The position numbers and the translations under genes are program-made. Shown here in pieces: positions 1 to 64,000 of a stretch of DNA of 64,000 nucleotides. Each line of letters begins with the position of its first letter. Within the stretch, counting starts at the first letter, position 1. This DNA is from Yamadazyma tenuis (Eukaryota; Ascomycota; Pichiomycetes; Serinales; Debaryomycetaceae): NCBI RefSeq assembly GCF_029203305.1, contig NC_089461.1, positions 1-64,000 of the forward strand, read 5' to 3'. The notes beneath the pieces were generated by a model. It was given only the letters and a program-made list of their open reading frames with translations. It was not told where the DNA came from and did no database searches.

Positions 1-1328
1 TGACCCATACACCCACCGAAGTTCTGACCCATACACCCATCGAAGTTCTGACCCATACACCCACCGAAGTTCTGACCCATACACCCACCGAAGTTCTGAC
101 CCATACACCCACCGAAGTTCTGACCCATACACCCACCGAAGTTCTGACCCATACACCCACCGAAGTTCTGACCCATACACCCACCGAAGTTCTGACCCAT
201 ACACCCACCGAAGTTCTGACCCATACACCCACCGAAGTTCTGACCCATACACCCACCGAAGTTCTGACCCATACACCCACCGAAGTTCTGACCCATACAC
301 CCACCGAAGTTCTGACCCATACACCCACCGAAGTTCTGACCCATACACCCACCGAAGTTCTGACCCATACACCCACCGAAGTTCTGACCCATACACCCAC
401 CGAAGTTCTGACCCATACACCCACCGAAGTTCTGACCCATACACCCACCGAAGTTCTGACCCATACACCCACCGAAGTTCTGACCCATACACCCACCGAA
501 GTTCTGACCCATACACCCACCGAAGTTCTGACCCATACACCCACCGAAGTTCTGACCCATACACCCACCGAAGTTCTGACCCATACACCCACCGAAGTTC
601 TGACCCATACACCCACCGAAGTTCTGACCCATACACCCACCGAAGTTCTGACCCATACACCCACCGAAGTTCTGACCCATACACCCACCGAAGTTCTGAC
701 CCATACACCCACCGAAGTTCTGACCCATACACCCACCGAAGTTCTGACCCATACACCCACCGAAGTTCTGACCCATACACCCACCGAAGTTCTGACCCAT
801 ACACCCACCGAAGTTCTGACCCATACACCCACCGAAGTTCTGACCCATACACCCACCGAAGTTCTGACCCATACACCCACCGAAGTTCTGACCCATACAC
901 CCACCGAAGTTCTGACCCATACACCCACCGAAGTTCTGACCCATACACCCACCGAAGTTCTGACCCATACACCCACCGAAGTTCTGACCCATACACCCAC
1001 CGAAGTTCTGACCCATACACCCACCGAAGTTCTGACCCATACACCCACCGAAGTTCTGACCCATACACCCACCGAAGTTCTGACCCATACACCCACCGAA
1101 GTTCTGACCCATACACCCACCGAAGTTCTGACCCATACACCCACCGAAGTTCTGACCCATACACCCACCGAAGTTCTGACCCATACACCCACCGAAGTTC
1201 TGACCCATACACCCACCGAAGTTCTGACCCATACACCCACCGAAGTTCTGACCCATACACCCACCGAAGTTCTGACCCATACACCCACCGAAGTTCTGAC
1301 CCATACACCCACCGAAGTTCTGACCCAT
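1..1328. repeat. Telomeric tandem repeat, 24-bp unit, about 55 copies
   Basis: Perfectly phased 24-bp units run from the first base to 1320, followed by an 8-bp partial copy (tgacccat) before unique sequence. The + strand is the C-rich strand at a left end, the orientation expected of a real telomere. On the G-rich strand the unit contains AACTTC and GGGTGTATGGGTC. This resembles the conserved GGTGT / GGATG core and AACTTC block of the long Candida and Kluyveromyces telomere repeats (from memory). All copies look identical except copy 2 (25-48), which has T for C at position 40. The array therefore marks the physical chromosome end. Confidence 0.95.
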
Positions 1329-1359
1329 TTGATCATTGTTGAGATTTATTATCAAAGCT

Positions 1360-1565
1360 GAACAGGGAATGCCAATTCATTGGAAGGGGGTATCGCCTAA
1401 AATTACCCTGTATTATAGATAAAGTACCTCCACCGCTTCCACATGCCGTAAACCAAGAAAACTGAGAACATATAGATATTTATCCTGTATGTGCCTAAGA
1501 ATAATACTTTAATTGGAATATCTCCGGTAGTTCTTGTAACTCTGAGCGATCACATAAAAATCTGA
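1360..1565 (+). repeat. Subtelomeric module A, copy 1
   Basis: This segment aligns in the same orientation with 16105-16320. Shared landmarks include ccgtaaaccaagaaaa, atcctgtatgtgcctaag and ctttaattggaa. It lies just inside the telomere. The two copies differ by many substitutions and small indels, so this is an old duplication. I see no gene in it. Confidence 0.7.
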
Positions 1566-1639
1566 TGGAAGCCAAAGAGAAATATGCGCATAAATATGAC
1601 TGCACACAAGGAAGGCAAGGGGGCAAACCTGTTTTAGAA

Positions 1640-2000
1640 CCATACCCTTTGGAAGTTGCTGCATGCAAGTCTTATACGCAGAATACCATGGGCGAGAATG
1701 TGCACCCATCTTCTGGGTGATAGAGTTTACTAATCTTTAATTAAGTAATTTGAAATCTTTTAAGAAATTTCTCTTCAATTTGCAAATTCTACCAATTACA
1801 TTCAAATGGTCTTAAATAAACATATGCTAGAAATTCTTCAATACATTCCGATAAATACCCAAAATATGATACAACAACACTTGGCCTGACAAGCACAACA
1901 ATGAAACCAACCTCAACCACAATTTGATGCTCAAATTGTGGTTGATTGTCTTGGTTATTTGAGTTCGTGTGTGGATAAAATAGGTTTCAAGAGTTGGATT
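1640..2000 (+). repeat. Subtelomeric module B, copy 1
   Basis: Homologous in the same orientation to 10205-10565 and, in shortened form, to 16360-16570. Landmarks are ggaagttgctgc, atttctcttcaatt, cttaaata and ataaatacccaaaatatg. The module sits on the 3' side of each adhesin gene. Short open frames in it on either strand are not conserved between copies, so I do not call a gene. Confidence 0.75.
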
Positions 2001-2159
2001 TCGCACGTACAAAGGTTTTCGCTCAATTAAGAATTTGTAATAGGTAGTTTTGCACCAAATATGCAACGCGGTGGTGCGCATGAAGTTTCTTGTATATTTT
2101 TCGCAGCCGAAGCTTAATGAGGCTTGTCGCAACAAATCTAGACCGTCATTATATACAGT

Positions 2160-2480
2160 TCAGTTGGTTACCGCTACAGGAGCTTTTACGATTAATTTTC
2201 ATCCTTACAGGAGGAATTTAATGCTTGGTGATTCACTACCTCTTTAGGGTAACTCTTTATAGAGGGGGGACATGCACATAGCCATTAACCTCTTTGAGAA
2301 TCTGCCGAGCTGATCCCAAGTACTCAAAGAGGTAATATCATTTCTCGCACTTAATATATACTTACCTTACATAACTTTTTATCTAAAACTCGAATAATAT
2401 TTTATGGTTATGCCACTTCTCGTCCGCAAAGTCTGACGAAAAGACTGAGACAAGAGGATCCCTTCTACCCCTATTTTTCA
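2160..2480 (+). repeat. Subtelomeric module C, copy 1; rest of 2000-3285 has nothing recognised
   Basis: Aligns with 7110-7390 and more weakly with 20225-20360. Landmarks are gattcacta, gccattaacctc, tactcaaagaggtaatatca and gcaaagtctgac. In the other two copies this module lies 5' of an adhesin gene. Here it lies between module B and the 3' end of adhesin 1, so the terminal unit is rearranged or truncated. From about 2480 to 3285 I see no gene, RNA or repeat. Confidence 0.65.
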
Positions 2481-3284
2481 CTAGTCATAATTCGCCCGAG
2501 TGAATTCTTATCCAAAGCTACAGAAATTGGTTAATCTAATCAAACTTCAGAGATGCTCAGCTCCCATTCCAGCCACAAAACTTATTATTCAAATTGGAGA
2601 AGCGCTTGAATACGTTTTGTTGAACCCAAAGCTCAAAGAGATGTTATATTTCAGGCCTAGAGGTTCGATATTTTTGTTGTAATTGTCTAAAGTAGAAGAA
2701 AACATTCAAATTATCCTGGCCAGCCCGCTAAAACCTTACGCAGAACAACCAGAAAAAGCACATCAGTTTCTATGATGGCAAGAGGAGAACCCTGCAATAT
2801 AATTCTGTTCAGGTTCCGATAAACCCGGTTCTTGTCTCAAGATTGAAACCAGGCACTATGGTGCTGTGTGCAAGTAAAGCCGGATGAGCTTATGGAAAAT
2901 ACACACTATACTATAGAGAATTCCCTTAAGTACTTGGAAAACAGGCTTGAGATGCAAGTAAAGTAATTATCAACCAAATAATTTACCATCTTATTCATCT
3001 TTTGTTGAGCGGTTATCGTGCTATTTTGAAAGTGTGCGTGCAGATTTGATTCTTGCACGACAGACCACATAATTCTTCTGATCCTAAAACCATATCTCTC
3101 TTCGTACTAAAGCCATGTAAACAGTCTACTTTCCTGCACGTTTATTTTGAAACTGTCGCCTTTTAATGTGTTAATTTTGACCGCCAATATATGAAAAATC
3201 CTGTGTGAAAATCTAACGTTCGAACTAGACATTTGATAGTCTCACTACAAAGTTCCATTACTTAAACCACAAAGACGTTTATTG

Positions 3285-3403
3285 ATATAGTACCAAGTAT
3301 TGGTAAGCGAAATAACTAGACAAAGAGAAATTATAATAACCAAACATTCATAAACAATCACGTTTCTCATGTATAAATCATATCCAGGTTCCATTGGATT
3401 GAT
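3285..3403 (-). repeat. Conserved 3' flank of adhesin 1
   Basis: The sequence just downstream of the stop codon (containing aagtattggtaagcgaaa, aattataataaccaaaca and aatcacgtttctcat) recurs at 10735-10853 and 16735-16856 beside the other two adhesins. It recurs inverted at 22186-22290 beside the adhesin remnant. It probably contains the 3' UTR and polyadenylation signals, and it shows the genes were duplicated with their flanks. Confidence 0.75.
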
Positions 3404-6178
3404 TCAAAATGATATCCACAAAAGAGCGGATAACACAGCCAAGAATGTGTATGTGTTTTTTGAACCCATGGCCTCGTACGTGGAGACTTCTTGTGGTGAG
3501 GATTCTGAGCCATTACCAGCTGAAGCCACTTCAGCAGCCGCTCCAGAACCATTCCCTTTAGCACCAGTTGGAGCAACGGTTTCAGTAGGGTTAGCAGTCA
3601 CGGCAGCAGCGACAGTGAACGTGGTATAGATTATGACTGTAGTATCTCCAGCAGCATTGGTGCATGGCTCGGTAACCACAACACTGGACACCAAAGAGTA
3701 TGGGATGTTACAGACAACGGTCTTCTTACCATCATCACCAGTTGTTGTGGTGGTTGAAGGTTCCTTGCAAGTACATGGCAAGATAATGGTGGTAACATCT
3801 TTTTCGATGACAACTGGTTCAGGAGTTTCAACGACTACGGTTGGTTTACCGTCAGGTCCAGTTGTGGTGTAGGTTGAAGTGAATGAACCAGTCCAAGGAG
3901 TTGTTATGTGTGCTTCTGGAGTCTCGACAACCACCGTTGGTTCACCATCTGTGCCTGTGGTAGTGTATGTCGTAGTGAAGGTTCCAGTCCAAGGGATAGT
4001 AGTGTGTGATTCTGGATTTTCAACCACGACTGTCACGTCACCATCTGGACCTGTGGTAGTGTAAGTTGAGGTGAAAGAGCCAGTCCAATGAGTGGAAGTG
4101 GTGAAGACAGTAGCTGGAGTTTCAACAACCTCGGTTGGATTACCATCGGTTCCAGTGGTGGTGTAAGTCGAAGTGAAGGTTCCGGTCCAAGGGATAGTGG
4201 TGTGTACTTCTGGAGTTTCTTTAACAATAGTTGGGTTACCATCGGTTCCAGTTGTAGTGTAAAAGGATGTGGTAGAGCCAGTCCATGGAGTGGTAACAGT
4301 TGGGACAGGAGTTTCTTTGACAATAGTTGGGTTACCATCGGTTCCAGTGGTGGTGTAAGTCGAAGTGAAGGTTCCGGTCCAAGGGATAGTGGTGTGTACT
4401 TCTGGAGTTTCTTTAACAATAGTTGGGTTACCATCGGTTCCAGTTGTAGTGTAAAAGGATGTGGTAGATCCAGTCCATGGAGTGGTAACAGTTGGGACAG
4501 GAGTTTCTTTGACAATAGTTGGGTTACCATCGGTTCCAGTTGTAGTGTAAAAGGATGTGGTAGATCCAGTCCATGGAGTGGTAACAGTTGGGACAGGAGT
4601 TTCTTTGACAATAGTTGGGTTACCATCGGTTCCAGTTGTAGTGTAAAAGGATGTGGTAGATCCAGTCCATGGAGTGGTAACAGTGACAGCACTTTCTGAA
4701 GATGGTACTGTTGTAGATGGAACGCTTGAAGATGGCACTTGACTAGAAGGAACGCTTGAAGATGGTACTGTGGACGAAGGAGTACTCGAAGATGATATTG
4801 GAGTACTTGAATTTGTCCAGTGAAACGACAGGCTTGATAACGAAGTGCTGGTAAGTGGTGTACTTGTTGGTGTGGGAGTGGTTGTTATTATAACGATAGT
4901 TATAGGATCACTTGGATTGGGAGGCGTTTCAGTATAGGTTGTACCGACGGTTCCATAACTAGTAGTGGTTGTCCTTGATTCTGGAGTCTTAATGTCAACA
5001 GTTACGGGATCACTTGGGTTGGATGGGTAGATGGTAGTGGTGGTAATACCTGTGCCTGTCCATGGTTCAGTAGTGGTCGTTGTAGTTTCAGGAGACAAGA
5101 TGACAAAGGTAATAGGATCACTTGGGTTGGATGGGTAGATGGTAGTAGTGGAAGGTTCTGTGCCTGTCCACACCTCAGTAGTGGTGGTGGTAGATTCTGG
5201 AGTCTTGATGTCAACAGTTACGGGATCACTTGGGTTGGATGGGTAGATGGTAGTAATGGTAGTTTCTGTGCCTGTCCATGGTTCAGTAGTGGTCGTTGTA
5301 GTTTCAGGAGTCAAGACGGTAATAGTCACGGGATCACTTAGGTTGGACGGGTAGATGGTAATAGTAGTAGGTACCGAACCTGTCCATACATCAGTAGTGG
5401 TAGTTGTAGATTCTGGTATTTCTTTCGTAACAGTAACATCACCATCTGATCCTGTTACTGTGAAATACTCAGTATCTGTTCCAGTCCATATATTAGTGGT
5501 GGTGGTGGTTGTACATAATTCCAGTTCCGTCTCATTGGTATAATACCAAGGCAAGTCAGTTGTATGATTGTTTCCATCAGGATATGTCACAGTAAGTCGT
5601 AAGCTAGCTGTATCGATTCCGGCTTGGTAGTAAATAATCTTCACCGGGTAATAGTCACCCCCAACAAGACGAACCTTTGTCACCGTGGTATCAACTCCTT
5701 TAGAACCTTCCAGAGCATAAATAGACCCATTTACCTGGAGATTACTGGAGCTTGAACAACAGTTAAGAGTATCTGTAACTCCACCAATGGCCAAAGATGC
5801 TTGATTGTCAGCAAGCGTAAATTGAAAAGTGTAAGTGCCTGTTTCAGGGGCACGAAAGTACCCAGAGAGCCTCAAGCCAAACTCATCTACCGGTGTACTT
5901 CGGCCATAAACATCTCTGTATTCTCCATCCAGGATTTTTGTCATATAAAAAGTAATATCTGACACTCCATAAGCTGTATAGTCAGGGGTCATAGCATCTA
6001 TTGTGCTCAAATAAGCAGAGGAAAGGTTGAGTGTCTCAACATCATCAAAGTAATCAACCACAAGTCCACTTTCTGTGGATGAAGGAGAGCATCCTGTTAT
6101 TCCGAGAACAAGCGGAGTGACAAAAGACAAAAATGTTATTGATTTTAAAATCATCTTACGTTTTTCGGCCAAATGCAA
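3404..6178 (-). CDS. GPI-anchored flocculin/Epa-like adhesin 1 with PA14-type ligand domain
   Basis: Predicted cell-wall adhesin of 924 residues. A hydrophobic signal peptide (about 9-30) suggests the true start may be Met9 (6154), since the first eight residues are charged. A PA14/Flo-type lectin domain (about 35-215) shows GLRLSGYF, TGTYTFQF, a Cys-Cys pair, GDYYPVKI and VTYPDG. The position of the calcium-binding D-cis-D pair of Flo/Epa lectins reads Asp124-Asn125. Then come four 36-aa TTTTTEPWTG / YPSNPSDP repeats, a Ser/Thr/Pro linker, a run of 32-aa TTPWTGS / TGTDGNPT repeats, a Cys-bearing stalk (ILPCTC) and a C-terminal GPI signal (GSKNTYTFLAVLSALLWISF). Function is inferred from architecture. 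The ligand is unknown. Transcribed toward the telomere, so subject to possible telomere-position silencing. Confidence 0.88.
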   Translation of the reverse strand: MHLAEKRKMILKSITFLSFVTPLVLGITGCSPSSTESGLVVDYFDDVETLNLSSAYLSTIDAMTPDYTAYGVSDITFYMTKILDGEYRDVYGRSTPVDEFGLRLSGYFRAPETGTYTFQFTLADNQASLAIGGVTDTLNCCSSSSNLQVNGSIYALEGSKGVDTTVTKVRLVGGDYYPVKIIYYQAGIDTASLRLTVTYPDGNNHTTDLPWYYTNETELELCTTTTTTNIWTGTDTEYFTVTGSDGDVTVTKEIPESTTTTTDVWTGSVPTTITIYPSNLSDPVTITVLTPETTTTTTEPWTGTETTITTIYPSNPSDPVTVDIKTPESTTTTTEVWTGTEPSTTTIYPSNPSDPITFVILSPETTTTTTEPWTGTGITTTTIYPSNPSDPVTVDIKTPESRTTTTSYGTVGTTYTETPPNPSDPITIVIITTTPTPTSTPLTSTSLSSLSFHWTNSSTPISSSSTPSSTVPSSSVPSSQVPSSSVPSTTVPSSESAVTVTTPWTGSTTSFYTTTGTDGNPTIVKETPVPTVTTPWTGSTTSFYTTTGTDGNPTIVKETPVPTVTTPWTGSTTSFYTTTGTDGNPTIVKETPEVHTTIPWTGTFTSTYTTTGTDGNPTIVKETPVPTVTTPWTGSTTSFYTTTGTDGNPTIVKETPEVHTTIPWTGTFTSTYTTTGTDGNPTEVVETPATVFTTSTHWTGSFTSTYTTTGPDGDVTVVVENPESHTTIPWTGTFTTTYTTTGTDGEPTVVVETPEAHITTPWTGSFTSTYTTTGPDGKPTVVVETPEPVVIEKDVTTIILPCTCKEPSTTTTTGDDGKKTVVCNIPYSLVSSVVVTEPCTNAAGDTTVIIYTTFTVAAAVTANPTETVAPTGAKGNGSGAAAEVASAGNGSESSPQEVSTYEAMGSKNTYTFLAVLSALLWISF
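4220..4690 (-). repeat. 96-bp coding tandem repeats in adhesin 1
   Basis: The phrase caatagttgggttaccatcg recurs at about 96-bp spacing (about 4226, 4322, 4418, 4514, 4610), each copy encoding 32 residues of the stalk. Two sub-variants alternate: TTPWTGSTTSFY and TTIPWTGTFTSTY. Differences are small and clustered, as expected from recent slippage or unequal exchange. Copy number is likely to vary between strains. Confidence 0.85.
4990..5430 (-). repeat. 108-bp coding repeats in adhesin 1 (diverged, 4 copies)
   Basis: Four 36-residue units (TTTTTxxWTGxxxTxxxYPSNPSDP followed by a variable V/I-rich stretch). They alternate between endings IKTPES and xLTPET/ILSPET. Unlike the homogeneous array in adhesin 2, these copies differ from each other at many positions, so this gene has not been homogenised recently. 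Confidence 0.8.
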
Positions 6179-6479
6179 AAGTAGAAGCCATTTTATATGC
6201 CTAAGTTGAAGTTCTTATATCCAACAACAACCACTGCAAGTGTTTCATTGGTGTTACTTAATTAGGACTTCACGAAAATGAACTTTCAAGGACCCTTGAT
6301 GTTCTCAAAAGGAACATCATAATCAACGAAAAGCGGTTTAATAAAGCTCCTTTTCAGGAGCACCACAATAAGCCGTACAATGAACAGTAGAGGATGCGAG
6401 CAAGGAAAGAAAGTTTATTCAGATGTTTAAAAATTAGGATTACCCGAAAGATTGGAAGTATTTCCTGGAATCACCTTTC

Positions 6480-7290
6480 TTCTTAGCAGTATTTCTAAAA
6501 ATGTAGTTTTTTACTTTGGAAGATATGCTTAATTAAATGTTTAACAGAAAAATAAAACCTTATTAATGAGGTGAAACTGCCCCACTCCTCGAATAGTAGA
6601 GAAGTTAACCTAGGGGAGACGAGTTTTACTACAAAGAGAGGCTTGTTTTTCTTCTTATTAGATATCTAGCCAAAAACGGCCATCGTTTTAAAATATGAGG
6701 TGAAGGAGAATCTGCAGGTTGATAAAGGCTTCTCCGTCGTCAGAAGGAAGTACCTTTCTCACCCAAAGCAGTAACTTTCTTTTCTTTGAAGGCATGTTCA
6801 ATCAAAAAAGGGATTTACATTCTCCAACAATATGGGGGGTTTGCCTTTTTCTCACTTAAAGTGTGCATTAACCGTAAAGGGTGATATTTAAATGCCGCAG
6901 GGTCTAGGAGTACAACTCAAAACGTCTACAGATTTCCGTTTGAACCACAGTGGGTTTAACAGATAACCAGCTGACCGGACCATTTAGGCAATTGGATAAT
7001 AGAAATTGTTGGCCGCCCGAAGACAGACATGACCTGATAACCACAGTGCTGAATTAAGATGATTTTCAGTCTATTGTTAACGAGAAAAATATTCCAGCAT
7101 ATGAAGTCCTTTTCACCCTTAAGGGGGAATTCTAGTTGATTCACTACTCTTTGGAGGCAACATTTCACAGATAGTGTCATGTACTCAGCCATTTGCCTCA
7201 TTGGGAATCTTTTGAGCTGGTCCTAAGCACTCAAAGAGGTAATATCATCATGCCTAATTAACATCATTTCTCGTATCTGCATATCTGACT
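6480..7290 (+). repeat. Conserved 5' flank of adhesin 1 (module F plus C, copy 1)
   Basis: The divergent intergenic region between adhesin 1 and the mannosyltransferase aligns with 19610-20360 upstream of adhesin 3. Shared landmarks are gagttttactaca/cagttttactaca, ttatataa-like A/T runs, aaaacgtcta, accatttagg and ttggataata. It presumably carries the promoter of the adhesin and was duplicated with it. No convincing gene lies in 6179-7530. Confidence 0.7.
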
Positions 7291-7530
7291 TCCAAACGCT
7301 AATGAGATTTTATGGTTATGATACTCCTTATCTGCAAAGTCTGACGGAAAAACAGGGACCAGAAGACCCCTTTTGTCGCATTACATCCCCCTTTCCGAAC
7401 ACATCCCAATTGCCTCTTACCGCTCCACTCACAGTTACACCTGACACGTTTATAGCTCAAAGTGATTATGTTCCTTATTTATAAATGGTCTCCCGGCGTT
7501 TTGTCAACACTTATCAAGATATAGGGTGAT

Positions 7531-9870
7531 TTGTCTCATATTATGGGGAAACTATTCAACATTAGTCACAATCGAAGGTTTTTTTTCTACGGATTCATCG
7601 TCTTTTGGATAGTTTCAGCTGGTATCTGGATCTATGACTACACTTTGAATGATTCTAGTGAGTCGGGCACGTCCATTTACCACCTGGAACTGACTCCAAA
7701 TGCAGGGTTGTCTAGTCCTCTGAGGGTCAACAAAATCGATGTGTTTGAAGATTGTGCCATCAAGAAGTTAGTGCAAACGTTGGGAATCGAGGATACTAGA
7801 AGTATTGATAGCCATTCGAGTGTGTATGACCAAATGTTGGAGAAGCATGCATTATCAGACATTCTAACAAACCTCGATTTCACTGAGAGATGCAACTTGT
7901 ACTTTAAGAACCTATTTGTGCGAGACCACAACTGGTTTGTGGATCCCAATGAAGACTTCCCTCTTGAACATCGTGATACATTTGACTTACAGCTGTTCGA
8001 AAAAGAGAATTCCAAAAAAATAAGGTACAAATATGCCCAAATGTCAAACTTAGAATACGACAAGATCAATTTCGACGACGAGAAAGTCCGCAAAGACGTG
8101 AAACGACTTGCTGAAGAAGAGTTCAATGAGTTCTGGGAACGAACCATGAAGACAGAACAGAAGATTGTAGACTACTTGTCCCATTTACGGATTTTCAACA
8201 AGTGCTATGTCACCAGTGATAATAGGTACATCATGAACAAAGCCAATGAATTGATAGAAAAAGTGGCTGACAACATAGATCACACTGAGTTCAAGGCCAA
8301 CGATGATGAACTGTTAATCAACGATCTGGGTTTCAAATCCTGTAGTGAGTTGGAAAGCAGAATCTATAAATGGGTGTCTCATTCTTATCCTATTTATGAA
8401 CGGTGGACTGGTGAAATATTTCTATCTCCTCCAGATCTAGGTGAATTTGTTCATTATCCTGAGGTGTTCAAGGCCACAAACTCCAAGTTCAAGGGGTCCA
8501 CCAAGGACTTCTCCAAATCCACCTTCGCTGAGAATGGGCCATGCTTCTTCAACAAATTCAAAAATCTGTTGAATGGAAAGGGTATTGTACTATCGATCGG
8601 AGACAAACATGTTGATGATACTGTGAGATTCATTCACCTATTAAGAGCGTTGAGCAACCACTATCCAATCCAAATCGTCTACTATGACTCGCTCAGTGAT
8701 GAGACCAAAGCAAGAATAGTCGCCGCTGCTAGAGACAAAATGATAGATTTACCAGAAAGCTTCCACAAAGTTTCCAAGAATTTCCCTTCCGACTACTTCC
8801 ACATCAAAGATGGTGGAATGCCCAAGCAAGAAGTGTGGTTTGTAAAGACGTACAACACCATTCATGACAACTTCAAAGAAAAGTTCAAGATGTTTGCCAA
8901 TAAGTTCCTAGCAACGTTGTTCAATTCATTTGAGGAATTCATTTTAGTTGATGCTGATACAGTGTTGTTGCAGAATCCATCCGAGTTTTTCGACTTGAAG
9001 GATTACAAAACCACCGGGGCCTACTTCTTCAAGGATAGAGCTGCTCATGCATTCAGGCCACCAGGTGATACTAAATTCTTTCAGAAGATAACCCCTTCAA
9101 TTTTAGACAACTTGATGTTTGATATTCCCGTCATCACCCAGAAGACTCTTGGATTAGAGTTCTTTGATGGAATGGGTCATTTCATGGAAAGCGGAGTGGT
9201 GTTGATCAATAGACACTTACACTTCAACTCCATCTTAACAATGCTCCAATTGAACTTCTTTAAGCCGGTTACCTCCAGAGTCCATGGAGACAAAGAGATA
9301 TTCTGGTTGGGATTCGCCGCCAGTGGTGATGAAGACTATCACTTCAACAAGAATTTTGCTGCATCAATCGGGACTCTTACTTCCCCGGAGGAAAGATTGA
9401 CCAGCGAAGGAAACCTCAAGAAATCTCAGGAACTCTGTTCGCCACATTCAGGACACCTTGATGAAAATGGAAAGTTATTGTGGTTTAACTCGGGTTTCAA
9501 GTTCTGTGGGAAAAGCGAACTTGTTAATTTTGAAGCCGAAATCAAGAAACACGACCATTTTAAATTTTTAAAAGATGCTGAATCCATGCGAGAGTATTAT
9601 GAAAGCTCTCTAAAACTTAGAAACGCAGTTATTCCTCCCTTCAATATAAAATCGGAAATAAGGGCAGGGAACAGTGTTGAAGAGCCAGTAGAAGGCTGGC
9701 ACATGGAACGTGGATATTGTCACAGTTATTTATGGTGTGCATACTCTTCGATAGGTGGACTCACCTCTGACGGACAAGATAACACTCAAGTGGGACAAGT
9801 GTTCGAGTTCGATCAGGACTCAATAGACTTGTATTCTTACTTGGGTGATATTTGGGTTGGGAATGAGTGA
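7531..9870 (+). CDS. MNN1-family alpha-1,3-mannosyltransferase (GT71), type II Golgi protein
   Basis: Predicted 779-residue Golgi enzyme of the Mnn1/Mnt3 family, which adds terminal alpha-1,3-mannose to N- and O-linked mannans from GDP-mannose. A short basic cytosolic tail is followed by one membrane anchor (about residues 17-34) and a lumenal catalytic region. The metal-binding DxD motif is D474-A-D476 in ILVDADTVLL. Later family blocks are visible: AYFFKDRAAH, FMESGVVLINR and GDKEIFWLGFA. The C-terminal YCHSYLWCAYSSIGG block is also present. Length fits the family. Two in-frame Met codons (1 and 5) could start it. It lies head-to-head with adhesin 1, and a remnant of the same gene lies beside adhesin 2. 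CTG-group yeasts have several MNN1 paralogues, so I give no symbol. Confidence 0.88.
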   Translation: MSHIMGKLFNISHNRRFFFYGFIVFWIVSAGIWIYDYTLNDSSESGTSIYHLELTPNAGLSSPLRVNKIDVFEDCAIKKLVQTLGIEDTRSIDSHSSVYDQMLEKHALSDILTNLDFTERCNLYFKNLFVRDHNWFVDPNEDFPLEHRDTFDLQLFEKENSKKIRYKYAQMSNLEYDKINFDDEKVRKDVKRLAEEEFNEFWERTMKTEQKIVDYLSHLRIFNKCYVTSDNRYIMNKANELIEKVADNIDHTEFKANDDELLINDLGFKSCSELESRIYKWVSHSYPIYERWTGEIFLSPPDLGEFVHYPEVFKATNSKFKGSTKDFSKSTFAENGPCFFNKFKNLLNGKGIVLSIGDKHVDDTVRFIHLLRALSNHYPIQIVYYDSLSDETKARIVAAARDKMIDLPESFHKVSKNFPSDYFHIKDGGMPKQEVWFVKTYNTIHDNFKEKFKMFANKFLATLFNSFEEFILVDADTVLLQNPSEFFDLKDYKTTGAYFFKDRAAHAFRPPGDTKFFQKITPSILDNLMFDIPVITQKTLGLEFFDGMGHFMESGVVLINRHLHFNSILTMLQLNFFKPVTSRVHGDKEIFWLGFAASGDEDYHFNKNFAASIGTLTSPEERLTSEGNLKKSQELCSPHSGHLDENGKLLWFNSGFKFCGKSELVNFEAEIKKHDHFKFLKDAESMREYYESSLKLRNAVIPPFNIKSEIRAGNSVEEPVEGWHMERGYCHSYLWCAYSSIGGLTSDGQDNTQVGQVFEFDQDSIDLYSYLGDIWVGNE

Positions 9871-10204
9871 TTATAGTACAGACGCTCATAGTGTTTTGTT
9901 TATGCGCTGGCAAACCTCCAAGTCATACGTCACCTGTGATACAACATTTTCCGAAGGTTTCGCTAGAACCCTGTTCTAAGAAAGTTTCATGGTGTAACTA
10001 TCCTGTTTTGGGTGGTCCCTGAAAGATAGGGTTAGATCAATGGTATACACAAATGAAAATAAACATACTCAATAGTAAATCTCGGAGAAATCGAAATTAT
10101 CTGAGTAAAATTCTCTTAATTTGTTTGACACATTAGGGGTAATAGTTCCAACATGGGTTTGCACACACGTCTTCCTTGTGTGCATTCAGACTTATATTTT
10201 GGAA

Positions 10205-10853
10205 CCATACTCTTTGGAAGTTGCTGCATGCAAATATTATACGCAGAATACCATGTGCTAGAATGTGCATCCATCTTTGAGTGAAGAGTTTACCTATCAT
10301 TAATTAGGCAATTTGAAATCTCTTAAAATATTTCTCTTCAATTCGCAAATTCTGCCAATTGTATTCAAATGGTCTTAAATATACACACGTTAGAAATTCT
10401 TCAATACATTCTGATAAATACCCAAAATATGATACATCAATACTTGGCCTGACAAGGACAACAATGAAACTAACCTCAACCGCAAACCGTAGCTTGACTA
10501 TCAAACGTTCATTGATTGCCTTGGTGCTATTTCACTTCGTGTGCGGATAAAATAGATATCAAGAATGAGATCTACGAGGGTTTTCGCTCGCTGCCAAATA
10601 ATCGGCATCTCGATACCTCCTCAAGTTCATTGTGATAGGGTTTGTGCTGGTAAAAACTCTGCTTCTTCCATAAGTAACCTTTAAGTAAGAGGAATTAAGG
10701 TTAATCTTCAATTTCATGTAGGGGAAAGTATATTAATACTGTATCAAGTATTGGTAAGCGAAAGAACTAGACGAAGAGAAATTATAATAACCAAACATGC
10801 ATAAACAATCACGTTTCTCATGCATAAATCACACCAGGTTCCATTGGATAGAT
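10205..10853 (+). repeat. Subtelomeric module B copy 2 and 3' flank of adhesin 2
   Basis: 10205-10565 matches module B (1640-2000). 10565-10853 is nearly identical to 16560-16856, including gccaaataatcggca, ctcgatacctcctcaagttc and tctgcttcttccataagtaa. From 9871 to about 10140, after the mannosyltransferase, I see nothing recognisable. Confidence 0.8.
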
Positions 10854-13800
10854 TCAAAATGAAATCCACAAAAGAGCGGATAACACAGCCAAGAATGTGT
10901 ATGTGTTTTTTGAACCCATGGCCTCGTACGTGGAGACTTCTTGTGGTGAAGTTTCTGAGCCATTACCTGCCGAAGCAGCTTCAGATCCATTACCTCCAGT
11001 ACCACTGCCTTCAGCACCATTACCCTCGTCACCAGTTGGAGAAACGGTTTCAGTAGGGTTAGCAGTGACAGCAGCAGCGGCAGTGAAAGTCGTATATGTC
11101 GTGACAGTAACATCTCCAGCAGCATTGGTGCATGGCTCGGTCACCACCACAGTGGACACTAATGAGTGTGGGATTTTACAGACAACGGTCTTCTTACCAT
11201 CATCACCAGTTGTTGTGGTGGTTGAAGGCTCCTTACAAGTGCACGGCAAGATGATGGTGGTGACATCTTTTTCCGTGACAACAGGTTTTGGAGTTTCAAC
11301 CACAACTGTTGGTTTACCATCAGATCCAGTTGTAGTGTAAGTTGAAGTGAATGTTCCTGTCCAAGGGGTGAAGATAGTTGGTTCAGGAGTCTCGACAACC
11401 ACGGTTGGTTCACCATCAGATCCTGTGGTAGTGTAAGTTGATGTAACAGATCCGGTCCATGGAGTAGTGATGGTAGGTATAGGGGTATCTATAACAACAG
11501 TTGGTTTACCATCGGTTCCGGTTGTGGTATATGTAGATGTAACTGAGCCAGTCCAAGGAGTAGTGATAGTGAAAACGCTAGCTGGGGTCTCAACAACCGC
11601 AGTTGGTTTACCATCGGTTCCGGTTGTGGTATAAGTAGATGTTCCAGAGCCGGTCCATGGGGTGGTGATAGTGATGACACTTACAGAAGGAGCTGGACTA
11701 GAAGGAGCTGGACTAGAAGGAGCTGAGCTAGAAGGAGCTGGACTAGAAAGAGCTGGACTAGAAGGAGCTGGACTAGAAGGAGAAGCAACACTAGAAGATG
11801 GCCCTGTTGAGGACGGAGTGCTAGAAGATGATATTGGAGTAGTTGAATTCAACCAATGAAAAGACAGGCTTGATGGCTTAGCACTTGATGAAGAAGTACT
11901 TGATGGAGTAGGAGTTGTTTCAACAACAACAGTCACTGGGTCACTTGGGTTTGAAGGAGTAATAGTATAGGTCGTAGCAACGGATCCAATATGGGTTGTA
12001 GTGGTTGTTGATTCTGGGGTCTTGATGTCAACAGTTACAGGATCACTTGGATTGGATGGATAGATGGTAATGGTAGTAGGTACTGAACCTGTCCATGGTT
12101 CTGTAGTGGTTGTTGTAGATTCTGGGGTCTTGATGTCAACAGTTACAGGATCACTTGGATTGGATGGATAGATGGTAATGGTAGTAGGTACTGAACCTGT
12201 CCATGGTTCTGTAGTGGTTGTTGTAGATTCTGGGGTCTTGATGTCAACAGTTACAGGATCACTTGGATTGGATGGATAGATGGTAATGGTAGTAGGTACT
12301 GAACCTGTCCATGGTTCTGTAGTGGTTGTTGTAGATTCTGGGGTCTTGATGTCAACAGTTACAGGATCACTTGGATTGGATGGATAGATGGTAATGGTAG
12401 TAGGTACTGAACCTGTCCATGGTTCTGTAGTGGTTGTTGTAGATTCTGGGGTCTTGATGTCAACAGTTACAGGATCACTTGGATTGGATGGATAGATGGT
12501 AATGGTAGTAGGTACTGAACCTGTCCATGGTTCTGTAGTGGTTGTTGTAGATTCTGGGGTCTTGATGTCAACAGTTACAGGATCACTTGGATTGGACGGA
12601 TAGATGGTAATGGTAGTAGGTACTGAACCTGTCCATGGTTCTGTAGTGGTTGTTGTAGATTCTGGGGTCTTGATGTCAACAGTTACAGGATCACTTGGAT
12701 TGGATGGATAGATGGTAATGGTAGTAGGTACTGAACCTGTCCATGGTTCTGTAGTGGTTGTTGTAGATTCTGGGGTCTTGATGTCAACAGTTACAGGATC
12801 ACTTGGATTGGATGGATAGATGGTAATGGTAGTAGGTACTGAACCTGTCCATGGTTCTGTAGTGGTTGTTGTAGATTCTGGGGTCTTGATGTCAACAGTT
12901 ACAGGATCACTTGGATTGGATGGATAGATGGTAATGGTAGTAGGTACTGAACCTGTCCATGGTTCTGTAGTGGTTGTTGTAGATTCTGGGGTCTTGATGT
13001 CAACAGTTACAGGATCACTTGGATTGGATGGATAGATGGTAATGGTAGTAGGTACTGAACCTGTCCATGGTTCTGTAGTGGTTGTTGTAGATTCTGGGGT
13101 CTTGATGTCAACAGTTACAGGATCACTTGGATTGGATGGATAGATGGTAATGGTAGTAGGTACTGAACCTGTCCATACTTCAGTTGTAGTCGTAGTGGAT
13201 TCTGGTACATCCTTGGTGACAGTAACATCACCATCTGAACCTGTTACTGTAAAATATTCAGTATCTGATCCAGTCCAAATATTGGTTGTGGTCGTGGAAT
13301 AAGGACAAGATGTGCTATTGTTCGTCGAGCTGTACCAATCAATATCAGTCGTATGATTTGTTCCATCAGGATAGGTGACGGACATATTGAAGTGGGCACC
13401 ACTTACAACATTCATGAAAACCACCTTGATAGGATAATAGACTCCTGCAGTAAGATGAACTGTCTTTGCGACTGATGTGCTTTCACCTTCAGCATACCAG
13501 TGTGCATATTCGGTCACGGCAGTTGGGAATTGACTCGATCCACAACATTCCATAGCAACTCCAGCCCCGATTGACAACGAAGCTGCATCATCAGCAAATG
13601 TTATTGATATCGTGTAATCTCCAGTTGTTTCGGCATATAAATATCCTGTAAGCCTCAAACCGAAGTGATCTGTTGTAACATCGTGGCCATATAGGACATT
13701 AGTACCTGGATAAATCCAGAAATCTTGCTCAGTCACGCCACTCCATGAATATTCTGCCTCTCTTTGGCTAACTACAGCAAGGCCAGATTCTAACAGTGCA

Positions 13801-13961
13801 GAATCACCAACTGTCCATTCATTTTCTGCTACCTCGATGTATTCGGCATAGAGACCTTTATCAACAGGGGTGGGGCTGCACCCTCCAACAGAATCTGCAC
13901 TTGAGACAGAACGAATGAATTGAAAGATTCCGATTGATAGTAACGTGTAATGGAATTTCAT
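10854..13961 (-). CDS. GPI-anchored flocculin/Epa-like adhesin 2 with 11 identical 36-aa repeats
   Basis: Predicted 1035-residue cell-wall adhesin. Signal peptide about 1-21. The PA14/Flo-type lectin domain (about 27-215) contains GLRLTGYLYAETTGDYTIS, Asp124-Asp125 at the calcium-binding D-cis-D position, the Cys-Cys pair (MECCGSS), GVYYPIKV and VTYPDG. This is the only one of the three copies with the full Asp-Asp pair. Eleven TTTTTEPWTG / YPSNPSDP units follow, the first reading EVWTG. Next come a Ser/Pro-rich linker with six SSPAP-like pentads, TTPWTGS / TTTGTDGKPT units, the ILPCTC stalk and a GPI signal ending LLWISF. The repeats are Thr-rich and should be heavily O-mannosylated. Ligand unknown. 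Transcribed toward the telomere. Confidence 0.88.
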   Translation of the reverse strand: MKFHYTLLSIGIFQFIRSVSSADSVGGCSPTPVDKGLYAEYIEVAENEWTVGDSALLESGLAVVSQREAEYSWSGVTEQDFWIYPGTNVLYGHDVTTDHFGLRLTGYLYAETTGDYTISITFADDAASLSIGAGVAMECCGSSQFPTAVTEYAHWYAEGESTSVAKTVHLTAGVYYPIKVVFMNVVSGAHFNMSVTYPDGTNHTTDIDWYSSTNNSTSCPYSTTTTNIWTGSDTEYFTVTGSDGDVTVTKDVPESTTTTTEVWTGSVPTTITIYPSNPSDPVTVDIKTPESTTTTTEPWTGSVPTTITIYPSNPSDPVTVDIKTPESTTTTTEPWTGSVPTTITIYPSNPSDPVTVDIKTPESTTTTTEPWTGSVPTTITIYPSNPSDPVTVDIKTPESTTTTTEPWTGSVPTTITIYPSNPSDPVTVDIKTPESTTTTTEPWTGSVPTTITIYPSNPSDPVTVDIKTPESTTTTTEPWTGSVPTTITIYPSNPSDPVTVDIKTPESTTTTTEPWTGSVPTTITIYPSNPSDPVTVDIKTPESTTTTTEPWTGSVPTTITIYPSNPSDPVTVDIKTPESTTTTTEPWTGSVPTTITIYPSNPSDPVTVDIKTPESTTTTTEPWTGSVPTTITIYPSNPSDPVTVDIKTPESTTTTTHIGSVATTYTITPSNPSDPVTVVVETTPTPSSTSSSSAKPSSLSFHWLNSTTPISSSSTPSSTGPSSSVASPSSPAPSSPALSSPAPSSSAPSSPAPSSPAPSVSVITITTPWTGSGTSTYTTTGTDGKPTAVVETPASVFTITTPWTGSVTSTYTTTGTDGKPTVVIDTPIPTITTPWTGSVTSTYTTTGSDGEPTVVVETPEPTIFTPWTGTFTSTYTTTGSDGKPTVVVETPKPVVTEKDVTTIILPCTCKEPSTTTTTGDDGKKTVVCKIPHSLVSTVVVTEPCTNAAGDVTVTTYTTFTAAAAVTANPTETVSPTGDEGNGAEGSGTGGNGSEAASAGNGSETSPQEVSTYEAMGSKNTYTFLAVLSALLWISF
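11689..11778 (-). repeat. 15-bp minisatellite encoding SSPAP (6 units)
   Basis: Six units of ggagctggactagaa, with single-base variants in units 3 and 5, encode the Ser-Ser-Pro-Ala-Pro linker. The same locus in adhesin 3 (17769-17798) has only two units while surrounding bases look identical. This is a length polymorphism between otherwise near-identical segments. Confidence 0.9.
12010..13197 (-). repeat. 108-bp coding array, 11 near-identical copies in adhesin 2
   Basis: Eleven units of exactly 108 bp (36 codons) phased from 12010. Within the array I see one substitution (C at 12597, tggacgga for tggatgga). The last unit (about 13165-13197) also diverges where it meets the lectin-proximal sequence. 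Such homogeneity indicates very recent expansion or gene conversion. Copy number in an assembly should be treated with caution. Confidence 0.93.
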
Positions 13962-14614
13962 TCTTGCTTAGTTTCATGTTACGGATATGGGACAGGTATA
14001 AATGATTATCAGTAGAGTCAACCAACATCTAAATTCTAGGTGTCATTCTCATCTTATGTACCTATAACGGGTTACTCTTAGACCAATTAGGTATGATCTC
14101 AACGAAACTGTGTTGAAAGAACATGGAAAGTAGCACAATGCTCGTTTCGCCTTTACAAGCAAACCCAACCAAATACACAACACACAAGTCGGGATGTGTC
14201 CCTTTGGGGAGACTTTCAAGCCAGAAAAGAATACGGCCGTATAGAAAGTTCACTGTTAGAGTAGCTGGTACCTGGTAAATGCCACCCAAATGGGTCATTT
14301 CCCATTTTTGAAAACTTTAATATACTTCTAATTAGAAAATGGGGTAAGAGATTTTGTAGGAGTACTTCTTTTGGCTGTTGTGTCTGTGAATTGGGAATAG
14401 TAGAGGGTAACTATAGCGAAATTCCCAAAATGGAGATGTATTACAAGGGGCATATTCATAAAGGGGGGCCAATCTCATACGTAAAAGGCAACTACTCGTA
14501 TATTTTAAAAATGAATCTTGGTCCTTATTTTCCTTCTAATTTAAGGTTTCCCTAAATCTGGCCCGAAGGAGCAATCAGCTTTTAACTTTAGTAAAGATAG
14601 ATGCTAAACAAGAA

Positions 14615-14790
14615 AATCTAAGGCTTTGCTTGCCGGGTATTCCGCGATATATTTAATGAAAGTACTAAAAGTATCAGAGATATACCGATAAAGTAATTCT
14701 TGCTAATCTAAGGCTTTGCCGGGTATTCCGCGATATATTTAACGAAAGTACTAAAAGTATCAGAGATATACCGATCAAGTAATTCTTGCT
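14615..14790. repeat. Tandem duplication of about 88 bp in adhesin 2 upstream region
   Basis: Two direct copies, 14615-14704 (90 bp) and 14705-14790 (86 bp). They differ by a 4-bp indel (gctttgcttgccggg versus gctttgccggg) and a few substitutions. Both hold ccgcgatatattta and aaagtactaaaagtatcaga. They lie about 650-830 bp 5' of adhesin 2. The surrounding 13962-15050 region has no recognisable gene. Confidence 0.9.
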
Positions 14791-15049
14791 AATCTAATTC
14801 ATTAAGGAAAAAAGGTCAAGAAGCGGTAATTGGAAATTAGTATTCATTACGTCATGTTGGTGGTGGAACAGATACAAGTCCCATTTACCAGAATACCTAA
14901 ACTATTTTCATTCCTTCGTTTATCGCGATCGTACTTCTTTCTTGAATGTCAGCTTCAAAGAGTCGACGAGTCGAAGAGCCTCTGCTGCCATCTCGTAATG
15001 ATGTGTTTCGCCATCCAACAACTGCAGAGATAAGATTATCAAGCAATCA

Positions 15050-15340
15050 AGTTAGATGAATAATATAACTATGGGCAGGTTTGTACATGAAGGGGACAAT
15101 GTGATTCAAAAAAGTATCAAAAAGGAGGGGAGATGAGAAGCACCATTCTATTATTCCATTGGAAGAAGGCAGTATCCAACTCGGCTTCAACTACTTTGTT
15201 GTTATAAATGATGCCCCTTTCCGCTTTCGCATGTACTACAAACTGGGAAAACTGAGGACTTAAGGCACTATCCTGCATTTGATTCTAAATAATGTTTCTA
15301 TATTTGGCATTCCGTTAAATCCGAGCGATTACTAAAAATC
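15050..15340 (+). repeat. Subtelomeric module E, copy 1
   Basis: Aligns in the same orientation with 20805-21065. Shared landmarks are gaggacaatgtgat/ggggacaatgtgat, caactcggct, ctactttgtt, ggaaaactgagg and tttggcattccgt. It is diverged and carries no conserved open frame. It occurs at the distal end of the 5' regions of adhesins 2 and 3. Confidence 0.7.
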
Positions 15341-15416
15341 TGATGGTTAAAGCTAACGAGAAATGTGCGTATCCAAAAAATAATTATGCCTACACACAGG
15401 AAAGGCTGGTTGCAAA

Positions 15417-15671
15417 ATTAGAAATGCGGTTCTTCCTCCCTTCATGGGGAAATCGGAAATAAGGGCAGGGAATAGCGTGGAAGAGCCAGTATAACGCTGA
15501 CGTGGATATTGTCACAGTTGTTTATGGTGTGCATACTCTTCGATAGGTGGACTCACCTCTGACGGAGAAGATAACACTCAAGTGGGACAAGTGTACAAGT
15601 TCGGTCAGGACTCAATAGACTTGTACTCTTATTTGGGTGATATTTGGGTTGGGAATGAGTGATTATAGTAT
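15417..15671 (+). pseudogene. 3' remnant of an MNN1-type mannosyltransferase gene
   Basis: About 255 bp closely match the last 250 bp of the intact mannosyltransferase (about 9617-9880), including its stop codon and ten bases beyond. Everything 5' is missing. A small internal deletion turns the GAA-GAG-CCA-GTA stretch into one followed directly by TAA at 15492, so the piece is also broken internally. The remaining differences are scattered substitutions. It occupies the same relative position beside adhesin 2 as the intact gene does beside adhesin 1, pointing to an ancestral two-gene duplication unit. Confidence 0.9.
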
Positions 15672-16104
15672 GGTCCAACCAGTATTCAATTATTGAATTA
15701 TGGGTAAATATTGGAATATATCAAAAGAAATTTCTTACATAATAGAGGAACACAATTCTAAGATTCTGCGAATTGAAGAAAGAATCCTTAAACGATTACA
15801 AATAGCTTGATTAATGTTCGTAAACTCACCCACACCCAGAAGTCGAGTACATATGCACGTATAGGACATTATGCGTAGCATATGATTTTTATAAAGCAGC
15901 TTGAAAAGTGTATGGTTCCGAAACAGGTTTACCCCCTGCCTTACCTATGTGCAGTCAAATTTATTTTTGGATACGAATATCTCTCCTTAGCTTCCGCATG
16001 GATTCTTACTATTCGCTCGGGATTTATTCTAGTTCAAACCCCTACTTGTTTACTTGTTGAGTTGAAGATTGGTATAACAATTGGGCATTTTTGGCATTTA
16101 TAAC

Positions 16105-16570
16105 CAAAGCTTAACAATAGGTGCCAGTCCATTGGAAGAGGGATCAGCTAAGACTACTTCCCTTTCTAAGCATATCCACCTCCACATACCGTAAACCAAG
16201 AAAAGTGAGGACACATAGATATTAATCCTGTATGTGCCTAAGAACAAAACTTTAATTGGAAAATCTCTGGTATTGTTATAACTCCGAACGATCACGTAAA
16301 AATCTGATGGTGGAATTTAAGGGGATATGGGTATACACCTGTTTTTTGCGAACCATACAAATTGGAAGTTGCTGCGTGGCAAATAATATACAATGCAGAA
16401 TACCATGTACAAGCATGTCTAACCAGTTTCTGAGTGTGAGATTTCACGAATCATCAATCAAGCAATTTGAAATCGTCGAAGGAACTTCTCTTCAATTTGC
16501 AGATTGTCTTGGTGTTTTTCTAGTTCGTGTTTAGATAAATTGAATATCAAGAATTGGATCTCGCACGCAC
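16105..16570 (+). repeat. Subtelomeric modules A (copy 2) and B (copy 3, shortened)
   Basis: 16105-16320 matches module A (1360-1565). 16360-16570 matches the ends of module B with an internal deletion. A short expansion of the tetranucleotide cgca (four units near 16560-16576) is present only here. Between 15672 and 16105 I see only a short stretch resembling the ggtttac/gtgcagtca segment also found near 21110-21150. Confidence 0.7.
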
Positions 16571-16856
16571 GCACGCACGAAGGTTTTCGCTCGTTGCCAA
16601 ATAATCGGCACCTCGATACCTCCTCAAGTTCATTGTGATAGGGTTTGTGCTGGTAAAAACTCTGCTTCTTCCATAAGTAACCTTTAAGTAGCAGGTGTTA
16701 AGGTTAATCTTCAAGTTCATGGCGGGAAAAGTATATTAATACTGAATCAAGTATTGGTAAGCGAAAGAACTAGACAAAGAGAAATTATAATAACCAAACA
16801 TGCATAACCAATCACGTTTCTCATGCATGAATCACACCAGGTTCCATTGGATAGAT

Positions 16857-19463
16857 TCAAAATGAAATCCACAAAAGAGCGGATAACACAGCCAAGAATG
16901 TGTATGTGTTTTTTGAGCCCATAGCCTCGTAAGTGGAGACTTCTTGTGGTGAGGAGTCTGAGCCATTACCAGCTGAAGCTGCTTCAGCAGCCGCTCCAGA
17001 ACCACTACCTTTAGCACCAGTTGGAGCAACGGATTCAGTAGGGTTAGCAGTGACAGCAGCTGCGATAGTGAAAGTTGTATAAGTTGTGACGGTAGCATCT
17101 CCCGCGGCATTAGTGCACGGCTCGGTGGCCACGACTGTTGAGACTAATGAGTGTGGGATGTTACAGACAACGGTCTTCTTACCATCATCACCAGTTGTTG
17201 TGGTGGTTGAAGGCTCCTTGCAGGTGCATGGCAAGATGATGGTAGTGACATCTTTTTCCGTGACAACAGGTTGAGGAGTCTCAACAACCACGGTTGGTTT
17301 ACCATCAGATCCAGTTGTAGTGTAAGTTGAAGTGAATGTTCCTGTCCAAGGGGTGAAGATAGTTGGTTCAGGAGTCTCGACAACCACGGTTGGTTTACCA
17401 TCAGATCCAGTTGTAGTGTAAGTTGAAGTGAATGTTCCTGTCCAAGGGGTGAAGATAGTTGGTTCAGGAGTCTCGACAACCACGGTTGGTTCACCATCAG
17501 ATCCTGTGGTAGTGTAAGTTGATGTAACAGATCCGGTCCATGGAGTAGTGATGGTAGGTATAGGGGTATCTATAACAACAGTTGGTTTACCATCGGTTCC
17601 GGTTGTGGTATATGTAGATGTAACTGAGCCAGTCCAAGGAGTAGTGATAGTGAAAACGCTAGCTGGGGTCTCAACAACCGCAGTTGGTTTACCATCGGTT
17701 CCGGTTGTGGTATAAGTAGATGTTCCAGAGCCGGTCCATGGGGTGGTGATAGTGATGACACTTACAGAAGGAGCTGGACTAGAAGGAGCTGGACTAGAAG
17801 GAGAAGCAACACTAGAAGATGGCCCTGTTGAGGACGGAGTGCTAGAAGATGATATTGGAGTAGTTGAATTCAACCAATGAAAAGACAGGCTTGATGGCTT
17901 AGCACTTGATGAAGAAGTACTTGATGGAGTAGGAGTTGTTTCAACAACAACAGTCACTGGGTCACTTGGGTTTGAAGGAGTAATAGTATAGGTCGTAGCA
18001 ACGGATCCAATATGGGTTGTAGTGGTTGTTGATTCTGGGGTCTTGACTTCAACAGTTACAGGATCACTTGGATTGGAAGGGTAGTGGGTGATGGTGGTAG
18101 TTCCCGAACCTGTCCATGGCTCGGTAGTGGTCGTTGTAGTTTCAGGAGTCAAGACGTCAACAGTTACAGGATCACTTGGATTGGAAGGGTAGTGGGTGAT
18201 GGTGGTAGTTCCCGAACCTGTCCATGGCTCGGTAGTGGTCGTTGTAGTTTCAGGAGTCAAGACGTCAACAGTTACAGGATCACTTGGATTGGAAGGGTAG
18301 TGGGTGATGGTGGTAGTTCCCGAACCTGTCCATGGCTCGGTAGTGGTCGTTGTAGTTTCAGGAGTCAAGACGTCAACAGTTACAGGATCACTTGGATTGG
18401 AAGGGTAGTGGGTGATGGTGGTAGTTCCCGAACCTGTCCATGGCTCGGTAGTGGTCGTTGTAGTTTCAGGAGTCAAGACGTCAACAGTTACAGGATCACT
18501 TGGATTGGAAGGGTAGTGGGTGATGGTGGTAGTTCCCGAACCTGTCCATGGCTCGGTAGTGGTCGTTGTAGTTTCAGGAGTCAAGACGTCAACAGTTACA
18601 GGATCACTTGGATTGGAAGGGTAGTGGGTGATGGTGGTAGTTCCCGAACCTGTCCATACTTCAGTAGTGGTCGTTGTAGTTTCTGGTACTTCAACAGTAA
18701 CAGTTACGTCCCCATCAGAGGCCGTAATAGTAAATGTCTCAGTATCGGTTCCTGTCCATATGAGAGTGGTGGTTGTAGTAACAGGACAATAAGAAGAATC
18801 GGTTGTGTTCAACTCATAGAAAGGAAGATCAGAATCAGTGACATATGTACCGTCGGGTAAGGTCATAGAAATATTGAGGATACCGTCCCCTGTGTAACCG
18901 TTATAAAAAAGTATCTTGATGGGATAATACACGCCAGCCTTAAGTTGGTATTGTGCAGACGCTGTCTCGGGCAGATAGAAATTATTGGCAAACAGGTAGG
19001 AACTGTCTCCTGCTGTATATGCAATGTTTGTATCACTGCAGCAGGTAAATCCGTTTCCATTTCCAAGTGTTAAAGCCCCAGCATTGTTATAATTTGCCAG
19101 AATGGTGTAAGTTCCTGACTCAGAAGCATATAGGTAACCTGTAAGTCTCACTCCTATCTTTTCGGTGTTCACAGAACAACCATAAAGACTCTTAGTTAGC
19201 CCAATCTCGTCCACGGTATAGATGAAGTTAACATCATCACCTGTATTACCAGTACAAACAACGTTTTCTTTGTCCATTCTTTCAAAAAGGGTCTCGAAAG
19301 ATGGTTGATCATTAGTTATCTCGTCTGTATTTACACTGACGAACTCAGACTTTAAACCCCGTATAAGGTCACTTGTGGTGGGAGAACACCCTCCCACATC
19401 AACAGCGGCACATAATATTGGTGTCAAGAATACCAAGCCACTTAATATGCTAGTGAGTCTCAT
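16857..19463 (-). CDS. GPI-anchored flocculin/Epa-like adhesin 3
   Basis: Predicted 868-residue cell-wall adhesin. Signal peptide about 1-19. A PA14/Flo-like domain (about 23-225) keeps GVRLTGYLYASESGTYTI, the Cys-Cys pair (FTCCSD), GVYYPIKI and MTLPDG. The D-cis-D site reads Asn126-Asn127, so calcium-dependent sugar binding of the usual type is doubtful. The domain has about 15 extra residues near its start compared with adhesins 1 and 2. Six TTTTTEPWTGSGTTTITHYPSNPSDP-type units follow. After them the linker, TTPWTG repeats, ILPCTC stalk and GPI signal (LLWISF end) are almost identical to those of adhesin 2. It is the most telomere-distal intact copy, transcribed toward the telomere. Confidence 0.87.
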   Translation of the reverse strand: MRLTSILSGLVFLTPILCAAVDVGGCSPTTSDLIRGLKSEFVSVNTDEITNDQPSFETLFERMDKENVVCTGNTGDDVNFIYTVDEIGLTKSLYGCSVNTEKIGVRLTGYLYASESGTYTILANYNNAGALTLGNGNGFTCCSDTNIAYTAGDSSYLFANNFYLPETASAQYQLKAGVYYPIKILFYNGYTGDGILNISMTLPDGTYVTDSDLPFYELNTTDSSYCPVTTTTTLIWTGTDTETFTITASDGDVTVTVEVPETTTTTTEVWTGSGTTTITHYPSNPSDPVTVDVLTPETTTTTTEPWTGSGTTTITHYPSNPSDPVTVDVLTPETTTTTTEPWTGSGTTTITHYPSNPSDPVTVDVLTPETTTTTTEPWTGSGTTTITHYPSNPSDPVTVDVLTPETTTTTTEPWTGSGTTTITHYPSNPSDPVTVDVLTPETTTTTTEPWTGSGTTTITHYPSNPSDPVTVEVKTPESTTTTTHIGSVATTYTITPSNPSDPVTVVVETTPTPSSTSSSSAKPSSLSFHWLNSTTPISSSSTPSSTGPSSSVASPSSPAPSSPAPSVSVITITTPWTGSGTSTYTTTGTDGKPTAVVETPASVFTITTPWTGSVTSTYTTTGTDGKPTVVIDTPIPTITTPWTGSVTSTYTTTGSDGEPTVVVETPEPTIFTPWTGTFTSTYTTTGSDGKPTVVVETPEPTIFTPWTGTFTSTYTTTGSDGKPTVVVETPQPVVTEKDVTTIILPCTCKEPSTTTTTGDDGKKTVVCNIPHSLVSTVVATEPCTNAAGDATVTTYTTFTIAAAVTANPTESVAPTGAKGSGSGAAAEAASAGNGSDSSPQEVSTYEAMGSKNTYTFLAVLSALLWISF
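18031..18678 (-). repeat. 108-bp coding array, 6 copies in adhesin 3
   Basis: Six 108-bp units phased from 18031 encode 36-residue repeats with HYPSNPSDPVTVDVLTPET. Internal units look identical. Unit length and layout match the arrays in adhesins 1 and 2, but the sequence is its own variant (THYPSN rather than TIYPSN). So arrays are homogenised within genes more than between them. Confidence 0.92.
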
Positions 19464-19609
19464 CAGAACAATTTGAATACAATTAGGGTATTTCGTTGAC
19501 TATATATCCACTTATGGGCAAATGAGAATGACTAGACTTGGGAAGCTTCCGAATAATATCTATTAATGTTTTGGGCAGCTACTGAAGTACAATATCCTGG
19601 AAGGAAAAA

Positions 19610-20360
19610 ATAATGAACAAACTATTGCCAAAAATTGGTACTTTCATTTTGGAATATGTGCTTGATAAAAGGTTAAACAAACCTTAATAATGAAGTGAAA
19701 GGGTGACACTTCTGAAAGGGTAGAGACTTATACCTAAGGGGGACCAGTTTTACTACAAGGGGTAGTTTCATTAGGCACCCAGACAAAAATGACCATTGGT
19801 TTAGAAAACTTAGCTAAAAGGGTAACTAGAAGTTGATTCAGGTTCTATCGTCGTCAAACCAAACTACTTTGTTATTCTCAATGCAGCAACTTACTTGTCG
19901 CTAAAGGTATCTTGATCCAAAAACAAATTTATATAATCCAACGATATAGGGGCTTTACCCTATTTTCACTTAAAGAGTGCAGCTAACTATATACAGTGCT
20001 ACAGAGCCTGAAAGTACAATCCAAAACGTCTAAATGTTTCCGGTCATGCTACATGCGGTCTAACGGACAGCCAGTTGATTGCACCATTTAGGGAATTGGA
20101 TAATAAAAAATGTTGAACTTCACAATGGGCCAAGACCACGATGCTCTGAATTAAGAAAAACCAGGGAGGCGGCCTATTGTTGGCCAAAAAATAATCTCGC
20201 ATACCAAGGTCACGGGATATGCAACCTTAAAGGGGGTAGTCATTTTTATGTGACCCACTACCCGTCGAAGGGCAGGTTTTTACAAATGGGGTCGTATACC
20301 CGGCCATTAATCCTCTTAGGAATATGTTGAGCTGGCTCTAAATGCCAACTTGTCCCCATA
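19610..20360 (+). repeat. Conserved 5' flank of adhesin 3 (module F plus C, copy 2)
   Basis: Homologous to 6480-7290 upstream of adhesin 1, with the same order of landmarks. Open frames at 20079-20330 and 20342-20566 lie here or just beyond it. Neither is conserved in the paired copy, so no gene is called. No mannosyltransferase follows this copy. Confidence 0.65.
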
Positions 20361-20804
20361 CGATAGAGACTAATATGGCCTTGAAGTTTGGTGTCTTGTC
20401 ATCCACGCCTAAAAAAGAAAATTTTGACTCGCTTCCGCCAGCCAGCTCAGCAGCCTTGGGCAACTTGAGATTCTTTAATGACATGTCCTTTACATTTTTC
20501 TATCGAGTGTTGATATTGGCCGACTATACTACCAGCATTGGCGTATGTTCAGGTGCAAGGAGATGATATAAAAGATCTGAAGAAGCTCTGGTCACTTGCT
20601 GAGGTTTTCAAACATTGCTAGCCATATCAGAGGGCCCCCAAAGATTGATTATCTCTCCGGTTATGATGTTTTATCGTCACCTAAAACAACCGCAGGGTTT
20701 TGATTATCAGCGAGTCTAGCTAAAAAAAACATGCTGACAAGTGTGAATAGAGTGCGTATAGTGCAGCACACAAAGATGCACAGCGTCAGTCATAGTAAGA
20801 GGTT

Positions 20805-21065
20805 AGATTAATAATATAATTATAGGCTGGTTTGTGCAAGAAGAGGACAATGTGATCTAATAAGCTTCAAAAATGGCGTAGTATAAGAGGTGCAATGCTG
20901 TTTTTTTAGTTGGCGAATTCAACTCGGCTGTCACTACTTTGTTATTCAGGTTGATATACCTATCCGCCTTCGAATACGATAAACTAGGAAAACTGAGGTG
21001 TATGAAATCTATCCTGCATCTGATTATGAACAATGCCCCTATCTTTGGCATTCCGTAAACTGCAT
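20805..21065 (+). repeat. Subtelomeric module E, copy 2
   Basis: Aligns with 15050-15340. It is followed at about 21085-21155 by a segment shared with 15880-15960 (atggttacgaaacaggtt, gtgcagtca). The rest of 20360-21580 shows no gene that I can support. Confidence 0.65.
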
Positions 21066-21870
21066 AGTGTGTGAACTGTACGCAGTAACATTTAAAGTAT
21101 ATGGTTACGAAACAGGTTCATCCACTACCTTCCTTCCTTGTTTGTTGTGTGCAGTCACACTGTAGCCTTGATCCTGACGCACACACTCCATCACCCACGG
21201 TAGAAGATTTCTTGTTAGAAAAAGGTTACTTGGAGAGGAGTAGCTACTTCTTTAGGTAAGATATTTGTATTCCTGGTACCTCAGCTGGTATGCACTACAA
21301 GTAAGTTCCGAAGAAAGATACGAACAAAAGATTTTGTACCCCGATTAGCTCCTTTAACTGAAATTGACTTACCCGTTTGCCATCCAAGCATCTCATTGGG
21401 GGAAACAAGATATCTAGTATGGTAAACGAATGGTCCCCTAAGTAGACTTTCTCACTTTTGGGGAGAGTCGTTATTAAACCGCATAATTAAACTTTTTTTC
21501 TCTTTTTACAAACTATTACAAGGTGGAAGTTTTCGGTTATGAAGATCCCTTTCAACCTGTCCATCTCCCCAATGAGGTAGTTGCACTGTAGAACTCATTT
21601 CCAACTCATAATCCCAACTATTCAACAAAGATTGCTCTTATTGAAGCAAATTAGATCCGTTAAAGACGAAACGAGCAGAGGAGCAGACGAGCTGAGAATT
21701 GAAAATTTGCAAGAAAACCTTCAAAGGATCGTTGACGATATGAGCAATGATGACTTGATCCAATACAACGACCAGGATGAAGCTTCAGATCCCGGTGGAA
21801 ACTTGGACGACAATAAGGGCAAAGGTAACGATGATGATCAGTTGGGCCCCGATCTCAATAAATTGACGCA

Positions 21871-22185
21871 GGAACCTTCACTTCAACTTACAATACCGCA
21901 TGGCCTGATGGTAAACCAACTGTAGTCGTTCAAACACCTGAACCAGTTGTCACCGAAAAATATGACATCACCATCATCTTACCATGCACCTGCGAAGAGC
22001 CTTCAACCATCACAACAACTGGTGCTAAAGGTAGTGGTGCTAAAGGTAGAGGTTCTGAACCGGTTTCAGCAGGTAATGGCTCTGACACTTCGACACAAGA
22101 AATATCTACTTACGAGGGTATGGGCTCAAAGAACACATAAACATTCTTAGCTGTGATATCTGCTCTTTTGTGGATTTCATGTTGA
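21871..22185 (+). pseudogene. Inverted, truncated adhesin 3' end (pseudogene)
   Basis: In one frame this reads the last part of the adhesins: GTFTSTY, WPDGKPTVVVQTPEPVVTEK, IILPCTC, EEPST, then AGNGSDTS, QEISTYEGMGSKN and a GPI-like tail. It is on the + strand, opposite to the three intact genes. Three lesions are visible. All sequence 5' of 21871 is lost. An in-frame deletion fuses the TTTG of the stalk to the GAKGSG segment. A TAA at 22138-22140 interrupts the GPI signal where the intact genes have a Tyr codon. A second stop follows at 22183. The conserved adhesin 3' flank follows to about 22290. Confidence 0.9.
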
Positions 22186-22289
22186 ATCTATCCAATTGAA
22201 CCTTGGTGTGATTTATACATGAGAAACGTGGTAGTTTATCAATGTTTGGTTATTATGATTCCTCTTTGTTTAGCTATTTCGCTTGCCAT

Positions 22290-23226
22290 GATCTGTTACT
22301 GTAGTAATGTATGCTTTCATGGTTTAATAACAGAACACATATAGCAACGGTAACGAGTATCCAGTCACAAACCGGTCCCCACGCATTCAAGATTTGAAGA
22401 AACGGGACACAAATCTGCATTGAATCAAGATCTAACCCGTCCACTAATCAGCCTTGCTGTTGTTGACTACAACTACTTATCGACGAACCAGGATTATCGG
22501 ACTCTCGTTAATACAAAGAGTTTCTCAGCGTTTTCGCGAAATCTCCAAGACAAAATGAAAATAATTGAGGGAACCTGCGAATTGAAGAGAGGATAGACAT
22601 GTCATAGTTACTCAGGTTCCTAGCGGTAGCAAGATTATCAGGGCGACTGGAAATTTGGGATAGTGGGAGTCCAATATTGACCATAATTCTTTACCAACCA
22701 CGCGTGGAAACTTCAACAAACAAAATAGTTCACACAACCAGCTTTGCAATTAGTGTGCCAACCGAAACCAACTTCTATCAGTTTTCCTTTTGTGATGGGC
22801 CACATAAATGACAATTAACACCACAATGAACAGTCCAAGGGTGTGCTCAGCTCCAGACCCCGATACTGAAACAATTCGATTCAGGTTTCGAGAGGTTCCA
22901 GACTCTTCACTTGCAACCATCACAGGGTGTTTCAGCACCTTGACAGAACTAATAATTATTCACGAGAGCTTAACAGCTTTTGAATTTCGGAAACCTTATC
23001 CTCACTGGGAGCTGATCATTATGCTTGTGCTTTCAGATCATAAATATAAGATAGATTCGTCCCTATTAATCGAGTTTCCGAATATAAAGCGTTATAGCCT
23101 GTTCGCTTGGTTCTTATGTATATTTTAGACGAAGTACGAAACGAAATAATCTAAGCATCTGCTGAAACCATTGATAATCAGCAAGATGACAAAAAATTTT
23201 ATAAATAAGTTTTATGAAAAGTAAAA
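22290..23226. other. Intergenic stretch, subtelomere to laccase; nothing recognised
   Basis: About 940 bp between the adhesin remnant's 3' flank and the 3' end of the multicopper oxidase gene. Two overlapping open frames exist (22750-22938 minus, with one hydrophobic stretch and a basic tail; 22808-23128 plus). Neither resembles a family I know and they lie on opposite strands of the same bases, so I do not call either. Confidence 0.4.
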
Positions 23227-25275
23227 CTAAGTAATGGTGATATTGAGTTCAGAAGGAATCCATTCATCCTGAGAGTTGTAGTCAGCGTGGTTTTGCTTCA
23301 ACAAGTTCTCTGGAACTTTGTCAAGGTGTTCCTTGTCTTCCACAATAACACCTCCCATACCCATTGCCAAGTGAGTTTGGATGTGACAATGAACCATAGC
23401 GATATTGTTACTAGCAATAAATCGGATAATAGCGTATCCGCCTGTAATAACAGCAACATTGTCCACATATGCAGGGTCCTCGAAATTAAATAAGTCGTCG
23501 CTTCCATCTTCAAGAGCCTCTTCAGTAGTATTGTAGGCGAAGGTACTAACGGTATCATTTTTAGCAATAACCCAGAAAGTGTGTCCGTGCAAGTGCATTG
23601 GGTGATCTGCAAGTGGAGTGTTTTGGAAAATGATATCAACAACATCACCCTCCTTGATTCCAGCATCTACAACTGAACCTCCGAAGGCTTGAGTAGCATT
23701 AATGGAATCATTACCTTGAAGCTTGAACAAAATTGGATAGTTCATTTCCATACCACCATCAAAAGCAACCCCATTGAAGATGGTGAAAGTAGTGGAACCA
23801 GGACGAGTCAATTCAGCTTGAATGGTAACATCAGCAGCACCGGTTGGTGGCTTGAGAGTGCTATCGAGAGGACTAGAACTGAATGGATCGAACTTGATGA
23901 AACTTGAGTCTAACAAGTCACCAGCCAAGTTGTTGTGTAGAACACCGTTGGTATCTTCAATAGCAACGCTCTCTTGCACGTACTGATACGTTTCGTTACT
24001 GTAAGAACCATATTGCAAGTAAGCAAGACCAGTGTAGAGTTGGGGCATATCATCACCTTGGACTCTGATAGCAAAAGGCTCATCAGTATTTTCGTGTTCA
24101 TCTTCCACGGTCTTAATAGCAACCGTAACTCTTAATCCAATTGGCAAATAGAGTTGTTGGACTACTTTAGGGTGAATATAAGAACCATCAATAGCAACAA
24201 CAGTCAAATTATGGTCATCGACACTCAATGTCTTGGAGAATTCACCCCCCATGTTAATAAGGTTGAAGAAGACATAGTCCTCATCGTTGGTATAGTATAC
24301 TTCTTGGTCAACCGTAGAGTTGAAACACTCAGTGTTAGTTCCTGGGAATTCTAACAAGGTGGTGTTGTATTCAATAGATGTGAAACCGTTAAGAGTTCCA
24401 AGGTCCATACAACCGAAGGAATCCATGTGCCAAGTATCAGCACCGGTAGCACCCATATATTTTTCGTATTTGGTAGCACCTTGGCTGGCAAAAGTACTGT
24501 TGGGGAAACAATAGTGGCGACCTTTACCGTTGATCAACAAAGATTGAACACAAGATGGGTCCATACCATAAGCGAACATCTTGACAGCAATTTCATCGTA
24601 GGTTTCCTTAAACCAGTCACTGAGTATAAGATAGTTTGGCTTCTTTTCTAATCTGTTCAAAAGAGACAACTCGTCAGTATCGTTAGTTATTTCACCATAA
24701 GGTCTTCCAACCTCATCAGAAGGGTTGATATAAATTGGTCCTATGATACCGTCGTTAGCATAAGCTCTGTAATGAGCATGGTACCAGTAGAATCCGTATT
24801 GATCCATCTTCCACACGTAGGTGTAAGTATCACCACTTAAAATAGGCCATTGAGTAACGCCTGGAACACCGTCAGAGAAAATAGTTCCGTTTTGGTGGAT
24901 ACCGTGAAAGTGGATGGTGATTGGAACCGTTAAGAAGTTGTTGACCTTGATCACAACCCAGTCACCTTGGTTTCCATCAATAAGAGGACCAGGAGATTCC
25001 CCATTAATCAAAAAACCTCTACGGTAGTGACCATCGGGCATCACCTCTGTTTCAGTCAAGTTCCATACTTGGTAGTTGACGGTGGCGCCACTTGGAATTA
25101 AGTCCAAGTTAGACTTCAATCTCTTCAGTCTTTTTTCAAGGGGCTCAGATAAGTCCGAGGAATCTTGCACCCCTCTAATTTCTAAAGCAGGAGCTGCATT
25201 ACTTTCAACTTTCTCAGAAAGCGCAAAACCACAAAGAGAAAGGGCCACTAAAGCAAAAGTAGAAATCTTCACCAT
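23227..25275 (-). CDS. Secreted laccase-like multicopper oxidase
   Basis: Predicted 682-residue extracellular copper oxidase that couples one-electron substrate oxidation to four-electron reduction of O2 to water. All four copper-binding blocks are present: HFHGIHQNG (122-130), WYHAHY (164-169), HPMHLHGH (558-565) and HCHIQTHLAMGM (629-640). The T1 cysteine is Cys630, and the axial position five residues after His635 is Met640. A signal peptide (about 1-20) is followed by a short pro-like region with a dibasic site (PLEKRLKRLK, about 45-54) that a Kex2-type protease could cut. There is no C-terminal membrane helix, which argues against a Fet3-type membrane ferroxidase. Many N-X-S/T sites. Substrate unknown. 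Confidence 0.9.
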   Translation of the reverse strand: MVKISTFALVALSLCGFALSEKVESNAAPALEIRGVQDSSDLSEPLEKRLKRLKSNLDLIPSGATVNYQVWNLTETEVMPDGHYRRGFLINGESPGPLIDGNQGDWVVIKVNNFLTVPITIHFHGIHQNGTIFSDGVPGVTQWPILSGDTYTYVWKMDQYGFYWYHAHYRAYANDGIIGPIYINPSDEVGRPYGEITNDTDELSLLNRLEKKPNYLILSDWFKETYDEIAVKMFAYGMDPSCVQSLLINGKGRHYCFPNSTFASQGATKYEKYMGATGADTWHMDSFGCMDLGTLNGFTSIEYNTTLLEFPGTNTECFNSTVDQEVYYTNDEDYVFFNLINMGGEFSKTLSVDDHNLTVVAIDGSYIHPKVVQQLYLPIGLRVTVAIKTVEDEHENTDEPFAIRVQGDDMPQLYTGLAYLQYGSYSNETYQYVQESVAIEDTNGVLHNNLAGDLLDSSFIKFDPFSSSPLDSTLKPPTGAADVTIQAELTRPGSTTFTIFNGVAFDGGMEMNYPILFKLQGNDSINATQAFGGSVVDAGIKEGDVVDIIFQNTPLADHPMHLHGHTFWVIAKNDTVSTFAYNTTEEALEDGSDDLFNFEDPAYVDNVAVITGGYAIIRFIASNNIAMVHCHIQTHLAMGMGGVIVEDKEHLDKVPENLLKQNHADYNSQDEWIPSELNITIT

Positions 25276-27066
25276 CTTGGTTCCTATGTAAAAAATGATG
25301 GAAAATGCCCCTTATATATGCTGAAATAAAAACCGGTAGGTCGGGATTGTGGTGGGCCTTGTTGAAAATGTACTGTACTGACTAAAACATTATAAACACA
25401 TTATAAACAAGCTATTGCATTGAAAAGGAGGTGAAATGTCGCATTACTAATGTTTTGGTCTCGGAACAATAGGGTTTTTGAATAAACATGCAGGAGTGAG
25501 GTTAAAGCATGCAGATAGATAGGAAGGTGAAAACAAGTAAATAATCATCAGATAGTCATCATTTGGCTCTCTGGAGAGCAAAAATAACACTCCCCACTAA
25601 TGTCGGCATTGTAACTCAATGATTACAAGTCGCTTTGGCGAGAGACAGTAGTCTGAAACTAATAAACAGATGAGTGCAAAGAATCAGTGAATCTCACATC
25701 TTGGCGGCTAAATGCAGAGGAATGCATAATAGAACAATTGATGCCATCTGAGACGTATATCCAGGATCCGGCATACACAAGAATACCGATTTTTGTGCTT
25801 TTATGTGTGGGCAAAACAGTGCTGAAGTGCCGGGAGCTGAAATCAGAGTTCTTTCAGCTAAGCTATGTGTAATAAAATTTACAAGAAAAACCCCAAGGAA
25901 AGCACTGATAGAGGGACCTGAATGGGTTTATCTCGGTTATTTTGCATTTTTATAAAAATAAATACTTTGACGCCGTTAATGCAGCGAGGCTCAAAATTTT
26001 CAGTCGGTCGGAAGTGCCACCACTTTAACCGATGACTAGTCGAACCAAGCACTGAATGTTTGACATCAACTAGCTAATTGAGCCAAGCGTATATGTTCAT
26101 GAGAACTAACATTGAGAGCACGGTCTTTTGGATGTGCAGATTTAAACTACCAATGCTTAAAACCATAGTGTTAAAACCGCTTCTAAACATATAGTGCCGT
26201 GGAATTTCAACATAAAAAGTTTTTTTTGCGAAAAAACTAGCCGCCTGTTCGATGTTATTGTAGGGCTTTATTGTGTAGTTCCATGCAAGAACATCTAATC
26301 ATCCAATCCAGTAGCATTCTATGTTTTGATTTCTGATTGTATCTCATTGAGATAATACAGTACTAGTTGATAATCACACCTAAGCTTTACACACTTCGTC
26401 TAGGTCACTCGTCTTATGGTCATGAGGTCTCCTACCATCGCTGGTACCTGTAACGTTGTGCAGTGCTTGAATCTTGCGGCTAGCAATTTTAACGAAGTGC
26501 TTCCTTCTTGCAGGGGCCTGAGCACTGCGTTCCTTCGGACAATTAAACTTAAGGAAGAGTATCCGTTTCAAGCCTTCGTAATTTAGTTGTCGGACTTTTC
26601 AACTTTATTCGATGGGGTATCCTGTTGGGGGTCTGTGTAAGCCAGAGGCATTGTTTGACACATTTCCTGTGATTTGAAGGGTGTAGAACAGCAGCGTACA
26701 ATAGTGGAGGACAATAGTAGATGACAGTAGTTGAGGACTAGATGAGAATTTAGTTAGACATATGGCTTCTTACTGGAACTCAAGTGCAACTCGGGTTCAA
26801 TACAAGATTACAGGGAAGAAGGGTCCTTTTTACGCATAATATTCTCGGAAGTTTGTCTTTCAAGCACTTTCACACAATCGTTGTTCTCTGGTGTTTCCCA
26901 ATCATATTGCTCTATTATACCTCCCGCTCATATTTGTGTTCGTTTCCCAATGATTACACTATTCCCTTTAGCTAGCAAAGTTAAAATTTCTCCCCAGTCG
27001 CGATCACAGCTTATCGTTAAAACAGTAACCTACACCAGTTTGGAATAGCTTCATACATCCACTCAC
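25276..27066. other. Long gene-free stretch between laccase and YMR1
   Basis: About 1.8 kb without a supportable gene, unusually long against the compact block to its right. It holds the promoters of the laccase (minus) and YMR1 (plus), A/T runs near 26220, and a minus-strand open frame at 26380-26571 of 63 basic residues that I do not recognise. It does not share the adhesin-unit repeats, so it appears to mark the boundary between subtelomere and core. Confidence 0.4.
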
Positions 27067-29214
27067 ATGGAAAAGTTACAGATAACTACTGTTGATAACG
27101 TTGTGTTATCACGACGTGGTTACTGTATATCTGGTACATTGACTTTATCCACTTATCATCTTGTATTCAGTTTCCGTCCGTCAGCCTCAAATGAACTATC
27201 ACCTTCAAAAGAAATATGGATATGTTATCCCATAATCGACAAGATGACCAAGTCTCGGGGATCCTCATTGCACTCTTCTAGGAACAATCAGTTTAGTGTT
27301 CTTCCCAACGGGGAATTGAAAGATAGTCAATTGGCTGAATCATACAAGAATACTGCAATTGATCACTACTCCGCTTCTAATATTCGGATTCAGTGTAAGG
27401 ATTTCACGTTCTATTCCTTTGATTTCGTCAACGAAATGACGTGCAAGGAAGTTTTTCTCAAGCTAAGTGCCTTGATAACTGTTCCCAAAGTTCAAAAAGA
27501 TATTAAATCATTCTATGCATTTTACTATAAGGCCAATTCCATGGAGTTGAACCTAACACCGAAAGGGTGGGATATCTATGATCCAGTATCTGAATATAGA
27601 CGATTGGATTTGTTTAAGGATGATGGGTCTGCACTGTTCTGGAGGATTACTAATGTGAATGAACAGTATAAGCTTTGCCCATCATATCCTAGTGTTATTG
27701 TCGTGCCATCGTCGATTTCTGATAATGTGGTAAAACATGCTTCGAAATTCCGATCAAAACAGAGAATCCCAGCAATCGTATATAAACACCGCCTCAGTCC
27801 CAATGGAAACGTTATCGTTAGGTGTTCTCAGCCATTGGTGGGGATCAACATCCAAAATAGATCCATCCAGGATGAAAAGTTGATTGGGGAGATATTCAAA
27901 TCACAGGAATCCGAACGGCTTGAGAAGTTGAACATAGATAGTGAGTTCATTGACCAGCCCCAAAGAAACTTAATTGTTGATTTACGTCCGATAACAAATG
28001 CTATGGCTCAACATGCCTTGGGAGCTGGAACAGAGAACATCGATTATTACCGAGGTGACCGCTTGCCTATTGATAAGGAAAATGGGTCATCAAACCAAGA
28101 AGCTACTACAAGAAATGTTGACAAAATTTTTGGGAATATCGATAACATTCATGTGATTAGAGATTCCTTGAATAAGTTAACAAATGCATTAAATGACTTG
28201 GACCAGTTTCCCGTGTCTGTTGGCGCAGATAGCGAGCAAGTCTCGTATCTGGCGTTGCAGCTGTCACTTTCCAAATCACAATGGTTGCATAGGATATCCA
28301 TCATTCTTCAATCGGTGGATAGAATTACCAAGTCCATTCATTTGAATAATACCAATGTAGTTATTCATTGTTCCGATGGTTGGGATAGAACTTCCCAAGT
28401 ATCAGCATTACTGCAATTATGCCTTGATCCTTATTACCGGACTCTTCATGGGTTTATGATTTTAATTGAGAAGGAGTGGGTCAGCTTTGGATTCAAATTC
28501 AACACTCGTGCCGATCATGGCGGGTGTATTGGGGCCGTAATGCCCAAACCAGTGCATGATTCTTCTGAGTTTAATGATGATAGTGAGCTTCCAAATGGAT
28601 CTGCAAGAAGTGTAGCCTCATTTCTACAAAAGGCTGCTAACAAAGCAGCAACCCGAATCAGAAATACTGCTGTTGCTGCTGCCGAAGCTGCTACCAACAG
28701 TAATTCGTCATCTACAGTTGATTTGAATATCAACAACAATAGTAGCACTTCAGAACCCACCCCGGAAGCTTCAGACTCCAATGGAGGAGGATCATTCTCA
28801 GGACACGCATACGGAGGAAGTAACGAGAAGTCGCCAGTATTTCACCAGTTTTTGGACTGTGTTTATCAGATCTACAAACAGCATCCACAACAGTTTGAGT
28901 TCAACAGCAGGTTTCTTAAACGGTTGTTCTATCACTATTACTCGTGCCAATATGGACTGTTTGTATGTGATTCTGAACGAGAATTAAAGATGAATCATAA
29001 ATTACACGAAAGCACCGTTTCCGTATGGGACTACTTCAATTCTCGATCTAAGGAGTTTATCAATCCCTCTTATGAACGGAAAGATGAAGTGGTGTTTTTC
29101 AATTATAGTGATGTTAAATGGTGGACCGAGTTGTATGGTAGATCAGACGAAGAGATGAACGGGTTATCCAACTCGCTCGACCGTAAATTTGCAAAAATCA
29201 ACTTGACCAAGTAG
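27067..29214 (+). CDS. YMR1: Myotubularin-type phosphoinositide 3-phosphatase
   Basis: 715-residue orthologue of Ymr1, which removes the 3-phosphate from PI3P (and PI(3,5)P2) on endosomal and vacuolar membranes. An N-terminal PH-GRAM-like domain (about 1-130) precedes the myotubularin phosphatase domain. The CX5R active site is C435-S-D-G-W-D-R441 (HCSDGWDRTSQ), and the family blocks GWDIYDPVSEYRR and FNSRFLKRLFYHYYSCQYG are present. A low-complexity Ala/Asn/Ser insertion (about 515-590) interrupts the domain after the active site. Length is close to that of the S. cerevisiae protein. First gene of the compact core block. Confidence 0.95.
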   Translation: MEKLQITTVDNVVLSRRGYCISGTLTLSTYHLVFSFRPSASNELSPSKEIWICYPIIDKMTKSRGSSLHSSRNNQFSVLPNGELKDSQLAESYKNTAIDHYSASNIRIQCKDFTFYSFDFVNEMTCKEVFLKLSALITVPKVQKDIKSFYAFYYKANSMELNLTPKGWDIYDPVSEYRRLDLFKDDGSALFWRITNVNEQYKLCPSYPSVIVVPSSISDNVVKHASKFRSKQRIPAIVYKHRLSPNGNVIVRCSQPLVGINIQNRSIQDEKLIGEIFKSQESERLEKLNIDSEFIDQPQRNLIVDLRPITNAMAQHALGAGTENIDYYRGDRLPIDKENGSSNQEATTRNVDKIFGNIDNIHVIRDSLNKLTNALNDLDQFPVSVGADSEQVSYLALQLSLSKSQWLHRISIILQSVDRITKSIHLNNTNVVIHCSDGWDRTSQVSALLQLCLDPYYRTLHGFMILIEKEWVSFGFKFNTRADHGGCIGAVMPKPVHDSSEFNDDSELPNGSARSVASFLQKAANKAATRIRNTAVAAAEAATNSNSSSTVDLNINNNSSTSEPTPEASDSNGGGSFSGHAYGGSNEKSPVFHQFLDCVYQIYKQHPQQFEFNSRFLKRLFYHYYSCQYGLFVCDSERELKMNHKLHESTVSVWDYFNSRSKEFINPSYERKDEVVFFNYSDVKWWTELYGRSDEEMNGLSNSLDRKFAKINLTK

Positions 29215-29796
29215 CATAAATAGATCAACAACATACAAGCTGCAACATCTAACACTATCTTTTGTGATAGTGATGTAAATACAAATAATGGTTTTGGGCA
29301 TATGTCGCTTTTGATTCGTTGCGAATCACGATCAATAAAGTTAAGCCTCTCGGAAGATTAAACGAAGTTGTGTTTCATGCTCATTATGCCTTCCAAACTT
29401 ACCAAGCGATTCAAATCGTGCTCCGGTAAGTGTCACTAACTATACCCGGCTCGGGCTAAATTATCCTTGCTCCAGCTGATGTTTTGAGCATTTTTCCAAG
29501 CTCCATAACAATACTTGTGTTTTCGAACCCCCCTAAATAGCTGTATGACTTCATCCCACTGATGGAGGTGTCGAACTACTTGTGCTTCCCTCATACCGTG
29601 GTCTTCAAGCCAAATCGGCACCTTATGGCTGTAGTTGGACGTGTTACCTCAGACCACCTCCAGTAAAATTACCCCAAACTTATCCTGCATATTGCATAAG
29701 TAGGGATTTTCAAATTTGGAGCAACCCACATAACAGAACGAGAAAGAAAAAATAATCCAAATCCCATCCACAAACACCCATAGTGATTTGTAGATT
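29215..29796. other. Intergenic region with two short perfect hairpins
   Basis: 582 bp between YMR1 and the next gene. It contains GATTCG-TTG-CGAATC (29313-29327) and CGATT-CA-AATCG (29407-29418). The first could be a 3' UTR structure of YMR1. A 61-codon minus-strand frame at 29436-29621 is unrecognised. I could not match the region to a known snRNA, snoRNA, RNase P or SRP RNA. Confidence 0.35.
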
Positions 29797-31614
29797 ATGG
29801 GGAACAACACGTCACAAATCCGTCGCTCGTCGGTCACCTACAATGAGTCGAATGTCCGGAGGTCCACCACGTCTTCTCAGCGACCCGATCACCAGAATCT
29901 TGATGAGGAGTTCAGTGACCTCATTCTTCACGAGGTCAAAAAAGATCAAGATATCCGGCAACAGAATCTATTCAATCAGTCTGTCGCGGTTCCCGAGTCA
30001 CTAAACAGGCACCCTTCCCTCAAATACAACCAGTTTCTGAACGATTTGATAGAAGATGAGTTTAATGAATTGAAGGATTTAATTGAAACAGACGAGGCTG
30101 AACTTACCAGAAACATCATCCCTAACGACAAAGACGTCCATAAAGACGATGATGATGACGATATGATTGGCGTGGACGAGAACGATACCACTTTGGTGGT
30201 GAATAACCACAATGAGGTCGACGACAACATGGACGTAGATTATGCTAATCACGCTTCTGGTTCTACGACAGTTGAAACTGTCACACCTGATTTGTCTTCG
30301 GTTGATTTCACCAAGATCGTCGCCAACGCATCTCCTGGAGCTGCTGCCCGGCTGCCCGTGGGTGGCTATAGGTCCAAGCCCACGGTACAACCCATGACGA
30401 TCAACTCCAGTGGCAGTACCACCAATAGCCATGGGGGTATTGTGGACGTGAACAGCAACGGGATTGTACCAGTGGAGATCAAGTGGGTCAATGTGCTCAA
30501 GGAGAACATCCAAAAAGTTTCAATCATCGGGTCCTTCTCCAATTGGAGGAACATCATCCGATTAAAACCCTTACCCCATCTTCCAAACGAGTATGTGGTG
30601 ACAATCAGATTACCTTTGGGGGTTCACAAGTTGTTATACATCATCAACAATGAATATAGGGTCAGTGACCAGCTCCCCACCGCCACTGATCTGGAAGGGA
30701 TTTTCTTCAACTGGTTTGAGGTTTTGGATGGTCTGCACTTGTTCAATCACTCCCAAAATCAACCCGATCGGATAGTCTCGGCTTCTACAAAGTACGATGC
30801 TAACATCATCCAATCTGCTGGTCAGCATGAGATCGGAGAGATCCAAAGAAAGTCCCATAGCTTCCTAACCAAAATCAGTAAAGAGGATCATCCAAATGTT
30901 GAGCATTTAGAATATAGGGAAGACCCTTACGAAGCTGATGAAATGCAACAAGAAATGCAGAAAGAGTTGTTACAGCAAAATCCCCTGGCCCATGTTCCTG
31001 CGCTGGTCCACTCCTCGTCTCCTGACAAAAACCACCATCCTAATGAACCATATATATTAATGTCGGACAACAATTCGTCTTCGTTTTTGCTTCAGCAGCG
31101 AACCAACAATCAGATAGAGTATTCTGGGGAAATTCCTGAGATATTTGTCAACTATAGTTACTTCAAAAGCCAGAATTCCAATTTCGAATTGCCCGAACCT
31201 CCGCAGTTACCAGCTCATCTTAACAACGTTTTGTTAAATAAGCTATCCAATCACAACAATAGCAATACCCAGTTACCTGCCCACAATACTTCATATCCTC
31301 CACATACTCATAATTATTCCTCAGACAACGGGACTATGCCTCAATTGGATACATTCAAACCTCCTAGTGCCTCATTCATGGGTGAGCTGTCGAGCAGTAA
31401 GAGGCCGCCATTAAGAAGGGCTGACTCTTCATACTACGCATCAAATCAAGAAGCCTATCACCTTTCAATCCCCAATCATGTAATTTTAAACCATTTAATG
31501 ACTACTTCCATTAGGAATGATGTGCTAACTGTCGCTTGTATTACCCGGTACTCAGGTAAATTTGTAACTCAAATAATGCATTCCCCAGCTGACTCATTGT
31601 CAGGTGAAAGCTGA
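29797..31614 (+). CDS. SNF1 (AMPK) complex beta subunit, Sip1/Gal83 family
   Basis: 605-residue scaffold that links the Snf1 kinase to the Snf4 gamma subunit and directs its location during glucose limitation. It starts MGNNTSQ, an N-myristoylation consensus after Met removal, as in Sip1 and Sip2. The N-terminal region is acidic and disordered (a run of Asp near 115-125). A CBM48-type glycogen-binding domain lies at about 227-312 (IKWVNVLKENIQKVSIIGSF, then LPTATDLEGIFFNWFEV). The C-terminal ASC domain (about 470-605) ends VACITRYSGKFVTQIMHSP. The NWFEV block looks closer to Sip1 than to Gal83/Sip2 as I remember them. CTG-group yeasts call these Kis1 and Kis2, and I cannot tell which this is. 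Confidence 0.9.
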   Translation: MGNNTSQIRRSSVTYNESNVRRSTTSSQRPDHQNLDEEFSDLILHEVKKDQDIRQQNLFNQSVAVPESLNRHPSLKYNQFLNDLIEDEFNELKDLIETDEAELTRNIIPNDKDVHKDDDDDDMIGVDENDTTLVVNNHNEVDDNMDVDYANHASGSTTVETVTPDLSSVDFTKIVANASPGAAARLPVGGYRSKPTVQPMTINSSGSTTNSHGGIVDVNSNGIVPVEIKWVNVLKENIQKVSIIGSFSNWRNIIRLKPLPHLPNEYVVTIRLPLGVHKLLYIINNEYRVSDQLPTATDLEGIFFNWFEVLDGLHLFNHSQNQPDRIVSASTKYDANIIQSAGQHEIGEIQRKSHSFLTKISKEDHPNVEHLEYREDPYEADEMQQEMQKELLQQNPLAHVPALVHSSSPDKNHHPNEPYILMSDNNSSSFLLQQRTNNQIEYSGEIPEIFVNYSYFKSQNSNFELPEPPQLPAHLNNVLLNKLSNHNNSNTQLPAHNTSYPPHTHNYSSDNGTMPQLDTFKPPSASFMGELSSSKRPPLRRADSSYYASNQEAYHLSIPNHVILNHLMTTSIRNDVLTVACITRYSGKFVTQIMHSPADSLSGES

Positions 31615-31826
31615 GAGTTTGAGTAATATAAATTATTTTAGGTGTATATAGTAGAATCTAATCAGTTGGATTTGCAATTTGTAATACGCAAGCGGTTTTT
31701 GCGGGATAAAAATATATGATACACAATTGAAACATTTCTGAAACATCCACAAAAGCCTCACCAATTTCTGTTATATATTCGGCAATTTCCCTTCACCCCA
31801 TTGCATTCATTCCACTAAGTTGAACC

Positions 31827-32669
31827 ATGTCGTGGAATGGGCTTAAGAAGGCCATCAACAGAGCTGGTACTCAAGTAAAAGTTAGGACCGGACAGATTGA
31901 TCAAACTGTTGACAGACAATTTGACTTTGAAGAAAAGCGGTTCAAAACAATGGAAACCAACTCCCTCAAACTCCAGAAAGAGTTGAAGCACTACCTTGAC
32001 TCGTTGCGGATATTGACCAGTGCCCAGATGAATGTGGCTGAAGTGTTGAAATCGTTCTATGGAGAGGATGATATAGTGACTGCTCGAGACAAAATAGAGA
32101 AGGGAGTCAATCCTGATAACTTCAGCGAGGAATACTACAACGTCACGAAGGACTTGAACGATAACGTTTTGGCATCATTAGAGGGTCCTTATAACCAGAC
32201 CATCTTGAATCTGGTTGCCCGCTTCAACTCCTATTTCATTGAAATCAACGATGCCATTAAGAAACGAGCCAACAAGAAGCTCGACTATGACGCCATGAAG
32301 AAGAAGCTTCAAACTATGGTAGAAAATCCCAAGTCCAACGAGATCAACACCAATGAATATGAAGCCAAATTACTGGAAATCAAGAGTGAATTGGAAGATA
32401 AGAGAGCCATGTATGAAAATTTGAATGACAAGCTCAAACAAGAGTTGCCGCAGTTGATCAACTTACGTGTCCCATTTTTGAACCCCTCGTTCGAAAGTTT
32501 CATCAAGCTCCAATTGCGGTTTTTTAACGAAGGTTATTCCAGTTTGAATAATCTTCAATTGCGGTTGGATGCAAATTTGAGACAAGACTACATTAACGGA
32601 AACTTGGAATCTAGACTCGACGACGTGTTGATGAAAATGCGGGAGTTAAATATCACTGGTTCCAGGTGA
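31827..32669 (+). CDS. BAR-domain amphiphysin-like protein, Rvs161/Rvs162 family
   Basis: 280 residues, essentially one BAR domain, which dimerises and binds curved membrane during actin-dependent endocytosis. It begins MSWNGLKKAINRAG, close to the signature start of Rvs161 (MSWEGFKKAINRAG). The heptad-rich BAR body continues through DSLRILTSAQMNVAEVLKSF and a long helical middle, and ends in LNNLQLRLDANLR. There is no SH3 domain, which separates it from Rvs167. CTG-group yeasts carry more than one Rvs161-like paralogue and several residues differ from the canonical start, so it may be the Rvs162-type copy. Confidence 0.88.
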   Translation: MSWNGLKKAINRAGTQVKVRTGQIDQTVDRQFDFEEKRFKTMETNSLKLQKELKHYLDSLRILTSAQMNVAEVLKSFYGEDDIVTARDKIEKGVNPDNFSEEYYNVTKDLNDNVLASLEGPYNQTILNLVARFNSYFIEINDAIKKRANKKLDYDAMKKKLQTMVENPKSNEINTNEYEAKLLEIKSELEDKRAMYENLNDKLKQELPQLINLRVPFLNPSFESFIKLQLRFFNEGYSSLNNLQLRLDANLRQDYINGNLESRLDDVLMKMRELNITGSR

Positions 32670-32838
32670 ATACTTCTATATAGTCTTATTCCTTTATATG
32701 TTAAGCACTTATGATAAATGAATTCTATCCCGGCGACTTGTCGTAGTAAATTTGGGCCGACGAGGAAGATCCCGCGAACATTTGCTCGGCTGTTATCAGA
32801 AATATTTAAGGATACTATCAAATACTGCAAAATAAGGA

Positions 32839-35148
32839 ATGCTAAGTAGGAAAAAACTCTCCGGAGACTACCCGCATGACCCAGGGATGAGTGACTCTTT
32901 CTGGGCAAGACATGTGGAAATTTGTACAAAAATTAATGGCAAAAGATATCCCGTTCCTTCATCAGTCGTCAATAGCTTGCTCAAGTCTTTTGATCAACGC
33001 AATCTCCCACGTCCTTCCACAACCCAAATACAAGCATTGATGAATTCTCCGTCAGCAAATGGAGAGGCTTCAAAAGCTTATACTCTAATCCGCTATTACC
33101 AAGTTAGTCAGCAGGGTCTTTTTGTTACCAATGAAAACACCGATAAGTTTGGGACCACGATAAAGTACACTGGAGCAGAAAACTGGGAATCCGTAATGTG
33201 CTATATGGATGCTTTATTGTTTGCAATGTTTGCCAATTTGGACAGCTTCGAGCCAATGTTGTTTTTGTCCAACCAAAGTCAGAACATTCTAGTCAACCGA
33301 CTTTCGAATTTGTTACGGGTTTATGTGAATCTCTTGAGAACTGGGAATTTGATCAAAACCGATTTGACCATTAGGATTTGTGAAACTTTGCATCAGCTTG
33401 GGTTTACGGAGGCAATGTCTCATAAGCAGCAGGATGCCTCGCCATTATTCGAGTTTTTGGCCGAAACCTTAAGTATGCCGCTTTTAACTTTTAAGATAGA
33501 CATTCAACATGGAGGGAAATTCAATGAGGAGGATGACAGGAAATACTCTAAAGAAAGAATGTTATTTGTGAGTATTCCAGAGGTTGTATCTGGGGAGTCG
33601 AACAATGAGAACGAGATTCTTCTTGAGGAATGTCTTGAGCACTATTTCAATAATTCCATTAACGTCAAAAGGGAACTAGAAAGACGAGCCACTATGGAAA
33701 GTTCCAAAAACCACAAACCTTTTACAGAAATGATTGAAACTGTTGAAGATCCAACTGAATTAACTCATGAATCAGGCTCAATTTCAAAGGGTAGCAGTCG
33801 TATCCAAGTAAGGACCAGATCCTCCACATTATCTATTTGGACTGTTAATGACAATGAACCCAATTCAAAACCTAAAGAAGTGAGCTTACCAGCTTGGATG
33901 TTTTTAAGGTTATTACCATTTTACACCGATGATAATGATGTTTCAGTTTCGGAAAATGGCAAGACTGACAGTATTGCTAAGGGTTCTAGAGAGTTTGCCA
34001 AACGGAGGCCCGTCCTCCCAATCTGCTTGAAGAGATATTCCTTTGAAAACAAGAGAGCTAATAGGCTGCAAGTCAAGGTCATCATCCCACCGGTGATTAA
34101 CTTACCGTCATTTGTGGCTGATGAGAATGATGATAATAAGACATCACATAACTATAAATTAATTCTAGAGAGTGCCATTTGCCATAGGGGAACCTCCACT
34201 ACGTCTGGTCATTTTGTTGCTGCTGTCAGAAGGAACTACCAACGAGTTAATGAGACTGATGATGAATCATACTGTGCTGAATGGTATCTCTATGATGATT
34301 TACACAAGCCAAAAGTAGTCGAGAAATCCTTTAAGGAAATCTTTAACACTGAATGGCCTTACATTTTATTTTACCGGTTGATATCTTATGAGGAATCTGA
34401 GTCATCGGCAAACAGCATCCGTTCTGGTCAAAGTTCCACGAACTCTCCAAGAGTGATTATCCCTCAAGGTTCCAAATCCAAATACTGGCAGGAAGATACT
34501 CTCTCACCAATTCTTTCTGCTTCCAACTCTCCTTCTTTCAAGTCTGAAAGTGCTATTGACAGCCTCAACAAATCTTTAACGAATATGAGTGCCAATAGTG
34601 AAGGGGGAAGCGACACTGCTCCACCCGAGTCTAAACATGTGGATATCAGAGATAGGTATTACTGGTATATACCTGATCTGAATATGGACTATTACAAGGA
34701 AGACTCTCTTTCTAAGGTCAGTACTAGACGAACTAGTTTTACAGCCCCATTTCGTAAAAACAGTCAGTGGAGTGAAACCTCGGCTACCAATACAAAGTCT
34801 GAAACCTCAGCTATCAATACAAAGTCGCCAACTGTGGATACCAAGTCTCAAGAGACACCCTCACCTTCTGGCTCAATGTGGAGGTTCAAGTCCAAAAACA
34901 AGTCCAAGAGTCCTCCGTTGGAAACCCATGAAATTGAAAGTATGGTTTCTCATATGAGCTTAACCAACCCCGAACCTCATATAGAGACTATCACCGATGT
35001 ACATTCAAACCCTGAGCGATCGAAAATTGACACTCGCCATCATCACCACATTCTTCATAGACATAATCATGATGAGATCAATAATTCATATAAACGATCT
35101 AGGTCAATGAGAGAAGCATATAGAAAAGAGAAGTGCATTATCTGTTAG
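32839..35148 (+). CDS. Ubiquitin carboxyl-terminal hydrolase (USP family) with CaaX-like C-terminus
   Basis: 769-residue deubiquitinase. The Cys box centres on Cys121 (NWESVMCYMDALLFAMF). The His box contains His458 (TTSGHFVAAVRRNYQ) with the downstream EWYLYDD block, and LPICLKRYSFENKR matches the USP core. The region between the boxes is long. The C-terminal 230 residues are Ser/Thr-rich and probably disordered. The last four residues are Cys-Ile-Ile-Cys, preceded by basic residues (MREAYRKEK), which fits a CaaX prenylation box. The protein may therefore be membrane-attached. I do not recognise a named yeast orthologue. It converges with PRP17 across a 40-bp gap. Confidence 0.85.
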   Translation: MLSRKKLSGDYPHDPGMSDSFWARHVEICTKINGKRYPVPSSVVNSLLKSFDQRNLPRPSTTQIQALMNSPSANGEASKAYTLIRYYQVSQQGLFVTNENTDKFGTTIKYTGAENWESVMCYMDALLFAMFANLDSFEPMLFLSNQSQNILVNRLSNLLRVYVNLLRTGNLIKTDLTIRICETLHQLGFTEAMSHKQQDASPLFEFLAETLSMPLLTFKIDIQHGGKFNEEDDRKYSKERMLFVSIPEVVSGESNNENEILLEECLEHYFNNSINVKRELERRATMESSKNHKPFTEMIETVEDPTELTHESGSISKGSSRIQVRTRSSTLSIWTVNDNEPNSKPKEVSLPAWMFLRLLPFYTDDNDVSVSENGKTDSIAKGSREFAKRRPVLPICLKRYSFENKRANRLQVKVIIPPVINLPSFVADENDDNKTSHNYKLILESAICHRGTSTTSGHFVAAVRRNYQRVNETDDESYCAEWYLYDDLHKPKVVEKSFKEIFNTEWPYILFYRLISYEESESSANSIRSGQSSTNSPRVIIPQGSKSKYWQEDTLSPILSASNSPSFKSESAIDSLNKSLTNMSANSEGGSDTAPPESKHVDIRDRYYWYIPDLNMDYYKEDSLSKVSTRRTSFTAPFRKNSQWSETSATNTKSETSAINTKSPTVDTKSQETPSPSGSMWRFKSKNKSKSPPLETHEIESMVSHMSLTNPEPHIETITDVHSNPERSKIDTRHHHHILHRHNHDEINNSYKRSRSMREAYRKEKCIIC

Positions 35149-35188
35149 CTTCACAGTCATTAATTATATAATATTACATTAAATACAT

Positions 35189-36619
35189 TCAATCACAGTA
35201 GTAGATTGCTCCATCTGTTCCGGCTGCTGCTACTTTACTCTGCTCTTGTGGATGAAATTTCACCGTGCTGATCAACCTTTTGGAAAGGTTTAGCTTTTTC
35301 ACCACTTTCCCGGAATTCCAATCCCACAATAAAATATTTCCCTTCGAATCCCCTGCAACGAGAATCTTTCCATCGGGGGAGATATCAATTTCGATCTTGT
35401 ATCCAGTAACGTTTTCATTCTTGAACACTTTTTTCTTAAACTTGAACTTTCCTTCCCCATCTATAACCTGAATCGCATTGTTCATATTTTGGAGAGCAAT
35501 ATACTCCTCACTGGGTGGGACACATAAAGCAGAAGAAACAGCATATTGTGTTGGGTGTGTTACAGTTTTGACGGGAATATTTATTCCCCAACTCCAAATT
35601 CTTATAGACTTGTCATCAGACAGCGATAAGAACTTATTTCCATGTTGTATAACACACAAAGCATTGATGGAGCCCACATGGTGATCATAAGTTTGGAGTA
35701 GGTTATGGGAGGTTCCTTCAATGTCATAGTGTTCTATATTACTGTTCATTAGCCCTACTAGAAATTCATTGTCATTATTCGGGTTGAATTTCAAGACAGT
35801 AGGCACTGCTTGCACTTTTATTGTCTTCAATATAGTACCCGTTTCAGTATCCCAAAGTATCACCTTCTTGTCAAAAGAACAACTCAAGAACTTGTCTCCA
35901 GATAAATTGAAGGCTATGTCTTTCACAGCCTGAGAATGGCCATAGTACTCTCGAATCAACTCTTTTTTATGATACACGTCCCAAAGACGTACAATACTGT
36001 CATTTCCACAAGATAGTAACAAATGTCCAGAATTTGGAAAGAATTCAACCTTTGATACACCTGAATCATGTCCAGGAAATTTATGTACCACCTTCTTGGG
36101 TACAAAGCACTCTTGGGCTCCCGAAATCTTCATCAAGTTGATTTTGGGAAGCTGTGGAACATTCATGAAACTTCCACTATATTTGAACAGAGCGAAGTAC
36201 TCTGTTGTGAGCTTGTTTTTTTGCTTTTTACCTTCTTCCTGTTTTTCTTGATCTGATTCTTCTTCCTCGTCTTGTTCATGTTGTTGTTCTAAATCTTCTT
36301 CTACTACCACTTCCTCTTCACTCTCTTCGAAATTGGCCCACGGTCCAAGATAATTGTCTTCTATATCACCTTCCTTTCTCTTTTTTTTCTGTCTAGCCTT
36401 CGACACATCCGGTTCTCTCAAGTGTCTCTTTGTGTGACCCTTATCAACATATACTCTGTGTGATGTTGCAACATCAAAACTAGGTGTTATTGATGTTTCA
36501 GATAGATCAGATAGATGCGGGCTATAGTCAATTACATGTTCCGAGAGCCTTGATAGTATCCCTTGCTTGGGCTGGGTATCGGAATCTGAATCAGACGAAT
36601 ATCCTTCTATTATGGCCAT
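35189..36619 (-). CDS. PRP17: Spliceosomal WD40 protein Prp17/Cdc40
   Basis: 476-residue second-step splicing factor with a C-terminal seven-blade WD40 propeller (about residues 175-476; VSKVEFFPNSGHLLLSCGND, KDIAFNLSGDKFLSCSFDKK). The frame stays open to 36838, but that extension overlaps BCP1 and encodes a hydrophobic stretch unlike the family. The start MAIIEGYSSDSDSD at 36619 gives a length close to the S. cerevisiae protein (455) and a typical Ser/Asp-rich beginning. The N-terminal third is charged, with poly-Glu runs and GPWANFEE, a family-like motif. Transcribed divergently from BCP1 with only 63 bp between the start codons. Confidence 0.93.
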   Translation of the reverse strand: MAIIEGYSSDSDSDTQPKQGILSRLSEHVIDYSPHLSDLSETSITPSFDVATSHRVYVDKGHTKRHLREPDVSKARQKKKRKEGDIEDNYLGPWANFEESEEEVVVEEDLEQQHEQDEEEESDQEKQEEGKKQKNKLTTEYFALFKYSGSFMNVPQLPKINLMKISGAQECFVPKKVVHKFPGHDSGVSKVEFFPNSGHLLLSCGNDSIVRLWDVYHKKELIREYYGHSQAVKDIAFNLSGDKFLSCSFDKKVILWDTETGTILKTIKVQAVPTVLKFNPNNDNEFLVGLMNSNIEHYDIEGTSHNLLQTYDHHVGSINALCVIQHGNKFLSLSDDKSIRIWSWGINIPVKTVTHPTQYAVSSALCVPPSEEYIALQNMNNAIQVIDGEGKFKFKKKVFKNENVTGYKIEIDISPDGKILVAGDSKGNILLWDWNSGKVVKKLNLSKRLISTVKFHPQEQSKVAAAGTDGAIYYCD

Positions 36620-36682
36620 TGCAGCAAAACGCCGATTTGAGTTCGCGATGAGCATTGGCATTTTTTTAGTTTCACCGTAACC
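36620..36682. promoter_or_regulatory. 63-bp bidirectional promoter between PRP17 and BCP1
   Basis: Only 63 bp separate the two start codons. The segment contains a T-run (ttttttt at about 36661-36667) and no TATA box. Both transcripts must start inside it or inside the opposite coding sequence, so the two genes are probably controlled jointly or have overlapping 5' UTRs. Confidence 0.6.
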
Positions 36683-37591
36683 ATGAGCAAGAGAAGAGTT
36701 GAAGAACCAGAAGATTCCGACATCGATGTCAGTTCCACTGATTCCGAAAACGAACAGGAAGAACAAATTGAACAAGAAGATGAAACTGTCAATGTCGACT
36801 TTGACTTTTTTGACCTTAATCCTGAGGTGGATTTCCATGCAACCAAGAACTTCTTGAGACAGTTATTTGGAGATGATTCGATTAAATTCGATCTTTCTGC
36901 TATTGCTGACTTGTTCTTGAAGGAAAATAGCGTGGGAACCACAATCAAAACCGAAGGTAAGGAAGGCGATCCGTTTGCATTATTATCAGTGATCAACTTG
37001 TCTGAAAATAAAGGTAACTCCAGCATCAAAGCAATCGTCGACTATGTTTTGGAGAAGACCACCAAGAATATGGAGTTCAACTACATGTTGAAGAAATTGA
37101 TCAAAGAAAATGGGAAGATCACTAAAGACACTTCCAAGCAGTTGAAAACTGGGTTAATTGTAAGTGAAAGATTGATCAATATGCCAGTCGAAGTGGTTCC
37201 TCCAATGTACAAGATGTTGTTGGAAGAAATGGAGAAGTCCGAAGATGCCCATGAAAAGTACGAGTTTGACTACTTTTTGATCGTTTCCAAGGTATATGAA
37301 ATGGTTGCATCGAATATTCAAGATGATGAAGACAACAAAAAACTGAAAAAGAAGAAGCCTGCTACTGAAGCTCAGGTCGAAATGGATTACTTTCACTACG
37401 AAGACCTCGTGTTGGAGGCCAATGCAATGTACCACGGCTATTACGAATACACCAATAAGCACCAAGAAACCGATTCAAGAAGAGTGTTTACTGAATATGG
37501 TATCGAACCAAAGTTGAGTGTAATCTTGATTGACAAAGACAGCTTGGCCAAGTCGGTTCCTGAGATGGAACAGAAATTCCCTCCATTTTAA
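36683..37591 (+). CDS. BCP1: Nuclear protein Bcp1 (BCCIP family)
   Basis: 302-residue member of the BCP1/BCCIP family, essential in yeast. It acts in nuclear export of the PI4P 5-kinase Mss4 and as a chaperone of ribosomal protein Rpl23. The acidic N-terminus ([18 protein letters not shown]) leads into the conserved [27 protein letters not shown] block. The second half has [18 protein letters not shown] and a lysine-rich loop (KKLKKKKP). The C-terminus is [10 protein letters not shown]. Length is slightly above the S. cerevisiae protein. Confidence 0.93.
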
Positions 37592-37671
37592 TCCAAAAAT
37601 GTGTACATTAAGCATTTACATATTAAGTAATGAATATATCTATCGTAGTCAGATTGCTTCTGGATATTGTC

Positions 37672-37836
37672 CTATTCCCCTAATAAAGCTCTCACAATAA
37701 TCACTATTATCAACTCAGCGATTGTCAACATTATTATTATAATTGCAAAAGCAATGCCCAACAATTGTTGGATCAAGAATTTGATGATATTACCTCTCAG
37801 TTTGGGCTTTGAGGCCACGTCAATCTCCTCGCTCAT
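37672..37836 (-). CDS. Possible 54-residue single-pass membrane peptide
   Basis: A small open frame starting MSEEIDVASKPK has a short charged head and one very hydrophobic span (LLGIAFAIIIIMLTIAELII, about residues 26-45), then VIIVRALLGE. The layout resembles tail-anchored or small membrane peptides. It lies between the 3' end of BCP1 and the 5' end of TIF32 on the opposite strand and reads toward BCP1. The one CTG codon would be Ser in this group. The frame stays open upstream to a stop near 37908, so a longer N-terminus is possible. I do not recognise it; A/T-rich bias could also create such a frame. Confidence 0.4.
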   Translation of the reverse strand: MSEEIDVASKPKLRGNIIKFLIQQLLGIAFAIIIIMLTIAELIIVIIVRALLGE

Positions 37837-38061
37837 TTCAGTAAAACAAGTAGTGATTCCGGGTCTTTGGACCTTGTCTAAATTATCAAGACGTCTTCCT
37901 ACTCCTTACAACTACCTGTTATCTGCTCTAAACCGATACGACTACTAACGGCTGCTAAATATTCAACCCGCGCTCGCTTTGACCCTCTACACGAATTTTC
38001 TGGCGTCTGAAAATGAGACGAAAATTTTTCAGATTCGTTAGACCTTAAAGGAAGTAAAAAG

Positions 38062-40842
38062 ATGGCTCCACCACACAAGAACCATAATTTCCGCCCAGAG
38101 AACGTCTTGAAGCGTGCCGAAGACTTAATCGGTGTCGGAGAAGAAGAAGCTGCCTTAGAAACCTTGTATGAGTTGATCACCTCCAAGAGAATCCGTTATT
38201 TACAAGTTGAGGATTTAGAGCCTATTGCTTCGTTATTGATCAAGTTAGCGGTTGATTTAAGAAAAGGAAAGTTGGCCAAGGATGCTTTACATCAGTATAA
38301 GAAGAACATTCAAACGTCTGAAAATGGTTTGGAATCCGTTCAAGTTATCTGTCGTAGATTCATTGAATTAGCTGAGAAGAAGTTGAACGAAGCTCAAGCT
38401 AAGGCTGATATTAAAATCGATCAGGATGACGACGATTTGGAAACTTCCCAAACCCCAGAAAGTATTTTGTTATCTTCTGTATCCAACACCGACTCAGCTG
38501 ACCGTACCGAACGAGAATTGGTGACGCCTTGGTTGAGATTCTTGTGGGAAGCCTTCAGAGCCGTTTTGGATATCTTGAGAAACAACTCCAAAATGGAGGT
38601 CACCTACTCTGCTGTTGTGAACCAAGCATTCCAATTTTGTCTCAAGTTCAACAGAAAATCCGAATTCAGAAGATTATGTGAATTGTTAAGAACCCATATG
38701 CAATCGGTAACTATTCAAACCAAAACTTCAAACACTAATGCTATTGACTTATCCGACAGTGAAACTGTTCAACGTTATTTGGACCAAAGATTTGCTCAGT
38801 TGAACATTTCTGTCAAGTTGGAATTATGGCAGGAATCATTCAGATCTGTCGATGATGTTCACAGCTTGATTATTTCATCGAAGAAGTCTCCTAAGGCAGT
38901 TATGATGGCCAACTACTACGAGAACTTGGCCAGAATATTTGCTGTTTCTGGAAATTCTTTGTTCCATGCTGCTGCTTGGAACAAGTTTTTCAACTTATAC
39001 TCTCAGTCCCCAAATGCTACTGATGAAGAATTGAACCACTATGCTTCAATCTTGGTTTTGTCTACTTTGGCTATTCCACAGAAGTCTTTGAACAGTAACG
39101 AAACTATTGTTGATGACCAAAAGTCGAAGAACAGCAAGTTGTCTTCCTTGTTGAACTTGTCTCAAGTTCCAACCAGAGAAAGTTTGGTCAACTCGATTGT
39201 TAGTAGAAACATCTTGGCTTTTGTTGATCCTGTGATCAAGAAGTTGTTCAAGGTTTTAGAAGAAAGCGAATTCCATCCTTTGACTATCAAAGAAAAGGTC
39301 TCGGAAGTATTTAAAGTCATCGAAGAAGACAAGGACTACAAACAATACATTCCTACTTTGAGTGAAGTGATTTTGATTAAGTTGTACCAACAAGTCAGTC
39401 AAGTTTACGACAGCATCAAATTGGACTATTTGATCTCTTTGGGTATTTTTGAAAATACAGAATTCCAATTGACTTCTTTGGAAGTTGAAGGTTTACTTGT
39501 CAATGCTGTTAAGGAAGGCTATTTATCCTTAACCATTGACCATGAATCTAATGTTGTTTCCTTCAAGTCTGATCCATTTGAAGAATCCTTGAATGATTCT
39601 TTGACCTACAAATTGCAAGCTTCTCCAGCCGAATTAATCAGAACTCAATTGAGTAAATTGGCATTCACCTTGGCCAACTCTGTTAAAATTGTGGATCCTG
39701 AATACGAAGCTAAAGTCCAGAAGGCTAGGGAACTCAGCTTACAAGTGGCTATCAAGAATCTTGTCGATGAACAACAAGAAATCGCTAACCGTGCGGTTAT
39801 CATGGATGAACGTAAACAGGTTCAAGACGTGTTGAAGAGAAAACAAGAAGAAATTGCCTCCAGGGAAAGACAAGAAAGGTTGGCCACTGAGCAGAAGGCT
39901 GAACAAGAAAGATTGGCGGCTGAGCAAGAAAGAAAGAGTCTCGATAGATTAGAAAGAGAAAAGCAGTTGATTCAACAACAAGAGAAGAAGAAAATTGCTG
40001 AAGAAATCAATGCTAAGGGTATTATTAAGATTGATATGAACAAATTGGATGAGTTGGATACCGATAAGTTACGTCAAATGCAAATTGAACAGTTGAACAA
40101 GGACAAGAAGGACTTGGAAGAAAAGATGAAGGTATTGTCCAAGAAGGTTGATCACACTGAAAGAGCTTTCAGACGTTACGAATTGCAATATATTCAGAAA
40201 GAAGCTGATTCCCAAAGAGATTTGGACTTGCAAGCTTATGAACAACTCAAACAAGCCAAGATTGCTAAGGCTAAAAGTGAGCACGAAAAGGCTTTGGAAC
40301 TCAAGAACAGATTCTCTCGTATTCTCCCAGACTATGGTCATTACAAGACCATTATTGACTCTAAGAACAGGGAATCTTTAGCAAGAGCTAGGAAGGAAGC
40401 CCAAAAACATTTAGAAGCTGCCAAAAGAGAGAGATTAGAACAAGTTAAACATCAACGTATTGAAGAGTTGAGTATGATCAAGGAACAAGAAAGAGAAGAA
40501 GCTGAAGCTAGACAACGTAAAGTGAAGCAAGAAGAAGAAATGGCTAGATTGAAGGAAGAGTTGAGAATCCAAAGAGAAAAGGATGCTGAGGTTGCTAAGA
40601 GAAGACACGAGATGGAAGCTGAAATGGCAGCCAGAACCCAAGCTGGAACAGGCTCAACCCCTGCTTCTCCAGCTCCTTCTGCGTCTCCAGTTTATTCTGT
40701 TCCTCGTGCATCTCCTGGTCCTTTTGTCTCTAGGGCCTCCCCTGCTCAAGCATCTCCTGCTTCATCTCCTGCTCCACAATCTGATAAACCTCTTACCTAT
40801 GCTGAAAGAATGAAGTTGAGAAGAATGAACGGTGGTAGATAA
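38062..40842 (+). CDS. TIF32: Translation initiation factor eIF3 subunit a
   Basis: 926-residue core scaffold of eIF3, which bridges mRNA, the 40S subunit and other initiation factors. The conserved start [23 protein letters not shown] is diagnostic. Order of parts: N-terminal helical repeats (1-330), PCI domain (about 340-500), and a long charged coiled coil with heptads rich in Glu/Lys/Arg/Gln (about 560-850). A Pro/Ala/Ser tail ([20 protein letters not shown]) follows, and the protein ends [14 protein letters not shown]. Codon use is strongly biased (TTG, GAA, AAG, AGA), as expected for a highly expressed gene. Confidence 0.96.
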
Positions 40843-40963
40843 ATGTTAATTATAGCTAATATGTAATATATTATTACCCATTGCAATTCATGGTACAGTA
40901 CCGTTGAAAATCAAATTTGTACGGACGGTGCGACCGTTTTTTTTTAACCTTTAGTAACTCATC

Positions 40964-41956
40964 ATGAGCAAAAGCATTACCATCATCGGCTCGTTGAACT
41001 ATGACCTTGTAACGTACACAGACAAGGTTCCTGAAGGAGGTGAGACAATGCAGGCCAATTCTTTTGAAAATCACTTGGGTGGAAAGGGGTTGAATGAAGC
41101 AATTGCGGTTGCAAGATTATCATCCAAACAATCTACCATTCCTGTTAGAATGATAGGTAACATTGGAAATGATACATTCGGTAAAGAATTGAAACAAGCT
41201 TTGGTTGAGGCAGGTGTTGACACCCAATTCATCAAAACCATCGACGGGGTCTCGTCTGGGGTAGCAACTATTTTGGTTGAGTCTCAATCTGGAGAAAACC
41301 GTATTTTAATTACACCAGGTGCTAACGGGGAATTGAAGCCTAGTTACGAAAACTACGAGACTTACTTCCCGAACAAAAACCAAGAAGGTTTCGTCATTTT
41401 GCAAAACGAATACCCCAATACTGCCGAATCAATTGAATGGATTAAGACACATCGGTCAAAATTGAACATTGCATGGAACCCTTCACCATTCAAGCCAGAC
41501 TTGATTAAGAGTGAAATCTTATCAAGAATCGATATGTTGATTGTCAACGAAGGTGAAGCTTTGGATGTAGCCAAACATCTTTTATCGTCTGAGGAGATTG
41601 TGGCATTTGATGAGAGTATTAAACAAGATAAAGTGAAAGGCTTTGGAGAGTTGGCTAGCAAATTGACCAAATTGATCAACCCGGCTAATATAAATCTTGT
41701 TATTATTACAATGGGAGGCCAAGGATCGCTTTTCTCCACTAAAAATGAAGAACCAACTTTTGAAAAGTCCGTCAAAGTAACTTCTGTGGTCGATACTACC
41801 GGAGCGGGTGATACCTTTTTTGGTGGAGTAGTAGTGAAGCTTGCATCTGGATTTTCCACTAGGGATGCAGTCAAGTTTGCAACCAAAGCAAGTGGTATTG
41901 TGATCCAGAAAAAAGGTGCTGTTGAGAGTATTCCATTATTGGAGGACATAAACTAA
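40964..41956 (+). CDS. RBK1: Ribokinase
   Basis: 330-residue PfkB-family sugar kinase that phosphorylates D-ribose with ATP to ribose 5-phosphate. It starts MSKSITIIGSLNYDLVTYTD. The first PfkB signature appears as NHLGGKGLNEAIAVARL. The second signature, with the catalytic Asp and anion hole, is DTTGAGDTFFGGVVVKLASG (about residues 271-290). Length matches the family. It converges with ELO2 across 106 bp. Confidence 0.95.
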   Translation: MSKSITIIGSLNYDLVTYTDKVPEGGETMQANSFENHLGGKGLNEAIAVARLSSKQSTIPVRMIGNIGNDTFGKELKQALVEAGVDTQFIKTIDGVSSGVATILVESQSGENRILITPGANGELKPSYENYETYFPNKNQEGFVILQNEYPNTAESIEWIKTHRSKLNIAWNPSPFKPDLIKSEILSRIDMLIVNEGEALDVAKHLLSSEEIVAFDESIKQDKVKGFGELASKLTKLINPANINLVIITMGGQGSLFSTKNEEPTFEKSVKVTSVVDTTGAGDTFFGGVVVKLASGFSTRDAVKFATKASGIVIQKKGAVESIPLLEDIN

Positions 41957-42062
41957 GTTCATAATATGTAATTTTATTCTAAAACCAATAAATACTATAC
42001 ATTAGAGACATAGACTAGAGTCCATTAACTGATATGTCTGTATAAGAATGACTTTTGTATGA

Positions 42063-43058
42063 TTATGCCTTTCTAGACCGAACCTTAGATTCTGGTACTG
42101 GAGTGGCGTCTCTAGCACTAGTGTGGACATATTCGTTGACTTGAGCAGCAACACCGCCGCTAACAGACTTGACTCTCTTGGATCTTCTGGTAGTCTTCTT
42201 CTTGTAAACATCGATGTAGAAAGAGATGAACAAAACCAAGTACGAGGACAAAATACCACAACCCATGTAAGCAGCAGACATTTCACCCGTACAAGAACCA
42301 CAGTATGGTAAAGAGCCACCCAAAAATTCATCAACAATCTTGTTATAAGTAGCAAAGTACACAAATCCCAAGTCCAAGATGAATTGAAGAATCTGGAATC
42401 TGGTGACCCATTCTTTCCACCAAACTCTAATACCTCTGGCTGCCAAAAAGTAGTAAAAGTACATCACCACGTGAACCCACAAGTTAAGAGTAATAGGAAC
42501 CCAAGAAATGGCGGTCTTACCAGTTAATTGGGTGTAACACAACAAAGCAGTGGCACCATGGTGATAGGTGTGCAAGAATGTTAATCTCTTTTGCTTAATC
42601 ACCAAAAACAAGGTATCAACAAACTCCACAAACTTGAAAATATAGTTGAAATAATACAACACTTCTAATTCCTGAGTCCAAGCCTTCGCACTACAGATAG
42701 CATAGTACAAACCTTCATAGTAGATCATGGGGAAGATCTGTTCTACCATCAACACCAAAAGGGTCAGGGAGGCTGTAGTCAAAATCACATTGTGCACTTG
42801 AAATGGCCCGTTGAGTACAAATGGGGTGATTTTAAATTTTTTGAAGATGAAGTCTCCTCCGAAAATAACCAAGTAGTAAGTGGCAATGGCAGCAAGTACA
42901 GGCTTGCCCGTGGAGAGTGGAACTTCGCCTGCGATGAACTCAAACTTGGATGGTACCAATTCTCCACCAGTGATCTTGCTCACAAGCCAGTCAAAGTAGG
43001 GAAACAACTTGACACCAAAAGGGGTGTCTGGGGTTGGGAAAGGAAACGAGTACGACAT
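42063..43058 (-). CDS. ELO2: Very-long-chain fatty acid elongase (3-ketoacyl-CoA synthase), Elo2/Fen1 type
   Basis: 331-residue polytopic ER membrane condensing enzyme that extends long-chain acyl-CoAs with malonyl-CoA, feeding sphingolipid synthesis. Family blocks: KFVEFVDTLFLVIKQKRLTFLH, the catalytic histidine box HTYHHG, and LNLWVHVVMYFYYFLAARG. About seven hydrophobic spans are visible. The tail is basic (KKKTTRRSKR and KVRSRKA). Assignment to the Elo2/Fen1 rather than Elo1 or Elo3 branch rests on overall resemblance and is less certain than the family. Confidence 0.92.
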   Translation of the reverse strand: MSYSFPFPTPDTPFGVKLFPYFDWLVSKITGGELVPSKFEFIAGEVPLSTGKPVLAAIATYYLVIFGGDFIFKKFKITPFVLNGPFQVHNVILTTASLTLLVLMVEQIFPMIYYEGLYYAICSAKAWTQELEVLYYFNYIFKFVEFVDTLFLVIKQKRLTFLHTYHHGATALLCYTQLTGKTAISWVPITLNLWVHVVMYFYYFLAARGIRVWWKEWVTRFQILQFILDLGFVYFATYNKIVDEFLGGSLPYCGSCTGEMSAAYMGCGILSSYLVLFISFYIDVYKKKTTRRSKRVKSVSGGVAAQVNEYVHTSARDATPVPESKVRSRKA

Positions 43059-43199
43059 CCTTAAGTTTGAGATTATAATTTGCTGTGCTGTGATTTCTTA
43101 ACAAACTTTCAAAAAAAAATATTATTCACAAGCAAAACGAATTGTTTATAAGAGTTTTTGTTGGTCAGAAAACGCGTTTTTTCCAACTGAGGAGATGCG

Positions 43200-43799
43200 A
43201 TGAGCGAAAGCGTATATGTTGAAGACAAAGCAGTTATGAGTGATGACAATAGCGACTATTCCACTACCGGCACTTCGAGCTCTGGTAGTGAATCGGATGA
43301 ACCCGTGCAATTGCTCCAGAAGCCTGTATTCATCAAGAAATCCAAATCATCAGATGCCAGTGCTTCCGAGGCTGTCGCAGTCGCCAATAATACTAAACAC
43401 AAAGTCGTCACAAATTTGGAAAACGCCAACGAAAACATAAAATCGCTGCAGTTGGGCGTGGAATTCAATGGCGTTAGTGACGTGGATGGGCTCGACCCGG
43501 AAAAGGACTATAATGAGTGGAAACAAAGAGAATACGTTCGTTATATTCGAGACCGGAGCGAGATGATTGAATTAGAGGAGATTAAAGCTGATTTGATCAG
43601 ACGAAACCAAATGTCCGAAGAAGAGTTGGTCAATATATTTGAAGAGCGTCAAAGGGCCAAGCCCCCGAATACTACCGGGGCTTCTTCGCGTATTGGTGTG
43701 TTTTATAATGATGACAGTCTCGTCCAGAAACTTAGTGAACGAAACTACAACGAGAAGCATATTGACCACTCGCGGCCCACAAAGTTCAAGTCGTCTTAG
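43200..43799 (+). CDS. SPP381: U4/U6.U5 tri-snRNP protein Spp381 (MFAP1 family)
   Basis: 199-residue small splicing factor. The first 75 residues are acidic and Ser-rich. The conserved MFAP1-like helical region follows (LDPEKDYNEWKQREYVRYIR then RSEMIELEEIKADLIRRNQMSEEE, about 100-145). Near the end is RIGVFYNDDSLVQKLSERNYNE, which resembles the family's C-terminal block. It is shorter than S. cerevisiae Spp381. Divergent from ELO2 with a 141-bp gap. Confidence 0.85.
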   Translation: MSESVYVEDKAVMSDDNSDYSTTGTSSSGSESDEPVQLLQKPVFIKKSKSSDASASEAVAVANNTKHKVVTNLENANENIKSLQLGVEFNGVSDVDGLDPEKDYNEWKQREYVRYIRDRSEMIELEEIKADLIRRNQMSEEELVNIFEERQRAKPPNTTGASSRIGVFYNDDSLVQKLSERNYNEKHIDHSRPTKFKSS

Positions 43800-43941
43800 C
43801 CTGGAGCTTCTACAAATAGGATTTTGAGGTCATTTTTATGGGAACAAGTCGGATTTTTATAGACTTTCTAATGATGCACGAATTACATTAATGGCTGCAA
43901 CCAGTTTGAGTCGCACATAGTCATTTTTTCAACGACAAACC

Positions 43942-44670
43942 ATGTCTTTGATTCCACTTCCACCGTCTCTAATACCTTTTCTTCACCAATTCTTGCCTAC
44001 ACCTGGGAGCAAGACGTTTGTGACACTCACATATGCTCAGTCTCTTGACTCCCGCATCGCTGCCCGTCCCGGAGTTCAAACAAAAATATCCCATCTTGAA
44101 ACTAAAACCATGACCCACTATTTGAGATCAGAGCACGATGCCATTTTGGTGGGCATTGGAACGGTTCTCGCGGACAACCCTAAACTCAATTGCCGTTATA
44201 ATGGCGGGAACAGTCCAATACCCGTGGTGATTGACCCATTGTGCCAATGGGAATATGCTAAGTCTCAGCTTCATCAGATTTGTGAAAGTGGACAAGGAAG
44301 GGCACCAATTATCATCATAGATGACAAGTCAATGCCTTCTCAAGACAATGAGAGGATATTGGGCCTACAAGGTGGGAGATACTTGAAGCTACCGTTGCTT
44401 TCAAACCGAACAAATAACTGGAGCATTATTCTCGATGTGCTTTATGAACTTGGCATTAAATCGGTGATGGTTGAGGGAGGAGCCAAAATCATCAACGAAC
44501 TATTGGCATACAAAGAACCCATAATAGACAGTTTAATCATCACGATAGGGCCTGTTTTTCTTGGAAATGAAGGGGTGGAGGTGAGTCCTCTGCGCCATGT
44601 TGACTTGTCTAACGTTAAATGGTGGTCAGGAATCCAGGATAGTATAATGTGTGCTCTGGTTGAACATTAA
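43942..44670 (+). CDS. RIB7: Diaminohydroxyphosphoribosylaminopyrimidine reductase (riboflavin synthesis)
   Basis: 242-residue NADPH-dependent reductase that converts 2,5-diamino-6-ribosylamino-4(3H)-pyrimidinone 5'-phosphate to the ribityl form, the second step of fungal riboflavin synthesis. Family motifs are VTLTYAQSLDSRIAARPGVQ, the SEHDAILVGIGTVLADNPKL block, and the nucleotide-binding region KSVMVEGGAKIINELL. Length equals that of the S. cerevisiae enzyme (244). It converges with RPB5 across 65 bp. Confidence 0.95.
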   Translation: MSLIPLPPSLIPFLHQFLPTPGSKTFVTLTYAQSLDSRIAARPGVQTKISHLETKTMTHYLRSEHDAILVGIGTVLADNPKLNCRYNGGNSPIPVVIDPLCQWEYAKSQLHQICESGQGRAPIIIIDDKSMPSQDNERILGLQGGRYLKLPLLSNRTNNWSIILDVLYELGIKSVMVEGGAKIINELLAYKEPIIDSLIITIGPVFLGNEGVEVSPLRHVDLSNVKWWSGIQDSIMCALVEH

Positions 44671-44735
44671 AACCTATATTACAAATCTATTTATGACAAT
44701 TATAAATACTTTTTTTTGATAAACTTGATTGTCAA

Positions 44736-45462
44736 TTATAAGCAAATTCTGTAAGAAGCATACCGACCTGAGGTTTCAGATCTTCTGATAATCTTAACAA
44801 CTTCACCCCTTTTCAAACCCAAATATCTGGCCACTGGGTCTTCTCTTTGGATTCTTGGTAACTGCGATTCCTTTAATCTGTATCTATCCAACAATTCCTT
44901 CTTTTCTCCTTTCGACAACTTGATGTGTTTTGGAACCAACTCATGGTGGGTGATGTTAACTACCAAGTCACTTTCCTGGAAGGTTTCAATCAGGGCTGGT
45001 GCAACTGTTGGAATTAATTTATTTGCACTTGGGGTTATGGAGGACTGGTAAATGAAAATACCAGTGGAAAAGTTCCTTTCACTGATATGAATACAGAAGT
45101 TTCTCATTGTTTTAATTCCTACTGAATCTTCGTCACAGAACTCAACCCATAAGGTCCCAAGCTCAGGGAATTTTTCCAAGGATTCTGCCGTTGGGTTGGC
45201 TTGAAAACACATCAATTTTCTTTGTGGCATGTTCATACTGTCACATATTTTTTGTCTGAATTCATCCAAGCTCATATCGAGCTCCTCTTGAGAGATGTAA
45301 TAGCCCTAAAATTACTGTTAGTTATTGATTTCCTCAAAACTTTGGTTCAAGATCTCTAAGCGGTTTCTTGCTTGTTTATCAACATACCCTATCTCTGACC
45401 ATCTCCTTCACGGTCTTGAACGTTCTCCACAAACGGGACATGCTTCTGTCTGCTTCATCCAT
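44736..45462 (-). CDS. RPB5: RNA polymerases I/II/III shared subunit Rpb5 (ABC27), two exons
   Basis: Joined from exon 1 (45462-45388, 25 codons, [20 protein letters not shown]...) and exon 2 (45305-44736), giving 214 residues against 215 in S. cerevisiae. Shared by all three nuclear RNA polymerases, where it forms part of the lower jaw. Exon 2 carries SFQANPT-like [48 protein letters not shown] and the highly conserved [20 protein letters not shown]. It ends [11 protein letters not shown]. Without the intron the gene would start at Met11 of exon 2 (45275) and lose a conserved N-terminal helix, so the spliced model is preferred. Confidence 0.93.
45306..45387 (-). other. 82-nt spliceosomal intron in RPB5
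   Basis: On the minus strand the 5' splice site reads AGG|GTATGT, the 3' site TTTTAG|GGC, and a branch-like AATAACTAACA lies about 15 nt before the 3' end. The intron is phase 0 and restores the conserved junction [11 protein letters not shown]. It is the only intron I can support among the genes here. Confidence 0.92.
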
Positions 45463-45633
45463 TTTGACTTATGCTATCTTTAATGCTATTGTATATCCCA
45501 GTGCTTGAGTGGTTCACACCTATGAAATATTTTTCACTCTCTCATCAACTTTTTTGCGAGTGCGAGTGTTTTGTGTAGCGCCACGACTCTTGATACTAAT
45601 GATTTTGCAGTAATTGATTTCTATTTATCTAGA

Positions 45634-48600
45634 TTAAAGGGAATTTCTTCTAAATAAGCCGGGTCTTTCAGATGATGATGTTCCCGAATGTTTGATTCTC
45701 CCAACAATTTTGGGCAACTTTCCTTCATTTTCCCATTGGGTGAGAATTTCTTCAGCATAATCCAATCCCACTTTGTAGATTACCTCGAACTTACCAAAAT
45801 CCAAGGTTCCAAACTCTTCGATTGGAGGCCTCATGTAGTAAACACCAGGGGTTCGTTTAGCAATCTCGAGAGCATTCACACTGGCAACATAGGCTAACCT
45901 AGATTGGATATCCATCATATTTGGCACATTTGGATGCTTAGAAAATGGATTCCACCGATTAAACACAACCCAAATTCCAGAAAGAGTGTCCCCATAGTTC
46001 ATGGGACTCCTGTCATCCACTGAACCTACATCCACTGCCATAATGTACTTTGCACCTCTTCTTTTCATCTCTAATACGGGTAAATTGTCCAAGTATCCTC
46101 CATCCAAAAGCATGCAACCATTGTATGCTATTGGAGGTAAGAGACCGGCTAACGACATGGAAGCTCTAATAAATCGCCACATAATTCCATACTCATGAAT
46201 GTCCATTGTGGAATTGGTAATATTGGTAGAATTACAATAGAACTTGATCCAACTATCTTCCAACTCTGAAAATCCAAGCACTTTCCATATTCCTCTGTTA
46301 AATTCATAACCAGACAAGTATGAAGTCACCGGCAATGTCAAATCAAATAATGACAACCAGTAAGAAGAAACTCGTTTAGCAAACTTCTTCACTTTACCAT
46401 AGATAGAAACCGAGTTGTACTCAAGGCCATATAAGCCTCCAACAAAGGATCCAATCGATGTTCCGCCAATTATATCAACAGGAATTCCATGTCTTTCCAA
46501 TGCTGTCACTACTCCAAGGTGGGAGATTCCTCTAGCTCCACCTCCTCCTAATACAAGGCCTATCGCCTCGTTGGAAAGAATTCTTGCTAGTCTCAAAAAA
46601 TCATTCTTGTATGGCTCTACTGCAGTTGAAGCCTTCTCGGTTTTGTTCAACCGGGAATTGCGAGAGAGCCTTGATCTAACAATCTCGAACCTCTGTTTGA
46701 TGTTTTGGTTAGTCCTTTCGGAAATCTTCAAAGCAATGTCTTCAATTATGGATTTCTTCTTCAACGGCTCATTTCCTATACTATTGGCAATAGTCATCTG
46801 AATGTGGTGATGACCCTGCACCCAGTTTCTATCTTTCAACCAAATTGAGGTGGAACCGTATGGAACAAATTTTTCAGGATGGAGTAGACATAAGTCGGTT
46901 CTTGCAGTAGTTCTGTACTTGATCAACAACTTCTCAAATTCTCCCACACTAACTGCAACATCGTAATCTTGTGCGTTTGCAAGTAATAAGATACAGTCAC
47001 CTTGGCTGATACATGTTGAAGTCCAACTTGATCTAACGGTACTATCACAAATATAAACAATAGTTTCGTATTCCTCTTCTAATGTTGCAAAAAATCCTGA
47101 CAATTTCAACTGGGATAAGCTATCATCAAATGCATGTCTCCCTAAGTGGGTTAAAATAGTAGATTGATCTAATGCAATAACTTTTCTTCCGATAATTTCT
47201 AAGGAATTGACCAACTTGGTAGCAAATTCTCTCACTGGTAAGCCATTCACCGTTGGCAACACTGTAATGGTTTTGTAGTTTCCAGAAATATGTGACAGGG
47301 GAGATTGGAAAGGAGTTGAGCTATTTGTTTGTGGTACTGTTATAGTGCTGCTCAAACTGTTCTTAATTCTCAAATCATTTTGAGCAGATGCAACTTTTGC
47401 AGCAACAATTCTTGAAACTTTCACCATAATTGAAGGGTTCTGCGACGAAAGAATTTCAAATAACGTTCTGGGGATCCTTGCCGTTTCAGAATCTCTAACA
47501 GCAATCAAAGAGGTAGCTCGTCTTGATGCAGTCAATACTTCAACTTCCCCTATTGATTCTCCGTGGCCGTATTCCCCAAGGACGTTAAATTCATCACCAA
47601 TTTTCCCATTTCCGTCCAACATGTCTTTAGTAGAATTTTGACTCTTACTCTGCACCACACGGAACCTTCCACTCAATATAATATGAAAGCCATTCGCTTG
47701 ATCTCCCTCAGCTGCCAATACATCACCAGCTTGGATATGACACCACTCCAAAGCAAAATCGATAGTAAGGATTTCCTTTGAAAGTAAACTCTTGTACCGA
47801 CATGCCAATGGCAATTGAAGTTGGTAGTACTTGTCCATGAGTCTTGCCCAATCATATTTATGTATACAAGCTAGAATCACACCCTTTGACGAAGCTTTCA
47901 AGGTGGTCAAGGCCTTGATCCCCAATATACTTGACAAGTATCCCCCGAGTCCACCTTGAGGAATGGAACCTCTTTTCACTGTCACAATTTTATTATCTCT
48001 ACCACTAGCTTTGTTACATTCGACATCTAAAGATCCATCAATGACATAATATAGCCCTGAGTTGAAGGAGTTTTGCTCGATGACTATCTTGCCAGGCTCA
48101 AAATACTTGATTTTCAAGTTCTTAGCAAAATCATCCTTAACACTGTCGAAATCAAATCCAGAGCCATTGCTGATAGACACAGCTTTAGGTCTTTGAATAC
48201 CTTCTAAAAGGCTATCAACTCCCTTTGATTCAGTTCCATTCAAACTGTTGTTGTATTGTGCCAACTGCGACTGGTTTATTGTACTGTAGATCTTGGGACT
48301 GGCAGCTCTGCTATTGGTGGTGGATGGAACACTAGAAAAGGAATCATACCTATTCCTGCTGGCATAATCATCATAAACTTTGTTTTTGTTGAATGGGTTA
48401 ATTAAGAAGCCACTTGGATCAGTACTACTAGCTAAATTGCTTAAACCCGACATGGAGGGGGAGGAGGACAAAGATCCCAATCGACTAGCAATGGGAATCA
48501 GCTCGGTTCTCTTGAGAAATGGAGAGTTCCCATCAATTCCCAACAACTTAAACATATTTTCAACGACAGCGATTCTGGTGGAAGTCTCTTCTGTTTCCTC

Positions 48601-49902
48601 AATGTCATTTGAGAATGTTGTTTCCGTTGAAGAAAGGCTAGAAAACTTACCAGAAGTATCTTTGAAACGCAGATTATAGTCATCCAAGTTGAATACCGAC
48701 TTCCTGGATATTGGTACTGAGGACAATAGATCACCCGGATGACTGGGCTTAGCTACCGAACTTAAGGATACCAATCTGGAACTCGATTGTCTATTGAAGG
48801 TTCTAAGATCAATGGCAGTCTTTTTCTTGGTTAGCTTTTCCATAGAAGATGATGATGATTGCTTATGTTCATTCAAAGATCCTCTTCGGTTGGAATACTT
48901 TTCAACCAAAGTGTTTTTCAAGTAGTCTGGTAAGGAGGAATCGATAGAAGAATTCAACTTCACTTCGCTGTCAATAATCTCATCAGAAAGTCCTAGGTAA
49001 TTGTGAATAGTATTCATAGTTACCTTGAAGAGTCTGTTCTTTACCATTGTGACAATATGGGCAGTAGCCTTTGGATACTTGAAGTGAATTCTCTGGAATG
49101 CCAGCGCTGGAATGATTGCAATTGTTGCACCTCTCTTGTTCTTTTTCAGAGACTTGGGTCTAACAATAATATCTGGGTATGAGTGTTCAAAGTATGAGTG
49201 TTCGGGCTTCCCATTTGCTTTTGGACTGTTTTGATTGCCCGAGAGATTGAGATCCAAAGAGGATGAAGATGAAATGGAGTCGGTAATGGCGGGTTCACCG
49301 TCAAGCCATTGAGTTACAGAAGACTTGAACAAGTCTAAAGTACTATTTAAGGTCGACAATGGTACTCCACTTTTTATCTCATTTAGTAGCTGGTACCGCT
49401 GATTGCCCATGATCAAGATCTCTGGGGTATCGTTATCCAAATCTTTCAAATTCTGGAAGTCTGAGTCGTTTTTCTCGTTCATCTTAATGAAGATCTGAAC
49501 GCTTCCGTCAACCACAATCAGAAACCCCAACTTTTCGTCTAAGTACAACAATTCGTCCCAGCTGAGTTTCTGGGTCGTCATGTTCTTGGTCAACTCGTGG
49601 AAAACGGGTCTTTCAAGGTATCCAAAAATCTTGATGGCACTGAGGAATTCATCTAAATAATTTGAATTGGTCTTCAAGTTCTTCCTTTTCTTCTTGTTGA
49701 TCGAATCAACAATCTCATCTTTCTTGACATCCTTACTGATGAGCTGGGGCTCGGGATTCTTGGTGAACCTCGTTAGGTATTTGTATCTGATTAAAAATGC
49801 TGAAGTGATGGCAATGAATAGTATCGAAACCAATATGGATCGCAAGGACAAAGTCACCTGGAAGCTAGTGGAGAACAATGCGCCTAAAGACGTATACGAC
49901 AT
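45634..49902 (-). CDS. NTE1: Lysophospholipase Nte1 (neuropathy target esterase family)
   Basis: 1422-residue ER membrane serine esterase that deacylates phosphatidylcholine to glycerophosphocholine. An N-terminal membrane anchor (about 18-40) precedes cyclic-nucleotide-binding-like domains (about 100-200, 605-720 and 735-860; FEPGKIVIEQNSFNSGLYYV, GDVLAAEGDQANGFHIILSG). The C-terminal patatin domain (about 1110-1280) has the oxyanion loop GGGGARG, the nucleophile Ser1149 in GGTSIGSF, and the catalytic Asp1267 in LLDGGYLDNLP. Long Ser-rich linkers (200-600) are as in fungal orthologues. Full length. Confidence 0.96.
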   Translation of the reverse strand: MSYTSLGALFSTSFQVTLSLRSILVSILFIAITSAFLIRYKYLTRFTKNPEPQLISKDVKKDEIVDSINKKKRKNLKTNSNYLDEFLSAIKIFGYLERPVFHELTKNMTTQKLSWDELLYLDEKLGFLIVVDGSVQIFIKMNEKNDSDFQNLKDLDNDTPEILIMGNQRYQLLNEIKSGVPLSTLNSTLDLFKSSVTQWLDGEPAITDSISSSSSLDLNLSGNQNSPKANGKPEHSYFEHSYPDIIVRPKSLKKNKRGATIAIIPALAFQRIHFKYPKATAHIVTMVKNRLFKVTMNTIHNYLGLSDEIIDSEVKLNSSIDSSLPDYLKNTLVEKYSNRRGSLNEHKQSSSSSMEKLTKKKTAIDLRTFNRQSSSRLVSLSSVAKPSHPGDLLSSVPISRKSVFNLDDYNLRFKDTSGKFSSLSSTETTFSNDIEETEETSTRIAVVENMFKLLGIDGNSPFLKRTELIPIASRLGSLSSSPSMSGLSNLASSTDPSGFLINPFNKNKVYDDYASRNRYDSFSSVPSTTNSRAASPKIYSTINQSQLAQYNNSLNGTESKGVDSLLEGIQRPKAVSISNGSGFDFDSVKDDFAKNLKIKYFEPGKIVIEQNSFNSGLYYVIDGSLDVECNKASGRDNKIVTVKRGSIPQGGLGGYLSSILGIKALTTLKASSKGVILACIHKYDWARLMDKYYQLQLPLACRYKSLLSKEILTIDFALEWCHIQAGDVLAAEGDQANGFHIILSGRFRVVQSKSQNSTKDMLDGNGKIGDEFNVLGEYGHGESIGEVEVLTASRRATSLIAVRDSETARIPRTLFEILSSQNPSIMVKVSRIVAAKVASAQNDLRIKNSLSSTITVPQTNSSTPFQSPLSHISGNYKTITVLPTVNGLPVREFATKLVNSLEIIGRKVIALDQSTILTHLGRHAFDDSLSQLKLSGFFATLEEEYETIVYICDSTVRSSWTSTCISQGDCILLLANAQDYDVAVSVGEFEKLLIKYRTTARTDLCLLHPEKFVPYGSTSIWLKDRNWVQGHHHIQMTIANSIGNEPLKKKSIIEDIALKISERTNQNIKQRFEIVRSRLSRNSRLNKTEKASTAVEPYKNDFLRLARILSNEAIGLVLGGGGARGISHLGVVTALERHGIPVDIIGGTSIGSFVGGLYGLEYNSVSIYGKVKKFAKRVSSYWLSLFDLTLPVTSYLSGYEFNRGIWKVLGFSELEDSWIKFYCNSTNITNSTMDIHEYGIMWRFIRASMSLAGLLPPIAYNGCMLLDGGYLDNLPVLEMKRRGAKYIMAVDVGSVDDRSPMNYGDTLSGIWVVFNRWNPFSKHPNVPNMMDIQSRLAYVASVNALEIAKRTPGVYYMRPPIEEFGTLDFGKFEVIYKVGLDYAEEILTQWENEGKLPKIVGRIKHSGTSSSERPGLFRRNSL

Positions 49903-50258
49903 GACTGGGAGGAATGCTACTGAATGGGCCTATATTAGTAGATGAATGATTAATCGATTATCACAGATTGGCTAACAATATTTGCTCGCAATTCCGGGGA
50001 AAGTGATGGGGAGCCCTGGATTGCAATGATATGTGAAACACCCAAAAGGTAGAGTTAAAAAGACAATTAACAATATTTCAACTACAAAAAGATAATATAC
50101 CTAGTAGATAGGAATGGGGGTTCCAACTTTGAACTACTGGTAACTTTCTTATAATACGAATAATTGATGATTGCCCACTTCCTGAGAAGCCGGCTCGAAA
50201 GCTGCGAAAAATCACAGTGCACATGGGCGAAGTATATAATTTATACTACATAGCAGCA

Positions 50259-51896
50259 TTAAGGATCATAAGGCAAACAGTTGAAACGGTTCAAGATTCT
50301 CTCAATCCCATCCATACCCAATTCCAAATAATGGAGCTCAGGACCATAACTGATTCTCACGTAATTGTACCAGATAACATCTTCCAAGTGAGATAAATTC
50401 TGGGGATTAATCAAAAAGAAGAAACCGGGCACAACAATGACCTTTTCATGCAAACACTCGTGGAAAAACCCAAGACAGTTGGACAACTTATGAGGTAAGT
50501 GGGACAAGTTCAACCACAAATAGAAAGTTGAGTTGGGAGTGTTTGTTTCGTTGATGTTGAAACCCATTTTCTTGAGTCTAGCCAATACATAGTCCCTCTT
50601 CATTTTGAAATGGATCTGCAAGGCCTTCATTTCGTTCCTTACCTTCAATGGCTCCAACATTTCGATGGCAGCGTACTGGAAAGGACTGTTTGAACCTCCA
50701 TCCAAATATGATCCTGCTGAACTTAAAGCATTTATGTAGTCCTCAGGACCAAGAATCCAACAAGTTCTCCACCCGGGCAATCTAAAGGCTTTCGTAAGAC
50801 CGTTCAAAATCAAAACTGGGTCCTTGTTGACATCCTCAATGAACTCAGCAGAACTAATTGATGACCCGGTACAGCCATCATCATAATAATAGTGGGAATA
50901 AAACTCATCCATGATCAACAAGCACTTTTCCCTGCACATCTTGTGCAACTGGTGAAGCTGGTGTTTAGTCAAGCACCTGCCCGTTGGGTTTCTGGGATTG
51001 GAGGTCAACAAAGCACTAACCCCCCGCTTCAACTCATTCTTGATCAAGTTCAAGTGGAAGTTGTAATTGTCCTGTTCGTTCAATGGCACTGGAATAGGAC
51101 TAAAATTCTTGAACAACGACAACATCTCCGCGTACGCAGTATAGTCAGGTAAGAAAAACGAGAGATAGCAATCCTTGATGATGGAGGCAATTCTTGTGAG
51201 TCCGGCTCTTCCCCCTGGAACAATACACACGTTCTTCCATGTGTATTTGGACTGTTTGGTGAGACGGTAAGTCTCGTTGTAATAATGGGCCACCGCCTCT
51301 CTCAACGGTTTTATACCGGCAGTTGGAGCATACTCCTTGGACTTGTCGGGGATTGGGATGGAAGTAGGCCTCTTGAATGAGCCGGGAATGGTGTCACCGT
51401 GCTCAGGGGCACCTTGGCCCAAGTTGGCCCATTTTTTATCTTCCTCGTCGGTCTGACCAAACCCATATTCATTGGCCCTCTCAGTAACCCAAAGAACCCC
51501 CGTCGACGACTGCTGCGAGTTCATTGCCGGTTTATGAATATCTTCATTGAACTTGGGTTTTGGCAATGGCACCGGTGACGATTCTCTTCCAGCACTTAGT
51601 TTTTGGTAGAGCTTATCCTTCATGGACTCTCTGGGATTTCTGGCGGTGGGAAGAGAGATATTTTCATTGTTTTGAAGCAAATCAATTAATGAGGAAGAAG
51701 ACCGTTTCAAGGCTTCAGGGAGGGTTGACTCCAATCTCTCGAACTCAGATACATCATCGTCCTCACTCATGGGGTAAGACATGGTTGATGAGTGAAAATG
51801 CGATTTGGTCGTGTGTGGCCGCCAAAATAATAAACCTGTGCGTAGCGGAAGAGGGTTGCTCCATTTTACCATTCTGGCACGAGAGGGGCCAGCCAC
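50259..51896 (-). CDS. PLP-dependent class I/II aminotransferase
   Basis: 545 residues if started at 51896, or 507 from Met39 (51782, MSYPMSEDDDVSEFERLEST). Fold type I motifs are present: NPRNPTGR, LLIMDEFYSHYYYDDG, and the PLP lysine Lys369 in NGLTKAFRLPGWR, with the C-terminal substrate Arg region VRISYG. Upstream of Met39 the frame encodes 38 residues rich in Arg/Lys/Ser/Thr with no acidic residue, which could be a mitochondrial presequence or a non-coding extension. The amino-acid substrate cannot be read from sequence. Confidence 0.85.
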   Translation of the reverse strand: MAGPSRARMVKWSNPLPLRTGLLFWRPHTTKSHFHSSTMSYPMSEDDDVSEFERLESTLPEALKRSSSSLIDLLQNNENISLPTARNPRESMKDKLYQKLSAGRESSPVPLPKPKFNEDIHKPAMNSQQSSTGVLWVTERANEYGFGQTDEEDKKWANLGQGAPEHGDTIPGSFKRPTSIPIPDKSKEYAPTAGIKPLREAVAHYYNETYRLTKQSKYTWKNVCIVPGGRAGLTRIASIIKDCYLSFFLPDYTAYAEMLSLFKNFSPIPVPLNEQDNYNFHLNLIKNELKRGVSALLTSNPRNPTGRCLTKHQLHQLHKMCREKCLLIMDEFYSHYYYDDGCTGSSISSAEFIEDVNKDPVLILNGLTKAFRLPGWRTCWILGPEDYINALSSAGSYLDGGSNSPFQYAAIEMLEPLKVRNEMKALQIHFKMKRDYVLARLKKMGFNINETNTPNSTFYLWLNLSHLPHKLSNCLGFFHECLHEKVIVVPGFFFLINPQNLSHLEDVIWYNYVRISYGPELHYLELGMDGIERILNRFNCLPYDP

Positions 51897-52586
51897 GGGA
51901 CGAGCGGCACCGAGCTAGTGGTGTCAGCGGTGCCAATGGCAATACACTCAGCTTCTCGAAGTCTCAGGTTATCCATCAACTCCTGAACCGTAAACCATTG
52001 TTTTTATCTATCATATCTGTAGCCAATGAAGCACACCCATTACCAACTACCTCTGTCCAGCAAATCGTCGTCTCGCAAATTATGCATCTGTGCGCAAAGC
52101 ATCCAATCACTGTAGAAAACAAACATAAGTGGCATTTTTCGCAGTTGACTGCAAAATGTTCGGCCTCCGAAACTCGGCTCACACAATGATTCAAACCCCA
52201 TGGAGCAATTTCATTGCACAACCTCAACAAGAAACAATGGGGACTGCCAAGTGCGAAATTGGCTCTTCGGTCGCTCTCCGTTCCACCCCGGTCCCGTTAT
52301 CTGTTGCGATTTAGGGTTTAGGATTTAAATGTGCTGGGGATCGGTGGGGACGCCATAGGTTTTCGCGATGAGGATCATCCACATAAAAAGCCGGAATTTC
52401 CCTGGCAACTATTAAGAGCCTTTTTTCATATATATCTATACATATATATTGACGTGACCGGTAGCTGTCTTCACTCGAACACCGCTAATTTCCCTTGTTT
52501 CCACCTACTCGATCCACCAGAGTAACTAAGTCAGTGGCCACCCTTTTAAACCTTTAGATTTCCTGTAAGTTTTTGGTCTCATATAT
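51897..52586. promoter_or_regulatory. Divergent intergenic region, aminotransferase / F-box gene
   Basis: 690 bp between two divergent genes. TATA-like runs (catatatatctatacatatatatt, about 52427-52450, and catatatatg, about 52580) precede the plus-strand gene. No RNA gene or convincing small protein is visible; open frames here overlap on both strands without recognisable content. Confidence 0.4.
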
Positions 52587-54383
52587 ATGTTCAGGAAACT
52601 CGTATTCACAGTTACCAAAAAGGATTGCGATCAACCCCAACAACACCTTAAAGATGGCTCTGAACTCGTTCATCCAGCTCCTGAAGATATATCATTTTCA
52701 CATGACTTGTCTGCCCTTGACGGAGTTCTTCTTTCTCCACAAGAATCAGGATCCGATGACTTCGGCAATGATACCCCAATGTTGTTGTCCCCCATAACTT
52801 CTATCGAGTCCTACAACCAAACCATCTCCAAAGCCCTCATTCCAGATGAATCCGATGCTCGCCGGTTGACTAGCATTAATGACCTTCCACTCGAGATTTT
52901 GATGAAGATCATAGGATACGTGTATTTTGATTCCGATAACTTCGACTCCATCTACAAGCTTTTGGAAAGTTTTACCAAGTTGGGCTTGGTGTCGAAGTTG
53001 TTCCACTTGTTGAGTGTCAAGTACCTTTACAAATATGCTGCTTTCAACAGACCGCACGCATTTCACAAGTTCTTGATAAACTTGCAAAACAACCCCAACT
53101 TGGGCAAATACGTTCAGTTTGTGGACTTTGAAACATTCACGTCCATTGGATTGGGAAGAACCGGCAAGATGAACCAGGAAATCCAAATGGTGACCTCCAG
53201 AACCATCTTCACCAGTTTGACCAAAACCCCAAATTTGATTGAGTTTTTAGCCAGTGAGAACATCCAAGACGATATGAACGTCGATGTTTTGAATTACTTG
53301 TTCAACGAGCTTCCCAATTTACAAAGCTTGGACTTTTGTGGAGCTTCGTCCAAGGCGTTCTACGAGGCATTCCGTGGCTTGACGATTGATAAACCATTGA
53401 AGAAATTGTTCAAAGTCTCCTTTCATGATTGTTCTAACTTATCAGTGGATATCTTTGAAAAGATCTTGCCACATTTAGTGAACTTAAGAAGATTGGACTT
53501 GACCCATACTTCAGTAAACTCGAGCTTATTGTTGAATTACTTGCCAAATTCTTGCAATTTAACCCACTTATCGTTATCAAGATGCTCCAAATTGACTACA
53601 AGAGATTTGATCAACTTTTTAGTGAACCACCCATCGGTAGCAAATAATCAGTTACAATGGCTCAACTTGTCCGTTGATTCCAATGTGGTTACTCCTTTAA
53701 ACTCGAATTACTTGTTCTTTACCTTGAAGCACATGAATGCTTCTAACTTGCAGTACCTCAATTTGAAAGGTTTGCCCATCACAGAAAAACTCTTGACTTT
53801 GATCAACATGAAATTTCAGAACTTGAAGACCTTGTCCATTGCATTTTCCTCCATCGATTTCGAATTTTTGTTTGAATTCCTTCTCAGTACCCCATGTTTA
53901 GCCCACATCGATTTAACCGGCTGCAAATTAACCAAAGCGCAAATTTTGCAGCTCATCACCATTCCTCATTTAAGCTCACTTGAGTGTGAATCCCAAACCC
54001 TAAAGGATTTGACCAACAATGAGAGCCAGTTTATAAGAAGAGATTCTTTGGTATGGAGATTCCATGACAATAATGGTAGAAGAGCCTGGATTTATAGATT
54101 GGAATCCACTGATGACCAATACAAACAAATTCAGCAATTTGGTAAGATTTTAAATTTGAATCTAACGTATTACGATTTAAATACTGGAGAGAAAATTGTC
54201 ACCAAGAACTTGAGACCAAGATTCTTGAAATATGTCGGTAAAAAAATCAATTGCTCGGTTGGTTTCCAAAACCTCCAATGCTGTAAACATAAGAAATACT
54301 TGAACAACTCCTACGATGAAGACGTGTGGCCAGGAAAGTTCTGTGAGACTGGCATCTATAACTATTACTCCTTGAACATATAA
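52587..54383 (+). CDS. F-box/leucine-rich-repeat protein (SCF adaptor candidate)
   Basis: 598 residues. An F-box-like segment (about 90-140; SINDLPLEILMKIIGYVYFD, LVSKLFHLLSVKYLYKYAAF) would bind Skp1. Leucine-rich repeats follow (about 215-470; LPNLQSLDFCGASSK, LVNLRRLDLTHTS, NLTHLSLSRCSKLT, NLQYLNLKGLP). The C-terminal region contains WRFHDNNGRRAWIYRLES and a Cys-bearing tail ending GIYNYYSLNI. It is most like the uncharacterised S. cerevisiae F-box proteins YDR131C/YLR352W as I remember them. Target proteins unknown. An earlier out-of-frame ATG at 52573 lies just upstream. Confidence 0.8.
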   Translation: MFRKLVFTVTKKDCDQPQQHLKDGSELVHPAPEDISFSHDLSALDGVLLSPQESGSDDFGNDTPMLLSPITSIESYNQTISKALIPDESDARRLTSINDLPLEILMKIIGYVYFDSDNFDSIYKLLESFTKLGLVSKLFHLLSVKYLYKYAAFNRPHAFHKFLINLQNNPNLGKYVQFVDFETFTSIGLGRTGKMNQEIQMVTSRTIFTSLTKTPNLIEFLASENIQDDMNVDVLNYLFNELPNLQSLDFCGASSKAFYEAFRGLTIDKPLKKLFKVSFHDCSNLSVDIFEKILPHLVNLRRLDLTHTSVNSSLLLNYLPNSCNLTHLSLSRCSKLTTRDLINFLVNHPSVANNQLQWLNLSVDSNVVTPLNSNYLFFTLKHMNASNLQYLNLKGLPITEKLLTLINMKFQNLKTLSIAFSSIDFEFLFEFLLSTPCLAHIDLTGCKLTKAQILQLITIPHLSSLECESQTLKDLTNNESQFIRRDSLVWRFHDNNGRRAWIYRLESTDDQYKQIQQFGKILNLNLTYYDLNTGEKIVTKNLRPRFLKYVGKKINCSVGFQNLQCCKHKKYLNNSYDEDVWPGKFCETGIYNYYSLNI

Positions 54384-54511
54384 TGGATCAAACTAAGAGG
54401 AATTATATTTAATGAATTTACGACTTTGTACTATACTTTTTGTGTGTATCATCTCTCATGTAAATATCACATTTTGCGGGGGATCGCATTTTCATTTTCA
54501 CACCTACTATC

Positions 54512-55732
54512 ATGAACAAGGACATCGAAAAGACCGTCACAGAAATAAGGGGGAAGTTTGACACCTCCAAATTGTCGGATTTCATTACCAATGAGAATGC
54601 AATCAGCTCAAACCCACTGGTGTCCCTTGGTATCCACATACCCAAGTGGCAAGGTCCCCTTACTATCAAACAATTTGTATTCGGACAGTCCAATCCAACG
54701 TATTTGATTATTGACGCCAACAACAACTTATCTGTGTTGAGAAGGAAGCCATTTCCAAACTCTAAGCTTGTTTCCAAGTCTGCTCATGCCATTGAAAGAG
54801 AATTCTTTATCATTAACGGTATTAACACTTTGAACGAAAGGAGTCTGAAGAAAGTCCCAGTCCCAGATACATACTTTTTGTGTGAAGACGAGTCCATTAT
54901 TGGATATGTGTTTTACGTTATGGAGTACGTTGAAGGAGCACTGATCAAAAACCCCGATATGGGGGACCTTGCACCAGCCAAAAAAGACCAATTGTGGAAT
55001 TCGATCATGGATACCATTACTGCGATTCACTCTTTGGACGCAGATAAGTTGATTGAACTGCTCCCAGAAAAACACTTTCCACAATTCAAGAAACCCAAGT
55101 CGGTCACTGGTTCGTCTGCTTCGTACTTTGAAAGGCAGATGAAGACGTTGGCTGGTGTATCGAAGAAACAAGGTGAAACAGTAGAACCAATTCCACACTT
55201 TGATGTCATCACTCAGTATATCTTGAAAAATGCCCCCAAAGATCCAGTCAAAAAGATGTTGATTCATGGCGATTGCAAGATCGACAACTTCTTATTTGAC
55301 AAGCAGTTGAACAAAGTTATTGCAGTTTTGGACTGGGAATTGTGCACGTTTGGCCACCCCCTCTTCGACTTAGCTAACTTCTTGCAACCATTCCAAATCC
55401 CTAACGAATTGAATGCTCTTTTCTTTGCTCCTTTGGAGACCGATGTCGGAAAGGAGAACTCAGCTTCTTTGCAGTTAATTCAGGATAAATTAAAATTGTA
55501 CAAACAAAAGTTGGGGTTTGTGTGGGATCCAAACGACCCATCGAACGATCCAGTAAAGAAATGGCAAGTTGGCTTCTTATTTGGACTAGTCAGGTTGTCG
55601 GTGATTTCGCAGGGAATTGCCATGAGAATCAAAAAGGGTTCTGCATCTTCTGCTAATGCTGCCGGTTTTGGTTCTTTATACCCCTACTTGGCGGAGCTTG
55701 TATTTGGGGACATTAGACCTCCAAAATTGTAG
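54512..55732 (+). CDS. Aminoglycoside-phosphotransferase-fold kinase, ACAD10/11 N-terminal-like
   Basis: 406 residues with a protein-kinase-like APH fold. Visible parts: a nucleotide-binding N-lobe (FVFGQSNPTYLI, SVLRRKP), hinge YVMEYVEGALIK, catalytic loop LIHGDCKIDNFLFD, and the metal-binding block VLDWELCTFGHPLFDLANFL. In animals and bacteria this domain is fused to or paired with acyl-CoA dehydrogenases (ACAD10/11) that degrade 4-hydroxy acids. Here it stands alone without the dehydrogenase. Its substrate in yeast is unknown. DSS4 follows 64 bp later on the same strand. Confidence 0.85.
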   Translation: MNKDIEKTVTEIRGKFDTSKLSDFITNENAISSNPLVSLGIHIPKWQGPLTIKQFVFGQSNPTYLIIDANNNLSVLRRKPFPNSKLVSKSAHAIEREFFIINGINTLNERSLKKVPVPDTYFLCEDESIIGYVFYVMEYVEGALIKNPDMGDLAPAKKDQLWNSIMDTITAIHSLDADKLIELLPEKHFPQFKKPKSVTGSSASYFERQMKTLAGVSKKQGETVEPIPHFDVITQYILKNAPKDPVKKMLIHGDCKIDNFLFDKQLNKVIAVLDWELCTFGHPLFDLANFLQPFQIPNELNALFFAPLETDVGKENSASLQLIQDKLKLYKQKLGFVWDPNDPSNDPVKKWQVGFLFGLVRLSVISQGIAMRIKKGSASSANAAGFGSLYPYLAELVFGDIRPPKL

Positions 55733-55796
55733 ACACTCAATACACATTTGACGAATTTTTCGCAGTCGAAAAATCAACTCCGAATCTTTAAGACTC

Positions 55797-56201
55797 ATGA
55801 ACTTTGAACAGGCAAGAGAAGGCACTGGTTCAGTCAAGTGTCCGTTTCCCAACTGTGACACCAAAATCATTTCTTACACGGAGCCCTTACGTGAATCTGT
55901 TGTCCAAATTCCCAGTGCCCCTGAAATGGTGAATTTAGAAAAAACCCCTTCCTCATCCAAATTCTTTAGGATATCAGATATGTGGGACTTTGACAACATT
56001 GGCGTCTCAAGGCCCCTTGAGCAATATACTGACTTCAAGATTGACAGCCAGACCTTCGACATAGAGAGGATCTTGATATGCTCAGAGTGTGATAAAGGTC
56101 CCATTGGATTTGCTGGCCATTTCAATCACGACACCGAAAAACTGCCCAATACGCTAACGTATTTTTTGTCGTGTAACAGCATGGTCTACCTGGGTCAATG
56201 A
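55797..56201 (+). CDS. DSS4: Guanine-nucleotide release factor Dss4 (Mss4 family)
   Basis: 134-residue zinc-binding protein that stabilises nucleotide-free Sec4-type Rab GTPases in exocytosis. Zinc ligands are CPFPNC (CX4C) and ICSECDKGPIG (CX2C). The Rab-contact block reads MWDFDNIGVSRPL, close to the VWDFDNVGVSREI remembered for S. cerevisiae Dss4. Length matches (143). Convergent with FAO1 across 41 bp. Confidence 0.92.
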   Translation: MNFEQAREGTGSVKCPFPNCDTKIISYTEPLRESVVQIPSAPEMVNLEKTPSSSKFFRISDMWDFDNIGVSRPLEQYTDFKIDSQTFDIERILICSECDKGPIGFAGHFNHDTEKLPNTLTYFLSCNSMVYLGQ

Positions 56202-56242
56202 GTTTTATAGCATTAAAAGTTGAATACGTATCAAAAAATAAA

Positions 56243-58342
56243 CTAAAGTTTCTGCAAATTCTTCATGTCTGCAACCAAATCCAAGGCAATATGTCTGGCT
56301 ATAGACATGGTGGTCACCATTGGATTAGCTCCACTAGCGGTTGGGAAAACACTGGCATCGGCAACAATGATGTTTTTACACTCGAAAAGTCTTCCCTTTT
56401 GATCAACAGCTCCCTGTTTTGGTCCTTTACCAGACATTCTACAAGAACTCATCTGGTGGGCTGAACCATACGCAGGCCCAAACGAGGAAAATCCAACCTT
56501 TTTGACCGCTTTACGCCATTCAACATAATCCTTATCGGTGATCTTTCTCTCGTGTTTTGGTTTTGTCGATTTGAACTGTGGGGTCCAAGATTGACTACTT
56601 TTGATTTCAATAACACCATCCATATACAACATATCAGCAGCAACCAAGAATCCTTCCAATAACGCATTGACATCAAACTTGTTCATAGTGTAGTCAACCA
56701 AGACCTTTTCTGGTTGTCTTGGGTCACTGTACACCTTCCCACTGCCCACATCTCTGGTAATGACCAACATGGCTGAAGTTTGGTTATATTTTAAAAGATC
56801 TGTTCTCAATTGGTCACTGTCATACCATGGCATGAAAGATGCCTCCATAAATGGGGCATGTAACACCGATTCGATTCTTGGACCGTGGTGTTTACCATCC
56901 AAGTCAGCCACTTCTGTACTCACAGCTGTCATTATTGGGTGATGAAAAGCTTCCATGTTTACTTCTTTGGGGTGAAAACCAATTGTACAAGTGACAGGAT
57001 GCAATTTCAAATTGCTTCCGATATTTTTGTTTTTGAATCCTGAATCCTTCAATACGAGAGGTGTATTTAAGGTTCCGCCACTAACAATGAACTTTTTAGG
57101 ACCTTTAATAGTGAACCTGAAACCAGTAGTTTTATCAAGGCAAAGAGCTGCAGTGGCTTTTCCATGTTTATGAATAATCTTAATTACTCTTACCTGGTCC
57201 AAGAATTTGCAACCTTTTTCTGCCGCGTCTCTGAGCCAACAAGCCTGACTGCCTTGCTTGATCCCATATTTGCATCCAAGATAGCAGAAACCACAGTCAT
57301 GGTTTTTATGTAAGCCTGTATTCTGGCCAATGAGACTCGACTGATAGCCTAATCGTTCAGTACTATCCATGATAAGCTGATTTGAATGAGAGTGGTTGAG
57401 GTTTTCGTTACTTACGCCCATTTGTTTGAAGACATAATCCATACAAGTGTCATAATCCTCTTGGGCAAAGAAATCAACTCCAAAGTCATCGTACCACTCT
57501 TTACGTACTTTGAACGGGGTTTTAAGAGAAGCCGACCAATTAACAGTGGTACCACCACCAAAACTAGAACCTGCTAAAAGGAAAAGCTCCTGGGTCTTGG
57601 TGGAAAAAGCCCCCGAGTTCTCATACAACTTCTTAAGACCTTCAGCATCGTCAAACACAAATTCAGAAAAATCGTAGTACTTGGCCTTTTCCAACACCAA
57701 ACAGTTATATCCCTCAGTCTGTAAAGTGTGGGCCACTACTCCAGCACCGGCACCACTTCCAATGATCAACGCATCGATATTGGGCAAGTACAATTCGGTG
57801 CCATCGGACTTGACCCGATCAATCATCTCGTACTTGTACGAGTTTGGGAGCTGACCTTCATATAATTCTTCGCGGAGGTCCCTTCCTGGGTATCCAATAG
57901 CCATATTATGCAAATCACCACCCAACGTCAGATACGTGGCAATCGTCAACGCATAAATGCTTCGGTATAAGTTTCTTAACACCGAAAGTGACGAGTCTCT
58001 CCATTTGCTCAAGAGCTGGGCCTTTTGGTCATTGGACATCTCGGTAATTAAAGTGGTGGATCCAGTCAACACTGGTGCCGCAAGTCTTGATGATAACAAC
58101 GACATCAACATCACAAACTTTTTGCTGGAATCAATTCCACTGCCATTGACCTTCAGGCAGATTTCTTCCTTGAATCCAGGGACTTTACTGGGTATCAAAT
58201 TACAGTACTCTTCTAATCTTTCCATTGGGAAGGTAGAAGGAAGCTTGTGTCTGATCTCTTCTGGGTCAATCTTACCTATTAAGGCATCTGATAAGGCAAG
58301 CAATGGCCCCAATTGATGATTTTGCACTTCGTTTTGCAGCAT
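56243..58342 (-). CDS. FAO1: Long-chain fatty alcohol oxidase (GMC oxidoreductase)
   Basis: 699-residue FAD enzyme of the omega-oxidation pathway, converting long-chain alcohols and omega-hydroxy acids to aldehydes with production of H2O2. The ADP-binding motif is ALIIGSGAGAGVVAHTLQTEG (about 188-208) after a helical N-terminal region with a hydrophobic span (YALTIATYLTLGG). GMC family blocks include GSSFGGGTTVNWSASLKTP, DCGFCYLGCKYGIKQG and the C-terminal DASVFPTASGANPMVTTMSIARH. Length is that of Candida FAO enzymes (about 700). The final tripeptide is Gln-Lys-Leu, a weak relative of the peroxisomal PTS1 signal. Usually induced by alkanes or fatty acids in related yeasts. Confidence 0.93.
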   Translation of the reverse strand: MLQNEVQNHQLGPLLALSDALIGKIDPEEIRHKLPSTFPMERLEEYCNLIPSKVPGFKEEICLKVNGSGIDSSKKFVMLMSLLSSRLAAPVLTGSTTLITEMSNDQKAQLLSKWRDSSLSVLRNLYRSIYALTIATYLTLGGDLHNMAIGYPGRDLREELYEGQLPNSYKYEMIDRVKSDGTELYLPNIDALIIGSGAGAGVVAHTLQTEGYNCLVLEKAKYYDFSEFVFDDAEGLKKLYENSGAFSTKTQELFLLAGSSFGGGTTVNWSASLKTPFKVRKEWYDDFGVDFFAQEDYDTCMDYVFKQMGVSNENLNHSHSNQLIMDSTERLGYQSSLIGQNTGLHKNHDCGFCYLGCKYGIKQGSQACWLRDAAEKGCKFLDQVRVIKIIHKHGKATAALCLDKTTGFRFTIKGPKKFIVSGGTLNTPLVLKDSGFKNKNIGSNLKLHPVTCTIGFHPKEVNMEAFHHPIMTAVSTEVADLDGKHHGPRIESVLHAPFMEASFMPWYDSDQLRTDLLKYNQTSAMLVITRDVGSGKVYSDPRQPEKVLVDYTMNKFDVNALLEGFLVAADMLYMDGVIEIKSSQSWTPQFKSTKPKHERKITDKDYVEWRKAVKKVGFSSFGPAYGSAHQMSSCRMSGKGPKQGAVDQKGRLFECKNIIVADASVFPTASGANPMVTTMSIARHIALDLVADMKNLQKL

Positions 58343-58853
58343 GTCGAACTAAAAGTGTTTTCTTAATAAATGAGAGGAAATGGGGGGATTATATATTACA
58401 TTGCATAGTTTAATTTTGTCATCTATGCGGTGCATATGATTTCCTGGTACATAAAAAAAATCTGTGCATGCGAAAGGCGAGAGGCTGCATCGGCATCGCC
58501 CCTTCTTCGACACCTTTAGGTAGGGACAATGGCAGTTGTTCAGATTATGTTAGATATGCCGTGTCACTGTTGCAGGGTAAAATAGCCGCTGGTTTTAGAA
58601 AAAAAATACCCTTATTATGAAGGAGTTCAGTTTATGTTGGCTTCCTTCTCCAGGTTCTTCTTCAAATGCGGAGCGTGAAGAGTCTTCTGAAAATGGAAAA
58701 AGCATTTGCGACATGGAGATGGAAGCTGATTTCTGAGCAAAAAGAAACGGAATTACAGAACAGGTAAGCATCTGTTTGTTATCTGAGGCGATCAACATAC
58801 ATCGTGCATAAATATAACTTTTTATTTATTACCTTTTATTTTATGCTATACAA
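58343..58853. promoter_or_regulatory. FAO1 promoter and HSP104 3' region
   Basis: 511 bp. A CCCCT stress-response-like element occurs at about 58498-58503 (atcgccccttc), about 155 bp upstream of the FAO1 start. The segment next to HSP104 is A/T-rich (aacttttta, ttttatttta) and probably its polyadenylation region. A 67-codon minus-strand frame at 58595-58798 is unrecognised and not called. Confidence 0.3.
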
Positions 58854-61556
58854 TTAGTCAACGGGTGTGGACTCAAGATCATCGTCTTGGTCATCACTGT
58901 CTTCCCATTGTTCGACATCAACATCTTCCATGTCGACATCTTCAACCTCGTGGTTGGGCACTATCTCCAATCCTTTGTGGCCCAACCTGATCCTAGCCAC
59001 TTCCTTGTCGCGGATCTGGCCCTTCAATAAGTAGACGGCTAATTTGTTTAAGATCTCCAGTTGGATTAACCGGTTCAATGGTCTGGCACCAAGATCAGAA
59101 GAGTATCCATTTTTGCACAAGTAGTCCAAAGCAGCATCATCGATGTCCAATGTTAACTGCTTGCTGTTCGCAGCAAATCTTTCTTGGATTTCCTTCAATC
59201 TGATTCTGACAATCTTAGCAATGGCCTTCTTCGACAATCTGTTAAAGATCACAGTGCTGGAGATTCTGTTCAAGAATTCGGGTCTGAAGTGGCTTCTTAC
59301 AGCGGTCATTACCAACTCTTTGGTCAGCTCGTCGATCTTGGATCCCCTGGATGCATTGATATATTCAGCTCCCAAGTTGGATGTCATGATCACAATTGCA
59401 TTAGAACAATTAACCAACTTACCTTGAGATGAGGTGATTCTACCATCATCCAACATCTGTAACAAAACTGTCAATACTTCTGGAGCTGCCTTTTCCACCT
59501 CATCGAACAAAATGACAGAATATGGCCGACGTAATAATGGTTCTGTTAAGATACCACCTTCTTCGTATCCCACATAACCAGGAGCTGCCCCCAACAATTT
59601 AGAGGCGGACCACTTGTCCCCTAGTTCTGAACAGTCGATTCTTAAAATGGCTCTCTCGTCTGCAAATAAGAAACCGGCAACTTTTTTAGCCAACTCGGTT
59701 TTACCAGATCCTGATAATCCCAAAAACATAAATGAGGCTGGTTGGTTGGGATTGGCCAACCCGGATCTCTGTAATCTGATGGCATTAGATACTGCCTTGA
59801 CAGCATCACTTTGACCTACCACGGCTGAGCTCAACTCCTTCTCCATGTTGATAAGCTTAGAGTTTTCTGCTTGAGTCAACTTTGTAACTGGAATACCCGT
59901 CAATCTTGCGGCCGTCTCAGCAACTTGTTCAGTTCCCACCACATTTCTTAAAAGACTGTCAGCACCTACACTTTGTTCCTCTTCCTGAACTTTGACTTCC
60001 AATACCTGGATTTGTTTCTCAATGTCGGGAATAGCAAAATATCTCAAGTCAGCAGCAGTGGCAGTATCATGTCTTCTTTCGGCATCTTGAGCCTTGATCT
60101 CTAATTCGTCCAACCTACGTTTGGCCGCGATCAATTGTTCATGGCCAGCACGTTCTTGTTGGAATCTTTCTCTCAATGGAGCCAATTTCTCTTCAATTTC
60201 TTCTTGCTTTCTCCGGGCAAGTTTAAGCCTGTCCTTCGAATCTTCATCGGCCTCCACATCTCTTTCCAAAGCGTTGATCTCGACTTCAACCAAATGCAAT
60301 TGTCTTTCCAAATTGTCCAATTCTTCGGGTTTGGAGTCTCTTGCAACTGCCACAGTTGCAGCGGTTTCGTCAATCAAATCGACTGCCGAATCTGGTAAGC
60401 TTCTGTAAGTCAAGTATCTGGATGCTAATTGGGCAGCTGCCACCAAGGCACTGTCCAAAATACGAACACCATGATGGATTTCGTATCTTGGTTGCAAACC
60501 TCTTAATATTGCGATCGTTTCATTGACAGTAGCAGCAGGAACATCGATCTTTTGGAATCTTCTCTCAAAGGCACCGTCCTTGGAAATGTATTTTCTGTAT
60601 TCAGCAAACGTGGTGGCTCCAATACAATGCAAGGCTCCTCTAGCCAACATTGGTTTCAAAAGATTGGCAGCGTCCAGCTTACCATCGCCCATCAACATAT
60701 GGATTTCATCGATGAACAAAATAATCATTTCATTGGACTTTTCAATTTCGTTCAAAACGCCCTTGATTCTCTCTTCAAACTCTCCCTTGTATTTGGCACC
60801 AGCAGTCAATGCCCCTAGGTCCAAGGCAAATAATCTGGAATTGGCCAATACATTTGGGACATCTCCATCGATGATTCTTTGAGCAACACCTTCAACAATC
60901 GAAGTCTTACCAACCCCGGCTTCACCAATCAATACCGAATTGGATTTGGTTCTTCTGGCCAAAACCCGTATGACTCTTCTGATTTCTTCTTCTCTTCCGA
61001 TAACCGGGTCAATCTTACCTTCTCTGGCCTTTTCAGTCAAGTCTTCACAATACTTGTTCAAGAACTCAAATGAAGAAGACGAGTCGGCTTGCCTAGAATC
61101 GATTCGTTGGTTTCCTCTTAATTCTATGGCTTGAGTCTTTATAACATCAGGTTTGATTCCACACTCTTTTAAAATATCTTTAATCGACAGGTCCTCCAAT
61201 AATGCCAACAAAAGATGATCTTGGGCGATATAATTATCCTTTTGTTGAGCTTTGATTTTGGTGGCATTTTGCAACACTTGACCCGTTTGGTAACTGGGTC
61301 TTATATCATCAGGAGGAGGGTTCTGACTGGGCATTCTCACCAAGTGTTTGTTGACTGCTCTTTCGAAGTCACCCCACTCATACCGAGATTTTTGGATCAA
61401 GGTCTTCAAGTAGGGAACTGAGTTCTCATCATCAGTTGGTACCATTGCAGCCAAAAAGTGCAAGGGCGTCAACTGGGAATGAGCATTCTCTTTAGCTAAT
61501 TGACTAGCATTGTTGATGATTCTTAATGCATTATCCGTGAATTGTGTTTCGTCCAT
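58854..61556 (-). CDS. HSP104: AAA+ disaggregase Hsp104 (ClpB family)
   Basis: 900-residue hexameric unfoldase that, with Hsp70/Hsp40, threads proteins out of aggregates and fragments prions. An N-terminal ClpN domain (1-150) is followed by NBD1 with Walker A Lys217 (GEAGVGKT) and Walker B LFIDEIHML. A coiled-coil middle domain (about 410-535) comes next, then NBD2 with Walker A Lys619 (GLSGSGKTELAKK) and Walker B VILFDEVEKA. The acidic tail is DVDMEDVDVEQWEDSDDQDD. Length and spacing match S. cerevisiae (Walker lysines 218 and 620). Two CTG codons encode residues 294 (GDGKxDAAN) and 833 (LIQxEILNKL), where Ser fits better than Leu. Confidence 0.97.
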   Translation of the reverse strand: MDETQFTDNALRIINNASQLAKENAHSQLTPLHFLAAMVPTDDENSVPYLKTLIQKSRYEWGDFERAVNKHLVRMPSQNPPPDDIRPSYQTGQVLQNATKIKAQQKDNYIAQDHLLLALLEDLSIKDILKECGIKPDVIKTQAIELRGNQRIDSRQADSSSSFEFLNKYCEDLTEKAREGKIDPVIGREEEIRRVIRVLARRTKSNSVLIGEAGVGKTSIVEGVAQRIIDGDVPNVLANSRLFALDLGALTAGAKYKGEFEERIKGVLNEIEKSNEMIILFIDEIHMLMGDGKLDAANLLKPMLARGALHCIGATTFAEYRKYISKDGAFERRFQKIDVPAATVNETIAILRGLQPRYEIHHGVRILDSALVAAAQLASRYLTYRSLPDSAVDLIDETAATVAVARDSKPEELDNLERQLHLVEVEINALERDVEADEDSKDRLKLARRKQEEIEEKLAPLRERFQQERAGHEQLIAAKRRLDELEIKAQDAERRHDTATAADLRYFAIPDIEKQIQVLEVKVQEEEQSVGADSLLRNVVGTEQVAETAARLTGIPVTKLTQAENSKLINMEKELSSAVVGQSDAVKAVSNAIRLQRSGLANPNQPASFMFLGLSGSGKTELAKKVAGFLFADERAILRIDCSELGDKWSASKLLGAAPGYVGYEEGGILTEPLLRRPYSVILFDEVEKAAPEVLTVLLQMLDDGRITSSQGKLVNCSNAIVIMTSNLGAEYINASRGSKIDELTKELVMTAVRSHFRPEFLNRISSTVIFNRLSKKAIAKIVRIRLKEIQERFAANSKQLTLDIDDAALDYLCKNGYSSDLGARPLNRLIQLEILNKLAVYLLKGQIRDKEVARIRLGHKGLEIVPNHEVEDVDMEDVDVEQWEDSDDQDDDLESTPVD

Positions 61557-61606
61557 TGTAATTTAGTTGGTAAAAAAAGATGTTTGTTCGACAAACTGAG
61601 AAGGAT

Positions 61607-61614
61607 ATTATATA
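61607..61614 (-). promoter_or_regulatory. TATA box of HSP104
   Basis: Reads TATATAAT on the minus strand, about 50 bp upstream of the start codon at 61556. A TATA box is typical of strongly inducible stress genes. Placement is consistent but unproven. Confidence 0.55.
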
Positions 61615-61642
61615 CTTATCGCTGATCGTGGGTGGTGTGGTT

Positions 61643-61692
61643 GTTCTAGCGATTGCCAGAACTGTCTGGAAAACTTGAGGACGTGTTAGAAC
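61643..61692 (-). promoter_or_regulatory. Gapped heat-shock element upstream of HSP104
   Basis: On the + strand TTC at 61644 and GAA at 61659, 61669 and 61689 all fall on one 5-bp grid with the alternating orientation that Hsf1 sites require. They are separated by 15, 10 and 20 bp. Hsf1 is known to bind gapped and stepped nGAAn arrays. The site lies about 30-85 bp upstream of the TATA box. Other modules on the grid match only partly, so confidence is moderate. Confidence 0.45.
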
Positions 61693-61806
61693 CATCTAGA
61701 TCTTTTTCGCGGCAACTTGTAGTGTGTCAGTTGGTTGCGGCTTCTCATAGTACCGACACAAAGTGGCTTGAGGCATGGAAGAAGCCTCTCCTTTTGAACT
61801 CCTTCA

Positions 61807-62019
61807 TTACATCAATAATTCTTTTGCTGGCCATATAGTTTTTAACCAGAGCTCTTGGATTATCGTTTTTGGGCCAAATAAGCCAGGCAGATATTTTGGC
61901 GCGCACGACCCACCCCCACTACTCTCTTCAACAGCTTTGCTTCGAGGTACTTCTTCCATGAACATATTCTCGGGAATCTCCTCTATCTTCAACGGATTTT
62001 GTGTGTTTTTATTACTCAT
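61807..62019 (-). CDS. Possible 70-residue hypothetical protein
   Basis: Starts MSNKNTQNPLKIEEIPENMF and continues through a Glu/Ser/Gly-rich middle (EESSGGGSCAP) to a hydrophobic, aromatic C-terminal segment (KTIIQELWLKTIW, then PAKELLM). Composition looks protein-like rather than random, with a charged head and amphipathic tail as in small mitochondrial or membrane-associated proteins. The frame continues 18 codons upstream to 62073. An overlapping plus-strand frame (61775-62041) looks like its shadow. I do not recognise the family. Divergent from HSP104. Confidence 0.42.
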   Translation of the reverse strand: MSNKNTQNPLKIEEIPENMFMEEVPRSKAVEESSGGGSCAPKYLPGLFGPKTIIQELWLKTIWPAKELLM

Positions 62020-62365
62020 TTTAAAAATGTTTAATATTTGAAGATAACTGCTTAACCTTTTTGTAATTTTCACAATTTTTCAACTGTTCTACAAGTCAAG
62101 AGTAACAACCAAGATCCTTTAAGATGATTATTCAAATGGTTTTTGCTGTGTTTAACTTTCGAAAACCTGTTAATCACCTCCTGTTCCTATGAAAGAGATG
62201 TAGTTCTTTTTAGAAAAATACTTTAAAAAGTCACCACATTTATAGATTTTGCATCAAATGGTTACGCCTGCCCAAACTCAAACCCTAAGAATATGTCGTG
62301 TTCATGGCATCAGGGAGTCGTGTTGAGGAGAGAAGTTCTGAAAATAATTTCCCAGCGACGAGAAG

Positions 62366-62387
62366 AGAAGCCTTTATGGCCAAGTTG
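62366..62387 (+). pseudogene. 5' fragment of the tRNA-Thr gene
   Basis: agaagcctttatggccaagt plus two more bases match 62602-62623, that is the flank, acceptor stem 5' strand and D-arm start of the intact tRNA-Thr. The match ends abruptly, and no B box follows. It lies 237 bp upstream of the real gene in the same orientation. Confidence 0.75.
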
Positions 62388-62536
62388 TATTCTTCAGGAA
62401 AAAGAACAGGGGATAAATTAGATAACTTAAGAATCGAAACCCCGTTCACTTGCCCTGCTCCCTCCCCACGCCCCCTACTTCTCTTACTAACGGGCTACAG
62501 GTGGGTGGTATTGCCATGTAACTTTAACAAATGATG

Positions 62537-62592
62537 AGCGATACGTATCTCTGGGATGCAGGAAGTATCGCTCTAAGTAGCGATACGTATCT
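62537..62592. repeat. 14-bp direct repeats with an internal inverted copy, upstream of tRNA-Thr
   Basis: agcgatacgtatct occurs at 62537-62550 and 62579-62592, with an inverted partial copy (agtatcgct) at 62564-62572. The second copy ends 13 bp before the tRNA. This could be a footprint of a mobile element, since tRNA upstream regions are common targets in yeast, but no LTR can be recognised. Confidence 0.55.
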
Positions 62593-62605
62593 GTTAACAA
62601 AAGAA

Positions 62606-62678
62606 GCCTTTATGGCCAAGTTGGTAAGGCACCTCACTAGTAATGAGGAGATCGTCAGTTCGAATCTGGCTGAAGGCA
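62606..62678 (+). tRNA. tRNA-Thr (anticodon AGT)
   Basis: 73 nt folding as a complete cloverleaf. Acceptor pairs are GCCTTTA (62606-62612) with TGAAGGC (62671-62677), discriminator A. The anticodon arm is CCTCA-CTAGTAA-TGAGG with AGT at 34-36. The T arm contains GTTCGAATC, the internal B box. No intron. It is followed at once by a run of eight T residues, a Pol III terminator. Confidence 0.96.
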
Positions 62679-62686
62679 TTTTTTTT
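62679..62686 (+). terminator. Pol III T-run terminator of tRNA-Thr
   Basis: Eight consecutive T residues directly after the discriminator base, sufficient for RNA polymerase III termination. Confidence 0.9.
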
Positions 62687-62919
62687 GATTTCACCCTTAT
62701 TCTTATAACTAAAGCAATGGAAAAGTTAGCTTAACTTTCTATGTGTTATTAGACCTTCTTTGAACACCAAGATTCCAATGGTGTTTTAGGCAAACTGCCC
62801 TTTTATTTCATCAACTCTCTATCTCTTATTGTGCGCGACATTTTAGCTCAGCTCAGCTCCAGTTCGATACTCACCTGGTTTTTTAAAATTTCACATAAAC
62901 AGAGTATTTGTTTAGTAGG

Positions 62920-64000
62920 ATGTCATCAGAGTCTCAGATAACAAGCGAGAAGATCATAGCAGACTCTGTGAGCCACCAAATAAAACTCGAAAAGCCTCAA
63001 CAATCCATTGAAGATCTCGAAGAGCTACAGTCCCTTCAACTCACCAAACGAACAGAATACGAACAACAACTTAACAAAAACAGATTGAACTACGGCCAGT
63101 GGATACGATATGCCAAATGGGAGGTTGAATTCTGCAATGATTTCAAACGGGCCAGATCCATCTATGAAAGAGCATTACTGGTTAATGTGGAGCATGTTCC
63201 ATTCTGGATCAACTATATCAAGTTCGAATTATCCAACAATAACATAAACCACGCTAGAAACATTCTTGATAGAGCGGTGGCGATTCTACCGAAGATTGAT
63301 AAGTTCTGGTTCTTGTATGTGCAAACAGAAGAAACCCTTCAAAACTATAACAAAGTCAGACAATTATTTAAGAGCTGGATTACTTGGAAACCACCTGCCA
63401 CGGTATGGGATGCATACGTGAACTTTGAGAAAAGGTACGATGAAACAGACAATATCAGGGAGATATTCGAGCAGTACATTTTGTATTTTCCCGAAGGAAA
63501 GACCTGGATGACCTGGATAAATTTTGAGTTGAGAGTCGGCGATATCCAGTACATACGAAATGTGCTTGAGTTGGCGGTAGATAGCATATTGAAATCTAAC
63601 CCTAATGATGAGAAATTGCCAGCAATTATTGAAAAGTGGACCAGATGGGAGTTCAAACAGAAAGAGGTGGAACGGGCAAATGAGATCTTCAGATTCATCC
63701 TTGATAAATCAAAATTTCAGTTTGACTCCAACCAATACCAACTCCTATTACATGAATTCACTAATTTTGAGTCAAAGTTTGGAGATGAGAACTCTCTCTC
63801 TGTGAATGTGCAATTGAAGCGTAAGTTGAAGTACATTTCAAGTATCGAGAAAAATCCCCAGGACGTTGACTCATGGTGGTTACTTCTAGACTTATTACTG
63901 GGAGACGAGCTCAATGAGTATATGAAGAAGGCCATATCACCCGAAAATGCCCCCAAAGATACGTCTAAAACCGTCGTCTGGAGAAGGTATATCTTTTTGT
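62920..64000 (+). CDS. CLF1: Pre-mRNA splicing factor Clf1/Syf3 (crooked-neck), 5' part
   Basis: Partial gene: 360 codons visible, running off the right edge without a stop. It encodes the HAT-repeat scaffold of the NineTeen complex in the spliceosome. Starts MSSESQITSEKIIADS. HAT repeats are clear from about residue 60: NYGQWIRYAKWEVE, ARSIYERALLVN, VPFWINYIKFEL, ARNILDRAVAILPK and DKFWFLYVQTEETL, then ATVWDAYVNFEKRY, KTWMTWINFELRVG and WTRWEFKQKEVERANEIF. The conserved crooked-neck layout leaves little doubt. S. cerevisiae Clf1 is 687 residues, so about half is missing. Confidence 0.92.
   Translation, partial: MSSESQITSEKIIADSVSHQIKLEKPQQSIEDLEELQSLQLTKRTEYEQQLNKNRLNYGQWIRYAKWEVEFCNDFKRARSIYERALLVNVEHVPFWINYIKFELSNNNINHARNILDRAVAILPKIDKFWFLYVQTEETLQNYNKVRQLFKSWITWKPPATVWDAYVNFEKRYDETDNIREIFEQYILYFPEGKTWMTWINFELRVGDIQYIRNVLELAVDSILKSNPNDEKLPAIIEKWTRWEFKQKEVERANEIFRFILDKSKFQFDSNQYQLLLHEFTNFESKFGDENSLSVNVQLKRKLKYISSIEKNPQDVDSWWLLLDLLLGDELNEYMKKAISPENAPKDTSKTVVWRRYIFL

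Follow-up and report, generated by a model that had tools for sequence, protein, structure and literature searches.

Adhesin and MNN1-type mannosyltransferase genes in a repeated terminal unit at chromosome ends of Yamadazyma tenuis

Gene content of the C1L chromosome end

The window, i.e. the whole stretch of DNA analyzed, comprises the first 64,000 nucleotides of Yamadazyma tenuis contig NC_089461.1 and includes the chromosome end designated C1L; comparisons within Y. tenuis were all made in one assembly (GCF_029203305.1). The following features were assigned at this end.

1-1328: telomere array with a 24-nt unit, C-rich strand on the plus strand
1329-3403: T linker, long form (2,075 bp), from telomere to adhesin; 99% identical at C3R, C4R, C5L, and C6R
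3404-6154, minus strand: unit 1 adhesin, with GLEYA/PA14 head, Ser/Thr-rich repeats, and hydrophobic C-terminal tail
6155-7542: divergent intergenic region of unit 1
7543-9870, plus strand: MNN1-type (GT71) mannosyltransferase, complete, 775 aa (PF11051)
9871-10196: 3' flank of MNN1; first 300 bp 72-77% identical to the other seven complete terminal copies
10197-10853: T linker of unit 2, a short form without its start
10854-13961, minus strand: unit 2 adhesin; closest head, inner C4R adhesin (78%)
13962-15048: 5' region of unit 2, collinear with C4:1228885-1229893 (76-78%)
15049-15416: subtelomeric module of other origin, with matches elsewhere, joined to the enzyme remnant
15405-15659, plus strand: MNN1 remnant (255 bp), residues 688-775, two in-frame stops
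15660-16856: MNN1 3' flank, then T linker starting at 16086 at the usual point
16857-19463, minus strand: unit 3 adhesin; closest head, second C1R adhesin (53%)
19464-21868: 5' region of unit 3, weakly similar to units 1 and 2; an enzyme match was not found
21869-22336, plus strand: inverted adhesin 3'-end remnant with its linker

The original prediction described a tandem array of adhesin and mannosyltransferase genes, and its inventory was largely borne out: three minus-strand adhesin frames are present, each with a GLEYA domain, unit 1 holds a complete MNN1-type gene, unit 2 keeps a 255-bp enzyme remnant (82% over residues 688-775), and an enzyme piece was looked for behind unit 3 and none was found. 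The inverted fourth adhesin piece was absent from that description. Flanks had been predicted to repeat on both sides of the adhesins. The 3' modules do so (3277-3380, 10728-10831, and 16731-16834; 89-91% identity), while a common 5' module was not confirmed: the 5' flanks of unit 1 (6155-7542) and unit 2 (13962-15404) gave no match at E 1e-5 in pieces of at least 100 bp, units 1 and 3 share approximately 530 bp at 68%, and units 2 and 3 share approximately 270 bp at 73%. Within the unit 1 intergenic region, much of the approximately 600 bp adjoining MNN1 is common to eight other ends and the adhesin side varies with head type. The module at 15049-15416 matches C6R at 1117015, C3L at 7033, and the window itself at 20802-21059.

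Adhesin heads and stalks

GLEYA and PA14 both exceeded their Pfam cut-offs in all three window adhesins, and the PA14/GLEYA head is likewise that of Flo5, Flo1, Epa1, and Cea1. Sequence repeats are present in the three genes, and serine plus threonine account for 38-45% of the middle part in all 19 frames examined. A signal-peptide-like start and a GPI-type hydrophobic C-terminus look right in these frames as judged by eye, the C2R frame being cut by the contig end. The second window head matched lectin structures including Flo5, Flo1, and Epa1 (BA75_04148, 6e-20; Flo5, 1e-19; Cea1, 3e-16; Epa1, 2e-12), and its protein search returned a single match, from Y. tenuis. The acidic pair aligned to the DD of Flo5, a position that we take to be the calcium site, reads DD or DN in 17 of 19 heads and is replaced by NN in the third window head and the unit 2 head of C1R (all read by eye). 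Nine pairs chosen from the 171 possible showed no sign of diversifying selection on whole heads; dN/dS was 0.24-0.42 in eight and undefined for C3R/C6R, which differ by one change.

The mannosyltransferase gene

The unit 1 enzyme matched PF11051 over the whole model length (265 bits against a cut-off of 22) and the solved alpha-1,3-mannosyltransferase Mnt2 (chain 7xjv_A, 2e-47), and in both respects resembles the GT71 enzymes Mnn1 and Mnt2; the difference is that chromosome ends carry eight complete, near-identical copies of it. A DxD motif and an N-terminal membrane anchor are features of MNN1-type GT71 enzymes, and the translation, inspected by eye without a predictor, has a DAD triplet and a hydrophobic stretch near the N-terminus. 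Outside Y. tenuis the best relatives were approximately 58% identical, among the best 120 of 162 matches. The remnant corresponds to the C-terminal enzyme end only; it matches the intact gene far above chance (E 5e-97), and where it matches best, it resembles the eight terminal copies to nearly the same degree (93-96%).

Terminal enzyme copies had dN/dS values of 0.12–0.30. Among 114 changes, 57 were nonsynonymous against 80.6 expected, and none of 5,000 neutral simulations was as low. The compared copies lacked stops (3.7 expected, P 0.024) and indels, an absence that is partly by construction since the comparison took in complete copies alone and excluded the damaged C2L copy. Damage affects one of the nine terminal copies and four of the seven others, and several non-terminal copies are truncated. 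The original prediction had the enzyme copies decaying after duplication; decay is not the general trend, because eight of the nine terminal copies retain complete frames and evolve under purifying selection, and for the same reasons at least some copies must do something.

Distribution of the unit across chromosome ends

The adhesin/MNN1 pair, which had been expected to be adjacent at other subtelomeres, was found at nine of the 14 Y. tenuis chromosome ends, always in one order and divergent orientation: telomere, linker (T), a GLEYA/PA14 adhesin whose 3' end points outward, and a divergent MNN1-type gene. Non-adjacency of the two genes at every other subtelomere had been named as a refuting condition; checked within this species, it did not apply, and the idea survived. 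The enzyme is complete (775 aa) at eight of these ends and damaged at C2L. The pair is missing from five ends. At C3L and C2R the outermost adhesin comes without an enzyme, one of the two being an incomplete contig end; C6L has an adhesin piece capped by telomere; and C4L and C5R contain nothing but fragments. A telomere array with one common 24-nt unit is present at 13 of the 14 ends. Genome-wide, 33 GLEYA matches were obtained, and the enzyme group comprised 13 members and three remnants. C4R and C5L are 99.95% identical over 12 kb, and such near-identical ends could be assembly copies.

In six of the 13 enzyme ends or remnants inspected, a new T copy starts within T positions 1-7; in the other seven, T is incomplete (four) or was not found (three). 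Because T restarts at one point at these six sites, T–adhesin–MNN1 is an ancestral repeating unit. The enzyme-to-linker junction was found at six inner sites, one of them behind the 255-bp remnant of the window, and this recurrence argues against an origin of the remnant and the intact gene from unrelated insertions. A scan of the six enzyme-to-T junctions for interstitial telomere repeats, which would mark former chromosome ends, found none. A single telomere unit adjoins another T start at C6:1122223.

Divergence of parts and exchange between ends

Median DNA identities were calculated over the 28 pairs of eight ends. The enzyme halves were the most uniform (98.6 and 97.9%), followed by the enzyme-side promoter (93.0%), the adhesin tail (91.4%), and the enzyme 3' flank (90.9%, then 76.7% further on), and the head had a median of 71.7%. 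T was moderately uniform, the 300 bp adjoining the adhesin having a median of 83.6% and a minimum of 76.0%. The unit present at nine of 14 ends combines an enzyme that is its most uniform part, a fairly uniform tail, and an old and diverse head.

Individual pairs of ends change in similarity along the unit. Between C1L and C1R, dS was 0.05 in the enzyme against 0.53 in the head, with the 5' half of the enzyme 99.9% and the 3' half 97.3% identical. C3R and C6R are 99.8-100% identical in head, tail, and promoter, yet their enzyme halves are 98.6 and 97.9% identical. On these comparisons, both patterns point to breakpoints in or beside the enzyme gene. Furthermore, among seven distinct enzyme copies with 41 informative sites, 453 of 820 site pairs failed the four-gamete test, giving at least 18 recombination intervals; these site patterns require repeated exchange between ends. 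Recurrent mutation can mimic exchange, and recent spread can lower divergence.

The original prediction also suggested that adhesin and glycan variation are matched. DNA identity among the eight complete terminal enzymes is 97.7-99.9% whatever the head, and enzyme and head divergence were not significantly correlated in Mantel tests, which with six to eight ends have low power (all eight ends, r 0.28, P 0.14; without the near-duplicate C5L, -0.15, P 0.85; without C5L and C6R, -0.12, P 0.72). Since the two divergences are uncorrelated at this low power, matched variation is unsupported.

Interpretation and alternative explanations

The window shows one end of a genome-wide subtelomeric cassette, and chromosome ends likely exchange adhesin heads through flanking similar blocks. 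In the best reading, the homogenised enzyme and the similar adhesin tails flank exchangeable heads, and chromosome ends appear to trade adhesins by recombination in or beside the common enzyme gene. The full unit runs from telomere through T, adhesin, and divergent promoter region to the MNN1-type enzyme, often followed by the next T. Recombination between ends would use the enzyme on the inner side of the head and, on its outer side, the adhesin tail and T, probably by break-induced replication as the pattern suggests; it would swap heads and gain or lose units, while selection and conversion would keep the enzyme working. In the Golgi, its putative site of action, the enzyme would cap wall glycoproteins in general with terminal alpha-1,3-mannose, the Ser/Thr-rich adhesin stalks among them.

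The explanation originally proposed was that a two-gene cassette had been duplicated locally in tandem at C1L and that the enzyme copies then decayed. It would account for the head-to-tail arrangement of three adhesins, for the presence of one intact enzyme and one remnant, and for the 3' halves of adhesins 2 and 3, which are 95-99% alike in places. It is, however, contradicted by the head tree, which covered 19 of the 33 GLEYA heads. Window heads are 28-37% identical to each other against 53-78% to heads elsewhere, and because each, among the 19 heads compared, is nearest to one at another end (that of unit 1 to C7L and C1R), the window units are not local copies. The linkers also speak against it: that of unit 2 is 89-90% identical over approximately 660 bp to the terminal linkers of C7R, C1R, C2L, and C7L; against that of unit 3 the figure is 88% over 355 bp, and against that of unit 1 it is 83% over 393 bp, with a further 127 bp at 91%. 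A related truncated unit of the same arrangement lies on C4. We regard local duplication as highly improbable.

The remaining accounts concern function. The enzyme may be a passenger in a subtelomeric duplicon, spread along with it and maintained either by gene dosage or because a few working copies convert the rest, with no functional tie to the adhesin; we give this about even credence. It is consistent with enzyme variation independent of head variation, with the two ends that carry an outermost adhesin without an enzyme (one at an incomplete contig end), and with the excess of GLEYA matches over enzyme members and remnants, whereas the complete frames and purifying selection imply that some copies at least do something. 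A passenger would account for enzyme uniformity equally well and differs from the best reading mainly about function. Alternatively, enzyme and adhesin may be selected as a pair, the enzyme modifying the adhesin stalk or making the mannose ligand for PA14-type heads on adjoining cells. Such specific pairing with the adjoining adhesin is possible, and as a full account we consider it rather unlikely. Divergent linkage at all nine paired ends and the matches of the second head to lectin structures and of the enzyme to Mnt2 favor it, as does the report in PMC3276169 that E. cymbalariae has no MNN1-family gene and that its hyphae show no cell-cell adhesion; enzyme and head diversity are nevertheless uncoupled, and Golgi enzymes act on secreted proteins generally, making linkage unnecessary. 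A linked recognition pair, in which a diversifying lectin adhesin accompanies an enzyme that builds its common mannose ligand and whose gene is the homology anchor for head exchange, is distinctly unlikely; if true, one gene would both make a common ligand and drive reassortment of its receptors.

Comparison with known systems

Y' elements of Saccharomyces cerevisiae are terminal, repeated, and similar between ends, and encode a helicase. The Y. tenuis unit is likewise a repeated terminal element at many ends (9/14) and differs in carrying an adhesin and a glycosyltransferase. Inspection of the ATG frames of at least 100 aa in 1-22300 showed no helicase frame: apart from the adhesins and the enzyme, they lie in telomere repeats or overlap one of the other frames.

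Subtelomeric adhesins, EPA and others, are also found in Candida glabrata, where, according to passages of PMC9548116, about two-thirds of adhesin genes are subtelomeric and are shaped by loss, duplication, and conversion, and where break-induced replication is reported to affect the telomere-nearest gene (Xu et al. 2021, as cited in passages of PMC8712946). The relevant passages of these two sources describe no mannosyltransferase gene in a repeated terminal unit, whereas in Y. tenuis the enzyme is the most uniform part. In Candida auris, sections of PMC8128392 place candidate adhesins in terminal regions and report that a larger deletion in one clade II isolate removed a putative MNN1; those adhesins are Hyr/Iff and species-specific, as opposed to GLEYA in Y. 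tenuis, and the same sections describe no paired adhesin-MNN1 unit common to many ends. No description of an adhesin–MNN1 end unit was found in the open-access literature among the best matches listed. Several yeasts are known to have terminal adhesin families; here a glycosyltransferase is also built into the end unit and is more uniform than its surroundings. This raises the questions of whether a variable surface-protein family can be kept shuffling by a conserved gene that acts as its exchange point, and whether adhesin and mannan-shaping enzyme are kept together for a reason. Both are directly testable in Y. tenuis, which is not known to be a pathogen. One Y. tenuis gene, CANTEDRAFT_101864, is described in part of PMC6692504 (citing Wohlbach 2011) as a member of a subtelomeric gene family.

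Adhesin-enzyme pairs at chromosome ends

In the yeast Yamadazyma tenuis (order Serinales), nine of the 14 chromosome ends carry a terminal adhesin cassette into which a homogenised mannosyltransferase is built. Terminal adhesin families are known in several yeasts; no description of an adhesin-MNN1 terminal unit was found in the literature searched. The genome comprises eight contigs (10.86 Mb), seven of them chromosome-sized (C1 to C7, with left and right ends denoted L and R). The window, taken from the left end of C1 (2.56 Mb), begins with an array of the 24-nt telomere unit (1-1328), which was found at 13 of the 14 chromosome ends, with none at C2R. Three minus-strand adhesins, each with a GLEYA/PA14 head, are accompanied by one complete MNN1-type gene and a remnant.

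3404-6154, minus strand, adhesin of unit 1
7543-9870, plus strand, complete MNN1-type (GT71) gene, 775 aa (the enzyme)
10854-13961, minus strand, adhesin of unit 2
15405-15659, plus strand, 255-bp enzyme remnant with two stops
16857-19463, minus strand, adhesin of unit 3
21869-22336, inverted, fourth adhesin piece

A multicopper oxidase gene (23227-25275) lies directly inside the adhesin units. Of the flank repetition originally predicted, the 3' part stood, as the 3' modules of the three adhesins match one another, but the 5' part did not, with no match between units 1 and 2 in the window self-comparison and weak matches between units 1/3 and 2/3.

All 14 chromosome ends were read to a depth of 6 to ~32 kb (64 kb at the window end), apart from short gaps in C1R and C6R. 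The adhesin-MNN1 pair anticipated at other ends was present at nine of the 14, including the window (C1L, C1R, C2L, C3R, C4R, C5L, C6R, C7L, and C7R), in the observed order telomere, linker (T), adhesin pointing its 3' end outward, and divergent enzyme. The paired enzyme frame was 775 aa at eight of these nine; at the exception, C2L, the frame is damaged (612 aa) and another complete copy (86%) follows it. An adhesin without an enzyme is outermost at C3L and at C2R, an incomplete contig; C6L has an adhesin piece capped by telomere, and C4L and C5R have small fragments. The C2R contig (C2:2169473-2171298) stops within an adhesin and lacks telomere repeats, which leaves this end incomplete. At C6:1-2183, the telomere adjoins an adhesin gene in the opposite orientation, and an open frame crosses from telomere repeats to the tail of the adhesin.

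Genome-wide, at least 42 adhesin tail pieces, at least 33 GLEYA heads, and 21 enzyme family matches were counted, the window enzyme's own group containing 13 members (identity at least 66%) and three remnants. Seven of these are non-terminal: three complete copies (the second C2L copy, inner C4R, and C2 interior), one cut copy (C1 interior), and three short remnants.

Copying between ends

The window units had been proposed to arise by local duplication. This was not borne out, since their heads fall in different tree groups and the unit 2 T is nearer to other ends. Of the 33 GLEYA heads counted, 19 (17 distinct) were placed in a tree, in which 6 of 14 inner branches are drawn open for low support. 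There, the unit 1 head grouped with C1R, C7L, and an inner C3R head (93/99, drawn open for low support), that of unit 2 grouped with an inner C4R head (98/100), and the second C1R head joined that of unit 3 (100/100). The unit 2 T was 89-90% identical over ~660 bp to terminal T at C7R, C1R, C2L, and C7L, exceeding its match to the T of neighbouring units. Within the remnant, 15500-15659 matched each of the eight complete terminal enzymes at 93-96%, its own neighbour barely ranking first (95.6 vs 95.0%); beyond it, identity to the terminal enzymes was 83-84% on the left and 71-76% on the right where a match was found. A short conversion tract would give such a profile. Given a related unit at C4:1226194-1231119 with a similar head (78% identical), a remnant in the same place, and a collinear flank (74-78%), the truncated unit was copied between ends.

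Loss, duplication, and conversion shape subtelomeric adhesins of C. glabrata (PMC9548116), where break-induced replication is reported by a study cited in PMC8712946; terminal deletions in C. auris include adhesins and an MNN1 gene (PMC8128392); and for Y. tenuis, an unspecified subtelomeric gene family (PMC6692504) and a sole, fragmented assembly available in 2021 (PMC8712946) are mentioned.

The order enzyme-then-T was examined at 13 enzyme ends or remnants in end regions.

T found behind the enzyme
T from position 1-7 (6 of 13): terminal copies C2L, C3R, C6R, C7R; inner C4R copy; window remnant
Incomplete T (4 of 13): terminal copies C1L, C1R, C4R, C5L
T not found (3 of 13): C7L, second C2L copy, C4R remnant

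This common junction points to enzyme-then-T as an ancestral arrangement, and the predicted tandem adhesin-MNN1 unit is upheld in that ancestral form. T itself is only moderately uniform. It has a long form (2,075 bp) at five ends and a short form (~855-960 bp) at four. Long T (window 2196-2464) is ~72% identical, in the same direction, to the enzyme-side promoter region (7110-7372); were it a promoter, transcription would run toward the 3' end of the adhesin.

Homogenisation and selection of the enzyme

In pairwise DNA comparison the eight complete terminal enzymes were 97.7-99.9% identical to one another, with dN/dS of 0.12-0.30 where defined; C4R/C5L had no synonymous change. Over at least 12 kb, the terminal regions of these two ends share 99.95% identity; either one end was transferred to the other very recently or the assembly has copied it. 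CTG is read as serine in Y. tenuis, and selection tests were therefore run with table 12. With C5L set aside because it nearly duplicates C4R, seven distinct copies were compared, in which 57 of 114 changes were nonsynonymous vs 80.6 expected, a value as low in none of 5,000 simulations. The enzyme had no stop (3.7 expected, P 0.024) and no indel in 2,328 columns, against 4 indels in 503 columns of the promoter and 8 in 314 of the 3' flank (C1L omitted from the last). Its stop and indel counts are partly by construction, because complete copies were picked and the damaged C2L copy excluded.

An exchange pattern was observed across these copies: 453 of 820 informative site pairs in the seven did not fit one tree, and several end pairs shift from near-identity to background level within or beside the enzyme. 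Identity is highest over the enzyme; its median falls to 72% for heads and to 77% for the 3' flank in its second 300 bp. Between C1L and C1R, synonymous divergence was 0.05 for the enzyme compared with 0.53 for the head. On these comparisons the enzyme is homogenised and under selection. Gene order, spread over the ends, and exchange pattern are observed; the route of exchange is inferred.

Relationship of enzyme to adhesin

Flo5, Cea1, Epa1, and related lectins are matched by the head of unit 2, and the enzyme matches the alpha-1,3-mannosyltransferase Mnt2 (solved structure). As a member of that family it is predicted to transfer terminal alpha-1,3-mannose onto glycans within the Golgi. Adhesin stalks are Ser/Thr-rich (38-45% in 19 of 19 frames), and predicted mannose addition would reach these stalks and other wall proteins alike. 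Any functional tie of adhesin to enzyme is putative, and its strongest rival is that the enzyme is a passenger. The matched variation of adhesin and enzyme originally suggested was not found: head and enzyme distances were not significantly correlated at eight (r 0.28, P 0.14), seven (r -0.15, P 0.85), or six ends (r -0.12, P 0.72), in a test of low power. Heads had dN/dS of 0.24-0.42 in the eight chosen pairs having a defined value.

Interior telomere repeats

At C1:1302533-1302603, mid-way along the largest chromosome, ~24-28 nt of G-rich telomere repeat meet 43 nt of C-rich repeat head-to-head. On the left an enzyme copy breaks off at the repeat, and 1.5 kb to the right there are a linker end and an adhesin. 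The site resembles a scar left by two chromosomes fused end to end; a scaffolding error is the alternative, but telomere arrays are far longer than this repeat. Nearby, C1:1307737-1314165 holds a block that occurs two times at 5,283 bp spacing, with the same subtelomeric matches each time. Single telomere units of ~18-26 nt at interior or subtelomeric positions (C2:607424, C4:1240877, C5:12162, and C6:1122223) appear as if inserted in break repair.
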